NCBI GenBank assembly: GCA_903813345.2 | Contig: CAIIXF020000008.1 | Coordinates: 9,081,278 to 9,145,277, forward strand | Direction: 5' to 3' | From: Owenia fusiformis | Taxonomy: Eukaryota > Annelida > Polychaeta > Sabellida > Oweniidae | DNA: 64,000 bases | Shown: piece by piece, positions 1 to 64,000 of the stretch | Position numbering within the stretch: the stretch's first letter is position 1 | Layout of the letters: each line of letters starts with the position of its first letter | The notes under the pieces: model-generated | Seen by the model: only the letters and a program-made list of their open reading frames with translations | Database searches by the model: none | What the model was told of the DNA's origin: nothing | Position numbers and translations under genes: made by a program

Positions 1-34
1 CTACTATAATTTTTGATTTCGCTTTGAAACAATA

Positions 35-126
35 TGACGTCATACCGTTGTATTCGTACTTGTTTGTGAAATAGTATGACGTCATATTGTTTTCCTTAGC
101 TAGAAGTGATATAATCAGTGACGTCA
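35..126. promoter_or_regulatory. Three perfect CRE palindromes at 42-bp spacing
   Basis: The 8-bp palindrome TGACGTCA occurs at 35-42, 77-84 and 119-126, a spacing of exactly 42 bp in both intervals. Flanking bases are only weakly similar, so this is either an old 42-bp tandem repeat or a kept arrangement. TGACGTCA is the classical CREB/ATF site. A short hairpin (CCGTGTGAG at 177-185 against CTCACACGG at 195-203) follows. The sites lie 3' of the glycosyltransferase and probably inside a VPS54 intron. Function is inferred only. Confidence 0.5.
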
Positions 127-578
127 CATCGTTGCTATTGATCATCACTGGTTGCCTCTAGTAACGTGTGAGACGGCCGTGTGAGACGGGAAAACTCACA
201 CGGTAATCAACCAATCAGATTACTGGAATTTTACAGAGCATGTGATAAAAATACATTTCACATACAGCATACACACTTTCATATTTTGTATTTTTGTGTA
301 TCACAATAGTCAACATTTGATTGTAATAGATAAATGCATTTCTATAGATCATAACAATAGACTAGATAGATTTGCCACATATTGGAATATTTGGAACAAT
401 TATTGTTAACAAGCATTTGCTTTCCTCATGGATGTTTGGATGTTTTTGAACTATATCAACTCAGTTTATGATATTGTATTGTAGTGATATTTATTTACAT
501 AGTTACATTAGACACTAAAACCGTATTATTTAGAATAAAAATATGATTGCTTTTTTCTATTACTGAATTCTTATATTC

Positions 579-1763
579 CTATATTTTAGTTTTGGTACAT
601 AATGTTCCTAAATCTGTATTCTTATCACTATTGCTGTATAGTGTTCTATATTCATAACAGTTTATATACCACTTATGAATATTCCACTTGCTCAAAACCA
701 TTGGCAGATATGTATCAGAAAATGATTTTCTATACCGTCTTAACTCAAGACTCTCAGGTGGTTCGTGAATGGCTGATACGTCATTACAGATTACAACCTT
801 CAAGTTTGCCTGTCTTACTGTTAAGAAAAAGTCCATGTGTTCAGTGAATTTGAATCTGTTATCCCATCCACCTATATCCTCGATGTGTTTCGTATTTGCC
901 ACAAATACTTGAGAGGCAAAATCTAAAGTGTAACAGCCATCGAAACATGGTAGCTTCTCATAGTAGATATTATGAAATAAACCCATTGAAACATTTCCAG
1001 GGCCAGATTGTTGGAAGTATAAAACTCCACCAATACGAAGCTTTAGCTCAAGCCTCAATGCAGCAATACTAACATCAGTGTGTTCTAACAGCTCCACAAG
1101 TTTTTCCAGCCTTGTAAACTTTGTAAAAACAACGTCATAATCAACAACCATGAAATACTTTGTCTTGATAAGGCTCAATCCAAGATTCCTGCCATATGCA
1201 ACTCCTAAGCCCTGCTTAACTTTCATGTAAAATATATGTGGGTGTTCAGATAAAAAGTCATACCATGCTAAGGGAGTACTATAATTACTATCATCCAAAT
1301 CATCGATCACAATAACAGAAATTCTTGGATAGTACAAAAATGCTGATTCTAATAGTTTTCTAACTATATCCAAGTTGTACCTTGTCTTGATACTGAGAGT
1401 TACACAGTCTTCTACATGTCGACAACGGTGTTCCCCAGGGCGATGCATTATCACCTCTTTTCTTTTTAAATTAAGATCACATGGGAATGAGACACATTCT
1501 TCAACCTCAGTATGTGCATATCCAACAATACGTGATGTGTTCATTCTTCTGATAGGTGAAATAATCCCACCAAATTTCACATCAGCACAGTCAGTTGATT
1601 TCCATTCCTTTGAAAATGGATTAAAAAGTGAATTCATCTGGCTCATATTTACTAATGTTAAAGGCTGAGAGAGCAGCAAGCGATTTGATGAATCCATTCT
1701 TTTGAGAAAATACCCAATTATCAGTAGTAATCCTATAAAGAGTATACATTGTCTCTTTGTCAT
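579..1763 (-). CDS. GT12 family beta-1,4-N-acetylgalactosaminyltransferase-like protein, intronless
   Basis: This is a complete 394-residue single-exon frame. It reads as a type II Golgi membrane protein: a short cytosolic tail, one membrane anchor at about residues 5-20, then a lumenal stem and catalytic domain. The family signature is clear: VIVIDDLDDSN (about 150-160), GLGVAYGRNLGLS (185-197), TKYFMVVDYD (201-210), TRLEKLVELL (217-226) and FTEHMDFF (306-313). These match the order in B4GALNT1/B4GALNT2 enzymes, which transfer GalNAc from UDP-GalNAc to glycolipids or glycoproteins. The metal-binding motif is D208-Y-D210 where family members usually show DDD, so the outer aspartates are kept. 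At 394 residues it is shorter than the vertebrate enzymes (over 500), mainly in the stem. It lies on the same strand as VPS54 and downstream of the last VPS54 exon seen. The exact acceptor cannot be told from sequence. A TTTATT near 488 (AATAAA on the minus strand) could serve as polyadenylation signal. Confidence 0.82.
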   Translation of the reverse strand: MTKRQCILFIGLLLIIGYFLKRMDSSNRLLLSQPLTLVNMSQMNSLFNPFSKEWKSTDCADVKFGGIISPIRRMNTSRIVGYAHTEVEECVSFPCDLNLKRKEVIMHRPGEHRCRHVEDCVTLSIKTRYNLDIVRKLLESAFLYYPRISVIVIDDLDDSNYSTPLAWYDFLSEHPHIFYMKVKQGLGVAYGRNLGLSLIKTKYFMVVDYDVVFTKFTRLEKLVELLEHTDVSIAALRLELKLRIGGVLYFQQSGPGNVSMGLFHNIYYEKLPCFDGCYTLDFASQVFVANTKHIEDIGGWDNRFKFTEHMDFFLTVRQANLKVVICNDVSAIHEPPESLELRRYRKSFSDTYLPMVLSKWNIHKWYINCYEYRTLYSNSDKNTDLGTLCTKTKI

Positions 1764-1866
1764 CGTTATCTCTTAGAAAAAGTAATATTTTGCTGCAATC
1801 AGAAGATTAATTAAAACATTGAGCAATTTATAATGATTCAAAAAGGTCATTGAAATTACTAATTGA

Positions 1867-2085
1867 CATATCACAATTAAATCTCTAAAATTAGATAATT
1901 TACTACTTTGTTTTGATATCAAAAATTCATTTCAGGAGAATGATGTTCGTTATAATGTCAATAGTTGGAGGGATATGAATATTGCAGATTTATTAATGCA
2001 TAATGGTAAAATCAATAGACGACTTCATCAATGGTGTTTATCTAGAAGAACAGGAAGGTACATGTCTACTAATGTACTCCTTTAG
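1867..2085 (+). other. Coding-like fragment of 72 codons, unidentified
   Basis: An open frame without ATG runs from a stop at 1864 to TAG at 2083-2085. Its middle, with segments such as DMNIADLLMHNGKINRRLHQ, has a protein-like composition. A polypyrimidine-AG precedes 1935 and GGTACAT follows 2056, so a splice-bounded exon is possible. I do not recognise the family. A fragment of a mobile-element polyprotein is one option. It is antisense to the neighbouring genes. Confidence 0.2.
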
Positions 2086-3132
2086 CGTTACCATTTGTAC
2101 TTACTAAGCCTAGAGGATACAAAGTCTGTGAAAAATAAAAATTTTGATAACTATTTTTTTTGTATTCGTCTTATTATATTAATGTTACCCTACCCCTGAA
2201 CGATTGGCTGAAGTGGTTGAATGCAAATATAAATGTATGTTGAAAATGTAATGACATACCCATTGTCTAATAAAAACTGAAACCCATCGGCTTAGAATAA
2301 AACAATTCTTAAATACTGTACTTTAATTTATCAATTTAAGTTTTCCACTGACATTTTACATGTAAAGGTTTATGATCAACTTAACCTGAAACCTTTACAA
2401 GTAAAATGTCAATAAGGTCAATAGATATATGAATCAACATTTTATCACACAAAAATACCATAAATCATATTTCAACTGATGAAGCTTTCTAAAGATAAAG
2501 TTGACTTATGTATACTTAAATAGGATCCTATGTATGTTCATATTATAGGGTGGCAATATCTAATATAGTGAAATGCATAAACCAATACTTCAAGGATTGA
2601 GTTCAGGAATTCAATATTGCTATTGAGGTGTAAAGTTGGTTGAAAATTCATGCATTTTCCTATTGTGTACCAAGAATACCCTTCTTATGTGTAGTGTAAA
2701 GTATATACAGGACAAGCCAGGTTCACCCATACCCAGACCCACATGTGTAAATTTGTAGGATCCAAAAGGCAAAAAGCCGATAAACACAGAACATGAAACA
2801 TTACATATAAAGCTTGGATTTAACCTTTACTATTTCTGTCTTACCGATTATTATGTCACAGCCATTTGAATATCCTTCAAAATAGAATTTGGTTAATGAT
2901 CAAGCTAAAGCGTCAGATTATTGTTAGAATCAGGTATCATATTGCTGTGTAATAATAAACATATTACTTGTTGTTTATTGCACACTTTTCCTCACTTTTG
3001 TATTTAATATATGCATTTCTAAACATGCAGCTATTATAACCTCTTTCTCAAGTGTAAATGGCTATATGATTGGTTTGTATAGAGAAATATAACAATATTC
3101 AAATGAAAAATAATTCCATATTTTCACATTAC

Positions 3133-6100
3133 CTGCATCCGCCTTTTTTTCTGGTAACGCTAACTTTTTGTGTTCTGAGATAAAATTGACGAGATCTTGA
3201 AATTCTTCTGGAACATCAGCTTGTTTCCATCTCTCATTGTCTAGTATTAAACTGAAATTATCCAACAAATAACAAATATAAATATGACACATACTATATG
3301 AAAATGTGTTCACATACTGTATTTAAGCTCTGGGAGGAGTAAATGATGAACTTTGAAAATAGATAACAATGTAACTTAAAGTCATATATTTCAAATTTTG
3401 AAAAACCTGCCAACTGTTTCTTATACAATCATATAGTTATACATGAAATGTAAAATGTGCAATATTACCATGTTTTGGCTAGTAACATCTACAGCGAAAG
3501 TAAATCAATAAACAATCAGCCTCACCTTAATTTGGTTTTCCTTTCCTCATGGAACCTAGTAACAAATCTATTGGCCTGACTTTGTAGACTCCCTCGTAAC
3601 GACATACTCTTCCGACCACATAACAACTCACAATCCTTCACAAACTCTTCAATCTCCCGAGAAAGTGTCACAAATTCACTAGAAGATAATTTTTCCAGGA
3701 AGCCATGTTTGGCGCGTGCCACTATGACCTTAACGCATCTGTCATGTGCGTGGTCACAGACCTGGCATAATAAGTCCCTGATGTTGTTATGTAACGTACT
3801 GCAATCTTTTTGAGTTACCATCAGATCAACGTCACCATCTCTGTAGAATTCAATGATATATTAATGTAACATTTCCTGGTTTCCATGGTATCATCTTTCC
3901 CAACACTTTGTCAGTACAATTTGAGAAGAATGCTCAAAATTCAGTCTATCAAAGTAAAAATCAAATTGCATCACATCATTTAAGAAGTCTTGTTACTCGA
4001 AATTTCAAACATTTAATTTTGAGCATTTTTCTCAGATTATATTGAGAATAATATGTAAAGTATTAAAATTGAAACAAGACAAAAACCACCACAAAATATA
4101 TATTAGTAATAGAAAGACCCAGAGGGCAAGATACATCCACACAGTTTAAAAAAACAACAAATGATAAATCCCCCAAGTGTTATCATAGTTTAAGTTGCTA
4201 AGAATGTAGAGCACGTTCACCATGCATACTTAAATTAGTATGACTAATCATATTGAAGCATGCATGCATATTGAAAATATCTTTGAATAAATCACAAGCA
4301 TATTATAACAAGAAGTTACCAGTATACGTGAAATCACTAATTCTAATTTTATTTTGACAGCAATATTTTAGCACATCATATACTTATGAATTTTAGAACT
4401 GTTTTGTACTTGTAAATATTTTCTGTACTGCCCTGAATTACTGTTTTATTTTGTATAAAAGATTCTCCAATTTTCTGAATCATTTTCAGGTTTTAAGTTC
4501 AAACAGGTCTATTGTTTAGCATGCATAAGATTCCTTTCCAAATATGACCATGCTATAAAATATATATATAAATATTCACATTTAGCATTTAACATCTACG
4601 AAATAAAACATAAAAACAGTAAGTACCTTTTTGAGGTAGTAAAGATGTTAAGTCTTTGATTAGATGATAAGTTAGTTACCCTGAAACCACAAGATGCAAA
4701 TTGCAAAGCATAAAACTTATCTAAACATTAATATTAGTCCAATGCACAGCAACCCATCCTTACATAAGTTAAAGGTGCAATAAAGACTAGAGAGTACAAA
4801 TAAATAGTTTTTTTTTACACTTTTACTTGTTGCTCACAATAGTCAGTGGCATGCCTATTCAGTTCTGACTATATTTCATTTTAGGGTTGTAAGGGAATTG
4901 AGATGCTTCGTGAAAATATTTTTTTGAAACATTTTACAATCTCTAATCCTTGGTGCCCCTTTAATCAATAGTTAGGGTTGGAAATTAAGTGGGCTGTGCA
5001 CTAGACTGTTTCTTAATCCGCTAGAGTAGGGCCAAAAAATGTGTTCCATACATTAAGCTATATAAAATATGTAAATACAGTGTGTAGCCCTGCCATTAAT
5101 GCAACATACAGGGTAGGCTTATATCTTTAGAAAAACTTAAAAGAACATCTGCTATGTATAATTGATGACACCACTTCCTGTGTAAAAATCTTAAAAGACT
5201 GCAGCCTACTTGAAATGAATGCTGCATTTTTAAATGATCTATATTGAGCATATCAAAACATTATCGAATGTTTTGCAAATATGGACAGTATAGATTGGTT
5301 AAGCTACCACATCAAGAGAGAAATGGGTTTGCAAGGAATATCCCTTTAACACTGCATTTGAATTGATCTTACACTGGTTAGCAGTACTGATACTTTACAA
5401 ATATCACCCATTAATTCTGCATTTTTGAAAATTAATACTATTTTGACCCAGGACGTCCAAAAATTTGCAAATCATTTTCAAATCAACCAAAGTTATGAAA
5501 AAATATATCTAGCAACTGCCCTCCACCACTAGTATTTTGAAATTCAGATGCAGAGAATCATAACAATGTGTTAAGAAATATTAAAGTTTAACAGGAAGGA
5601 TTGTTATGTTCATTCACATGCATCATTTTTACTATTGAACAATGTTAGACTTAGTGAGAAAACAAAGCAGAAAATATTAGAACAAAAACTTCTATCCTAT
5701 TTGCCTTTTGGAAGACTCCATGAATTAACGATTTCATGAAATATTTAAAATATAAGAGACATTATTGTTAATGCTATAACTTTAACCTACCCTGGGAGGT
5801 GTATTGGACTAGTTTCTAGAGTATTATTAACTGAGGTCTCTCCATCAATGTCATGACCTTCACCTTCTCCATTTAGAGTGTTTTTTGGGGAATCGTGACC
5901 TTGACCTCCAACCAAATGATCTCCACTGTCATGACCAGCATCTTCAGGGAATGTGCGATCTTCAGGGTCAAGGTCATCCTCAAAAGGATTGGTGCTACCA
6001 TTACAGATAGGGTCAGTATTACCACTGTATGTTGGTTTAATTGTCTGTTGAGAGGATGCCAGGTTCAGCACGGTAATTATAACACTGCAAACAGCCTAGA

Positions 6101-9100
6101 AAATATACAGAAATGTGGACTTTATTCTAAAGACAACAAACAGGTAAGGAAGGGGAAAAATTCTGGATTTCTGTTTTAAGATATAATTGAAACATACCAT
6201 AGGGAGAAATGAGCAGGGTTTGGACTATTTACTTTCACAAAGAATTCGACTACACATCTTGACTCTATTCTAGATCTTGTTTTGTCATTTTGATCCTATT
6301 TTAGAAAACCGACATATTTCTCTACTATGGGTCACGCTTGTTTTAAACAACTTATCTTGAATCTGTTTTAGACTACTTACATTACCTTAGTTTACTCACC
6401 TTGACCCTGTTAAGAATGATGAGGAGATTTACAAAAACTTGGCCGAGGAGTGTCATCCACTGGGTGAAATTCAGCAAACGCATCTGGTCAGCAAGACTAA
6501 AATAAGAAATACAGTTTAATGTGTCTATTCAGAATGTAACATGCTTACTGTATTTATCTGCTATATGAAAAAAATTATCTGTGTTATATGGGTTTTTTTA
6601 TGCATCATTTATTTGTAAACATTTCATATTCCCAGAGGCTGAATTGCAACTCACCTTCCCACAGGTAGATCTGTATCAATGTCCTCTGCCTCAGAGACTG
6701 CCTGCACAACTGTCTGCAACAAGAACAGTAAGGAGAGCTTTACTATAGGGCAGTAAAACTTAGTGGAACACCTTTATAAGTAGAACACTTTGTTAGTGGA
6801 ACACCTTTGGAAGTGGAACACTTTTCACAGTCCCATGACCAGTGACTTTATTGGTAAGTGAAACCTCCAACATTAAACATTTTTTTATCTGAACTAAGGG
6901 TGTTCCACCTATACAGGTTTTACTGTACTAAGTAGTTTTACATATACCCTGCCAAATAAAAGTAAACATAGATCATGTTTTCAGATTGCCCTGACTGATT
7001 TAATGATATATTTTCAGCCTAAACTCATAAAAGAAGTTTCATTTGTTACATGAGGAATGTATATACCTGTTTGACTGCAGCTTTCATAGCAGTGCAAGCC
7101 TCTTCCCTGTAGACATCTATGAAGTTGAACTTGTGTTGGCGAAGAAGGCCAAATACTATGGCCACTAAACGCTCCTGCGACGAACATAGAAAACAAAAGT
7201 GAACTTTGATCGAATATGACAATTACTTTAAAAGATAGGGATTAAACAAAATATCACATGTACTTTGTACGTATGTATACAACATGTAATATAATTGATC
7301 AAAAAAATGTACAAAATAAGTCATCAAGGAAATCTGTTCATATTGTTTTTTTAATTTATTGTTTCCATCTCACCTCTTCCATGAGTTCCGAGCCTTCATC
7401 TAGAGGTCTGTTGAGGTCTGCAGTAGCATAGCGTATGAAGTCTGCCTGCATCATCTTATCAATCAACTTCTCCATTTCTGCAAGCTGACTTCCAAGATGC
7501 CTGCCATTTTTAAAATGAAGAAAATTGTTATGTGAAACACTAAGGTATTTTACAGCATGTTTTTGTTTCATTTTGATTACTTTTTTTCATGATTAGATAA
7601 AAAGTTCTTTATATAATTATTGAATTTCTGTCAAAACCCGAAGTATCATGGAATAGATCATTCCGATAAATCCTGCCACCTTTTGATATATCTGAAAAAC
7701 TATGATATATTGGCTAAATTGATGATGTCATTGGTTGTAGGTAGGAATCTGACTACGTAAAATAGTATTAACTTATTGCTAATTTCAAATGATAAAATAC
7801 AACCTATGACATCGTCAAGCTAACAAATATATCAAGGTTTCTCTGGTATATCAAAAGGTGGCAGGATTTATCGTAAAGATCTGTTATAGTGGTATGTTGT
7901 TGAGGTACAACCTGTAGAAATTCATTGTCATTTGATAATATTGCTTAAAATAAAAGAATGTATCTTTATTTTCTGGACACCCTATATTAAACATATATAG
8001 ACAAACCTAAAACTGTGAATTCCAGCCAGTTCTTGAGTTAAAACTTCCTGCGTTGTAGATATAAGATCTATGGCTCCAACGAACTCATTTGTTGAGAGCA
8101 GCATTTGGATGGTTGGCTGGGTTTGGTGGACTGTGGCCATTAGTTTTAACTGGACATAAAAGAGTAAAGTTATTTTCCACAGCTATGGTTTTATGCTATT
8201 AAAACACATGTTAAAGAATGAATTGTTCGCTAATGCGTTACCTTAGCTGTTTCACTATAGCAAGGTGTAACTTATAAAACTTATTTAAACTTCATTTTAA
8301 ATATCTTTAAAGGGACAAAGTGCATAAATGAAGTCTCACTTTTGATCTTCATAGTATTTCCAATGGATAAACCAGAACAACATGAACAAAATCGCTCCAC
8401 TACTTTTCGAGTTATAGTAAAATATGTTAAAATGGCGGCCATTTTGAAAAATGGCTGCCTTCTACCAAAAGTGTCATTAGACAGTGTGCCATCCTTATAG
8501 TATTCACATACCAAATATGAACAAAATCGCCTCACTACTTTTCGAGTTATAGTAAAATAGGTTAAAATGGCGGCCATTTTTCAAAATGGCCACCTTCTAC
8601 CAAAAGTGTCTTTAGAGAGTGTGCAATGTTTATAGTATTTACATACCAAATATGAACAAAATCGCTCCACTACTTTTCGAGTTACAGCAAAAATCGTAAA
8701 ATAACGAGTAAAGGCCGCCATTTTTCAAGATGGCTGCCATGTGCTTCTTTAATATCTACATTTCTAGCTTTATTAATGTCCTATATAATGTTTTTACATC
8801 TAAAACATATTGCTATTACAGTTTTAGATTAAATTACTGTAAATTTGGCACTAAAATGGCCACCATTTTAAAATGAGTGGCCATTTTGAAAATCGGCTTT
8901 CGAGCAGAACTTCTACCCCCATAGGGTATATGTGTACAAAATATGAACAAAATCGGGCCAACGGTATTTCAGTTATTGCCCGGACGGACGGACAGACGTA
9001 CGGACGGACGGACGGAGGCGTTCCCTATATCCCTCCGAACTTCGTTCGATGGGATAATAAGTATCTGATCTTTCATTTGACACCAAAAACAGCTCAAACA

Positions 9101-12100
9101 GACCACATCAGAGTTGACACTAGATCATGAAAAAATATTTTTGATCTATCAATTTATATGGGTCAAGTTTTTAGCAATGCCATAGAAAGATGGCATTGTT
9201 GTTTGCATTAATTATCCATTCATTTTTGATAGGATTTTCAAGCATACGCCATCTTTTAATCCAAGAGTTATTTAAAACATACACTTTGTGAAAAGTGGTA
9301 ATTCACTTTTTTCAATCTCTGAACTTCAAATGCCGTTTTTCTATGCAAGCAATTTTTTTCACTTCAGTATTATCCCAAATAAAAGTTTTTATCACATTTG
9401 ATTGACTGTGTGAGTGACATGTCTCAAATAATATTTTGTCCTTTTTCCTTGAAAAATAGGCACATTGCCTGTTTAATGAGATGAGCTGTTGTTCTTTATC
9501 TACCTTATTGTATGCTTGTATATGATTCGACCTTGACTCTGTCAGCTTCATTATCTTCAATGGCCCCTCGACTAGAACACTATTTAGCTTGTGTATTTTA
9601 TCCCTGGAAATGAAGATAAGCAGGTAAGTGTATATTCAATAGTAGTATGAAGATGCCCTTTTCTTTAACCTTAATTAGATTGGACACCAAATTTAATGTA
9701 ATTCAAGATTCAATTTCCAAGTTCCCCCTCCCCCATAAGAACAATTTCAAAAATTTTCAAGAGAAATAGAATTCAATAGCTAATAGTGAAAATCAGAATT
9801 AGCTTTTGGCAATAGCTGTAATTCTCCCTATACATACTGACCTTAGGTGTTTGATTGCAGCACATGTTTTCAACATATCATCTTGCAGTTTATTCTGTGA
9901 GGAGATAGCAGTGAAGAAAGCATCAGACTTCATTGAGATCTGCTTGGCAATTTGAACCTCAACTAGGTCTAGGTAATGACTCATCTGGAAAAGAAAATAA
10001 TAAACTCTTATATAACCCTTATATATAAAGAATAAGTACATGCCAATGGTGCATTAGTAAATAAGTTGTCATTAGATAATTCAGGTTATTAGATTATGAG
10101 ATTATTATCCTGACTTTGTCTCATGTGTATAATTAGTTTGATTAAACATGTACAATGTATGGACAATTGCACATCTACTGGAATTGTATATGTAAAGTAG
10201 ATGAAACGACCCAATTTAATCAAGACCAGCCTGACCCCTACTACAAGTATATCTGCAACCTATCCACATCTTCTATCTAGTAATCTCTATACACACTTCT
10301 ACAGCAGATAATGCAATGATTTCACTAGTGTCTGATAATATGGATGAAAACAATGGGCAAATTAAAGTATTGAAAATTATATTAATTGAACTGCAGGAAA
10401 TTGGAAATTAAATACAGTAGTTACAAAGTTACAAAAAACAGAAAATATTGTTCAAAACAACCGGGCAGGTGAAAATTAGTCTAGCTACGAGCCTCTGTGA
10501 CCCTCCTCTCTGCTTGATTACACACCATCACATACACCTTCTACTTGTTCTAGTGGGAGGGGGGGGGGGGGTCACAAGGGCTTGTAGCTAAACTCATAAA
10601 AATCACCCCTGCAACAACATTTACCTTTTCTTGTAATAGTTTTGATGACTGTTGTTGTGGCTTAGAGCCTGGAGATGTTCTAGTACTGGATTCTACTTGA
10701 GTCCAGGGGAATACTGCACTAAATGTATCAGGGTTGGTCAGACTAAACCCTGGGGTCATAAATAGCTTAGGGACTTGTTCTAATACTGCACGTGATGAGT
10801 GGTCTATTGCTGGAAATAGATATATACATGGAATGTAATTTTTTTAACAATCTTATCGAATCATGTGATGTCCTGTCTTTTCACACGCTATGGCTCGTAC
10901 CTCCAAGATGTCTGGGAAAAACAAGTACAAGTATGAAATGGGGAATATCACTTGTGAATCAATTTGAATTCCATACAGTTTCTCAAATAAATATCACAAT
11001 ATGTTAACACATAAAAGAAGCATTAATTCATTATTTCCCAAAGCACTCACCAAACTGTCTATGTTTCAGAGCAGGAAAGACTTCATTCGGATTGGAGTCA
11101 CTCTGGACTACATTTGGCACCAGTTCTGTATAGCGATTATGCTTTTTTAATCTCTGAAACAATATATGGAAAATTTAATCATTTAAAAACATCCAGAGGA
11201 ATAATAAAAACATTGATATCTCCTCTACAAGTATTTCCAATATTCCTATTATTAAACTAGAACATAGTGGATTTCATTAGAATTTCTGAGATGATAGAAA
11301 AATGTGGAGAAGAAAAAATCATTGGATATTACTAGATATAGTATAAATTCATGCCTGTTAACAACAGATGGAATTTGATATAGACAAGATATTATTATGC
11401 TGTTGGCTTATGAACCCCTGATACATATTACATGTTGTATACCCCTGAGTTTGAGAATTAATATAAATATATGGGTTTAACGTTATACAAACCTTTGAGA
11501 TTTTATGAAGATACTTGTCAAAATGGGCTTTGGTTATAACTGGAATGTAGGGAGATGGTAAAATATCACATTTTTCAAATCCTTCTCCCCAGGTTTTTGT
11601 AAAAAAGTCTGTTTGTCTTCGTGTGAGACGCGGATCATTCAAAAGTGCAGGTAAATTGACTTTGGAATTAAAAACTGTCCATCGATATTGATCTGTAACT
11701 ATAGATGGCTCTGAGACAGTTGGTGTGCTGGCTGCAGTATTGTCTGTTCTATTGCCCCCACCATCACTATCATGGATGTAGCCTTTTTTGTGTCTTCCTG
11801 GAAAAACAAAGTCAACCATCTCATTTACTTCAGTATTACGTTAAAAAGACGTCATCTATGCTCTTTCAATATAAAATCTTTTGATCCAGCTACCAAATCA
11901 GAATAGGTTGATCAAAATACAGCTCCCAATAAAAATTAAAGTCAGTGCATGGTATTTATTTCATATTCAATCTTCCATGAAAAGCCATGAGTTAGTTTTT
12001 GGCGTAATGAGAATACTTATTGAACTGAAATAGTCAATGTTCCAAGTGACAGACGTTGCAGGGCTCTCCTCACATAGAAAACAACTGGGGGGAGGGGAAT

Positions 12101-15100
12101 GTCAATCCTCTTGATTTTTTTGCAAATTTTTGACTGTGTTATGAATTTTTAAAGGTAAAAAACTGTCAATCAGCAAGTATTCGCGAAACGCGTTCTCTTC
12201 ACGAATTTGAGAGAAAAACAGATTTTTTCAAAAACTACTCGATGAATACCTTTGAAATTTTTTTGCATATTTCTAAATGACTGTGCACACTGATTTTACC
12301 ATGATTATAGTTTTATTTGAAAGATAATAGATTTTTTAAGGCAGTGAAGCATTTTTTTGCACAAAAAAATTTATTGTGAAAGAAAATTGTCAATTTATCA
12401 CAAAATGTCAAAAATTTACACCCCCTAGGTCACGTTGACCTCGACTTGAGCTATATTTACCTACTTTTTCAAAAAAATAAAATCTTTCTGAAGAGGTTAT
12501 TGAATAAGGTTTACAACAATACCAACAATAATGAAATCAGACAAGTAATAAAAAATTCTACAAAATTTTGAAAACCAAAACAAGGGTTCTACTCTACTTC
12601 TGGTTTCGATTCGCATAGAAATGAGAAAAAATCTAAATCTAAACAGTTTTGACAAAGATACTGCCATAAATTAGGAAGATGTACGCAATTATTGAGTAAT
12701 ATGTAAGTATTTGACTCAATTATTTGTGAAAGAACTGAGCTGAAGTCCGACTCGAGTCAAAATCAGAGTTGAAACCAAAAATCAATTTTCAAACTTTTTC
12801 GTCCAAACAAATGATTATTCCAGTTGCAGATTTATCGTACCACCACTAGAACCGTATATGTGACTGACACATGACTGACAAAATGAAGGAACTTTACAAA
12901 AAATGTTTAAATCTAAATTGGTATAATTGGTATGCTGTTGTTGGACTTAATTTTACCTCGTAACCTATATATATTAGGAATATATTATTGGTAATAACTA
13001 AATTTACAGTGAGTATCACATCATTTCCTTCTTTTTACGATCTTTTTTGATGGTAAAAAGGCACTACTACTTTTTTCATGGCATTACTGCATTGGTAGAA
13101 CTTGAAAAATAAGAGGTTATCATAATATTGGGAGTCTTACTTACCTTCTTGAGGTCAGAACACACATTTCAATGAAACCCTATATGTTTTGTTCATGATG
13201 AAGCAGTAGCACAGTACTTGATTGAAATTTGTGTAAATGCTTTTTGGACTCATTTCCATTTTTTATTCATTTTGACTTCCGGGAAGGCGTTGACCCTATC
13301 ACGAAATAATGTATTGACCCTTGAACTTTAATTTGGTGACATGTCATCCAACCATGTCTGGTGTGAAAATAATTAGAATATTAAAAAAGAATGTTTTGTG
13401 GTCATTTACAGACGAGTTTAGGACAGGACAGAGGAGGATGGCCTGTTCTAGGATAGAAGAAACTGCATGATCTACAGTGTAACTATTGGTCTGAACGAAA
13501 TGCTGCGCAGAATCTATAATACAGTATGACCTGTTTGTGATCTATATCTATTATTCTGGAAAGAAGGATAGTCCTGTATGATCCAGATCTTTTTATATAT
13601 TATTTTCATGTCATGTTAAGGAGGGGGGGCTTGTTTAATTTAGACTATATCCTCTAGTCTGCAATTTTTTTGAAATTTGGAATGAAAATATTCAGACTAT
13701 AGCCCACATATTATGTTAAAATTTGGGATTGAAAATTATTTGTTTATATAGGAAATGCCATTCAAAATGGCCAATTCGGGGAAAATTAAAGTTGCATATT
13801 TGTTTCTTCCTCTAGCTTTATTTCCATTTAACAATATGCTGTGTTACTTTTTATAGCATTCAATTGTACCTTACTACTTAATTGAGTTGTTATAATACTT
13901 ATTTCTTGATAGTGAAGCTTCCTAAAATTGATAATTGTGTGCAGGAAATTTCCTGTTTTTTCCCATAGGATGGACATAATGATCAATAGACTGAATTCTC
14001 AGGAAATTCAGTCTATTGGATATAGACTATGTTTAATTGCTCACTGGACATGGATGCTTTATAATTTAGACCAAAATATAATGAACGAACAAACATTCAA
14101 TTTTCACACATGTTCCGTAATTTTTTGTAGGGGAAATGGTCCTATCACCGCACGGGTACTCTGGAAAACTACTGACGATTTCAAATATGATAACTTCAAC
14201 TTACTTTGAGAATATGAGATGAAAGATCAACCTTTCTTCGAAAATTTAGTACTGTTTGACATTTCTCGATCTCCGAACGCTAACACTTTAAGACCCCTTA
14301 GACTCGCATGTGCAGTGGTCCTAATTATCGCACAGTCATCCTAATTATCGCACAGTAGTGTTTCAGATGTCATTTCACGATACTGTATACATTTCTCTGT
14401 TTATAACAGAAACATACATATGCAATAATCATTTTTCTATCAGTTTTAGTGTAAAATATCAACAAAATATCCATTATACACTTACTTTTCTGTCTTTATT
14501 TGGAGGGGGTCAAACTTTGTCAAACGAATTTCACTTTTTGCGCAATAGCATACATGACAATAGCGGAAGTAACCAATTCTTAAAAAATGAAGAGATATTT
14601 CTAAATATATGAATAAATCATGAAGATTAGGAGTAATGGTGTTGAACTGTTTTTTGTAACACTGTTTTAAAAGATGGTGGGTGTATATTTTAGCTATTTA
14701 GGACAATTGTGCGATAATTAGGACCGTGCGATAATTAGGACCACTTCCCCTATTGAAATCTCCGGAACTTACAAGGAAATCACTCATTTTCACGGTTCAT
14801 ATTCTACCTCTTGGATATTGTGCTAAATGCTAAATGGTTGACGCAACAAAGGTGATAGGGTTTCATTGAAATGTGTGTTCTAACCTCTAGAAGGTAAGTA
14901 ACACTCCCAATCTTTAGGTAACTTATATTTCAAGTTCTACCGACACAGTCAGGCCATGAAAAAAGTAGTAGTTGGATAAGTGGCTATATCTTACACAGGG
15001 AGTCAGGGATATCTTTCTCAGTATTTTCACAAGCCTAGTCTAGAGATCAAGAATTACCTGGTTCACCAGCAACATGATCTCTTGCAACATGGTCCTCATA

Positions 15101-15358
15101 ATCCCTATCACTGACCCCCTCCAATGGGAGTGATGGACAGACTTTGTTTGACCCATATCGGCAGACGTAAGATCCACCCTCTTTTGTACAGTGATACTCC
15201 CTAAGATGGGCACAAAAGTCTCTAGGGCCTTTGAAAATTGGGGAATCATGGCAATATGAACATTTTTTCCATGCCACTGCCATTGATGCACTACTTGAAG
15301 TGTCTGATCCAGTGGAGCTGATTTTTGATTTTGACATTCGTCTCTGCGAAAATTCCAT
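3133..15358 (-). CDS. VPS54: VPS54, GARP tethering complex subunit (N-terminal 803 codons; C-terminus outside window)
   Basis: VPS54 is the GARP subunit that tethers endosome-derived vesicles at the trans-Golgi network. I find 14 exons: 15058-15358, 11493-11797, 11051-11153, 10625-10809, 9842-9984, 9504-9603, 8007-8149, 7374-7500, 7067-7174, 6655-6713, 6400-6496, 5791-6095, 3526-3840, 3133-3251. All have GT-AG borders and every junction keeps phase (2410 nt). Family blocks in order: TDQYRWTVFNSKVNLP, SSKLLQEK/MSHYLDLVEVQIAKQIS, KLMATVHQTQPTIQMLLST, HLGSQLAEMEKLIDKMM, LADQMRLLNF, LQSQANRFVTRFHEERKTKL and LDNERWKQADVPEEFQDLV. Exon 1 adds two C2H2-like knuckles (CSYC..H..H and CRYGSNKVC..H..H) that I do not associate with human VPS54. 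The join is supported by matching phase (GAA CCA G|GA AGA). Exon 12 encodes an acidic, Gly/Asp-rich linker. No exon for the conserved C-terminal domain is visible between 3133 and 1, so the rest lies beyond the left edge. Confidence 0.93.
6751..6925. mobile_element. Small MITE with CAGTAAAAC ends
   Basis: The left end CAGTAAAACTTAGTGGAACA is mirrored by GTGTTCCACCTATACAGG...TTTTACTG on the right. The interior repeats the motif TGGAACACCTTT several times. A related copy lies at 62110-62275. The TIR style resembles Tc1/mariner-derived MITEs. It sits in a VPS54 intron. Confidence 0.6.
7665..7872. mobile_element. Inverted-repeat element in a VPS54 intron
   Basis: GATAAATCCTGCCACCTTTT at 7665 is mirrored by AAAAGGTGGCAGGATTTATC ending at 7872. 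Complementarity continues inward with mismatches over roughly 70 bp per arm. It is a foldback or MITE-like element without coding capacity. Confidence 0.6.
8365..9060. repeat. Triplicated ~140-bp repeat followed by (GGAC)n tail
   Basis: Three units, each with ATGAACAAAATCG...CTACTTTTCGAGTTA followed by AAAATGGCGGCCATTTT, start near 8376, 8518 and 8652. A diverged fourth copy at about 8941 leads into a GGACGGACGGAC tract and the tail CCCTATATCCCTCCGAACTT. A degenerate copy of this tail is seen near 61800-61850. It is an interspersed repeat inside the intron between VPS54 exons 9504-9603 and 8007-8149. Confidence 0.6.
13984..14018. repeat. Perfect 14-bp hairpin
   Basis: CAATAGACTGAATT (13984-13997) is mirrored by AATTCAGTCTATTG (14005-14018) around a 7-nt loop. 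It lies within the long inverted-repeat element. Confidence 0.6.
14130..14750. mobile_element. TA-flanked MITE with GGGGAARTGGTCC ends
   Basis: The 621-bp element starts GGGGAAATGGTCCTA and ends with its complement TAGGACCACTTCCCC. A TA dinucleotide flanks both ends (14128-14129 and 14751-14752), as in Tc1/mariner-type insertions. Subterminal copies of TCCTAATTATCGCAC occur twice at 14320-14356 and inverted twice at 14708-14743. This suggests a duplicated end or a nested copy. No transposase frame is present. Confidence 0.72.
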
Positions 15359-15933
15359 TGTAACTTTAGCGCTACCAAGGGGCCTAATTTGTTCTTTCCT
15401 ACCACTTGAAATGTTACAACGTGGAAAGACGTTGATCCATGTCTCCTAGTTTATTGAATTACCGCTCACACTAGAACGTAATTCAAAAAATTTAAATCAT
15501 TTTTGAATTTTTGTAAAAAAATTTGAACGCCATGTTTTTTCTTGTCAGGAGATCACTAGTACTGAAAATAAGCATCTTATTTACAAGACTAAATTTTCGA
15601 TAATTTCATCTAACTCTTTTGACATATTGATCATTGAAATACTTTTTTGATTTTTTTATTAATTAAAATCGATGATTAATGCACAGCAGTATTAAGTAGA
15701 CCTTAATCACAATGGTTATTTATGAAGAAATTTTAGCAACAGGCTTCCTGGACGTGGCAAAATCACACCACAGTTTTGCAAGTAAATTCAAAAGGATCCA
15801 AATCAATAGTAAATTGCCCCTATTATATATTTCGCATTTGACGCTTTATGAACATTTCTACTTGCAAGAATGTGACTATAAAGTTCTCATCTCACCACTT
15901 AAGGCGAAGCTAAATTAAATAAAAAGTACAAAA
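15359..15933. other. 5' flank of VPS54
   Basis: This AT-rich stretch upstream of the VPS54 start codon should hold its promoter or 5' UTR. I see no TATA box I would trust, no CpG-rich tract and no coding frame worth calling. Confidence 0.4.
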
Positions 15934-16880
15934 AATGACTGCCATATTTTTTTGATAAAGACTCATGTTTTTAAAATCTGTTTACCTTGTATATGAATTG
16001 TATATCTTGACAAATGAAACATGTCAAAGTTAACATCACACATAAACGCATTTTTCTAAACTATGAATTGGAGGTGTATGGATCCCCAAAGCTAGCATGA
16101 AGAGTGCGAAGTGAGGCTAATTTTTGAAAGTTTCAAGGAGTAGCCTTGCAACAGTCACACATTTGCAAGAGTCTAAAATTTCCACAAATCATCTTACCTT
16201 TCCCAGGAACAATGAAGGAGCATGAAAATGTGTACTTCTTGCATTGTTAGAGTATAATAAAGCTCAAACCATTGTAAATTCTTAATATTTCATGTCCACC
16301 ATTTTGTTTGCCGGAACTACTTCTAGACTTCCTGATTAATCCTCATACAAGTTTTGTGACTACACCAAGTGGCATGGATTATCACCTGTATATTTTATCT
16401 ATTACAGTATAATTATCATGATAGATACATGATAGAGGCTTTGTGAATGATAAACAATGGATACATGAATGAGAATAACTCTGGACTAAAAAATAGTTCC
16501 AGGAAACAAAATGGTAGACATGAAATATTTAGAATTCACAATGGTTTGAGCTTTATTATACTCTAACAATGCAAGAAGTACACATTTTCATGCTCCTTCG
16601 TTGTTCCTTGGTAAGGTAAGATTATATCTGGAAATTTTGAATTCTTGCAAATGTGTGACTGTTGCAAGGCTACTCCTTGAAACTTTCAAAAAATAGCCTC
16701 ACTTCACACTCTTCATGCGAGCTTTGGGGTGCCATGCACCTCCAATTCATAGTTATGAAAAATGCGTTTAAATGTGAGGTTTTCTTTTATGTGTCTCCTT
16801 AGTCAGGAAATGCATTCACATACAAGGAAAACAGTATACAAAATCTTCTGACTTTTATCAAAAAAATATGACTCCCATTT
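15934..16880. repeat. Large imperfect inverted repeat, ~400-bp arms
   Basis: The arm 15934-16350 is mirrored by 16465-16880 with a short spacer. Long shared stretches include ATATTTTTTTGATAAA at the outer end, AACTATGAATTGGAGGTG, GTTGCAAGGCTACTCCTTGA and AACAATGCAAGAAGTACAC. Differences are scattered substitutions and small gaps. Transcription would give a hairpin several hundred base pairs long. No terminal duplication or transposase is seen. Confidence 0.8.
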
Positions 16881-16937
16881 ACTCACTTCGAGAGCCATGT
16901 TAGATTTTGAAACTTATGGCTCTCAAACGGAGAAGTG

Positions 16938-17420
16938 AACAGCTGATCAATAGTGACCTTTGAAACTGAATTAAGTCGATCCGCGGCTTACTTTTGGTCT
17001 CTAACTGTGTCTTACATCAGTATCATCAATCCGTGTAAGTATTGGAGCGCTGGAGTACTTCTTTTTCGATCAAGACTTGTAAATTGTTCATCGAGTTAAA
17101 GTTTTACAGACCTATTTCCAATATGGCGGTTTGCTAGGTGCGAGATACGCAACGAACGAAATGAATTTTGAGAATTAGTTAGGTTCGGACAACCTCCGGA
17201 GATTTACGAAAATGTCCGAGCAGAAACCGCCATATTGGAATTTGGCAGTAAAACGATTCACTCGACCTAACAATTACAAGTCTTGATCGAAAAAGAAGTA
17301 CTCCAGCGCTCCAATACTTACACGGATTGATGATACTGATGTAAGACACAGTTAGAGACCAAAAGTAAGCCGCGGATCTACTTAATTCGATTTCAAAGGT
17401 CACGATCACTGAGCTGTCCA
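16938..17420. repeat. Inverted repeat with 105-bp identical core
   Basis: The arms 16938-17140 and 17214-17420 are inverted copies. The core 16978-17082 is, by my reading, identical over 105 bp to the complement of 17274-17378, while the sequence on both sides of the core is diverged. Both arms carry CCAATATGGCGG or CATATTGGAA, resembling a YY1-type site. It lies between VPS54 and the START gene, which are transcribed away from it. Confidence 0.82.
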
Positions 17421-17832
17421 AATGCTCCGTGGGAAAGCTATTATATCAAAATCCAAATAGCTTTCGCAGGAAGTAAACTCCCATGTTTTTGTAATTTTGA
17501 TTAACTTAAATGTCACCTTAAATAATGAAAGTTATATACTTTAAAGAATCACATCACATCCTGGGTCATCAATTCTTACCCATCACACTGATTTTCTTCA
17601 TCTTAGTCTCAACCAATTAGTAAGAAGAAATAAGCATGTTAATGTTGTAAAGAAATAAATCACTTCAATATATGAGTGGAGGTCTACAAAAGGGCAAGCA
17701 GATCATACTATCAAGCCCCATCCTGTGCATCCTTTACTAAAATTTGACATTTAATATTTCACTTCCGGGTTAGTACTTCCTGTAGAAAGGGCACATGACT
17801 TTTTATTTACATTTTTCTAATAAACAGTCAAC

Positions 17833-20800
17833 ATGTATATTTTCATCTTGATAGCCTCAAATATTTTAGCTATTGTTGTTGTCATTTACATATTTGTGAT
17901 CATCCCATGGCTAAACCGAAGAAAAATACATGCAGAGGTAAGACTTTCTTTGGATTGCATTATTGGGCTCTGCATCAAATTCAAACCCAAAAAGTAAAGA
18001 AATCAATTGCAGTTTGATTTGCAAATCAGTTTTGTTATTCTCCTTTCTAAACTTATTAGTAGATTCATTGGCTTACAAGAGAAGCCCATGGTAGATTACT
18101 CAGCGATATTTATTGAGTACACAGTAAGTAGGGAGGGATGAGCTCTTGTACCTTGGATTGTGACAGCAATTGTAAATGTTATATATCTCTTGAAAGGCCC
18201 ATGATATCACGGGTTGGGATCGAAAGATTTGTCCGCTATGGTGGAGCATACTATAAAAATTCTAAATTTATTTATAACTCATACGGTTCGTTTAACCAAG
18301 AAAATCACTCTGTGCAATGGGTATATCATTTGCTGATAATCTTCACTTCTGTTTGTTTTTAGGAGTAGAAGCTTATGAAAACGGTACCACTGAGTATTAC
18401 ATTGTGCAATGTTTATAGAGGGAATAATTGTGCTGCATATGTGTGCCTGTACCATTACTGTACAATGTTTACAGAGGGAATGATTCTGTTGCATTTATAT
18501 GTTTGACTGTACCATTACTATGCAATGTTTACAGAGGGAATGATTGTGTTGCATTTATATGTATGACTGTACCATTACTATGCAATGTTTACAGAGGGAA
18601 TGATTGTGTTGCATTTATATGTATGACTGTACCATTACTATGCAATGTTTACAGAGGGAATGATTGTGTTGCATTTATATATGTGACTGTACCATTACTG
18701 TGCAATGTTTACAGAGGGAATGATTGTGTTGCATTTATATGTGTGACTATACCATTACTGTGCAATGTTTTCAGAGGGAATAATTGTGTTGCATTTATAT
18801 GTGTGACTGTACCATTACTGTGCAATGTTTTCAGAGGGAATGATTGTGTTGCATTTATATGTGTGACTGTACCATTACTGTACAATGTTTACAGAGGGAA
18901 TGATTGTGTTGCATTTATATGTGTGACTGTACCATTACTGTGCAATGTTTACAAAGGGAATGATTGTGTTGCATTTATATGTGTGACTGTACCATTACTA
19001 TGCAATGTTTTCAGAAGGAATGATTCTGTTGCATTCATATGTGAGCCTGTACCACTACCATTACTGTACAATGTTTACAGAGGGAATGATTGTGTTGCAT
19101 TTATATGTGTGCCTGTACCATTAGTGTACAATGTTTACAGAGGGAATGATTATGTTGCATTTATATGTGTGACTGTATCATCACTGTGCAATGTTTTTAG
19201 AGGGAATGATTGTGTTGCATTTAAATGTATGTACAAGGGGATGATTGTGCTGTAAATATGTCTGATAGTGCCATATACCATCAAAGTGCATTGTGTACAG
19301 GGGGATGATTGTGCTTCATATCCCTGTATGATTCAGTTATGTACATACTATCACAATGCAATATGTACAGGGGATGATTATAGTTGTAATTGTACCTATT
19401 GAAAATTATGATTTTATTTCATTACAGCCGGCACAAGTGGTTGGAGATGTGGACGGACTGGATATATTAAAGATGATAAACTTGAGAAAAGTTAGTGTAT
19501 TTATGTGTATATTGTACAAAAATTCAGTACTTATTATCTCCAGATCAAACTTTCCTTTGGCCATTTCCAAATTATTAGGCAACTAGCAAGGTTATGAATA
19601 TTCAGTTTATTAGCAATGTAATGAATTAATCCAGAAAGGTCCAATCTGAAAGTGCTTGCAACTATGAAATCATTACATCATGCTCTTGTTAAAACATTTC
19701 AAAATTGAAATAGATGGTTATGGAATTCAAATATATTAAAAATCTGAAATATTCACAATTTTTTAACATTGAATTAACATTATATACTGGACTGAATTCC
19801 AGCCAAATTTGCCAGTTCTTTTGCAGTAAATTTGAGTTCAAACATCAGGGTTCCTAATAATATTTAAAAAATGATTTGGGCCTCCTTATTAATTACACTG
19901 AATCTAAAGATTATGCAATTAGAGAATAACCTGAATTTTTTCTCCAGATTTTGCCGGTTGGGTTGTCCAGTGGTTGGAGGTTGTGTGGATGTGTGTTTGG
20001 TACAAGAAGCTGGAAAAAGCAACTGACCAATGGGACTGGTGTTGCGAGAAATCTCAGAGGCACACAGGATACATCAGATCTCTATGCTGCCTTTAAGACA
20101 ATCCATGTCTCACCACAGGTGTGCATTTCTAACTCTTGATTACAACAAGAACAATCATCATGTGGTATATGGTTTAAATCCAGTATAAGACACTATGATT
20201 TGTGAGTGATTTAAAGTAAGAGGTTTTGTTTGAAGGCTAGACCAAGGCACATGATTAATGACATAAATGAAACTAATATGACATATGAAACTAATATGAT
20301 TGTCACCTGGGATTAGATAATGTATTTGTTTGAAGATATGATATAAATGAATGCTTCTCTATCAGAAATAAGTAAGATATTGTATAACTAGCTAGGAGCA
20401 ATAGGAATTGATAGACAGAATTGGGACGTTTTGATAAACAATTAAATCATTCTATAAAAATGATTCGGGTGCTGCATGTTCATTTTTTAGGTATGGAAAT
20501 ATGATATTAAAAATTAACAAAATAATGTTCATTGAAATCTATGCAAACAATAATAATATTGTTTATTGTAAAGTATTGTACATACCTATTGAACATTTAG
20601 ATATTTTAGGTTGTGTTAAACACTATCAAAGATCCCACCAAGATTCAGCAATGGAACCAGGATGTAGTAGACATCACTCAAGTCACCATAGCAACCAGTA
20701 CACAAACAAGTAAGCTTGAAGGTTCCTAATTCATCTCATGTGAGAAATCACAGCCTACTATCAGTACCTTTCTACAAGCAAGGCAAAGGTGGTCTGAGTA

Positions 20801-23800
20801 TCAAAATGAATTCATCTAATTAGATTGACATTTTGAAGTGATATGATGCCCTTCCTCTATTAAGGGATTCAACCACCCTTTCTGATGTGTTACCACTTAC
20901 TAGGTGACCAAAATGCTCTGTGTAATTCCTATGCTTTGCTAATTCACTCTATTTTAGATTTGAATACCTACAGTATACTACATTTAAATTTAGGTAAAAA
21001 TGGTAGATATTGCATCAATGGGTGGTTCATTGATCAGTCTATTTCAATAATACACATTCATGCATGAGTTCACATTTATGCCTGTAGAGAATGAAGGTCC
21101 AACAGAGCATGGCCTACCAGGAATTTACTCCGACTCTGTGGGTTTGGAATGTGAGATTGGATCCAAAGGCAAGCATGCACACATGTACCATACAAGATTT
21201 AAAAGGTTAGAATGATTCTCATATAAAAGTGCATGTACATGTAGTTTGATTGTTAAAGGCACTAGAATAGAATCAATTTTTTGCTGACATTATTCATTAT
21301 CTAAAAAAAACAGACCTGATTATATTTCCAAATAATCTTTGATTTTTAAGATTGTCTGGCAAAAATTGCAATGTTTAAAGTCAGAATACAAGGAGAACAT
21401 TGCCATGATTTTTTGAATATTTCAATACACTGTATTTTGCACTCTCTACATGTACATGTTTGTGTCTTTGTAGAAGGACACATTTAAGTGCTTGGTAATT
21501 TTGTCAAATAAGAAATACATGTAATACTGCCTACCACAGAAAGTTTGTGTACATTTACATTATAGGTACTGGTACAGAGAGATGAATGGTTGTTGCTGGT
21601 TTCTAGAGGTTTCAAATGACAATGGGGAGTGGGCATACTACCTAGCACAGCCTGTACAAGGTAAGGTTAGTCACTACCCATACCTAAGCACTTGGTATCA
21701 TGAGGAAGTGTAACAATGTATTCTTATTTCTTCATAAAAAATATTAGATGTTACAATTACCTGAGGGTTTGAGGGTTGATTTTTGGTCAAAACGGTCATA
21801 TTTTGAACACCCCCTTGAATTTTTCAAAAGCTGAACCCCCCACTGGCTGGAACCCCCCATTGGCCTGGACTGGGCCTTATTGTGCCTGAATCGGTTGAAT
21901 AATGTATATATTAATATATTCTATTGTTCCAGAGCTTAACCAGTGTATGTTGACAGTTGTGATGCATCCTGGTTGCACGAGAGTTCCTCCTTTATCAGAC
22001 CTGCCATCATCACGTCTTGCCTCACTCCATGACTACCTCCTTCACAGGAGAGTTCAGTCAACCCCACTACGTACCATCACTCTTCCAAGCAATATAAAAC
22101 AAATGCAACAGACTGACTCATCAAAACATTCATGCAAATCAGTTTCAAAACGAGAACTAAGAGATTCTAATATTATATTACAGTATAAGGAGGGAGTGCC
22201 ATCTATTGCAGAGTCCACTGATTCTAGCTCAAGTTCATTGGATTCAATGCAGCATTGTAACATTTCAAATAAATCTACAAAGTCAAACTCATTGCAGTCA
22301 CAAAATACAAAAATACAATCAAAAAGCTCTGATATTCTAAACACAGGATCATCTCCAAGTAATCCAGATTCCAACAAAGAACGTTTAAATGAACAGAATC
22401 CAAGTGCCCGTGCTATCCAGCAAGCTTTAAGGAAGCTTAACATATCCAGTGATACTCAAGTCCAAGGTGCTAATACAAGAGGGGGCAGGGGTGATGTTGT
22501 GCCAAGGGGAAGGTCCAAATCTGATACAGCCGTGTCACAACACAAAGGATTGAATACTTGGACAGGTTAGTCTTTTGTCATCACACAGAATCAAAAATAC
22601 TTACAAGAATTCAAATGTTTGTGATAGTAACACTATACTGTACCCTTTAGGCTTGCAGGGAGTGACTGGCCTTGCTATATATGTCCAAGTTGGTCTCTTT
22701 TACTTATCTTGGGCAAGGCTACATGTAGGAGTGACGAGCATATCTTCTTATAGATTGAACATACATCTACTTCCACCTCAATCTTTCATCTTTTTAATGT
22801 TATTACTTATAAACATTACAGTATGATATGTCTTTGTATACTGTGGACTGATTGCCCATGCTATAACTTATATTTAATGTTAACATATGATATGTTATCT
22901 GAAATCCAGAGAGGTTAGATTTCTCTCAGATCATTTTGTGTCATTCATTATTTCAGATGATGAGGTAGATGAACAGAGATACAGGTTGCTAGGCAACAAT
23001 GGTGATGGAGTAGTGCTGGAAGAGGTAGTGCATGTATCAAACATAGATGTCAGCAAGCCATGGCAACAACAGGCTGAAAATACAGGGGGCTGGGTGTAAG
23101 TATTCAGTGCATTAGACATATACAGGCTATGTATGTCACCAAGTTACATAGTATTTATCACTAGAAGTGGTGACACATTGTTATAGTCTCCAACTTTTTG
23201 TGGACAGTGTTCACTGTTAGCCAGTCAGTGTTTCGCATTACATGGTTGGTGTTTGGCATTTGGCAGTTGGTGTTGCCATATGATGGCAGTTGGTGTCTGT
23301 AACAAATGGCAGTTCGCAGGTGGTGACATTTTGCATGTTTATGCCTTGATTTTTGTTTAATATGATTTTTTTAAATTCATGCATTGTTGAACACATTAAA
23401 GCAAATAAAATAGCAGGTGTCACATAAAGCAATTGTACCCAAATGAACTGAGAATTGAAAAGAGCTGAACTATTTACATGATAATTTATATCATTCCATT
23501 GCTCACTTCAGGTTTTGTGGCATCGACAAAGACGTAGTTGTCCTGAAGAAACTATATGAGGAGGGTGGGCCTAAACAGAGCTACCTTGGAAAGGGCATTG
23601 TGCCTGTAACTCCTCAGATACTGTTTGACACCATACGCAATCCTCGTACACGCTTCACATATGATGACATGTTAAAACAGCTTGATGTCATACATGATTT
23701 TGGAAATGGACTGAAAATATGTAGGTTTCGCTAATATGCAGCTATATTGTAAATGAGTGTCTGTTGAAATGATGATTGAAACATATAATATGTTTGATAC

Positions 23801-26683
23801 ATGTAATATCCAGGGGTGCATTTCTGTAGATTTTCTTTTACTTATAAATTCCTAATACATGTATAAGTATACATGTAATAATTATGAAATCATGACACCC
23901 ATGATTACAATTCTCCATTTCGCTGTTCGCTCTTTGAATCAGAACGTTCGCATATATGGTGCATATATGTACTCAAAAAGGACAAAATTTGATTGGTCAA
24001 TATTTTTCAACGATGCATTTCGTGTAGCTATTTGTGAGACCCGAAAGTTCTAAATCAAATTAATTACGCAATTTTGTTTTTACACCCGCAAGCTAAATAA
24101 AAAAATGACACCATCGGAATTCTTCTTCTTTGTCATTGAATTAATAGTCAGTATACCAGATTTAATCAATAAAAGATTATACAATTAACAACAAAATTCG
24201 GAAACGAGTATGTAAGATTTGCTTTCGAACCACTAAACTTGACCTAGATAATAGCGACGTGTCTTCTTTGGTCAAATGCTCAGTTGTTTGTGGGTTTTCA
24301 ACGTAACTCTATAATGTAATATGAAGATGAGTACTTTTATTCAGTTGTTGCATCGATGTTACAGTTTGTAGTGCGGTAATATTGGCATGAACGTGTTGAA
24401 AGTCGAATGGAATTGCTTTTTCCAATATGGCGACTAGTCACGTGACTTCTTCTCTTCCGGAATATACTCCCATTTTCAATCATTGTTTTCACCCCGTTAG
24501 GAGCCAATAAAATGAAAAAAAATATATGTTATATAAAGATTATTAAAAGACTAATTGTTTCTGATAGTTTGTTTTCTCCGATCGCATGGAGATTCGATCG
24601 AAAATATCGCTTGAAAAATGGGTATGAAAATCCCCATGTTAAACCAACGGGGAAAAACAAGGTAGAAAAATTTTGTTCCCCCGCGAACTGCATCATGGGA
24701 AATATTTTGACCTTATAAGGAAAAACTTTCGCGCCATCTTTATTAGAGATTCAATACTACCGAATCCGCGATTTTAAGAATTCTATATTAGAGCAAACGG
24801 TTCGGAACTTTTGGATCAACCCTCGTAGAACATTTAAGAATGGCTGGGAAATGCACCCCTGTTTTTTTATTTACTAAAACTTATTGAAGTAGATCATAAT
24901 CATATTTGGCTTTACTATAAGTTTTGTCTCATCTGTCTTATTTAAATTTTTCTTGTCCAGTTTTGATCTTAACTATGCTCCTGCTATTGGTTTATCATGA
25001 AACTTATTAAAAATAATTTGATTAACTCAGTTCTAAATACCTGTGTACTGTTTCAGTGTACTGCTACTTTGAGGTGCCCCAGATGTTCCGCAAGGAGGGC
25101 ATTGACTGTTACCTTCTCCAGTCTGAGCGTGTGGATAACCAGCGTTACATCCTCAGTCTACAGTCAATTGACTGGCCCCATGACACACAGAATAATGCAA
25201 CAAGGCAGCCAGACACCTTACGGTCTACTGTAAGTTTGTTATCCCAATATCAGTACTTTATGTGTTACTGTGAAATACTAATTTGAGGATCAGTTTGGAG
25301 AAGTACTCAAAAATTACACACTGTTTCACAATCTCAAGCACACCTTGTACATGTAAGTTCTTTTATACCCCCTGTATGTTCCCTGGTTTAAGTGATTGAA
25401 AAGTAGGTATTGTATCATTTTGATTGGTACATGTACAGTAAATGACATACCAGACCCTTTTATATGTACATGTATGTACATTTACAGTATAAGCTTATCT
25501 ATAGAAATACATAACAATACAGGAATAAACTTTCATCAAAGTATGCAGGGGTGAGGCTAAATGCTCATTATGTCATCACCAAAAGTGGTGACATGTTGTT
25601 ATTGTCTCCAGCTTTTTTGTGGCGGGTGTTGGGAGGTTGGTGAAATGTTGTTTGGCATATGTAACAGCGTTCAGTTTATAACAGCGTTCGGTGGTCGCAT
25701 CTGTAACATATGGCAGGTTGTGACATTTTGCATGTTAATGCCTTGTTTTGTTTTGTAACCTTACTTTTTATTATAATCAGCACACCAGGCAGCACACTGT
25801 CTGATGGAAATCAAAGGTATTCAAAGTTAAGAGTGTAGGGACTATCTTAAAATAAAATAAAATCAATGAAGAATGTTGATTTATTGACCCGGCCCCTTGT
25901 TTCAGATCTTGCCCTGTGGCTGGCTGATAGAGTCTGCTGTAAAGAAGAAGACTGGGAGACTTCAGTCAATGGTGACCTACTTTATACAGGTATCTTCTCT
26001 TATAATTATATGCTCAATGTTAGTGACCTACTTTGTACAGGTAGCTTGTCTTGTGAATATTCTCAATGTTAGTGACCTACTTTGTACAGGTAGCTTGTCT
26101 TGTGAATATTCTCAATGTTAGTGACCTACTTTGTACAGGTACATGAAGATCCTATTGTAATTATATGTTCAATCTAAGTAACATACATTGTACAGGTAGC
26201 GTGTCTTGTAGTCATATTGTCAATGTTAGTGACATACTTTAGACAGATAGATTCAATGTTTGTGACATGCTTCGTACAGGTAGCTTGTCTTGTAAAATAT
26301 TCTCAATGTTAGCGACCTTCTTTGTGCAGGTAGCTTATTTTGTAAATGTTCTCGATCAATGTTAGTGACCTGCTCATTTCAGGTAGCTCCTCTTGTAAAT
26401 ATCATCAATGTTTAGACATTAGATCAAATATCAGTGGTGCTTGTTTCGTGAAGCTATTTATGATATACTAGTTATTTATTTTAACTAAAATATTTTGTAT
26501 TATATTCAAGGTATATTAATTGCTTCTTTTCAGATGGAGTTGAATGACAGCAAAGAGGGAAGTGGCTCCGTAGTAGAAGAGCTAGTATCCAAACAACCCT
26601 TTGCCATATCACAATTGAGACAATATTTAGCGCCATCTGCCTATGTATCCAGGTCAAGGTCAACATCACAGGAGGATGTTTGA
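17833..26683 (+). CDS. Membrane-anchored protein with two START lipid-binding domains
   Basis: Exons read as 17833-17937, 19428-19490, 19948-20118, 20610-20709, one near 21088-21205, 21567-21660, 21933-22565, 22957-23095, 23512-23720, 25057-25229, 25906-25989, 26534-26683. Residues 1-35 form a signal-anchor (ILIASNILAIVVVIYIFVII). The first START domain is degenerate: VVLNTIKDPTKIQQWNQDVV, then VLVQRDEWLLLVLEVSNDN, YYLAQPVQELNQCMLTVVMH, and RLASLHDYLL. A Ser/Gln-rich linker follows. The second START is canonical: GWVFCGIDKDVVVLKKLY, LPCGWLIESAVKKKTG, LQSMVTYFIQMELND, QPFAISQLRQYL. START folds bind sterols, phospholipids or ceramides in a cavity and move them between membranes. The N-terminal anchor suggests action at a membrane. 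Junctions from exon 7 onward keep phase. The exon near 21088 does not join cleanly in either frame, so its borders or a missing small exon are unresolved. I know of no vertebrate STARD protein with two START domains. Length is about 660-680 residues. AATAAA occurs near 26985 and 27152. Confidence 0.85.
18395..19260. repeat. 60-bp minisatellite in intron 1 of the START gene
   Basis: About 14 copies of a 60-bp unit (TGTACCATTACTGTGCAATG, then TTTACAGAGGGAATGATTGT) are in exact 60-bp register from about 18420 to 19020. Copies with small length changes extend to about 19260. Because 60 is a multiple of three, one frame stays open for 275 codons (18428-19255), which I take as a by-product. Each unit carries a TTTACAG|AG or TTTTCAG|AG that looks like a splice acceptor. 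Confidence 0.88.
23155..23352 (-). mobile_element. Helentron-like element, copy 1
   Basis: It runs from a hairpin-type end (TAGAAGTGGTGACACATTGT) through GTCTCC and GTCTGTAACAAATGGCA to GGTGACATTTTGCATG. The ends and order match the copies at 25569, 42617 and 43603. It lies in a START gene intron, inverted relative to the two distal copies. Confidence 0.6.
23811..24861. mobile_element. 1.05-kb element with CAGGGGTGCATTTC terminal inverted repeats
   Basis: CAGGGGTGCATTTC at 23811 is mirrored by GAAATGCACCCCTG ending at 24861. Beyond 14 bp the ends diverge. No target duplication is obvious and no transposase frame is found. The interior near 24415-24470 has CCAATATGGCGAC, CACGTG and CTTCCGG, a cluster like YY1, E-box and ETS promoter sites. 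It lies in a START gene intron. Confidence 0.6.
25569..25747 (-). mobile_element. Helentron-like element, copy 2
   Basis: It starts TGTCATCACCAAAAGTGGTG, continues through TTGTTATTGTCTCC and ends GTGACATTTTGCATGTTAAT. This is the same family and orientation as copy 1, and it too lies in a START gene intron. Confidence 0.65.
25968..26410 (+). repeat. Minisatellite that copies the exon end and 5' splice site
   Basis: About nine units of roughly 49 bp begin inside the exon 25906-25989 and run into its intron. Each unit contains a version of GTGACCTACTTTGTACAG|GTAGC, which is the last 18 bases of the exon plus the donor. Early copies are nearly identical and later ones decay. The second donor (after 26040) lies 51 bp downstream, so its use would insert 17 residues in frame. 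The next spacing is 49 bp and would shift frame. Confidence 0.85.
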
Positions 26684-28460
26684 ACTCCCCATGTTGTAGA
26701 TATGATAAGTTAATGGAGCTTCCTAATGATTCATTACTCAATGGTGGAAGGGTGGAACTTTCTTTTGATATCATTATTATAAATTGATCATAGTGCCTAT
26801 ATCTTACAGCATTACATACCTAGCGAAACATTTGTATGGGAGTCAATGGAGCTGAAGGTCGGCTATATATTCCTGTATGGCTGCCAAACTTTTTACCATG
26901 AAAATCTTATGATGTCATGTTTCATTCCTTCCAAATTCTATTTGCACACAAATGTGTGACTTCATTGATATAATGTAGCCATGGAAATAAAGGTATGTAA
27001 TACAACAATTATGTCAGTATAATTGAATATATGCCTTCAGTCTGTCGTAATAGCCGCCCCAAGCTCAGCTATATTGATGACAGACCTCAGGTATATATTC
27101 ACTGATATGGACATAATTGTTAAATACAATTTAGAAGATTGTTAACTTAATGAATAAAGTTTGGTGGGAATATAATAAAGATAAAATTTATGATGGTAAA
27201 TAGTTTTATATGCATGTACATGTACACTGTACATGAAGACTTTCCTAGAAATACTGAAGCGATGCCCATATAAATATTATGGGTAAAAGAATGAGGCCTT
27301 CACAGTGCATTATGATTTCACAATGAACTTGATAATGTCATTTTTTATAAAAGAGAGATAGTGTATTTGAATTACAATAGATAAGAGAACTCTATCGTAT
27401 TTCATTGGATTCAAACTACTATAACCCTTCATGATAATGTACTTCAGGGCTCCACCAGGTGCATTATACAGTTATATGTGCAGGTTAGTACATGCACTCA
27501 TGCTTTTAAATTTCAAATACCAGGATTCTTTTTTCCTTAAAGATTACACCTGGAGAAGGGGTATAAGTCAACTTTATTAGCTTACATTCATTTTAAAAAG
27601 AAGTGAGTACTGTTGAGTAAATAGTTAGGTTGTGATTAACAGTGATATTAAAGATACACTGTATATATACATTTGTTATTCAAGCCTGTTGTGAATCACA
27701 GGTTGCAATCGAATTCTTGAAATCTTACTTAAAGGGAGTAGAAGGGGTAGAGACGAATTGAGGCAATTGTATCTTTTGCTGTTATTATTCATTTCATACT
27801 CATTTTGTAAAATGTCTGACAGCTCAGACTTTTACTGGATAATCTTTTGATTTTTAAGGTTATCTGTGAAAAAATTGAAAAAGGAGATGTACATTATTTT
27901 CTATTCTAATGAATAGACATCAAATCTTCAATAATTTCTTTATTTGATCAGGTTTATCAATACCTTTTTCAAAATATAAAATGAGAATTGTAAGGGAAAT
28001 AGTGGCATGTATTTTGTAAAGACATCTTCCAACATTTTATACTTTGTCCCTTCTACTTCATTGAGAACTTATTTACAAAGTTATTATGTTAGTACTACAT
28101 GTATGTTTATAATTACTGTAGTTTTATACATTATTTGATGAAATACATTTTATATATGTTTAATAAAATACATTTTGTGTTTTCATTCAAAAACCAAGAA
28201 ATACATCAATATTGTAATATTATCTGGGGCTGGTCTGGAAATTCAGAGGGGGCCATTCCCATGGTAAAGTGCCTCAGTTTGCCCATTGTTTCCACAATGT
28301 GTGATAGAAAGTTGATAAGGATGACCCAGTATGTCATTCTGCAGTAGCCAATCTACAAGTTTTATGTGTGATGGAAGGTGTTTTACGTGTGTAGCCCCTG
28401 TATGTTTCCATACCACCCTCTGTCTCAGCTCCTTAAATACAGTCATTAATTTGTCAACAA
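26684..28460. other. 3' flank of the START gene, no further gene
   Basis: AT-rich sequence follows the stop codon, with candidate AATAAA signals near 26985 and 27152. Nothing codes convincingly between there and the repeats that start at 28462. Confidence 0.4.
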
Positions 28461-28461
28461 T

Positions 28462-28905
28462 AGACTAGGTGCGAGTTGAAATAATCTTGATTTACGTCAT
28501 TAAAAATTCAGTCAAACTGATGTCATATTACGAATCTACATGTAAAATTACATCTAGAAATGTGGTTTTGATAAGAGTTTATCAACTTTGAAAATTTAAT
28601 TTTCTTTGAAAATGTGACTTCTAGGTCGGGGAGATTCCCCATAGACCCCATGTTGTAAAATCACAAAAAGTGAAATATCTTTTCTTTTGTTGGGCAGATA
28701 ACATTTTCCTTTACTGGACATATTTTAATTTGTATAACTATCAGATACATAAGGGTAATATGACAAGTGAACCACTAAAACCGATGAATAATCAAGTTTA
28801 AGGGAACTTTGTAATACCCTGCCATGTTATTTCCCCCGAATCAGCCACCTGGTGGCGAAACTGGTAACTACCTACTCGGCGAGTAGTACTCGCATCTGAG
28901 TAATT
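28462..28905. repeat. Interspersed repeat R1, copy 1
   Basis: It begins AATAGACTAGGTGCGAGTTG and includes GTCGGGGAGATTCCCCATAG, AGATACATAAGGGTAATATG and GAACCACTAAAACC. It ends near GCCACCTGGTGGCGAAACTG. The adjacent copy at 28910-29310 follows in the same direction, and a shorter one lies at 62955-63240. Confidence 0.75.
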
Positions 28906-28909
28906 GAAT

Positions 28910-29310
28910 AGACTAGATGCGAGTAGATATAATCTTTACTTACGTCATTAAATATTCGAAATTCAGTCAAAGTGATGTCATATTTGAAATTTACATGTAA
29001 AAGTACATCTAGAAATATGGTTTCGAAAATTGTTTATCAACTTTGAAAATTTAATTTTTTTTTCTAGTTCGGGTTGATTCCCCATAGACCCCATGTTACA
29101 AAATCACAAAAACTGAAATAATTTTTCTTGTATTAGACAGATAACATTTTCTTTTACTGGAGATATTTTAATTTGAATAACTATTAGATACATAAGGGTG
29201 ATATGAAAATCGAACCACTAAAACAGATTTAATTTAAGTTAAAGAGAACTTTCTCCTATACCCGCCATACTATCTGACCCGAACGAGCCACCTAGTGGTG
29301 GAACTGTGCA
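28910..29310. repeat. Interspersed repeat R1, copy 2
   Basis: It is in direct orientation to copy 1 and shares all its main blocks, such as GATTCCCCATAGACCCCATG and ATACATAAGGGTGATATGA. Its right end, near GCCACCTAGTGGTGGAACTG, directly abuts the truncated end of the UGT relic. Confidence 0.75.
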
Positions 29311-29324
29311 TGTGCGTTATTATC

Positions 29325-29850
29325 CACTTCTTTAAGTACTGACCCAAATGACATGAAGATGACACCATGATTTGCTCTGGCAGTCACAAAATCATCCAGA
29401 TTAGGTGATCGTGGTTGAGGCGGTTTAAATGAAAGACATCCAACTTGAATAACGTTATCCATTAATGGCTTATGATATTCCAGGAGACTGTCTTCGTTTA
29501 TCAGCCATATAAGGGATTGACTCTTCAGGTCTGGGTATACATCAAGTACAGTTTTATTTGGAGCATATTTTCTATATGAAATAGAGCATCATTTTCATAC
29601 TCACCTAAAATCATTTTTGTTTCAAACTGTTTTAACAGGTTGTGCGAATGTCATATATATATTTAGTCCATTGGTCGAAGGGAATGATGGCAAAGCTGGA
29701 GCACCCATTAGGTTAGCTGGAAATGCTGTGGTGAGAGAACAGAATGGAATATTGAGATTGTAAGGTAACGGGGATATCATAATTCTCTGTAATATCATCC
29801 ATCTTTTCATTTTCAAGTAAATGTATTACAAAGTCGTTAATCAGTGTTAA
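29325..29850 (-). pseudogene. UDP-glycosyltransferase (GT1) pseudogene fragment
   Basis: Three blocks in different frames give UGT sequence in the right order on the minus strand. They are LLENEKMDDI then a frame change, YNLNIPFCSLTTAFPANLMG and APALPSFPSTN at about 29660-29770, and then, after at least one more shift, KYAPNKTVLDVYP, IWLINEDSLLEYHKPLMDNV and HGVIFMSFGSV at 29330-29575. UGTs conjugate sugars to small lipophilic molecules. The frames are broken by indels, and the relic stops just after the SFGS motif at the edge of repeat R1. The sugar-nucleotide-binding C-terminus and membrane anchor are therefore missing. It cannot encode a working enzyme. Confidence 0.75.
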
Positions 29851-30482
29851 GATCAATGGCCTCGAGCATATTTTTGGGGGTTTTGATCGGATTTGAATAA
29901 TTGGGGCTAATTGTTGTTTTTTAGATATATAAATATCACAAAGATGAAAAGAGACATTTTTTTCTCGGAAGCTGTTTGGAACGCTTTGTTCATATGATGT
30001 TGTTAAAACAATCCCAACCCGAAGAAAAATTCAAATTGTTAATTTTTACAAACAGGCTGAGGAAAACCCCCAATGTGATGAACCAACTATACTGATTTGT
30101 TTGCCTCGTGTGTTCTCAAGTGTTCATAAAAAATAGTAGAATGATCGACATTTTTTGAATGCGTAAAATGTGTTGTAATAGGAAAAATCCAATCTATGTG
30201 AGGTTTGGTAAATATCAAGATAAACAAATGATTTAAGTAATTATAGTGAAAAGACAGTTATAAGATATTCCCAATACAGCAATGGGACAGTCACAAAGTC
30301 CCACTTGGCAGTCGAGTCACATTGAGTCCCACGCAATTTAAGTTTACAGAGGTCACATCGTGCCCCATTGATATGTATGTTGGACTTTATTAATTCCGAT
30401 AATATATTTAATTATATACACATACAATGACTTTGGGGCTTTGAACGATATTGTGTAATGGACATGTCGGAATGATGTACTA

Positions 30483-30687
30483 CAGGCCCGTAGCCAGGAT
30501 TTGCCAAGGAGGGGTTCACCTTTTGAAAAATTCCAGGGGCGTTTACTTGTGACAATTTAGGTCCGAAAATGGCCAAAATCACTTAAAAAGTGCTCAGAAC
30601 GGTGAAAAACTGCATGATTTTGAAAGATTTTTTTGGCCAGAGTGGGGGTTTGCTCGAACCCATCAACCCCCCATGGCTACGGGCCTG
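30483..30687. mobile_element. MITE with CAGGCCCGTAGCC ends, copy 1
   Basis: Near-palindromic 205-bp element with CAGGCCCGTAGCCAGG at the left and CCATGGCTACGGGCCTG at the right. A 5-bp direct repeat TACTA flanks it (30478-30482 and 30688-30692). A second copy is at 53800-54009. Confidence 0.8.
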
Positions 30688-31173
30688 TACTAGTATCAAA
30701 ATTAAAAAGTAGAAGACAAGCATTTAATGTCATTTCAACCAGTTGTTGAGGTGCGACATTGACCTTACTTGGTACAAAATTGTATAATAACTTCGAGCTG
30801 TGCCATGCGAGTCTGGAGAATGTATTAATATAAATGCACATTATTATAGAAAGTGATGTCCTTGTTCCTGTTATTACCTTAAAACTACAAAAACTACAAA
30901 AACTGAATTACTTGTTTATCTTCGACCATTAAATAAATAAATATATAAGTTAGTCTTAGATCATCGGCTTTCAAGAGACGATTTACTTTTCCAGAAAAAT
31001 GCAATAAAGGAGTAAGCCTAAATGCTTATTAGGATTCGCGACTGAGCACATATAACCCTAATCAATGAGCTCCTCTCCAAGCTTTGAAGTATGCCAGGTG
31101 ACTGTATGTGTATGGTAAAGGTATAAGAAGTACTTTAAATCCAATAGAAACATGTAGTAAAACTAATAAGAGG

Positions 31174-31296
31174 AGCTGTATTTTTGCCATGTTTCATTTA
31201 AAAAGTATTTTAATCATCAGTTGTGTAGTCGTTTCATTTAAAAAGTATTTTAATCATCAGTTACGTGTAGTCTTCTTCCGGCAAAAATACAACTTC
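31174..31296. repeat. Small inverted-repeat element with internal 40-bp duplication
   Basis: AGCTGTATTTTTGCC at the left is mirrored by GGCAAAAATACAACTT at the right. Inside, GTTTCATTTAAAAAGTATTT is repeated exactly 40 bp apart (31191 and 31231). Confidence 0.5.
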
Positions 31297-31796
31297 TAAA
31301 AAACGTGAACTTAATCTGAGACCTTTGCAGATGACCGGTAGATGACTTACCATAAAGTTTTTATGAATGAGCTGACTTTAATTGTAAGAATACAATCGCA
31401 AAAAGACTCTTTAAACAATTTACAGGGTGGTCAAATGAAAATGACTACTTTTTCATGTTCGAGCTCACTATATATACAATTTCCAAAATGTCACGTATGA
31501 TAATTATTAGAAAATTCAATTTCTAACAAAACAATTTAGACCATGATATTGATATTGAAAAAGTCCCTCCCTATAAGTCTTATTTACCCGTTCGTCCCCG
31601 TATTTTGTATTTTTCAAAAAATTCCACAAAAGGTGAAAATCTTTTAGAAATCATTTTCTCATACGATTATTTTTTTCATTTGATTAAACTTGTAAACGTT
31701 TAATTTTTTTCAAAGATTTTCATTCTAGTCTCTACCACTTGGTTATTGAGAATCGTTCAACATGACAGATCCCTCTGCATCCCAGGGATATAACAA

Positions 31797-31824
31797 TGAC
31801 GTCATCTTTAAATAAATGACGTCA
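31797..31824. promoter_or_regulatory. Pair of CRE palindromes
   Basis: TGACGTCA occurs at 31797-31804 and 31817-31824, 20 bp apart and close to two helical turns. No gene start is seen beside it, so a regulatory role is only a possibility. Confidence 0.35.
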
Positions 31825-33644
31825 CCACATTGATTATTGAGTGACATCTATCTTCACTAAACTAACAAAGATGGATGGTTGCACTGAGTTGAATTGACTT
31901 CTAACTCTATTTAAATTTGATTAACAGAAACAACCGCAATGTAGTCGCCAAAACAGTAAGTGATGATGTGTTTTAATTCAATTCTTAACAAAATAGAAGT
32001 GAGGTTTTCTCATTATTTTGCTCAAAAGTCATGAGTTTAATCATTATAAATTCAACATTATGGAAAATACAATGTTTACAGCTCTAGCCTATTAGAAGTT
32101 GATCACAGCTTTGGTTTAAATCTGTTTTATTTCTTATATGTCAAATTCTGAAACATGCCATTCCCACAATTTAATACTGAGATTATGATTTTTCCAAATC
32201 AAAAGATTTTATTTGGTATTTCATTTTATAATAGAGGAGTGTTCATTCATAATGACCTTATGGACTTCCATTTAGTTACTGAACTGAAGAATAATTAGTA
32301 GCAAATATTTTCGAAGAATGTAATATTTATTTAATCATGGCGCACAAATAAGTCTTTATGGCTACGTGAATACTCTCTGACGATAGAAGTGACAGATGAT
32401 AATTAGTAATGTAATAAAATGAAACATAGGCTGAAATTCCAAAACGACCAAATTGAAATAACACGATATCTATTGTACTCCGTAGGCTCTAAAATTAAAC
32501 CTTTTTCAAATTGCAATGCCTTACAACAAAGAACACCTACTGTAGTGCTGAAAATACCCATTTGTTCTTTCTTTGAATTGAAAATAGAAAATTCAAAATT
32601 CAATTCCCAGTCCAGGTGACCCAAAAAACGTCACCTCCTTAATTTGGGAATAACTATATCTCCGTTTTGAAAGACTTTTCATGATTTTTTGTGTAGATGG
32701 AGAGTTCATACAATGCATAAATCATTGGAATTTACCTAATAAACAGTCTATGCATCATATTGGACAAGATTGTTGATTAAAGGGTAGATTTTACATACTA
32801 TTGATAATATGTATGAAAGCAATCCAGAAATGGCTCAAGTAATGGCTAAGACAGAAATTTAAATTTCAGAAAATTGCAAATCAACATTTTTGCACAATAT
32901 CACTAGACCATACCTGGATGGAAAATGTGATCATTTTAAAATTTGTAATTTAAACAGTCTATATACGCAGATAAATTAAAAAATCATATTTGAGTTTATA
33001 CTAAAATGAGAGGGTAATTTTTCTGGGTCAACCTGTATGGAGGTGTACACGTGAATTAGGGAGCACGCGCGTTACAAATGTCCATTGAAATTTAGCAAAA
33101 GTAGAACTCCTTTGAGAAATCTTGGCTACGGCCTGAGTATAGAAGTCACATCGGAATGTTTTTTAAAGGCTGATTGTAGACACTGAAACTTGCGTTTGTC
33201 TAAAATGTAATCGTATAATATGTTTTAATATAATTTCGCATTTTAATTCCATCAATGGATAATAAATGCTATACCCATTCAAATGCTTGTGTTAATAAAT
33301 GATAATACTAGTACCAACATTTTCTTCTATTTCCTGGCATATTTTAATTCTGTGTGTAATTTACAAAAACAACAACTTCGATTTGCACAGTTTTTACCTT
33401 TATTCAATTTTTAAAGATATTCAAGTTTTCTGAACAGATACGGTCTTTTGTGTCACCCTGTACTATGATTCAAATTTTCGAATAGACTAGACTATCATTT
33501 GTATACAAGGTATTTTGTTTCAAATTGAATACCTTTTACATAGTCAAGTATGGGTTTTCCAATCATTCAAAGAGCATGAAATTTCATTTATTTTGCATCG
33601 TGTTTGCTTTTGTGATCAGGCCGTTACATACAGTATATCCCTTC

Positions 33645-35724
33645 TCAATAACGTGGAATAAATTTTATTGAAGATTCCCTGTCCGGTGTGAACAATATTC
33701 GAAATCTTTTCCCCAGTTCTTTATCTGAACCCCATTCCATTCTAAAGTTCAGTAAAAGCTTTATGAGTAACACATGGATGTCCTGTTCTGCGAATCTACG
33801 CCCGGCGCACATCCGGGGACCGTGTCCAAAAGGCGTCAGTACATACGGATGTACAGATTCTCCCGAACCCTCTCTGAGCCACCTTTCTGGTATATATTTT
33901 TCAGCATCTGAGAAAAACTCAGGTAGCCTTAAGAGGAGGTTATTGTTCAAACTTAGATTGGTCCCAGCAGGGATTTGATAACCACTCACAACAACGTCTC
34001 TGGTGGGTTCCCGAGACACATCGGGGCCTATTGGGAAGAATCTGAAACTTTCTTTGATACACGCTTTAAGATACGGCATCTTCCCGATCATTCGAGCTGT
34101 AATAGGTTCATCCTTATGGCATAAATTTCTTACTTCCTCGAATGCTTTCTCTTGTTGATCTGGGTGTTTTGCAAGGCAATACAGTTGCCAAGCCAGAATT
34201 GGAGCCGTCGTGCTTAGACCATCTGCAAACAGCGACAGTGTTACAATGCTGATGTCTTTATAAGTAAGCTCTTTCCTGCCTAACAAATAAGCCATGAAGT
34301 CATACTTTCCCTCTTGTAATTCCCCACATTCAGAGAGTTCCTTTATCTTTGCCACTGTTTCATCAACTAGGGTTTGTCCAAACCTGAAAGAATAATAGAT
34401 ATATACACAACCCTTAAGGTACAGCTGGAAAATATATAACATTTTGGTAAAAAATTGCTATACCTGCACATGTTATTTTCTGGTACAAAATAAAGTATGA
34501 AGGCATGTGTCAATTTCCTTGCTTTTTCAGGAAAGTATTATTACATTGTCTTCTTTTAGAATATCTGGTAGGAGTTCAATGGGAACTCCAGGAAATTCTG
34601 ATATTTCACACTTTCTATTTTTCCAAATTTTCTTCCAGACAACACAGGAGCTACCATTGACCTGTTTCCAGGTTTACTTAAAGGAGACAGTGTAATGAAA
34701 CTTACTGAAAAAAGCAAGGAAATACACACATGCCTTCATACTTAATTTTATAACATGTGCAGGTATAATTTTATACCAAAATGTGGAGGCAGTGGTACTT
34801 AACAGGAAATGACAAAATAGGAAGTGACAAAAATGTGGCATTATAGACATTTTTGAACAAAGACAACAGAGTTCTGTTTTGACCACCTTACTTGTAAAAG
34901 AAATCCTCAGCGTCCACCAGTTTCTTCCACATAGGGGTACTGATGTATTTGAACAAAGGCAGTTTGAACTTCAGTTTGGTGGACAGTTCTAACAATGTAT
35001 GGTTGCAATTTATCATCTTTTGCGTGTGGCTCTCTTCGCCAGCGTCCAACGTATTTAGCCTTTTCTCAAAACATGTGTAGGTCGCAGATTCTAACGTAAA
35101 CTTTAGGAGTTCATTGTTTATATTAAGCACCTCTCCTGTTGGAGTTTTTATTTGGTTTATCCTGATTATGAAGTCATCCACGACTTCATTAACGAGAGGA
35201 AGGAACGCAGCTGCCGACTTTGGACGCATCATCATCTGTTGTACTGCACTTCTAAGACGGTACCATTCCTCACCATTGACATTACCAAGTCCGGGGGACA
35301 TGTCTCTGTATTTTCTGTACATTTGCATCGTCTCTAGCAGAGGCGGTACATGTGGGGTCTTTCCTTCAATCGCGTATAACTTCTTGATTTCTTCAGGGTC
35401 AAAGATGTGAACGATTGTGTTCCCAGCAATTGTTTCTTTAAATATCGGTCCATATTCCTTGTATCTATCAATAAGAGCATCGGGATAAGTATCAATTGTG
35501 TAGGGTCCCCGGGTGTACTGGAATAGTGTTCCAAACACTGGCAGTCCTCTAGGCCCGGGGATGTCACTAAAAGGTTTAGCATTGTCATATTCTACGTTTA
35601 CTTTTTCTTGTGGTGTTTTCACTGCAGCAGCGACCCGCGAGCTCCATCTTCCCGTATTAAAACTTGGTTTTCCTACACTCTCAATTAAGACTCCAAATGT
35701 CTTCGTGGCCTGTAAAGAATTCAT
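33645..35724 (-). CDS. Mitochondrial-clan cytochrome P450, two coding exons
   Basis: Exons 34892-35724 and 34383-33645 join in phase (TAC AA|G TTT) to give 523 residues, the usual length for the family. The N-terminus (about 40 residues, Arg/Lys/Ser-rich, no acidic cluster) reads as a mitochondrial import sequence, followed by the proline hinge FSDIPGPRGLPVFGTL. Exon 2 carries the I-helix FADGLSTTAPILAW, the K-helix KESFR, PERW, and the haem loop FGHGPRMCAGRRFAEQ with its cysteine ligand. The GRRFAE ending is typical of the mitochondrial clan, whose animal members hydroxylate steroids, vitamin D-like compounds or xenobiotics with electrons from adrenodoxin. The I-helix has Ser where most family members have Asp or Glu before the conserved Thr. 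Substrate cannot be inferred. The gene is divergent from the gene starting at 36786, 1.06 kb away. Confidence 0.92.
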
Positions 35725-36785
35725 ACTGAATGCTGTATGATCGGTCGAGTTATGTCCTACGTGTACTGATAGACGTTTTATGTTTGAGATTGCACTTTAG
35801 CCCCAAACAAATTCTTGTGAAGAACATACATTGTACAACATACGTGATAGTATGCTCCAGGGTGAAAATATCAATGTTCCTTCCACTAAAAATTGATTTT
35901 ATAAGTGAGTTGTAAGTAAACAAAATTGCACGAGACAATGGATCATTTAGTTCCAGCAACTGTAGTCTCCAAAATGCTTTTCACCCCTGGAATAACTGAA
36001 TTCATTGAATTGCTTCCGGGAAAAGTTGATATTGACATTTCCGTTTTAGTAATAACATGTATTCATTGAAAGTTGAAACCATATTAAGCTTGCATCGTTT
36101 CACATTCAAAAATGATTTGGCTGCAATCCATATGGTATTTCACACAATGAAATGCTAATATAAAACCTAATTCAATCTGGATTAAGTATTATGATATTAT
36201 TATACCTTAATCCAACCTTGCAAACGGATGATTTTTTCGTTTTTAAGAAGATAAAAACCAAGTCTTCTTGTCATTTACTTGAAGAACAACAATTCAATCC
36301 ATTCGTAACATCTCCACTGCTCTTAAAAGCATAAAGTGGAATAAAATGAAAGGGTGCCCCATTGTAAATCATGTAGAATTCATATAAATCCAATCTAATT
36401 TCAAAGGTGAGTGATTACATAAGGTTTCTTTAACAGTCCATGGTTACAGTGATTGATATATGACGATGATCCGGATAAACAAATATCAACAATCATGACT
36501 GCTATGCCTCATTCTGAGATTATTTATTCGATGGAGAACAAGTTTTGAAGACACACGCCTTTTTGTGCAGAACACACGGAAAATTAAGAACAATATATTA
36601 AGTAAAAAGGAAGCAGAAAAAGGAGTTAATATTAAGACACATGAAAAAATAAATTTTAACTTATTTTGCAGCAACAGATCACAGGGGGGTATATGGGGAC
36701 AAATTAATTTCAACTCTATAGCAACAAAAATTAACACAACGCACTGAAGAGCAACTAATAATTACAATACGATAGACGTCCGAAA
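35725..36785. other. Shared upstream region of the P450 and the 36786 gene
   Basis: A 1.06-kb head-to-head spacer that should hold both promoters. It is AT-rich. I see no clear TATA box, CpG-rich tract or repeat in it. Confidence 0.4.
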
Positions 36786-39700
36786 ATGCCCGTGACTTTT
36801 GCGGAGGACGTTAGGGATACCGCTGTTGGTACATCTGGCGGTAATGTTCTGTCAGATGCGGCGTTGGAGGAGAGACGCAAAACATTGTACGGGATAAGTA
36901 ACCGTATAAAGGGAGAACAGTTAAAGAAGACGCTGACAAGAAGCCACGTATTACAACCAGGAGAGTACAATTTCACAGAGGATAACCACAAAGAGCATGG
37001 AAAATGGGTCTCCTCAAAATCGTTAGATTATTTGGTAAGTATAATCCTTAAACATCCAAAAATAAAATAACGTAAACAGTATATTCAAGGTATAACTTGG
37101 CATGATAATTTCCGTGGAGAGTTGGAAAACCTTAAAAGATAAGATGCAGGTTATTAATCATCTCTCATTATTTATTCGACATCTTGCGTAATGTTCGTTC
37201 TAAATAATTCAAAACAAAATAATTAATTTGCTAATTAACCGAGCTTTGAATACAACATGATCAGAAATATATTACATGACAACGGGTTCAATTCATTAAT
37301 AAATAACGATACCATAGGTATGTCTTAATCAAGTTTGAGATAAGTCAAGTCCAAACGTCATACGTGTCAACAGTTGAGATAAGATAGTTGAAATTATAAG
37401 TACACATGAAAATTGAACGCCTTTTATTAGTTCCCCTTCACAACAAAGTAATGGTAAACAATGTAAACAATATTTTCTCCTCAATAGTAATTCATATATC
37501 ACTCCATTGAAGAGTATCAACTTTAGACCCTTTAGTGGAGTTGTTGTACCCCAAAAGCCATACCTTCACTTCCAGCTATTTGGTTTTAGAAACGACCCAT
37601 ATGCTATGCAAAAACACCAACCTAAAATGCATTTTCATTGTCCACATCATTACTAATTATAACGCAGCCACCTTTAAACATATTCCAAACTTTTTCCATT
37701 GAAATTTCAGGGAAGTCGGCCAGCTGCCACGACTGTGCCAAACCCCAGTATGAAACAACTAGAGACACATTTCGCTATAGGGAACGACAGCGGAAAACTC
37801 ATAGAGAACGCAACCTATCAGATGTCAGCGACGAAGGAAGACTTTGATCGCAAGGATGGTGTTGAGGTACAACATAATTCTGTTCGGAATATTTTTGAAA
37901 CTCAAATATACAAGTCTACTAGCTAATTACAATTGTTTTAGATAGCGCTTAATTATTTTCATATTTTATAACTTTTATATTTTAGTGTGAGGTGAGACCT
38001 CCCGATAGAACCATTAATTGGCCCGACATGGCACCTAGATACATGAAAGATCGCACCATGGCGGGAACAGAGTACACATCGGCGTTCATGCAGGACAACG
38101 TGAGCATATATATTAATTTTTGCTGTGTACAATTGGTGGAGCTGCCGGTTATTCTAAAAATGTTTATTTTGAAATTGTATTTTGCAATTAATATAAAGTG
38201 GCGCCGATTAAACATAATATATTTTCTTTTAGATGTTGAACCCAAGAGCGCCAACCTTCCCCAAAATTGACACATCAAAGTTGGATTTAGGAAAGCTGAA
38301 CTATTTCCATAAAGTAAAAGCACTGAAGGGGACAAATGTTTCACTAGGTAGTGACGCAAATAATTACTTTGACTCAGAGACCAACAGAGCATATTGCCAC
38401 TCAGCCCCTGCAGCTAGTGGTAGGACACATCAAGAGGAAATGACTCAAATGAGGAAAGACGCAAAGAAAGTTTCGAAGTTCATGAAAACTATGGAGAGGG
38501 AATCAAATGTCTTCAGAAATGGAGACTATAATGGAATCAGTAAGTATATTCTCATTGTAAAGTTTTCACAAAAGAAATGCCATTTTCTAAAACCATATGT
38601 ACAACAGTGTTAATGACCATCATCTCTTTTTGTCCAACAATTTTGATGTTTGCATTTCCTCATTGCTCAATCATATCTCTTCCAGCCCAGAGTTGTTTAA
38701 CTACAGCAATGACTGACTTTGGCAAGAAGCTTGGTATTCCAATGAAAACTAACACTACAAGTGTATCTCTACCATCTCTAGTCAAGTAAGTATAATGTTC
38801 ATTTTCAATTCATTGATTATCAACCTGCTTTTTAAGCCATTATAATTCTCTTCTACAAGTGTGGCACAATCTAGTTTCTTTGTTTGAAATGGCAGAGAAC
38901 TTTCATAAATGTGGTTTAACAGTATGTGTATATAAACATACGCTGATTCTTATTAACTAGCCACATTTATCTCTGACTATTATAACTCATTTTAGATTTA
39001 GTGCTGATAGATCTTGACAACCTCAAATGTATTGTATAAAGTCCTTTATGAGAATTTGTAAAATGAATAGCAGTATCATCATTCTCTGAGTGCGTATTCT
39101 GATTTGAAAGATGTCAAGCTCCTTGGAATTGAGTTTTAACAATACCATGATTTCTTTGCAGGAATGTTAATGATGAAGAGGAAGAAGAAGAAGAGAGACT
39201 GACCACCAAGGTTCCGGGTCTTATAGGTTACACAATGCATAACAATCCAGCATTCAAGGATGCCTCAAGTGGTCAATACTTCCAGGAAAATGCTCACTTC
39301 AAGTTTGGACATGACAATGACAAACTTGGCTCCATATATGATAAAGACTTTGAGCTTGCTTCAAGGGCACCGCATCAGGGGAAAAATATAGCTGTTGCCC
39401 CTAAAGATTCTGAAGTTATGCAGAATGATGCTAGGTATGGGTTCGGAGTCAGTACAAATAATAGTGACTTTGTTCAACACACAATTGAACTTTCAAAAAT
39501 CGTTGATCCTAATCGATCTAAGGCGATGCAGCGAAACATGAGTCGTCGACATGGAAACAATGTAATTTTAGCCTATGATAGCTCCAGGCATATGGCCGAC
39601 AGGCAGAAATCTATTTCTGGAACAAGCTATGCTGGCCCACCTTCTGACTTCAAGGCAAACGAGCCAATCAAGGCTCCTCTTGCTAAATATAATTACCTGG

Positions 39701-40515
39701 AGACTGATGGTGTCCATTATCACCCAGTTGAGAAAAACAAGACCACAGAAGCCCAATATAACTACACAGGGGCCTTCATGAACCCTCAGTTCTCATTAGA
39801 AAGACGAAAGTGGAAGGATGATCAGACTAAGACGAGATTGGATGATGGCAGAAGTACCCATTTCATCCTTGGAGACACAAGAGATCAACTGGTTTCTGAG
39901 GCTACCCATCAATATGCCGGCAACCCTCGTCTAGATGCACATATGCCACCAGCTGGTAAAAAAGAAATCATCCCCAAATTTAAATTTAACCATATAAATG
40001 TGAGTGAAAACACACAGGACTTGACCCCTAAGGGAATTAACAACATGTTCATAGATCCTTCCGTGCCAACAATGCCTTTACATAACAATTCAGTGATGAT
40101 GTCAGACTACAAAAATCTACATCAAAGAAGCTTCACAGCACCTCAACTTGTGATGTTAGAACAGGACAAGAAGCTCAGCGCTAAACCTTGGGAGCAATCC
40201 CATTTCTTCCATACAGATACATCTGGAAGTAAGTTATAAGTTTACATGAATTATAGGGACTGAATTTCTAATGGGAGTCTGCAATTTATTTTTGCACAAC
40301 AAAACAAAAAATGATAAATTGAAAAAATAAGTTTGTAGAATTTAAAAAGATTGCATTGCTTATTGCTTTCATGTTCAAGCTTGTGAAAAATCATTAATAC
40401 TCAGTATATTATTTTTATCTTTGTTCTTCCAGGAAATAACCTAGAAACTACTACTATGGCAGACTACATCAAACCTGAAGGTATGACGGGACAAAAATTT
40501 CTGGCTGCTAGATAG
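36786..40515 (+). CDS. Probable axonemal/sperm microtubule-associated protein, seven exons
   Basis: Exons 36786-37034, 37711-37866, 37986-38099, 38233-38539, 38686-38785, 39162-40228, 40433-40515 join in phase to 691 residues. The protein is hydrophilic, without a signal peptide or membrane segment, and rich in Asn, Lys, His and Tyr. A short motif recurs along it: THFAIGNDSGKLIENATYQM, NVSLGSDANNYFDSETNRAY, HFKFGHDNDKLGSIYDKDF, THFILGDTRDQLVSEATHQY, and a final NNLETTTMADY. Motifs of this kind (aromatic, x, hydrophobic, Gly, Asp, then a TT..DY element) occur in axonemal microtubule-associated and doublet-inner proteins. The assignment is by motif style, not by a recognised orthologue. Exon 6 begins with a run of ten acidic residues. 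The short last exon is supported by GTAAGT and TTCTTCCAG borders and by the TTTMADY motif. Confidence 0.8.
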
Positions 40516-42616
40516 GTGGACTAAAACTCCTGTTGGTTATCCTCAACATGGGACAATATTTCTTTGAGTGTCTCCTCAAAAGGACAGAAAATTCTAGCTG
40601 AGTTTAAAAGACTATAATGATAGCTAGCATTCTATAAGAAAAATATTTCAATATACTAAGTTGTATATATGTGCATGTATTGGTTGGCACTGATATTACA
40701 CTCTGAAAGCTATATCTGTAGCAGTTCATTAAGTGTGTTTTTACTCTCTTTTTCCTCTGTTTATTCCTGGGAATCCAAGTCTTCCTGGAGAAAGAGGTCA
40801 TTCATTGGAAATCTTAGAGATAAAATTGTGTTTTTTAGAATTATTCTTGAAATTTCACTTAGTCCATATTACTTTACATGATTTTGCTTTGATAAGATTT
40901 GTGCAACGAAGCAAAGCTAATGAAACTATCAAGGAGGATTGGCTCCCAGGATCCAAACAATTTTGTATCATGACATGCCCATATATGGGACAGAATATCA
41001 ATGTTGCACTCTGGGAGCCAATCCTCCTTGGAACCAGTGATTAAAATTCCTGGGAAGGTAATAGAGTATGAAGGAGGTACACTTGCACCTAAAAACATTA
41101 TGTGGAGATTGTAATCAAATTACACAATTACACACTTCTTGCACTCTATTGTAAAAAAGTAGAACAGATACACTGTGCTAGATAATAACAATTAAGTATT
41201 ATTCAAAGATTTGAAATTAATAATATTAAATTATATATATGTGCAATATCCTTTTTGATATGTATTAGTTATTATGTATTAATTATAATATGCTGTGATT
41301 TATAAATACAGAATATTTAAAAGAAATGTCATCACAACACCTTCACATTTGAGAAAATAAATGATGAAAACAGATCTTCATTCAGTTAAATGTTTTATAT
41401 GTGACATCTATTTTGTTTAAATGTATGGAATTACCTCATTTTTCTCTGTTTGCCACGAGCATTTGATTTGCTTAATGATATGCGTTACGCTTTAAAATAT
41501 GTTGATGGTCAGTATTAGTGGGAACGTCTACAGGGAATCTTCAACTAACTGACAAAGAAAAATAGAAACCACAAAAACCACTTTAAATCTGGTGAATTCC
41601 CAAGATCTTTTTAACATGTCCGTAAAAATGTTAGATAAAATGTTAGATGAAAATGGGGCTTGAATCCAGTGTAAGTTTCACCATCAAGTCATTGTAAGAT
41701 CAGTAGGTCATTTTCACTGTCGATGTTTTATGGCTATTATTTTCATTCAGAAAAAATTGAGGTCATTTGTTTGTAACTTTTCGCAAAAAAAGGTATGCAA
41801 AGAGGAATTGAAGTTATAACTCTAATGAATTTCTTGAAACGTTGCTATCCATGAACACAAGGCCAAGGATCGATCAGAATTACTTGGGGCCGCTTGACTG
41901 CACATGAGAGGGACATGGGAAATGGCAATGACAGGTTAACAAGATACAATGGATAACAAAGAATAAACATAGAAACTAGCTCATATGTATAGTAGTTTCA
42001 ATCTGTAACACCCCTGTGGACAGCAGATGGATGAAATGACAGATGGACCTAGACAGATACACCTGGACGTACAGACAAATAGATGGGTGAATGAACAGAA
42101 GATTCCATCTACCTTGTAAAGACCTTGTTACCTCGAGGCACAATAAAATGCTGAAATTATTACTTGAGAGTTGCATGTACCTCATACAAGGGGTACAAAG
42201 AGTCAGTTTGGTGCTTCAAATATGCAGACAAGACAGGCCATTCATTTCAAGTGTAACACAAATAAATAAAGGTAATATTTGATGCACTGTAACAAAAGAA
42301 TTGTGATATTTACTATGTGCTACATAGAACCATTTTCTTGGAATATCCTTCACCCAATATATAACTAAAAAGAATAAAATTATTAATCATACTGACACTG
42401 TGCTGTATATGAGAAAAATCAACAATCATAGATTTACATTTATTCAATTTATCTTGAAACAATTTATTCACCAATTTAAAACACAACAGGCACTGAAAAC
42501 TCCATATAACAATAACTTCTGGTAAAAGCATGACACTGGAATTAATACAGTCTTCTTAATTAAAAATGAACAATTGAAAAAATGGCATGAAAACAGAATG
42601 TTTTTCAAAGTTAAAA
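40516..42616. other. 3' flank and gene-free sequence
   Basis: It contains the hairpin at 40930-41030. No exon is supported on either strand. Confidence 0.4.
40930..41030. repeat. Perfect 20-bp inverted repeat, 61-nt loop
   Basis: CAAGGAGGATTGGCTCCCAG (40930-40949) is mirrored exactly at 41011-41030. No flanking duplication is visible. It may be a very short MITE or an RNA hairpin in the 3' region of the preceding gene. Confidence 0.65.
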
Positions 42617-42750
42617 AAGGCATTAGCATGCAAAATGTCATCACTTGCCATCTGTTACAGACGCCAAACATTGACCGCCTTAACACTGTCCTCAAAAAAA
42701 GTTGGAGACAATAACAATATGTCACCACTTTTGGTAGTGGTGACATAAAA
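42617..42750 (+). mobile_element. Helentron-like element, copy 3
   Basis: It starts GGCATTAGCATGCAAAATGT and includes GTTACAGACGCC and GGAGACAATAACAATATGTC. It ends in the hairpin CACCACTTTTGGTAGTGGTG. It is the shortest full-ended copy, with no satellite. Confidence 0.7.
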
Positions 42751-43602
42751 ATGGATAAATGTACAAAACAATGATAAGAACGATTGGAACTAACAATAGC
42801 TTCAATTTTACAGCACATTATGTTCATTTGTACAATATGGCGTTGCTTTGGAATTGTGTTTCCTCTTTTTATGTCATAATCACAATTTAAATTGGAAAGC
42901 TATTAACACATAAATTATGCTAGTAAGATTTAATTTGGCAAATTTGATTCTCATATTGTTTAAATCAAACATATTTTCACTTCATTCACATCTACATCTT
43001 ACAGTTGTAGAAGTTCACCTCTGTAAATAACAATGCAGTGATCTTCCCAGCAGGAAAGCAAGTGAGCGCAGCACCCACCTGAGATTTTGAAAATAGACTT
43101 GCACCCACCTAAAAATCCATTTGCACCCACTTGAAAATGAGAAAAATTGGCATATTTTGACCAATTTTGGTCTGAATTGTGAAAATGAGAATTTTGCTTC
43201 AGTCTGAGAAAAAATCCTGGGGAGATCACTGCAATGTGAATGAATAATAATGAATGGCACCTGATTTTGAAATATTTCACAAAATTTGGCATATACCAGT
43301 ATAAAATTATGGTAACAGTGGCTATACTAGTATTACATCCCTTTAGAGCATATCTTGTATTCTTATGCCATATATTACAGTAAATGCTATAGATATAAAC
43401 TCTTAATGTAAGGTAAAGTATGAAGTAAATCCTGATATGGCAAAAACTTGTAAAGACTTTTTACATTCCGGTAACCATGACTAGGAGTATATATAACACC
43501 ATTTTTGCAATATCTTAATCGTGATAAATAGAGGTACATGTATTATCATAATAAATGTTTTCTATATAATGCTGATTCATACAATTCAGTATAATTTTGA
43601 AC

Positions 43603-46360
43603 AAGGCATTAACATGACAAAATGTCACCACCTAGTTGCTCACAATATTATGAGTTCAAACTTAAGTCAGATTTGAATTTCTGAGAACTTGTAAAGTCAA
43701 ATTTGAACTTCTGAAAAGATGAAGATGATTTTGAAAAAAAAATTTGGTCAATTTGAAGCAAGTTGAAAACAGACCTTTTTGACCTTTTTTGACCTTGAGA
43801 AGGTCATTAAAGGTCAAATGTCAAATCTAAAGTCAGATTTGAATTTCTGAGAACATGTAGATGATTTTGAAAAAAAAAATTAGTCAATTTGAAGCAAGTT
43901 GAAAAAAGACCTTTTTGACCTTTTTTGACCTTGACAAGGTCATTGAAGGTCAAATGTCAAATCTAAAGTCATATTTGAATTTCTGAGAACATGTAGATGA
44001 TTTTGAAAAATTTTTTAGTCAATTTGAAGCAAGATGAAAAAATACCTTTTTGACCTTTTTTGACATTGAGAAGGTCATTGAAGGTCAAATGTCAAATCTA
44101 AAGTCAGATTTGAATTTCTGAGAACATGTAGATGATTTTGAAAAAAAGAAATTAGTCAATTTGAAGCAAGTTGAAAAAAGACCTTTTTGACCTTTTTTGA
44201 CCTTGACAAGGTCATTGAAGGTCAAATGTCAAATCTAAAGACATTATTGAATTTCTGAGAACATGTAGATGATTTTGAAAAAAAATTTAGTCAATTTGAA
44301 GCAAGATGAAAAAATACCTTTTTGACCTTTTTTGACATTGAGAAGGTCATTGAAGGTCAAATGTCAAATCTAAAGTCAGATTTGAATTTCTGAGAACATG
44401 TAGATGATTTTGAAAAAAAAATTTAGTCAATTTGAAGCAAGTTGAAAAAAGACCTTTTTGACCTTTTTTGACTTTGAGAAGGTCATTGAAGGTCAAATGT
44501 CAAATCTTAAGTCAAATCTAAAGTCAGATTTGAATTTCTGAGAACACGTAGATGATTTTGAAAATTTTTTTTAGTCAATTTGAAGCAAGTTGAAAACAGA
44601 CCTTTTTGACCTTTTTTGACCTTGAGAAGGTCATTGAAGGTCAAATGTCAAATCTTAACTCAGATTTGAATTTCTGAGAACACATTGATGATTTTGAAAA
44701 AAAAATTTAGTCAATTTGAAGCAAGTTGAAAACAGACCTTTTTGACCTTTTTTGACCTTGAGAAGGTCATTGAAGGTCAAATGTCAAATCTAAAGTCAGA
44801 TTTGAATTTCTGAGAACATGTAGATGATTTTGAAAAAAAAATTTAGTCAATTTGAAGCAAGTTGAAAAAAGACCTTTTTGACCTTTTTTGACTTTGAGAA
44901 GGTCATTGAAGGTCAAATATCAAATCTTAAGTCAAATCTAAAGTCAGATTTGAATTTCTGAGAACATGTAGATGATTTTGAAAATTTTTTTTAGTCAATT
45001 TGAAGCAAGTTGAAAACAGACCTTTTTGACCTTTTTTGACCTTGAGAAGGTCATTGAAGGTCAAATGTCAAATCTTAAGTCAGATTTGAATTTCTGAGAA
45101 CACGTAGATGATTTTGAAAAAAAAATTTAGTCAATTTGAAGCAAGTTGAAAACAGACATTTTTGACCTTTTTTGACCTTGAGAAGGTCATTGAAGGTCAA
45201 ATGTCAAATCTTAAGTCAAATCTAAACTCAGATTTGAATTTCTGAGAACACTTAGATGATTTTGAAAAAAAAAATTTAGTCAATTTGAAGCAAGTTGAAA
45301 ACAGACCTTTTTGACCTTTTTTGACCTTGAGAATGTCATTGAAGGTCAAATGTCAAATCTAAAGTCAGATTTGAAGGTCAAATGTCAAATCTTAAGTCAG
45401 ATTTGAATTTCTGAGAACATGTAGATGATTTTGAAAAAAAATTTAGTCAATGTGAAGCAAGTTGAAAAAAGACCTTTTTGACCTTGAGAAGGTCATTGAA
45501 GGTCAAATGTCAAATCTTAAGTCAGATTTGAATTTCTGAGAACACGTAGATGATTTTGAAAAAAAAATTTAGTCAATGTGAAGCAAGTTGAAAACAGACA
45601 TTTTTGACCTTTTTTGACCTTGAGAAGGTCATTGAAGGTCAAATGTCAAATCTTAAGTCAGATTTGAATTTCTGAGAACACGTAGATGATTTTGAAAAAA
45701 AAATTTAGTCAATTTGAAGCAAGTTGAAAACAGACATTTTTGACCTTTTTTGACCTTGAGAAGGTCATTGAAGGTCAAATGTCAAATCTTAAGTCAAATC
45801 TTAACTCAGATTTGAATTTCTGAGAACACTTAGATGATTTTGAAAAAAAATTTAGTCAATTTGAAGCAAGTTGAAAACAGACCTTTTTGACCTTTTTTGA
45901 CCTTGAGAAGGTCATTGAAGGTCAAATGTCAAATCTTAAGTCAGATTTGAAGGTCAAATGTCAAATCTTAAGTCAGATTTGAATTTCTGAGAACATGTAG
46001 ATGATTTTGAAAAAAAATTTAGTCAATGTGAAGCAAGTTGAAAAAAGACCTTTTTGACCTTGAGAAGGTCATTGAAGGTCAAATGTCAAATCTAAAGTCA
46101 GATTTGAACTTCTGAGAACATGTAGATGATTTAGAAAAAAATTGAAGTCAGTCTAAACAGTATTTGTTAAGTTATAGGAAGTTGTAAGAAATTGTTACAG
46201 ACGCCGGACGCCAACCGCCGGACGCCAACCGCCAACCACCAACCGCCGGACGCTGTCGCAAAAAAACGGAGACCATAACAATATGTCACCACTTTTGGTG
46301 GTGACATAAAAAAAAACGGAGACCATAACAATATGTCACCACTTTTGGTGGTGACATAAT
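43603..46360 (+). mobile_element. Helentron-like element, copy 4, carrying a 2.5-kb satellite
   Basis: The left end (AAGGCATTAACATGACAAAA, TGTCACCACC) and right end (GTTACAGACGCCGGACG, ACGGAGACCATAACAATATG, CACCACTTTTGGTGGTGACA) match the other three copies. The space between is filled by the satellite at 43660-46145. The right terminal block with its hairpin (stem TATGTCACCAC) is present twice in tandem. A terminal hairpin plus internal tandem repeats is the layout of non-autonomous Helentron or pearl-type elements. The superfamily is an inference. Confidence 0.7.
43660..46145. repeat. Satellite: about 18 copies of a ~140-bp unit rich in AGGTCA half-sites
   Basis: The block GAATTTCTGAGAAC recurs 18 times from about 43674 to 46107, on average 143 bp apart. 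Each unit continues ATGATTTTGAAAAAAA, TTAGTCAATTTGAAGCAAG, TTTTTGACCTTTTTTGACCT, TGAGAAGGTCATTGAAGGTC. Some units have small insertions such as a second AAATCTTAAGTC, and two (near 45480 and 46050) lack one TGACCT. Confidence 0.92.
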
Positions 46361-47704
46361 AAACTGCCATGAGTTATTCATGAAATACAAATATACTTGT
46401 AGTAAATATATAAGTCTTTGGTACATGTTGAAATATTTTGAATTAGTTTGACCTGGGAAGAACACAGGCTCCTCAATAAAGAGGAGCATTTAATTTAAAC
46501 ATAAATTACTTTGGAATAAAATGCTGAACTGTGGCTGCAATAGAAAATGCAGTTTTAGATTATTTCTTGATTATGCCTCCTCAGAAACAGCAAAATTACA
46601 GTGCTAAAAATATAGCATAAACAATGTACAGTTTATACAAATGTATAAAAATAAATACAACATGTCAGGATCAATCAAATCAATAATTATTCTCATTACA
46701 ATTAATTACGTGGAATCCTAAGCTCTTTAAAACAATGATTGTGCAGACTTTCAATACATTTGTTTGGAAACAAAGGAATAACACTGGCGGATCCAGAAGC
46801 TAACAAGGGGGAGGGGGGCACATCACATTGCAAGTTAGAAAAAATGTTTGGGCCCCTAAAACGAGCCCAAATCTTTCAAAATTCAACGCCCATTTTTTGA
46901 TACTTTTGCCTAAAAAAGGCCCAAAAAGGCCAAGTTATGACCAAAAAGGCCCAAATACAATCATGCCAGGTATTTCTGATTGCAAAACCCTCCTGTACTC
47001 CTTATGTCTCACAACCTAATTAAGACCTTGCTCTGAGCATGCAGTACATGAAAGAAGGGTGGACATGATATCATTAATAACCATGATATACACGTGTACA
47101 GGCAATACTTTAAATCAGACTTCTTACTGGTCTGCCCTACTGTATTTGTTTGTTCTTAAGTACACATATAAAAACACAGCTTTAGGAAATTCCATTTATG
47201 CAATAATAATAACATGCCAAGCATAATTTTGAACTTCTACATTATCCATTTTGACAAAGAAAACACGATTTGAAAATGGCACCATTATCCAATATTGAGA
47301 AATGAAGCAACCATCCCTGGATACCAAAAAATGTACAGGTACATATGTACCTTCTAACTATAGGCATAATCAAACACAACCAACTTCGTGCACCATCTAC
47401 AAGTCATTAGTACAAAACCATTAATTGTCATTTTAATATATAAAGAGGTACCTCTGCCAAAATAGAACCAGTCTCTAAACACTGGGTTAATCTCTCATTT
47501 CTCCCTCTTCTACAGAAAAGAGAAAGAAAATATTCTCAATCTTTTTCCTTGAAGTCCTGCACTTGGAAAATGAAATAGAATATGTCACATAATGCATAAG
47601 TTCAGCTCACCGGCAACTTTTATACAAATAATGTACAATTAAAGCATTGTGAGCACATGTGCACAACATAATATAAAATGGATGAACACTTCAGAAAATG
47701 AGTA
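46361..47704. other. Gene-free stretch
   Basis: AT-rich sequence with a degenerate G- and C-run element near 46790-46970 that looks like an old transposon. No exon is supported. Confidence 0.35.
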
Positions 47705-48606
47705 TGCGCTCTAATAAATGAGTGCAAACTCTTATGAGTGGACAGTCTAATAAAAGAGTGCACACTCTTATGAATAAGTAAATAAATGAATGCATTCCCT
47801 TATTATGTCCTATATAGTGCACACTGCACATCCTAATAAATGAGTGCAAACTCTTATGAGTGGACAGTCTAATAAAAGAGTGCACACTCTTATGAATAGG
47901 TAAATAAATGAATGCATTCTCTTATAATGTCCCATATAGTGCATGCTGCACATCCTAATAAATGAGTGCAAACTCTTATGAGTGGACAGCCTAATAAAAG
48001 AGTGCACACTCTTATGAATAAGTAAATAAATGAATGCATTCCCTCATAATGTCCTATATAGTGCACATCCTAATAAATGAGTGCACACACTTATGAGTGG
48101 ACAGTCTAATAAAAGAGTGCACACTCTTATGAATAAGTAAATAAATGAATGCATTCCCTCATAATGTCCTATATAGTGCACATCCTAATAAATGAGTGCA
48201 CACACTTATGAGTGGACAGTCTAATAAAAGAGTGCACACTCTTATGAATAAGTAAATAAATTAATGCATTCTCTTATTATGTCCCATATAGTGCACACTG
48301 CACATCCTAATAAATGAGTGCAAACTCTTATGAGTGGACAGTCTAATAAAAGAGTGCACACTCTTATGAATAAGTAAATAAATGAATGCATTCTCTCATA
48401 ATGTCCTATATAGTGCACATCCTAATAAATGAGTGCACACACTTATGAGTGGACAGTCTACTAAAAGAGTGCACACTCTTATGAATAAGTAAATAAATGA
48501 ATGCATTCTCTTATTATGTCCCATATAGTGCACACTGCACATCCTAATAAATGAGTGCACACTCTTATGAGTGGACAGTCTAATAAATGAGCACAGATTC
48601 TTATTA
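47705..48606. repeat. Eight-copy ~118-bp satellite
   Basis: Units of about 115-123 bp contain AATAAATGAGTGCAAACTCT, TATGAGTGGACAGTCTAATA, AAAGAGTGCACACTCTTATG and AATGAATGCATTC. Each unit is itself built of two related halves with near-palindromic AAGAGTGCACACTCTT cores. Copies differ by a few substitutions and by loss of a short CACTGCA block. Confidence 0.88.
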
Positions 48607-49047
48607 TAACAAATAGTGCTGTTTAAAAGTTTATGGATAAAATAAATATTACATCATGACTCAATCAGACTTCCTTGGAATACTCAAAACAAGCTCAATG
48701 CAGTATATTAAAGAGCACCATTAAATTTACCCGTATAATCACTGATCTATACTTGGAATATAATAATCAAATATAAAATGGTTTATGACTTTGGTTATCA
48801 AATAGGAATAAGCTTATCTTTCATTTTGCAGAAAATTAATTGACATATGGAACATAATCAATTGATTGTAAAAACCAAATTGCGTTACACTGAATAAAGG
48901 ATTGATAAAGTCAAGAGTATTGGCTTTCAAATAATTATAAAAGTTTATCTGAATATCATCTTAGCGGTTTTCAGTTTCAGAATTAACCTTTCGTGTAAAG
49001 TTTCGTGTAATTAAGATTTCCATCCACATGTTCATGTTAATCAAAAT
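48607..49047. other. Probable 3' UTR region of the Dispatched gene
   Basis: AT-rich sequence directly downstream of the stop codon of the minus-strand gene. No coding frame is seen. Confidence 0.35.
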
Positions 49048-52000
49048 TTACTGCTGTACCCACACGTGCGATGAATCACGTGGCTCAGAATGCAACATGA
49101 CCTCCGTCTCAGCTGCATGTGATTCATCTACATTCCCAGCATCCCCAGATGTACCGGCACTGGTGAGATTGTTATTCAGTTTCTGTTTATGCGGTGCCCT
49201 ATTTGTGGCCAAAGTCCTGGGGTTTGGAGGGGGCTGTCTCAACCTCTCCTGTAACTCTTCAGCTTCACACTCTGTCAGTGATTCGAGCTCATGAATTTCA
49301 CTAGTTGTCACGGTTGAATGATTTTGATACCCTACACTTGAACTACTTAATGTGGATTCAGACAATGCGTAAACAGTCTTATCGACGTGGTGACGTTGGG
49401 AGGATGAACAACAGTTTGATGATGGCCAGTGGAACTGACTAAATCCACCTTGAGGACCAATAAGGCGTAATAATGACTGGAAGAAGAGTGTGGAATATAC
49501 CCAAGAGATTGTCATAATGAGCATGAGGAATATACCAAGTTGCCTGTAAGCGAGCACTGTTGCCGGGGTCATCATAGCGCCTGCCAGGAATGTTGTAGCT
49601 GCTGCCATGGTAACGGGACTTCCCATGCGTGCTGTAGAGCAAATAACACGCATTTCACGATCGAGATCTGGGGATAAGCGATACGCTACCCCGTAATGTA
49701 ATGTAAAGTCTATGGATAGCCCAACTGAAATTGTAAGAGTTACAGATTCTAATATGTTCAGTTGCCAGCCTAGGAGGGTCAGAACTGCAATTGTTACGCT
49801 AATCGTGCTGCTTATTGACAGAAAGGCATATAAACTGACTAACACGTTCAGCGTTGTAATAAATGTCACTACTAGCGCTACAGCTACTGAAGCTCCAACA
49901 CTCAGTGGTGCCCCCTCTAATATACTTTTTTGTAAACTGTAGAATTCTAATTCACTGATAAACCAGCCTCGTCGCATACCAGATGGCGCTGTAGTCTCTA
50001 CTTGGTACTCTACCCATGTACTCATGCGTGAATAATAATTGTTTATCTCGTCATATTTATAACTAAATGGCACTTTACTGTTGAACTGTATAACTGCAGC
50101 TACAATCTCCTCCCTAGAGTCTTTAGAGTACCTAAGTCCTGCATACTTATTATGAGGAAACCTGGCCTTAGTTCTTGTTAATAATGGGGCCCATGACCCC
50201 ACACACTCCATAAATTTATGCTCTGGAATGGGGATACTGGAATACCCACAGCATATGTCTGTCTCTAAGATACATTTTCTCCTGGCAAAATTTTCAAGCG
50301 ATTCAATGAAACAGTTTGTAAGTTGGAGTCCAGGGGATGATTTGTAGAAAGGGTGAGCACGTATTTTCCGGCAGAATGACCGCAGCCAGATCTGAGATTC
50401 TTCCGCAGCTATGTTGAATGTCTCATCACGCACAAGGGCACCATGATTGTTTGGCTCTCTGGGAGCTAAATAGCTACCATTATCCCTTGGCTCAACTCCA
50501 AAAACAAAAGTCATGGGTAAAGTATACATGCTCTGTCCTGCAGCTTTCTCAAAATAAAACTCATCTTTTAGTTTGAAATCATAGATCTCAAATAGATGTT
50601 GAGGGGAAAATACTTGGAATTCATGTGAAGAAGGCAGCTTAAATCTTGGCTTGTAGAATATAATAATAAGTCCACCAATGCCCATAAGGCCGAGAAAAAT
50701 CACCCATACAAATCGAAGTTTAACAACGATACATGGTAGTAACTTTTCAAAAAATATCCGTGACCAATCAGCAATTTGTAGGTATGCTTTATATGGTATT
50801 TTACAAATATAGTAACAAATGCCTCTTTTGGGTGTATAGATGTCAGGGCTGTAGCAGACGCAATAGTTACTACACCACTTGTCATACATAACAATAGTCG
50901 CTGGAATCCAAGTCACCATGAGCAGGAAGTTGGCCAGTATGGCTGTTCCAGAATATATCGCAAAGCACCGTAATGCTGTCACATGGCTTATGTAGTTTGT
51001 ATACAAAGCTGCAGCTGTCGTAAAACTTGTGACAAACATTGATAAAGTAGCATGTTTTATGGTATCTGATATTATTTTCTCCAAAGTTCCATTATTTTTT
51101 TCTGATTTCGCCAGGCTCCAAACTTTTGTGTAAATAAACATATCGTCAGCACCCACACCTATCAGAATCACTATTGTCATCAGATTCATAAACGGGAAGA
51201 ATTTAATTTCAAAAACGAGCGTGTAGAGGAAGTATGATATCTCTAACGAAAGGAGAATTGAGAGCAATGTCATGCCAGTGATGAAGAATGATGTTGTGTA
51301 GAGCCACATACAGAGCAGAATCACGAATAATGCAACACCAAGCCACATAGTATCACCTTGGAGATATTCATTAAACAATATGTTCTTGATTCCAAAATTG
51401 ACACCCCCTATGGCCGTAGTTCCAATCTGTAACTCCTTTTTCGTCATAAACTCAAATATCGGCACAGTGTCCTTCCCAGCACTCATTGGTAAGAATGCAA
51501 TGGCATAACGCAGAGGACCAAGATGTCCGCTCTCTGTAGTGAATTCAACATCTGTGATGTAATGAAGAATTTGATACACTGCATTGTGTTGTTTACATTC
51601 AGTAGGCACTGATTTACATTTATCGCTAGAGCTTCGTTCACAATCAAATTTCAAGGTCATATTACGATAATATCCAGAACATCTTTCCAACAGATCCCTC
51701 ACACTCCCAACATCCTCTTGAGTGATATCACTACAGTTTGTTTTATCCCGGAGCAGCGCGATATAGTTCCCTAGTGACCAGCTACGCTTGCAGCAATGGG
51801 CTTCCTCTGGGTGTTGAGCAATACACAGCTGGGAGTAAGAGGGGTGGAGATGTATACTGTTACTCTCAAGGGAACACATATCAAGTAGATGTCTCAGAGA
51901 AAACAGGTCACTTCCATCTGTGCTCTTGTAAGCAACTCTTGCATAAGTCATTCCTGGAAACACAACAGCATGCATTATAGTAAAATACTTAACAGTGAAC

Positions 52001-55000
52001 TACATCACAGGACAGTAATAGCATACAAGACAAAGAGGTTCTGGTATAAGTATCTGTGTAAGATCGTCCATTTTTGACGATCTTTTATGATTCTTCTAAA
52101 TCGAGTTGAAGATGAGATAAAGAGACATTATCTGTGCGAAACAAGAATGGAGAATATTGCACAGGTACATGGGTGTGCATGGCAACAAAGCTCCATTGCA
52201 TGAAAGTGGGTGCTGGATAATAACACACATCATAGTGGCAAACTTGAGTGTAACATACATCATAGATACAACATGCATCTTTATGTACTTAATATTACAG
52301 AACTTAGCATTAATACAAAACTTGTAAGTTTATCAATATCTATAGAGAACTTGACAAAGGCTTGATTGAAAAGGACAATATTCTCATAAGTTTTTGTAAA
52401 TTATGTATTACAGTTAAAAAGGATATTTTTAATTCACGGATTATCGAAAAGCCTATGTGCTGTTCTTATACTCAGGTTAATTAGCATATGTTTGAAGTAA
52501 TAAATTACATAAGAGGCTTTAGAAACAATTATTTCCAAGGGTCGTCACATTTATTGCTTTTTATTTTAAATAACAATTACTCTACACGTCGATATATCAT
52601 TGTGCTTATAACTAATCATAATAGGAAATATAAGCACACAAGACATATATATGACAGGTTTCTAGGCTGATGTCTATCTACAGACAGAGAAAATAGAATA
52701 CAAATCAGATTGCTACATATCCACCCAGATGATTTGATGGCTTTCATGGTCTCAACAATCTCAAATGAATACTTAATGGCAAAATGTAAGCTACTTTATA
52801 AGCGGAAATTGAAGCATCATGATTTTCTATGTAATATATATTCTGGATGTATGCCTGAGCAATAAATTACTTTTGATCTAAAGAATAAATAGACAAAGTC
52901 AGGCTCACACTAAGAGTACTATAGTACTACGCACCTGGAGTATCACCACAGAAAAACCAGGGATCTTGTCTCGTAGCTCTCCCATATCGCCTTGTTCCGT
53001 TACCACGCCCAGAGTGTGGGGTACGTCCTTTTGACTTCCTTCGCCCAATATCTGTCTGGGTGGAATCTAACAAATTCTCCCAAGTAACAAAACGATTGCT
53101 TAGCTCAGTACCCCTCACCTCAAATCCCTGAAAGTACATGAGGATCTACATGAATAAAGAAGTTAATAGAAACACATACGGCTTAAAGAAGAAGCATGTG
53201 CTCTTCAAATACCGGACTTAAACAACTTATCGAGCATGGGCAAATATTACACAATGATGAACACTATATCAGTACAAAGACTAATAGCAAAAACAATAAA
53301 TAAAATCATGATAACACGAAGATGCTATGAAGTGTAATATAATACAAGGTACAATATTAGATTTACATTTTTAGACATTTTTTACTCAAAGAACTATTCA
53401 ATCTTAAGTCTCTCATAAGCCGGAGCCGGCTGAGCTGCTGTTTTAATCAATTGTATCAAATATTGTACAGCGTGAGACTCTAATAAATACCTTACTTACT
53501 TACTAAAAAATATAAAGTTTAAAACATAATATTTAACAAATAAAGTTCAGTGTATGAGGTTCAACATTCAGTTAACATGTGAGGTTTAACATATTAGGTT
53601 TAACACATCAAGTTAAATATGTGAGATTTAATATACGATGATACGTGGTGTCATGATCCTGAATTTTCATCCATGTTTCTAGTCATATTTTTTGCTGGCA
53701 TTTAAAATCTTGTGTCTTGTTTGAAATCATGACAATTTTTACCAAAACACTAAAATTCATGAAATATCATTTACAACAAAATATATCAATCATAATAGTC
53801 AGGCCCGTAGCCAGGGGGGATTCGCAGGGTTCGGGCGAACCCCCCCCCCCCTGGCCAAAAATTCTTTCAAAATCATGCAGTTTTTCACCATTTTTGAGCA
53901 CTTCTTAAGTGATTTTAGCCATATTTGGGCCAAAATTGTCAAATGTGAACCCCCCCTGGAAATTTTTGAAAAATGAACCCCCCCTTGGCAAATCCTGGCT
54001 ACGGGCCTGATAGTGCTGAACATTCAGAATTGCAGAGCGATTGAGTTTGCAAATTCTATGAGAACAGACTGATTCATATCTGACCCAGAAGAGCTTCTCT
54101 GACATCCCGGCATTGCCAATTAAAACAGTTGGTCGAAGTATAACTCAGTTTCTATGCAAAGATTAAGTATTACATGTACATGTATTTCAATTACGGACTG
54201 CACTGTGATCATATCGATTAAAACAAAACTTTGGATGCTCTTTCAAATCTAGAAAGGTAAGAACATTCATTCTGACATCGTTCAACCCAAAATGAACCTC
54301 CTTTTTTGTCGCTAAAATGGCTTCCATTCGACTCCTTTATACAATCTTAAATGTCCATATATTTTTTGATTACTGACTTTTTTCAAAACATCCCAGTTGG
54401 CTGACAATGCATCTTATCGATGAAAAATTTATCATTTCAAATTTGTTAATTTAATTTGACGAGTCAAACTCCCGAATTCATTGAATTTAATAAAATCAAA
54501 TTCACTTCCAGAGATGCACATTGAGCATAAATTAGCCACACCATATTGACTGAAATTGTCAGTGCCCTCCTATATCATCCTCCGATCACAGGGCTTCAAA
54601 ATCCAGAACACATGCAACTTTTATGTTGAATTTTTCTCAAGAAAACAAGAAGTTTAATGCGATTATTTACACAAGATATCGATTGATGATTATAATTAAT
54701 TCAGAGAAAGAAATCCAGGAGCTGTATAGAGCTCAATAAACCTTAATGTTAACCTTAATAATAACAACTAAAAAGATTATTTGATTATTTCTGCACTTTT
54801 TATATGTGCACTTATTTGAATCTCTCAATATCTTACCCTTTTAAATATCAATTTGGAAACTGCATTGTGTGCTCATTAGAGAGAATACGGTGTATTAAAT
54901 ATATCAGATAAAAGGAATAAAAACATTATCTGTTTTCTTTTCATTTCTGGCATGAGTTCATTATTCTTAAGATAACAGTAATTTTTACTTTTAGATGTGA

Positions 55001-58000
55001 TAAAAATCAGATTAAATATGTGTAGGAACTCGAATTATAATTCCAAGAAAGGGTATCAAATTAATTCCCCATCAGGGGACCCAACACTTCCTTCAAAGTA
55101 TCGAACGTGAGTAGGCTTAGAAAGAAAAGAAGCTGTGACACATGATTCAAATGGCAATGGCTTCTATATTAGGTTATTGACATTGACAGGAGAGAGCATC
55201 TGACTTCCAAGGTTGATTTTTATAAGGGATTGTTTCAGTGTTAAAAGACATAAAGTCATAAAAGACATACTGATATAGAGGTATACAAACATGTAAAATG
55301 TTGAAGGTCAAGGTCATCAAATTAGGGTCACAAAAGCTATTATCTAAGTTTGTCTATATGTTTGTCTATATAAGTAGATCAATATCTTTATACTAAAACT
55401 TGGAAATGCATACATTTTACTGACTTTTGATTCACTGACCCTTTTTCATGACCTCTTATGTTCAATTACATGACAGTAAATTGACCTATCAACATGTCAA
55501 ATTAATTATTAAATTACATGCCTGCAATCTGATCATTTTATATCTTCTTCAATCTAATTTCTTTAAACTGCTGAAGTCTCTTTAGTATTAGAAAAACAAA
55601 TTACGAAACGTGGACATCTGATGCTAGGTTTATTGAACATCTCAGCATTAATTAATAATTGTCACCGGATGTTTCACTGTCAAAGGAAGTGATGGCTTTC
55701 GATTTGATGCAATCCTGGAGTTTCTCATATATCATCCCAATTGAAAAATAAAACTAATTACCAACTTATTACCAACTAATTTACAACTAATTATCAACAA
55801 TTCTGCTGGCAATTGGAATTAAAGTTAAGCGTTAATTAAATCAATGATAATTATGGCCTAATTATCAGTAGCAAGTTCAACGTAAATTAACTTACAATAA
55901 TGCTGATTTATGATTTTTAGTTGATAATTAAGATATGAAATGTTTGAGGGTGATAGTAAGTGGTAAATTAAAACGTTTTTGGTCTGAAGTAGATAATTGG
56001 TTGATAGTTAACATATAGGATGATTATAATGATAATTAGTTGTAAATTAGGCCCATGATTTAGAAATACAAACCCCCTAAATTTAATTTCAAGATGGTGG
56101 AAAAAGAAAACATGTGAGAGATATTTCTCTCATAAAATTGAGAATTACAACGTGAATGGTGCGTATACTACCATGAAATTTGGTCAACATTATTATAAGG
56201 GTATGTAGAACATGAATACAATGTATGTTAAATCTTATTCACACTTCTGTCTGAAATGTTTATGAATTTAAAAATCTTTTTGAATCAGATCACATAATAT
56301 TAATCCTAGAATGCAATTTAGGTACTAACATGGGTTACCTATATTTCACAAGTAATCCAAATGTGCTCTTCTAAATAATGATTGTTAGATCAAAGACATT
56401 TCAAAACATATTTTTGATTATATCTGTTACGTCCTTATTATGTAACATTATAGTCTAATGTTTGTGTTCTGATTTTAGTTGTATATGGCAATAATGATGT
56501 TTTCACATGCTTTTCATGAATCTTAAAAATTTGCAAAATAGAATTAAAAAAGAGGGGGAGAAACCCCAGGGTTCAAAGATGACATATGCTTATAATGTAA
56601 ATCTGTATTGAGATAAAATCGTCGCTGATTGGTTTATCGAGTCGATCATTGATTGGTTTAAATCTAGGTCAATTTGAAAACTTTAAAAACCAAGATGGAG
56701 GGTACGTTTTCGACAAAAGGAGGTGTGCGAAGGAGGAAATCTTATGTCATCAATTGAATCATGGGGTTTTCCCTCCTCTTGCTGTGAAATTTCAATAGTT
56801 CAAGTTCAGTGTTGTCTGTTCTGAAAGATCTTAATTAAGATGAATATTCCGTCACAAAATAGTTCAAGATGAAGCAAAAATCTCCGAGTGAAGGGAAGCA
56901 AAAAAGAAGCGAGTCATTTTTGAGATGTCACAAATCTGACTTAAACCTAACTTTCAACTAATTATCAATAGTAAGTTAGGTGATAATTAGAGATTAACTT
57001 ACATCAAACTTACAACTAACTTTCAACTAATTTACGTAAATAGCTCATTTGCATATTGATGGTAGTTAATCGTTAATTAAGTTGCAAATTAAGCGTTAAT
57101 TAAGTTGATAATTAGCTCATTTGCATGTGAATTTTTACACCTAACTTTCAACTTATTATCAATAGTAAGTTAGGTGATAATTGGAGATGATTTTCCATAG
57201 GCTTTTTTCAATTGTTAACAGATTATGAAACTTGGACACGTGATGATGCAAGGTCATTTGAATTCCTCAACAGATATTTATAATTATCATCAGATCCCGA
57301 TGTTCCACATTTAAAGGAAGCAACTGGCTTTTGACTTGATAATATCTTTGAACTAAGTACAGATTAAGTATTTCATCTCATACTCCATGGCAGTGCAATT
57401 AGTCTTCAACATACCACTGTAGACTAGTTTCTACTGTGGCGTTTTATAAAGCTATTTCCAACAAATTTTGACTATTTATCCATCTACCAGCCAACATGCC
57501 TATTCCAAGACACTGCCATGGGAGTTTGGTTTCACCTATCACTTGGCCATCAACAAATATATTTTGTCAAAGTATCAGGCTATATAAAAACAGAACCTCA
57601 GGGGATTAGCAAATCAAACAGAACATAACATATTTTACCAAATCCCTTGTCATTTTGAAGTTTTTTGATAGAAATACAGCCCAAAGAAAAGACTCAAAAA
57701 GTAATGATCTACTTGTTTACTAGTGTGTGTGCCATACATGTTATCTTTCAAGGCTAGATGTGTACTTGAGGCATTGTTTTATAATTAAGGGCTCAAAGAG
57801 ATGAAGTCCTGGGTCAAGCAAATGTTTAGTGATAAGTGACAAGTAAACCCTTGACCCAGATGTTTTGACATGCTTAATTTTGTATTTGACTTTATGACAT
57901 TCAACAGGAGAACTAAAGGTATGTACATTCTTAAAACGCAATTTCTGTACTAGTTTATCAAATGAGGTATATCATACATGTTATAATGCCCAACAGTTTT

Positions 58001-61000
58001 AGTTTGTAGAACAAATTGGAAATTATGATAAAAAATCTATATATTTTGAATTCGAAAAATTCTGTGTATTTTAAAGTGTCTCACATATTCGATCAAAATT
58101 TGCCATGCAAACATGTTAGTCTACTTTACTGGCCCTCCTTGCTGTAACAAGGAACCCAAAACACATTAAAACGTAAACATAAACCAATTAGTCACTTCAC
58201 TATGAAAGTGAGGGGTGTACGCTGTGTGCATGGACTAACACAATATCAGTGGTCATTTACTGTGTCAACTTAGTAACCCTTGCATATCGTGCTCACTCAA
58301 GTATTGAATAATTTTTTTATGACCTAAATGTTTGTGGTTTATAAAAAAAAGTGATATATTTTAGTTAGAGATACATTAATTAATATATTCATTCAAACAG
58401 CTCTAGAATGCGGGAAGAAAGAGCAATGGTGACAAAATGCAGACAGAATCCGTAAGGGTTTCAAACATTTCTGAACACAATCATACATGTACTTCATGTG
58501 TACTGTTATTTTTAGTGCTGTATTTATAGATATAATTTCACGTATTAAAATCATATTTTCCAGCAATGACTTCAAATTCGGAACCACACCCATATCACAT
58601 TTTCTTCGATAACTCCAAACATGTGTAAACATTGACCATGTGCATATAAATTCAGATTTCATGAGCTCTTTCCCATTCGAGTACCTCATACACCCCTGCA
58701 TGGATTTGAGTTGGATTCGCCTTTTATACGTGAGCCGACACACTCGCAAACGCTGATTGGATAAAGATTGCGAGAATCTTTAAGAGAATTCCAAAAGTGT
58801 CCCCAACCAACTTATTTATAATCTATTTCTTAGGGAGGCAAATAATATGGCAAGAAGCAAAATTAATCATGAACTTGTATGTATTATATTAGGACTAATC
58901 CATGAAATCTTAATCTAGATGCTAATAGTGATGCAAATAGATAGTGATTAAATGAGCGAAAAGAGGCGTAAGGAAGCGTTTTGAATGTCAGATAAAATTA
59001 CATGCTTAAAATGTAGATTTCAGAAGAAAGATGATAAGTTCCTTTTAGTCTGTCGCAATCTTCTAACAGCATTCTCTCGAAGCTAGTATTTGCCATAGGG
59101 CGATTCCGAGAATGTTATCCAAATGAGTTGAATCCTCTTATCTGATTGCTAAATATCGATAAAGTCACCTTTCACGACCATTAACGAATTCCCTACAGGG
59201 GAATATATAAACTCGTTGACATTAACTTTCCCATCTTCATGTTTATCACCTCTCACAACTTATTCTTTAATATCTTCATGGTTATTAACTGTTTCACATT
59301 TACATATGTAAGTGTTCCAAGGCAATTATTCTTTTATTAACTTTTTCACATCTATATATATTTGCAACTTACTCTTTCACTTCTACTCTCACATCTACGT
59401 GCATATTCGCTCTTGTGCAGTAACTCTCTCAAATCAATGCTTATTAACTCTTTCACATCTATTGTACATAACTTCATAAAGTGGGACAAAATCTGGTATC
59501 AATGAAACCTTTAATTATTACCTCTCTTACATAAAAATGATTTTCCGACTTCACAAACAACTCAAGAGTTGAATAAAACAAAAATCAAAGACAACTTGAC
59601 AACAGACAAATCAACCTCCACTGGAACATCATGGAAGAGAGCTTTTTAATCTAAATGGATAAATCTTGTCATAAAATCTAGGGTTGTAGTTCATTGATTC
59701 CAATAAGAGCTAAGTAGAAATTGAAAGGGGTCTTGACTTCAGGGTAGGCAGAGTAGAATGACTAAGCTCGCTTAATAACTTGGAACTTTTACAGTAGGTT
59801 TATACAACTGGGCAACAAGTGGGTGTCCTACAATAGACCCAACATGTTTGTTGTCTGATGAAGCCATATGATATCATGACAAAAGCATCCTAGTCTGACA
59901 AATAGGACGGTGTAACTCAAATATTGAAGATCACAATATTTTATTTGGCTTTCACGATGTTGCTTTGACAATATTGCGTAAGGCTATTGAGTTAAGAGAA
60001 TTATACATATTGTTTTCCACAAAATGATACTTTTACATCATTTCTTGTCTTCTATAGATTGACATGGCTGTGTTTGTGAAGAATGATATCACCAGTACAG
60101 GGGCAGATACACTGAAGCTACAACTGGACATGCTAGCTGTGCTGGAGGCTAACATGCTAAACGGAGAACACAATGGTCTCATCACCTACCACTTTGCAAG
60201 GCCTGACCCAAATGATCCATACAGAGTTCAGTACATTGAGGTATTCAACATTCTGTTTGTAAAGGGTTCAGTGCATTGAGGTATTCAACATTCTGTTTGT
60301 AAAGGGTTCAGTACATTGAGGTATTCAACATTCTGTTTGTAAAGGGTTCAGTGCATTGAGGTATTCAACATTCTGTTTGTAAAGGGTTCAGTACATTGAG
60401 GTATTCAACATTCTGTTTGTAAAGGGTTCAGTACATTGAGGTATTCAACATTCTGTTTGTAAAGGGTTCAGTGCATTGAGGTATTCAACATTCTGTTTGT
60501 AAAGGGTTCAGTGCATTGAGGTATTCAACATTCTGTTTGTAAAGGGTTCAGTGCATTGAGGTATTCAACATTCTGTTTGTAAAGGGTTCAGTGCATTGAG
60601 GTATTCAACATTCTGTTTGTAAAGGGTTCAGTGCATTGAGGTATTCAACATTCTGTTTATTTTGTATTTAGAGTTCAATAATCGAAGTATTTAAGATTTT
60701 GCAGGAGAGAGCTGTTTGATTATTTCCTGTGATAATATACATGTAATAAATACAGACTTTTATTTGAATTCTTTTTACTGCAGGTATATGGAAGTCCGGA
60801 GTCATTTGTAAATCACTTAACACCTGAAGCAATGGACCTCTTGACCACAAACCTAGCCCCAGCCAACCTCACACGCTTTGACAAGAACATCTTTGGCACT
60901 AACCTTGATAACAACCAGGACGTGTTGGATATCCTCAAGCCATTTGGAGTTGATAAGATGCCTAATATTGCCAAGGGGTATATCCTTCACCCTAATGCAA

Positions 61001-62014
61001 TATTCAAAGATTCCCTTAGTGATCAAAAACCAACAATGGTGGACTTCATCATGAAGACAAAACACAGGGAAGATGTGAAATCCCAGATTGATGAACTTGT
61101 CAAGATGGCGAAAGCTGACATTCTTACAATGGCAGCAACAGAACATGATGACATCATAGAGTTGACAGAGATTTGTGGTAGCAACAGTGCTCTAGTGAAT
61201 CACCTAGGTGCACCAGAGGCCAAGAGTATTATTGGCAAGATGGAGTCACTCTGTGAGAGTGTTTATGTGAATGTATACGGGGAGACGCACGAAGGGACCA
61301 AGGAGATGCTGAAGGATTTTGGGTTTGAGACTAATTATATTAATACAGATGCTGGTTTCATACTTAACCCAAACCCCGATAGCAATGGAAAGTGAAGAAG
61401 TGTTATATCACTCTTAAATACTGTAGTTATTCAGGAAAATACTTTGCTCAAACCAAAGCTTATTAAAGGACAAACCAATATTATGATGTCATCCTAAAAT
61501 ACATTCATTGCATTCAGGGAACTTATCCCTAACTATGATTATAAATTGTCAACAATCAATTTGTATCAATCAAATAATCAAGGTAAATAATTATAAAGTA
61601 TAGTAAGGTTTCAGCACACACACTGCCCCCAGAGTGGCAAATCCCTCCCAAAAAACATATTTTAAATCAAATTGCTTCTCAACCAAATCTTGATGTTTTA
61701 TCGGAAATTTTTGAGCAAATATCAGCTTATAAAGTCTGAACCAAATCAATTAACTGGTATTTGAGTTAATTGCCGGTCAGACATATGGATGGTCAAAAAT
61801 AGACAGACAGATGGCTTCTCTATATCCCTATTCAAACTTAGTTCGGTTGGATAACTATAAGGTACAATAACTACAACAAGGTATACTCACTGCCTGAGGG
61901 TCAGAGAAATCTGGCATCTCCCCTGTGGTGATTGTGACAACGAGACATGTGGCGGCTAAAACTATCACACCACCTATCACAACATACGGGTAGTGTGCCA
62001 ATATTCTAGAGTAG
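49048..62014 (-). CDS. Dispatched-family RND transporter (3 exons; N-terminus outside window)
   Basis: Exons 61891-62014, 52935-53127 and 49048-51953 join in phase and give about 1070 residues. Dispatched exports lipid-modified Hedgehog from producing cells, using a cation gradient. The first exon gives TM1 (HYPYVVIGGVIVLAATCLVV) and PDFSDPQA. The second gives GFEVRGTELSNRFVTWENLL and ends in DPWFFCGDTPG. The 2.9-kb last exon carries a Cys-rich first lumenal domain, the sterol-sensing TM2-6 block with GVGADD in TM4, a second lumenal domain, and TM7-12 with SVGLSIDFTLHYGVAY in TM10. The paired acidic motifs in TM4 and TM10 are those of proton- or sodium-driven RND proteins. The cytosolic tail is Ser-, Glu- and Pro-rich. 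The gap between exons is nearly 9 kb and contains a plus-strand gene. Which Dispatched paralogue this is cannot be settled by eye. Confidence 0.93.
53800..54009. mobile_element. MITE with CAGGCCCGTAGCC ends, copy 2
   Basis: The 210-bp near-palindrome has CAGGCCCGTAGCCAGG and CCTGGCTACGGGCCTG ends. It is flanked by the 5-bp direct repeat ATAGT (53795-53799 and 54010-54014). It lies in the large Dispatched intron. Open frames crossing it are repeat sequence. Confidence 0.85.
54015..60063. other. Large Dispatched intron, mostly unassigned
   Basis: Apart from the features listed separately I see no exon. A diverged direct duplication links about 55595-55710 (ACGAAACGTGGACATCTGAT) with 57228-57350 (ATGAAACTTGGACACGTGAT). 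The stretches 55740-55930 and 56940-57185 are built from repeated AT-rich words such as AACTAATTATCAATAGTAAG and GTTAATTAAGTTG, some in inverted orientation. Confidence 0.4.
56940..57185. repeat. AT-rich direct and inverted repeats
   Basis: CCTAACTTTCAACTAATTAT, with CAATAGTAAGTTAGGTGATA, occurs near 56946 and again near 57130. Between them are palindromic TTAATTAA words. Related words occur at 55740-55930. It may be the ends of an old element of about 1.4 kb. Confidence 0.45.
60064..61395 (+). CDS. Uncharacterised two-domain protein, possibly ABM-like alpha/beta barrel, nested in Dispatched intron
   Basis: Exons 60064-60240 and 60784-61395 join in phase to 262 residues. An acceptor (CTTCTATAG) lies just before the ATG, so a 5' exon upstream is likely and the N-terminus could be longer. 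I do not recognise an orthologue. Two segments look like copies of one domain: GLITYHFARPDPNDPYRVQY with IEVYGSPESFVNHLTPEAM, and ADILTMAATEHDDIIELTEI with CGSNSALVNHLGAPEAKSII. A beta strand ending in an acidic residue, then a helix with S-x-x-x-x-x-H, resembles dimeric alpha/beta-barrel (antibiotic biosynthesis monooxygenase-type) folds. That is inference only. No signal peptide or membrane segment is seen, so a soluble protein is expected. It is transcribed opposite to the host gene. Confidence 0.72.
60226..60660 (+). repeat. 40-bp minisatellite copying exon end and 5' splice site
   Basis: Ten full copies and one partial copy of a 40-bp unit (GTATTCAACATTCTGTTTGT then AAAGGGTTCAGTRCATTGAG) fill most of the intron. 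The first 15 bases at the exon end (GTTCAGTACATTGAG) and the donor GTATTC are part of the unit, so the true donor at 60241 is followed by about ten near-identical decoys. Copies differ at essentially one A/G position. The intron read-through frame meets a stop within the first unit. Confidence 0.92.
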
Positions 62015-62109
62015 CTGAAAATATATAAATAAATTATGAATAACAACTCTTTTATTAAATTAGAAGAATGATTTAAAGTAGAAAAGAATTAATATAGCTT
62101 ATAGGAAAC

Positions 62110-62276
62110 CAGTAAAGTGGAACACCTCTAGAAGTAGAACACCTCTGTTAGTACATTTTTTAGAGACTCAAGACTGACTGACTTAATGTTAAATGAGCCT
62201 CTATAAGTGGAACACCTCCCAAGTGGAACACTTTTTAGATGTACCAAAAGTGTTCCACTTAGACAGGTTTTACTGT
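62110..62276. mobile_element. MITE related to 6751-6925
   Basis: CAGTAAAGTGGAACACCTCT at the left and AAGTGTTCCACTTAGACAGG...TTTTACTG at the right, with internal TGGAACACC motifs. This is the same family as the VPS54 intron copy. Confidence 0.6.
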
Positions 62277-62523
62277 ATTTACCATTGAAAAGCTAACAAA
62301 GAGGTCATACTATATGCCATGATTCTTGATTCATGATTTTCAATTGTCTTTCAATCTGTAATCATTTCCATTTGGCTCACTTCATATGTTATGGTATATG
62401 ATATAGTTTTGTTTAATCAATGTTAATACTTCATGACAGGAACTAAAACTTATCAAAATGATACTACTTAGGGGTGGGGAATTGCAAGATCTTGGAAATT
62501 CAAAGAAAATGAGTCCCATGTCA

Positions 62524-62850
62524 TGAAAGATGATGTAAATATAATTTCATTAACACAATCTTGTTGAATAATGCCATATCATGCGGAAACCAAATTTAGT
62601 TTTGAAAGGTAGATGCAAATATGATGAAGGTGCATGTATATAATTTGATTAATCAAAAATGGAGCCACTTATAAACTTGAACATGTAATTATAAAAAAAA
62701 TATTATTCTGAATTAAAAATATATAAAAGATGATGTAAATAAAATTTCATTAACACAATCTTGTTGAATAATGCCATATCATGCGGAAACCAAATTTAGT
62801 TTTAAATGGTAGATGCAAATATGATGAAGGTGCATGTATATAATTTGATA
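62524..62850. repeat. Direct duplication of ~125 bp
   Basis: AAGATGATGTAAATATAATT to GGTGCATGTATATAATTTGA is present at about 62526-62648 and again at about 62727-62848 with only a few differences, separated by about 75 bp. Confidence 0.75.
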
Positions 62851-62954
62851 ATCAATTTTTTTCTTTTCAATGTTTTGTGCATATTTCACTTTAGGCATCA
62901 TTGAGCAGATTTGCAATTGTCTTTAGGGTTCGTTTTTATTTCTCTGACCATCAA

Positions 62955-63240
62955 TGTCAAATAGACTAGATTTGAGCAGAAAAAATAATCTTGATTCATA
63001 TCATTAAATATTCAAAATTTAGTCAAAGTGATATCATGTTAATCAAGATATGTGGTTTAAAAATTATTTATTAACTATGTGACTTCTAAGTCGGGGAGAT
63101 TCCCCTAAGACCCCATTAAGAAATATCCACTTAAACTGATGAATATTCAAGTTTATTAACTTTCTATTGCTATATCTGAACCCACTTAGCCACCTGGTGA
63201 TGAAACTGGTAACTCCCTACTGGCATCTGGGTTATTAAGT
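62955..63240. repeat. Interspersed repeat R1, copy 3 (shortened)
   Basis: It shares AATAGACTAGATTTGAGCAG, GTCGGGGAGATTCCCCTAAG and GCCACCTGGTGATGAAACTG with the copies near 28.5-29.3 kb but lacks part of the middle. It lies upstream of the first visible Dispatched exon. Confidence 0.65.
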
Positions 63241-64000
63241 TGTGGCTTTATAAATGATTTCATCGATCACATTCATTCTATGTCTCCTAAATCTTGGATA
63301 TTGTGTCAATTCAATTTAAAACACCAATTTAAACATGAAATGTGTAGAATTTATTTCAAACCTTTTGAGTGCCTCTAAGTGCCTTAATTAGCAAATGCTG
63401 TCTTGTTATAAGTAGTCATGTGCGATTGATATTGAACTTTGGCAATAGGACTGTCACAAGACCATAATGAATCGATGCATCATTGGAACTTGACATTGGA
63501 AGCAAAATAATTGATTTTTTTATCATATCATGTGTCATGCTTAAAAATATTTAAACAATGATTCATAGATATCAAAATCAAAGCTCCAATTATCTTATTG
63601 ATATATACTACAAATGATGATATCTATGTTCTGTAGATTATAAATGCAATTTAAAATTGATAAAATGTTAAAAATGTCATTCTTGTTAAGGGTATCATTC
63701 TTGTCGAGGGTATCATATTCATAAATAGTATCATTATTGTCGAGGGTATCATATTCATAAATAGTATCATTATTGTCGAGGGTGTCATTTTTATAGAGAA
63801 TCATTCTTTGAAAGGGCATCATTCTTGTAAAGAGTATCATATTTGTCATCTAAAAAAAGAAATCCAATCCATTCATAATTTTGCCATAAATAAATTGGTA
63901 AGAAGAGAAATAGGGATAATATGAGACACAACTGATTATCTTATGCAAGATTCATACTAAGATGTATTTCTGTTTATCTGATTTATCAGAAATGTGAAAG
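63241..64000. other. Upstream Dispatched intron to window edge
   Basis: No exon is supported. It includes a short degenerate tandem repeat at about 63670-63845 based on GGGTATCATTCTTGTCGA, which keeps a repetitive minus-strand frame open. Confidence 0.35.

Follow-up and report, generated by a model that had tools for sequence, protein, structure and literature searches.

How does an exon keep its end when the 5' splice site that marks it stands in a row of eleven identical copies, how might such a row arise, and does the splice site itself promote the copying? These questions are raised by a tandem array at positions 60226-60658 (plus strand) of the window, the term used here for the whole stretch of DNA analysed (64,000 bases, 34.2% G+C, no N). 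The array is probably a boundary minisatellite, or "mirage": a segment straddling the end of an exon and the start of the intron would have been duplicated in tandem, with effects close to neutral and with splicing at the first donor.

Structure and Age of the Array

Tandem Repeats Finder, run on the 64-kb window, resolves the array into 10.8 copies of a 40-bp unit with 98% matches and 0 indels. The unit begins 15 bases upstream of the donor at 60241 and extends 25 bases into the intron; its first 15 bases are thus exonic and the remainder intronic, and these 15 exonic bases recur with the donor in each copy of the array, if the boundary is placed where the reading frame suggests. The donor 9-mer, GAG|GTATTC, is found in identical form eleven times, at 60241 and then at intervals of 40 bases up to 60641. 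Unit position 8 is the sole variable site in the ten full copies; over copies 1 to 11 it reads A G A G A A G G G G G. A 30-base core of the unit is present at 11 places in the window but absent from all 100 dinucleotide shuffles, and it has 0 exact matches in viral_contigs. The first-pass annotation of this DNA had described a donor-including 40-bp unit that starts within the exon and is repeated about ten times with almost no divergence, and had spoken of a donor-copying minisatellite with equal donors; both descriptions are confirmed.

The array had also been called "younger", which is doubtful: although its inner copies hardly differ from one another, a diverged copy probably lies at 60670-60701 (plus strand). 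Aligned in register with the exon end and donor, this stretch scores 36, a value reached by 2 of 2000 dinucleotide shuffles and by 3 of 1936 overlapping plus-strand windows, all three at a single locus; its donor now reads GAA|GTATTT (-3.07 bits), and it retains AGAG like the exon, where the inner copies read AGGG. Because two other sites in the window align at the higher score of 41 (near 53.5 kb on the plus strand and near 30.1 kb on the minus strand), its identification rests on place and register; with this moderate support, it is probably a decayed edge copy. The left edge copy is undiverged within its 40 bases and differs in its upstream flank alone; divergence is thus seen at one site inside the array and, probably, in the copy beyond its right edge. 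With a diverged copy probably standing in register at 60670-60701, the array may predate what its inner copies suggest; on this reading, the likeness within the array would date its turnover, not its origin.

The Nested Gene and Its Host

The gene that carries the array is nested, in antisense orientation, inside an intron of a Dispatched homologue. This host intron (53128-61890, minus strand) is flanked by exons at 61891-62014 and 52935-53127; joining these two exons gives a sequence whose match to Dispatched structures runs through the exon-exon junction (best E 3.5e-13). The earlier designation as a nested gene therefore holds, as minus-strand exons on both sides encode the Dispatched homologue. 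The Dispatched-like gene as a whole (49048-62014, minus strand) also has a sterol-sensing domain match.

The exon that ends at the array (60058-60240, plus strand) was called by the gene finder; it is preceded by an acceptor-like TCTATAG, contains an ATG at 60064 followed by 59 codons to 60240, ends in phase 0, and has an open frame that joins the next exon. The last coding exon of the nested gene (60784-61395, plus strand; 203 codons and a stop) follows a good acceptor, CTGCAG|GTATATGG. Among the eleven donors, 60241 alone yields an uninterrupted frame of 262 residues (60064-61395). The two halves of this 262-residue protein align without gaps across the junction (VQYIE|VYGSPESFVNHL with IELTE|ICGSNSALVNHL) at a score of 64; shuffled sequences average 38.2 (s.d. 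6.7), and 8 of 3000 reach this score. The alignment suggests an internal repeat that backs the junction, but a weak one, as the best BLASTP match between the halves covers only 6 residues. By eye, the halves may resemble ABM-type domains. Pfam contains no credible family for the whole protein (best E 0.092), and searches with the separate halves gave E values of 0.019 and 0.07 for one half and no match for the other. The protein has no match among solved structures (PDB) or in plasmids, and none was confirmed in genome_contigs (20 pattern stretches). The fold predicted for the last exon alone has a mean pLDDT of 38.2 and was set aside. Taken together, frames and homology point to splicing of the nested gene at its first donor.

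This putative functional donor (60241-60246, plus strand) is weak. By a generic donor matrix it scores 0.24 bits, the second lowest of 18 donors, the lowest being 19490 at -0.08 bits; among the GT dinucleotides between 60201 and 60783, scores above zero are confined to the eleven GAG|GTATTC sites. The ten decoy donors with the same 9-mer (60281, 60321, 60361, 60401, 60441, 60481, 60521, 60561, 60601 and 60641; together 60281-60646, plus strand) all lead to the same in-frame TGA at 60277-60279 (plus strand), a stop at codon 72, and the claim that every decoy introduces a stop is true of this array. Predicted RNA accessibility was considered as a cause of first-donor choice and rejected, the first donor (0.015) being indistinct from the decoys (0.004-0.025).

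A Second Donor-Spanning Array

A second array at 25972-26412 (plus strand) has a 49-bp unit, spans donor 25990 of a StAR-like gene and contains eight AGGT donors; it starts 18 bases upstream of donor 25990, and its main row in Tandem Repeats Finder has 79% matches. Its host gene was recognised by similarity to STARD4 (E 6.1e-4), and in Pfam it has a sub-threshold match only. An alignment of the 49-bp with the 40-bp unit scores 19, below the average of 21.4 for shuffled sequences; no relationship is seen between them, which suggests independent cases. The assertion of two independent cases in 64 kb is borne out if the other case is taken to be this array. The junction made by the first donor, QSMVTYFIQ|MELN, aligns ungapped to QSLLTGYIQTDLR of STARD4 and provides parallel support for first-donor use in another gene. 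Measured from the first donor, the introns are 543 nt (60241) and 544 nt (25990) long; measured from the last donor, 143 and 151 nt. In the StAR-like gene, use of decoys 3-8 would run into stops, but decoy 2 would lengthen the open frame by 17 codons; because of decoy 2, the rule that all decoys lead to a stop is limited to the array at 60226-60658.

An intron of the StAR-like gene also contains a 60-bp x 13.7 array at 18403-19228 with a 275-codon open frame encoding a 20-residue repeat; a unit length of 60, divisible by 3, keeps this frame open, and it is probably incidental.

Comparison With Known Boundary Repeats

Tandem repeats over exon/intron boundaries were termed "mirages" in the amphioxus Adh3 gene and the globin genes BflGb6 and BflGb9 (PMC3087553). 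That report describes regular splicing as undisturbed, the clusters as unstable in length and in somatic tissue, and the cluster edges as escaping homogenisation, and suggests a role for mirages in intron gain (PMC3087553). Like the amphioxus repeats, many of which include AG/GT signals (PMC3087553), the array at 60226-60658 is a tandem array of minisatellite size that crosses an exon/intron boundary and carries splice signals in its copies; it differs in that all eleven of its copies share one donor sequence and only a single site varies. The unit measures 40 bp here, versus 10-72 bp in Adh3 and 150-160 bp in the globin genes, as printed (PMC3087553). Judged by the structural features of its sequence, the array clearly adds a new member to a class of repeats known from other animals.

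The extra donors of human IFI6 (6-16, G1P3) act by in-frame addition. They belong to a minisatellite with multiple splice donor sites (Turri et al. 1995, cited in PMC4526556), and in IFI6 as in the nested gene the donors are carried by the repeat units (PMC4526556). In contrast to the extra IFI6 donors, which are reported to give rise to other protein isoforms (PMC4526556), 10 of 10 decoys at 60226-60658 run into the stop at codon 72; decoy 2 of the 25972-26412 array, with its 17 additional in-frame codons, is closer to IFI6. Introns can also be gained via tandem duplication of an AGGT segment (PMC3443670; PMC2891723), a process that has in common with the present array an AG|GT segment copied in tandem. 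In the accounts given there, the copied exon segment becomes the new intron (PMC3443670; PMC2891723), whereas at 60226-60658 an existing intron has been lengthened, and continues for 125 nt past the array to the acceptor at 60783. Among the titles listed by a limited literature search, none was seen that surveys the exon ends of a whole genome for tandem repeats.

Origin of the Array and Choice of the Donor

The array probably originated by tandem duplication across the boundary, followed by turnover through slippage or unequal exchange. Selection would hold the first, coding copy, while inner copies would homogenise and the distal edge copy would decay. Its chief effect would be to lengthen the intron, to 543 nt from about 143 nt with a single copy, and it would be close to neutral. 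Since the exon would be defined from its upstream acceptor, the nearest donor across the exon should win, and this is 60241; the exon measures 183 nt by way of the first donor, and 223 to 583 nt by way of the decoys. Leaky decoy products would be removed by nonsense-mediated decay. This account gains from the observations that the first donor alone keeps the frame open, and that the ungapped alignment of the protein halves (8/3000) fits the junction.

Given two identical donors and flanking introns of 365 nt, minigenes were spliced exclusively at the upstream donor (Carranza and colleagues, PMC9225289). When the equal donors were weakened, the upstream preference was retained in the smaller constructs M and S, and the larger constructs L and XL were preferentially exon-skipped (PMC9225289). 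With a 183-nt exon and a 543-nt intron, exon definition and use of the first donor would be expected in the nested gene, provided that a rule of donor choice derived from human sequences can be carried over to this animal. Of the proposal that the spliceosome has to pick the first among many equal donors, the equality of the donors stands; the choice itself is less of a puzzle, given the exclusive use of the upstream donor in the minigenes (PMC9225289).

Several observations count against this account. In the genomic survey of human exons reported alongside the minigenes, the downstream donor is favoured between short introns (PMC9225289), and the distance from decoy to acceptor falls from 503 to 143 nt, compared with 543 nt for the first donor; a conflict in choice could arise at the final decoy, which only 143 nt separate from the acceptor, as short introns favour the acceptor-proximal donor (PMC9225289). 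The weakness of donor 60241 is another, as weak equal donors resulted in exon skipping in constructs L and XL (PMC9225289). The accessibility values, which do not single out the first donor, the faintness of the internal repeat behind the junction and the undiverged left edge copy weigh against the account as well.

Do Splice Donors Seed Duplication?

From the two arrays, the first-pass annotation had concluded that 5' splice sites seed tandem duplication. Formulated as active seeding by the 5' splice sites of this genome, for instance by way of R-loops or breaks where exons end, with donor-spanning arrays recurrent and enriched, this hypothesis is weakly supported and in our estimation unlikely. 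The assessment drew on 17 introns and on 23 exons picked by hand (18 donors, 22 acceptors), the gene finder yielding many false ones, and on 24 arrays merged by hand from 45 Tandem Repeats Finder rows; random placements were restricted to those that leave coding sequence unbroken. Donors are spanned by 2 of the 24 arrays, where 0.21 are expected at random (P for two or more, 0.018), and by 2 of the 9 arrays that comprise at least three copies (0.06 expected, P 0.002), both results being post hoc and fragile; acceptors are spanned by 0 of 24 arrays across the 22 placed acceptors (0.30 expected). The excess of donor-spanning arrays in the window is a hint, found after the fact with arrays that were picked by the finding itself. 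Counting donors and acceptors jointly changes P to 0.087 (24 arrays) and 0.0125 (9 arrays), and with a threefold number of donors a simple Poisson sum gives 0.21 and 0.07, respectively.

The two arrays are alike in geometry, with 15 and 18 exonic bases in their 40- and 49-bp units, and the probable decayed copy at 60670-60701 hints at repeated events at one donor; both points would suit seeding, but the edges of the arrays are found 15-18 bases upstream and 25-31 bases downstream of the donor, not at it. Clear downstream copies of a donor's own context are restricted, in the 17 introns, to the two array donors (0/1000 shuffles); the remaining 32 splice contexts show no clear copy, which argues against seeding. 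Three of these 32 (donors 23721 and 25230, and one acceptor) have likenesses reached by 18, 16 and 16 of 1000 shuffles, the expected number of such contexts being about 0.6; the first two may be counted in favour of seeding, and the third, being an acceptor, against it. The likenesses at donors 23721 and 25230, both in the StAR-like gene, are short, weak and gapped, and lie 45 and 110 bases downstream (23721-23815 and 25230-25370); they are possibly decayed donor copies, or due to chance. In amphioxus, 5' and 3' boundaries are both affected (PMC3087553). As a caveat, a boundary array that keeps its outermost donor leaves the mRNA unchanged, so that the excess cannot tell seeding from tolerance, and tolerance of boundary arrays accounts for it equally well.

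It is very unlikely that the decoys at 60226-60658 are functional, either as a length-dependent brake, in which transcripts with a premature stop are degraded, or as a row of U1 sites that aids a weak donor. The weakness of donor 60241 and the same early stop behind ten of ten decoys would be compatible with such a function, and human IFI6 does use downstream repeat units as donors, with three mRNA species as the result (PMC4526556); yet the near-identity of the inner copies resembles what neutral turnover would produce, and the 40-bp unit has stops in all three frames, so that a stop behind the decoys requires no selection. The wider conjecture, in which donor-spanning minisatellites recur here beyond what tolerance would allow and rows of identical donors in many genes, differing in copy number from one individual or cell to another, tune output via decoy splicing and decay, appears similarly improbable. 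An assembly artefact, with the copy number inflated or collapsed, is hardly credible: near-identical 40-bp copies are difficult to assemble, and the draft of one amphioxus cluster was apparently misassembled according to its authors (PMC3087553), but the interleaved A/G variants and the probable diverged edge copy suit a real array.

Such arrays are natural experiments on spliceosome choice, offering ten perfect competitors, detectable penalties and graded distances to the acceptor. Should boundary repeats prove frequent beyond the few described cases, they would generate variable introns and, as proposed for mirages (PMC3087553), open a way to new intron positions.

Other Features of the Window

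The repeat types of the window may point to a lophotrochozoan. A large array at 43692-46141 has periods of 136, 284 and 420 bp, with about 16 copies of the shortest, and is followed by short repeats such as CGCCGGACGCCAAC. On the minus strand, a long open frame at 579-1772 matches family 2 glycosyltransferases, and a UDP-glucuronosyltransferase-like open frame at 29292-29588 covers part of the family profile only. A cytochrome P450 gene at 33645-35796, also on the minus strand, consists of two large open frames with Pfam E values of 1.3e-60 and 4.4e-24.
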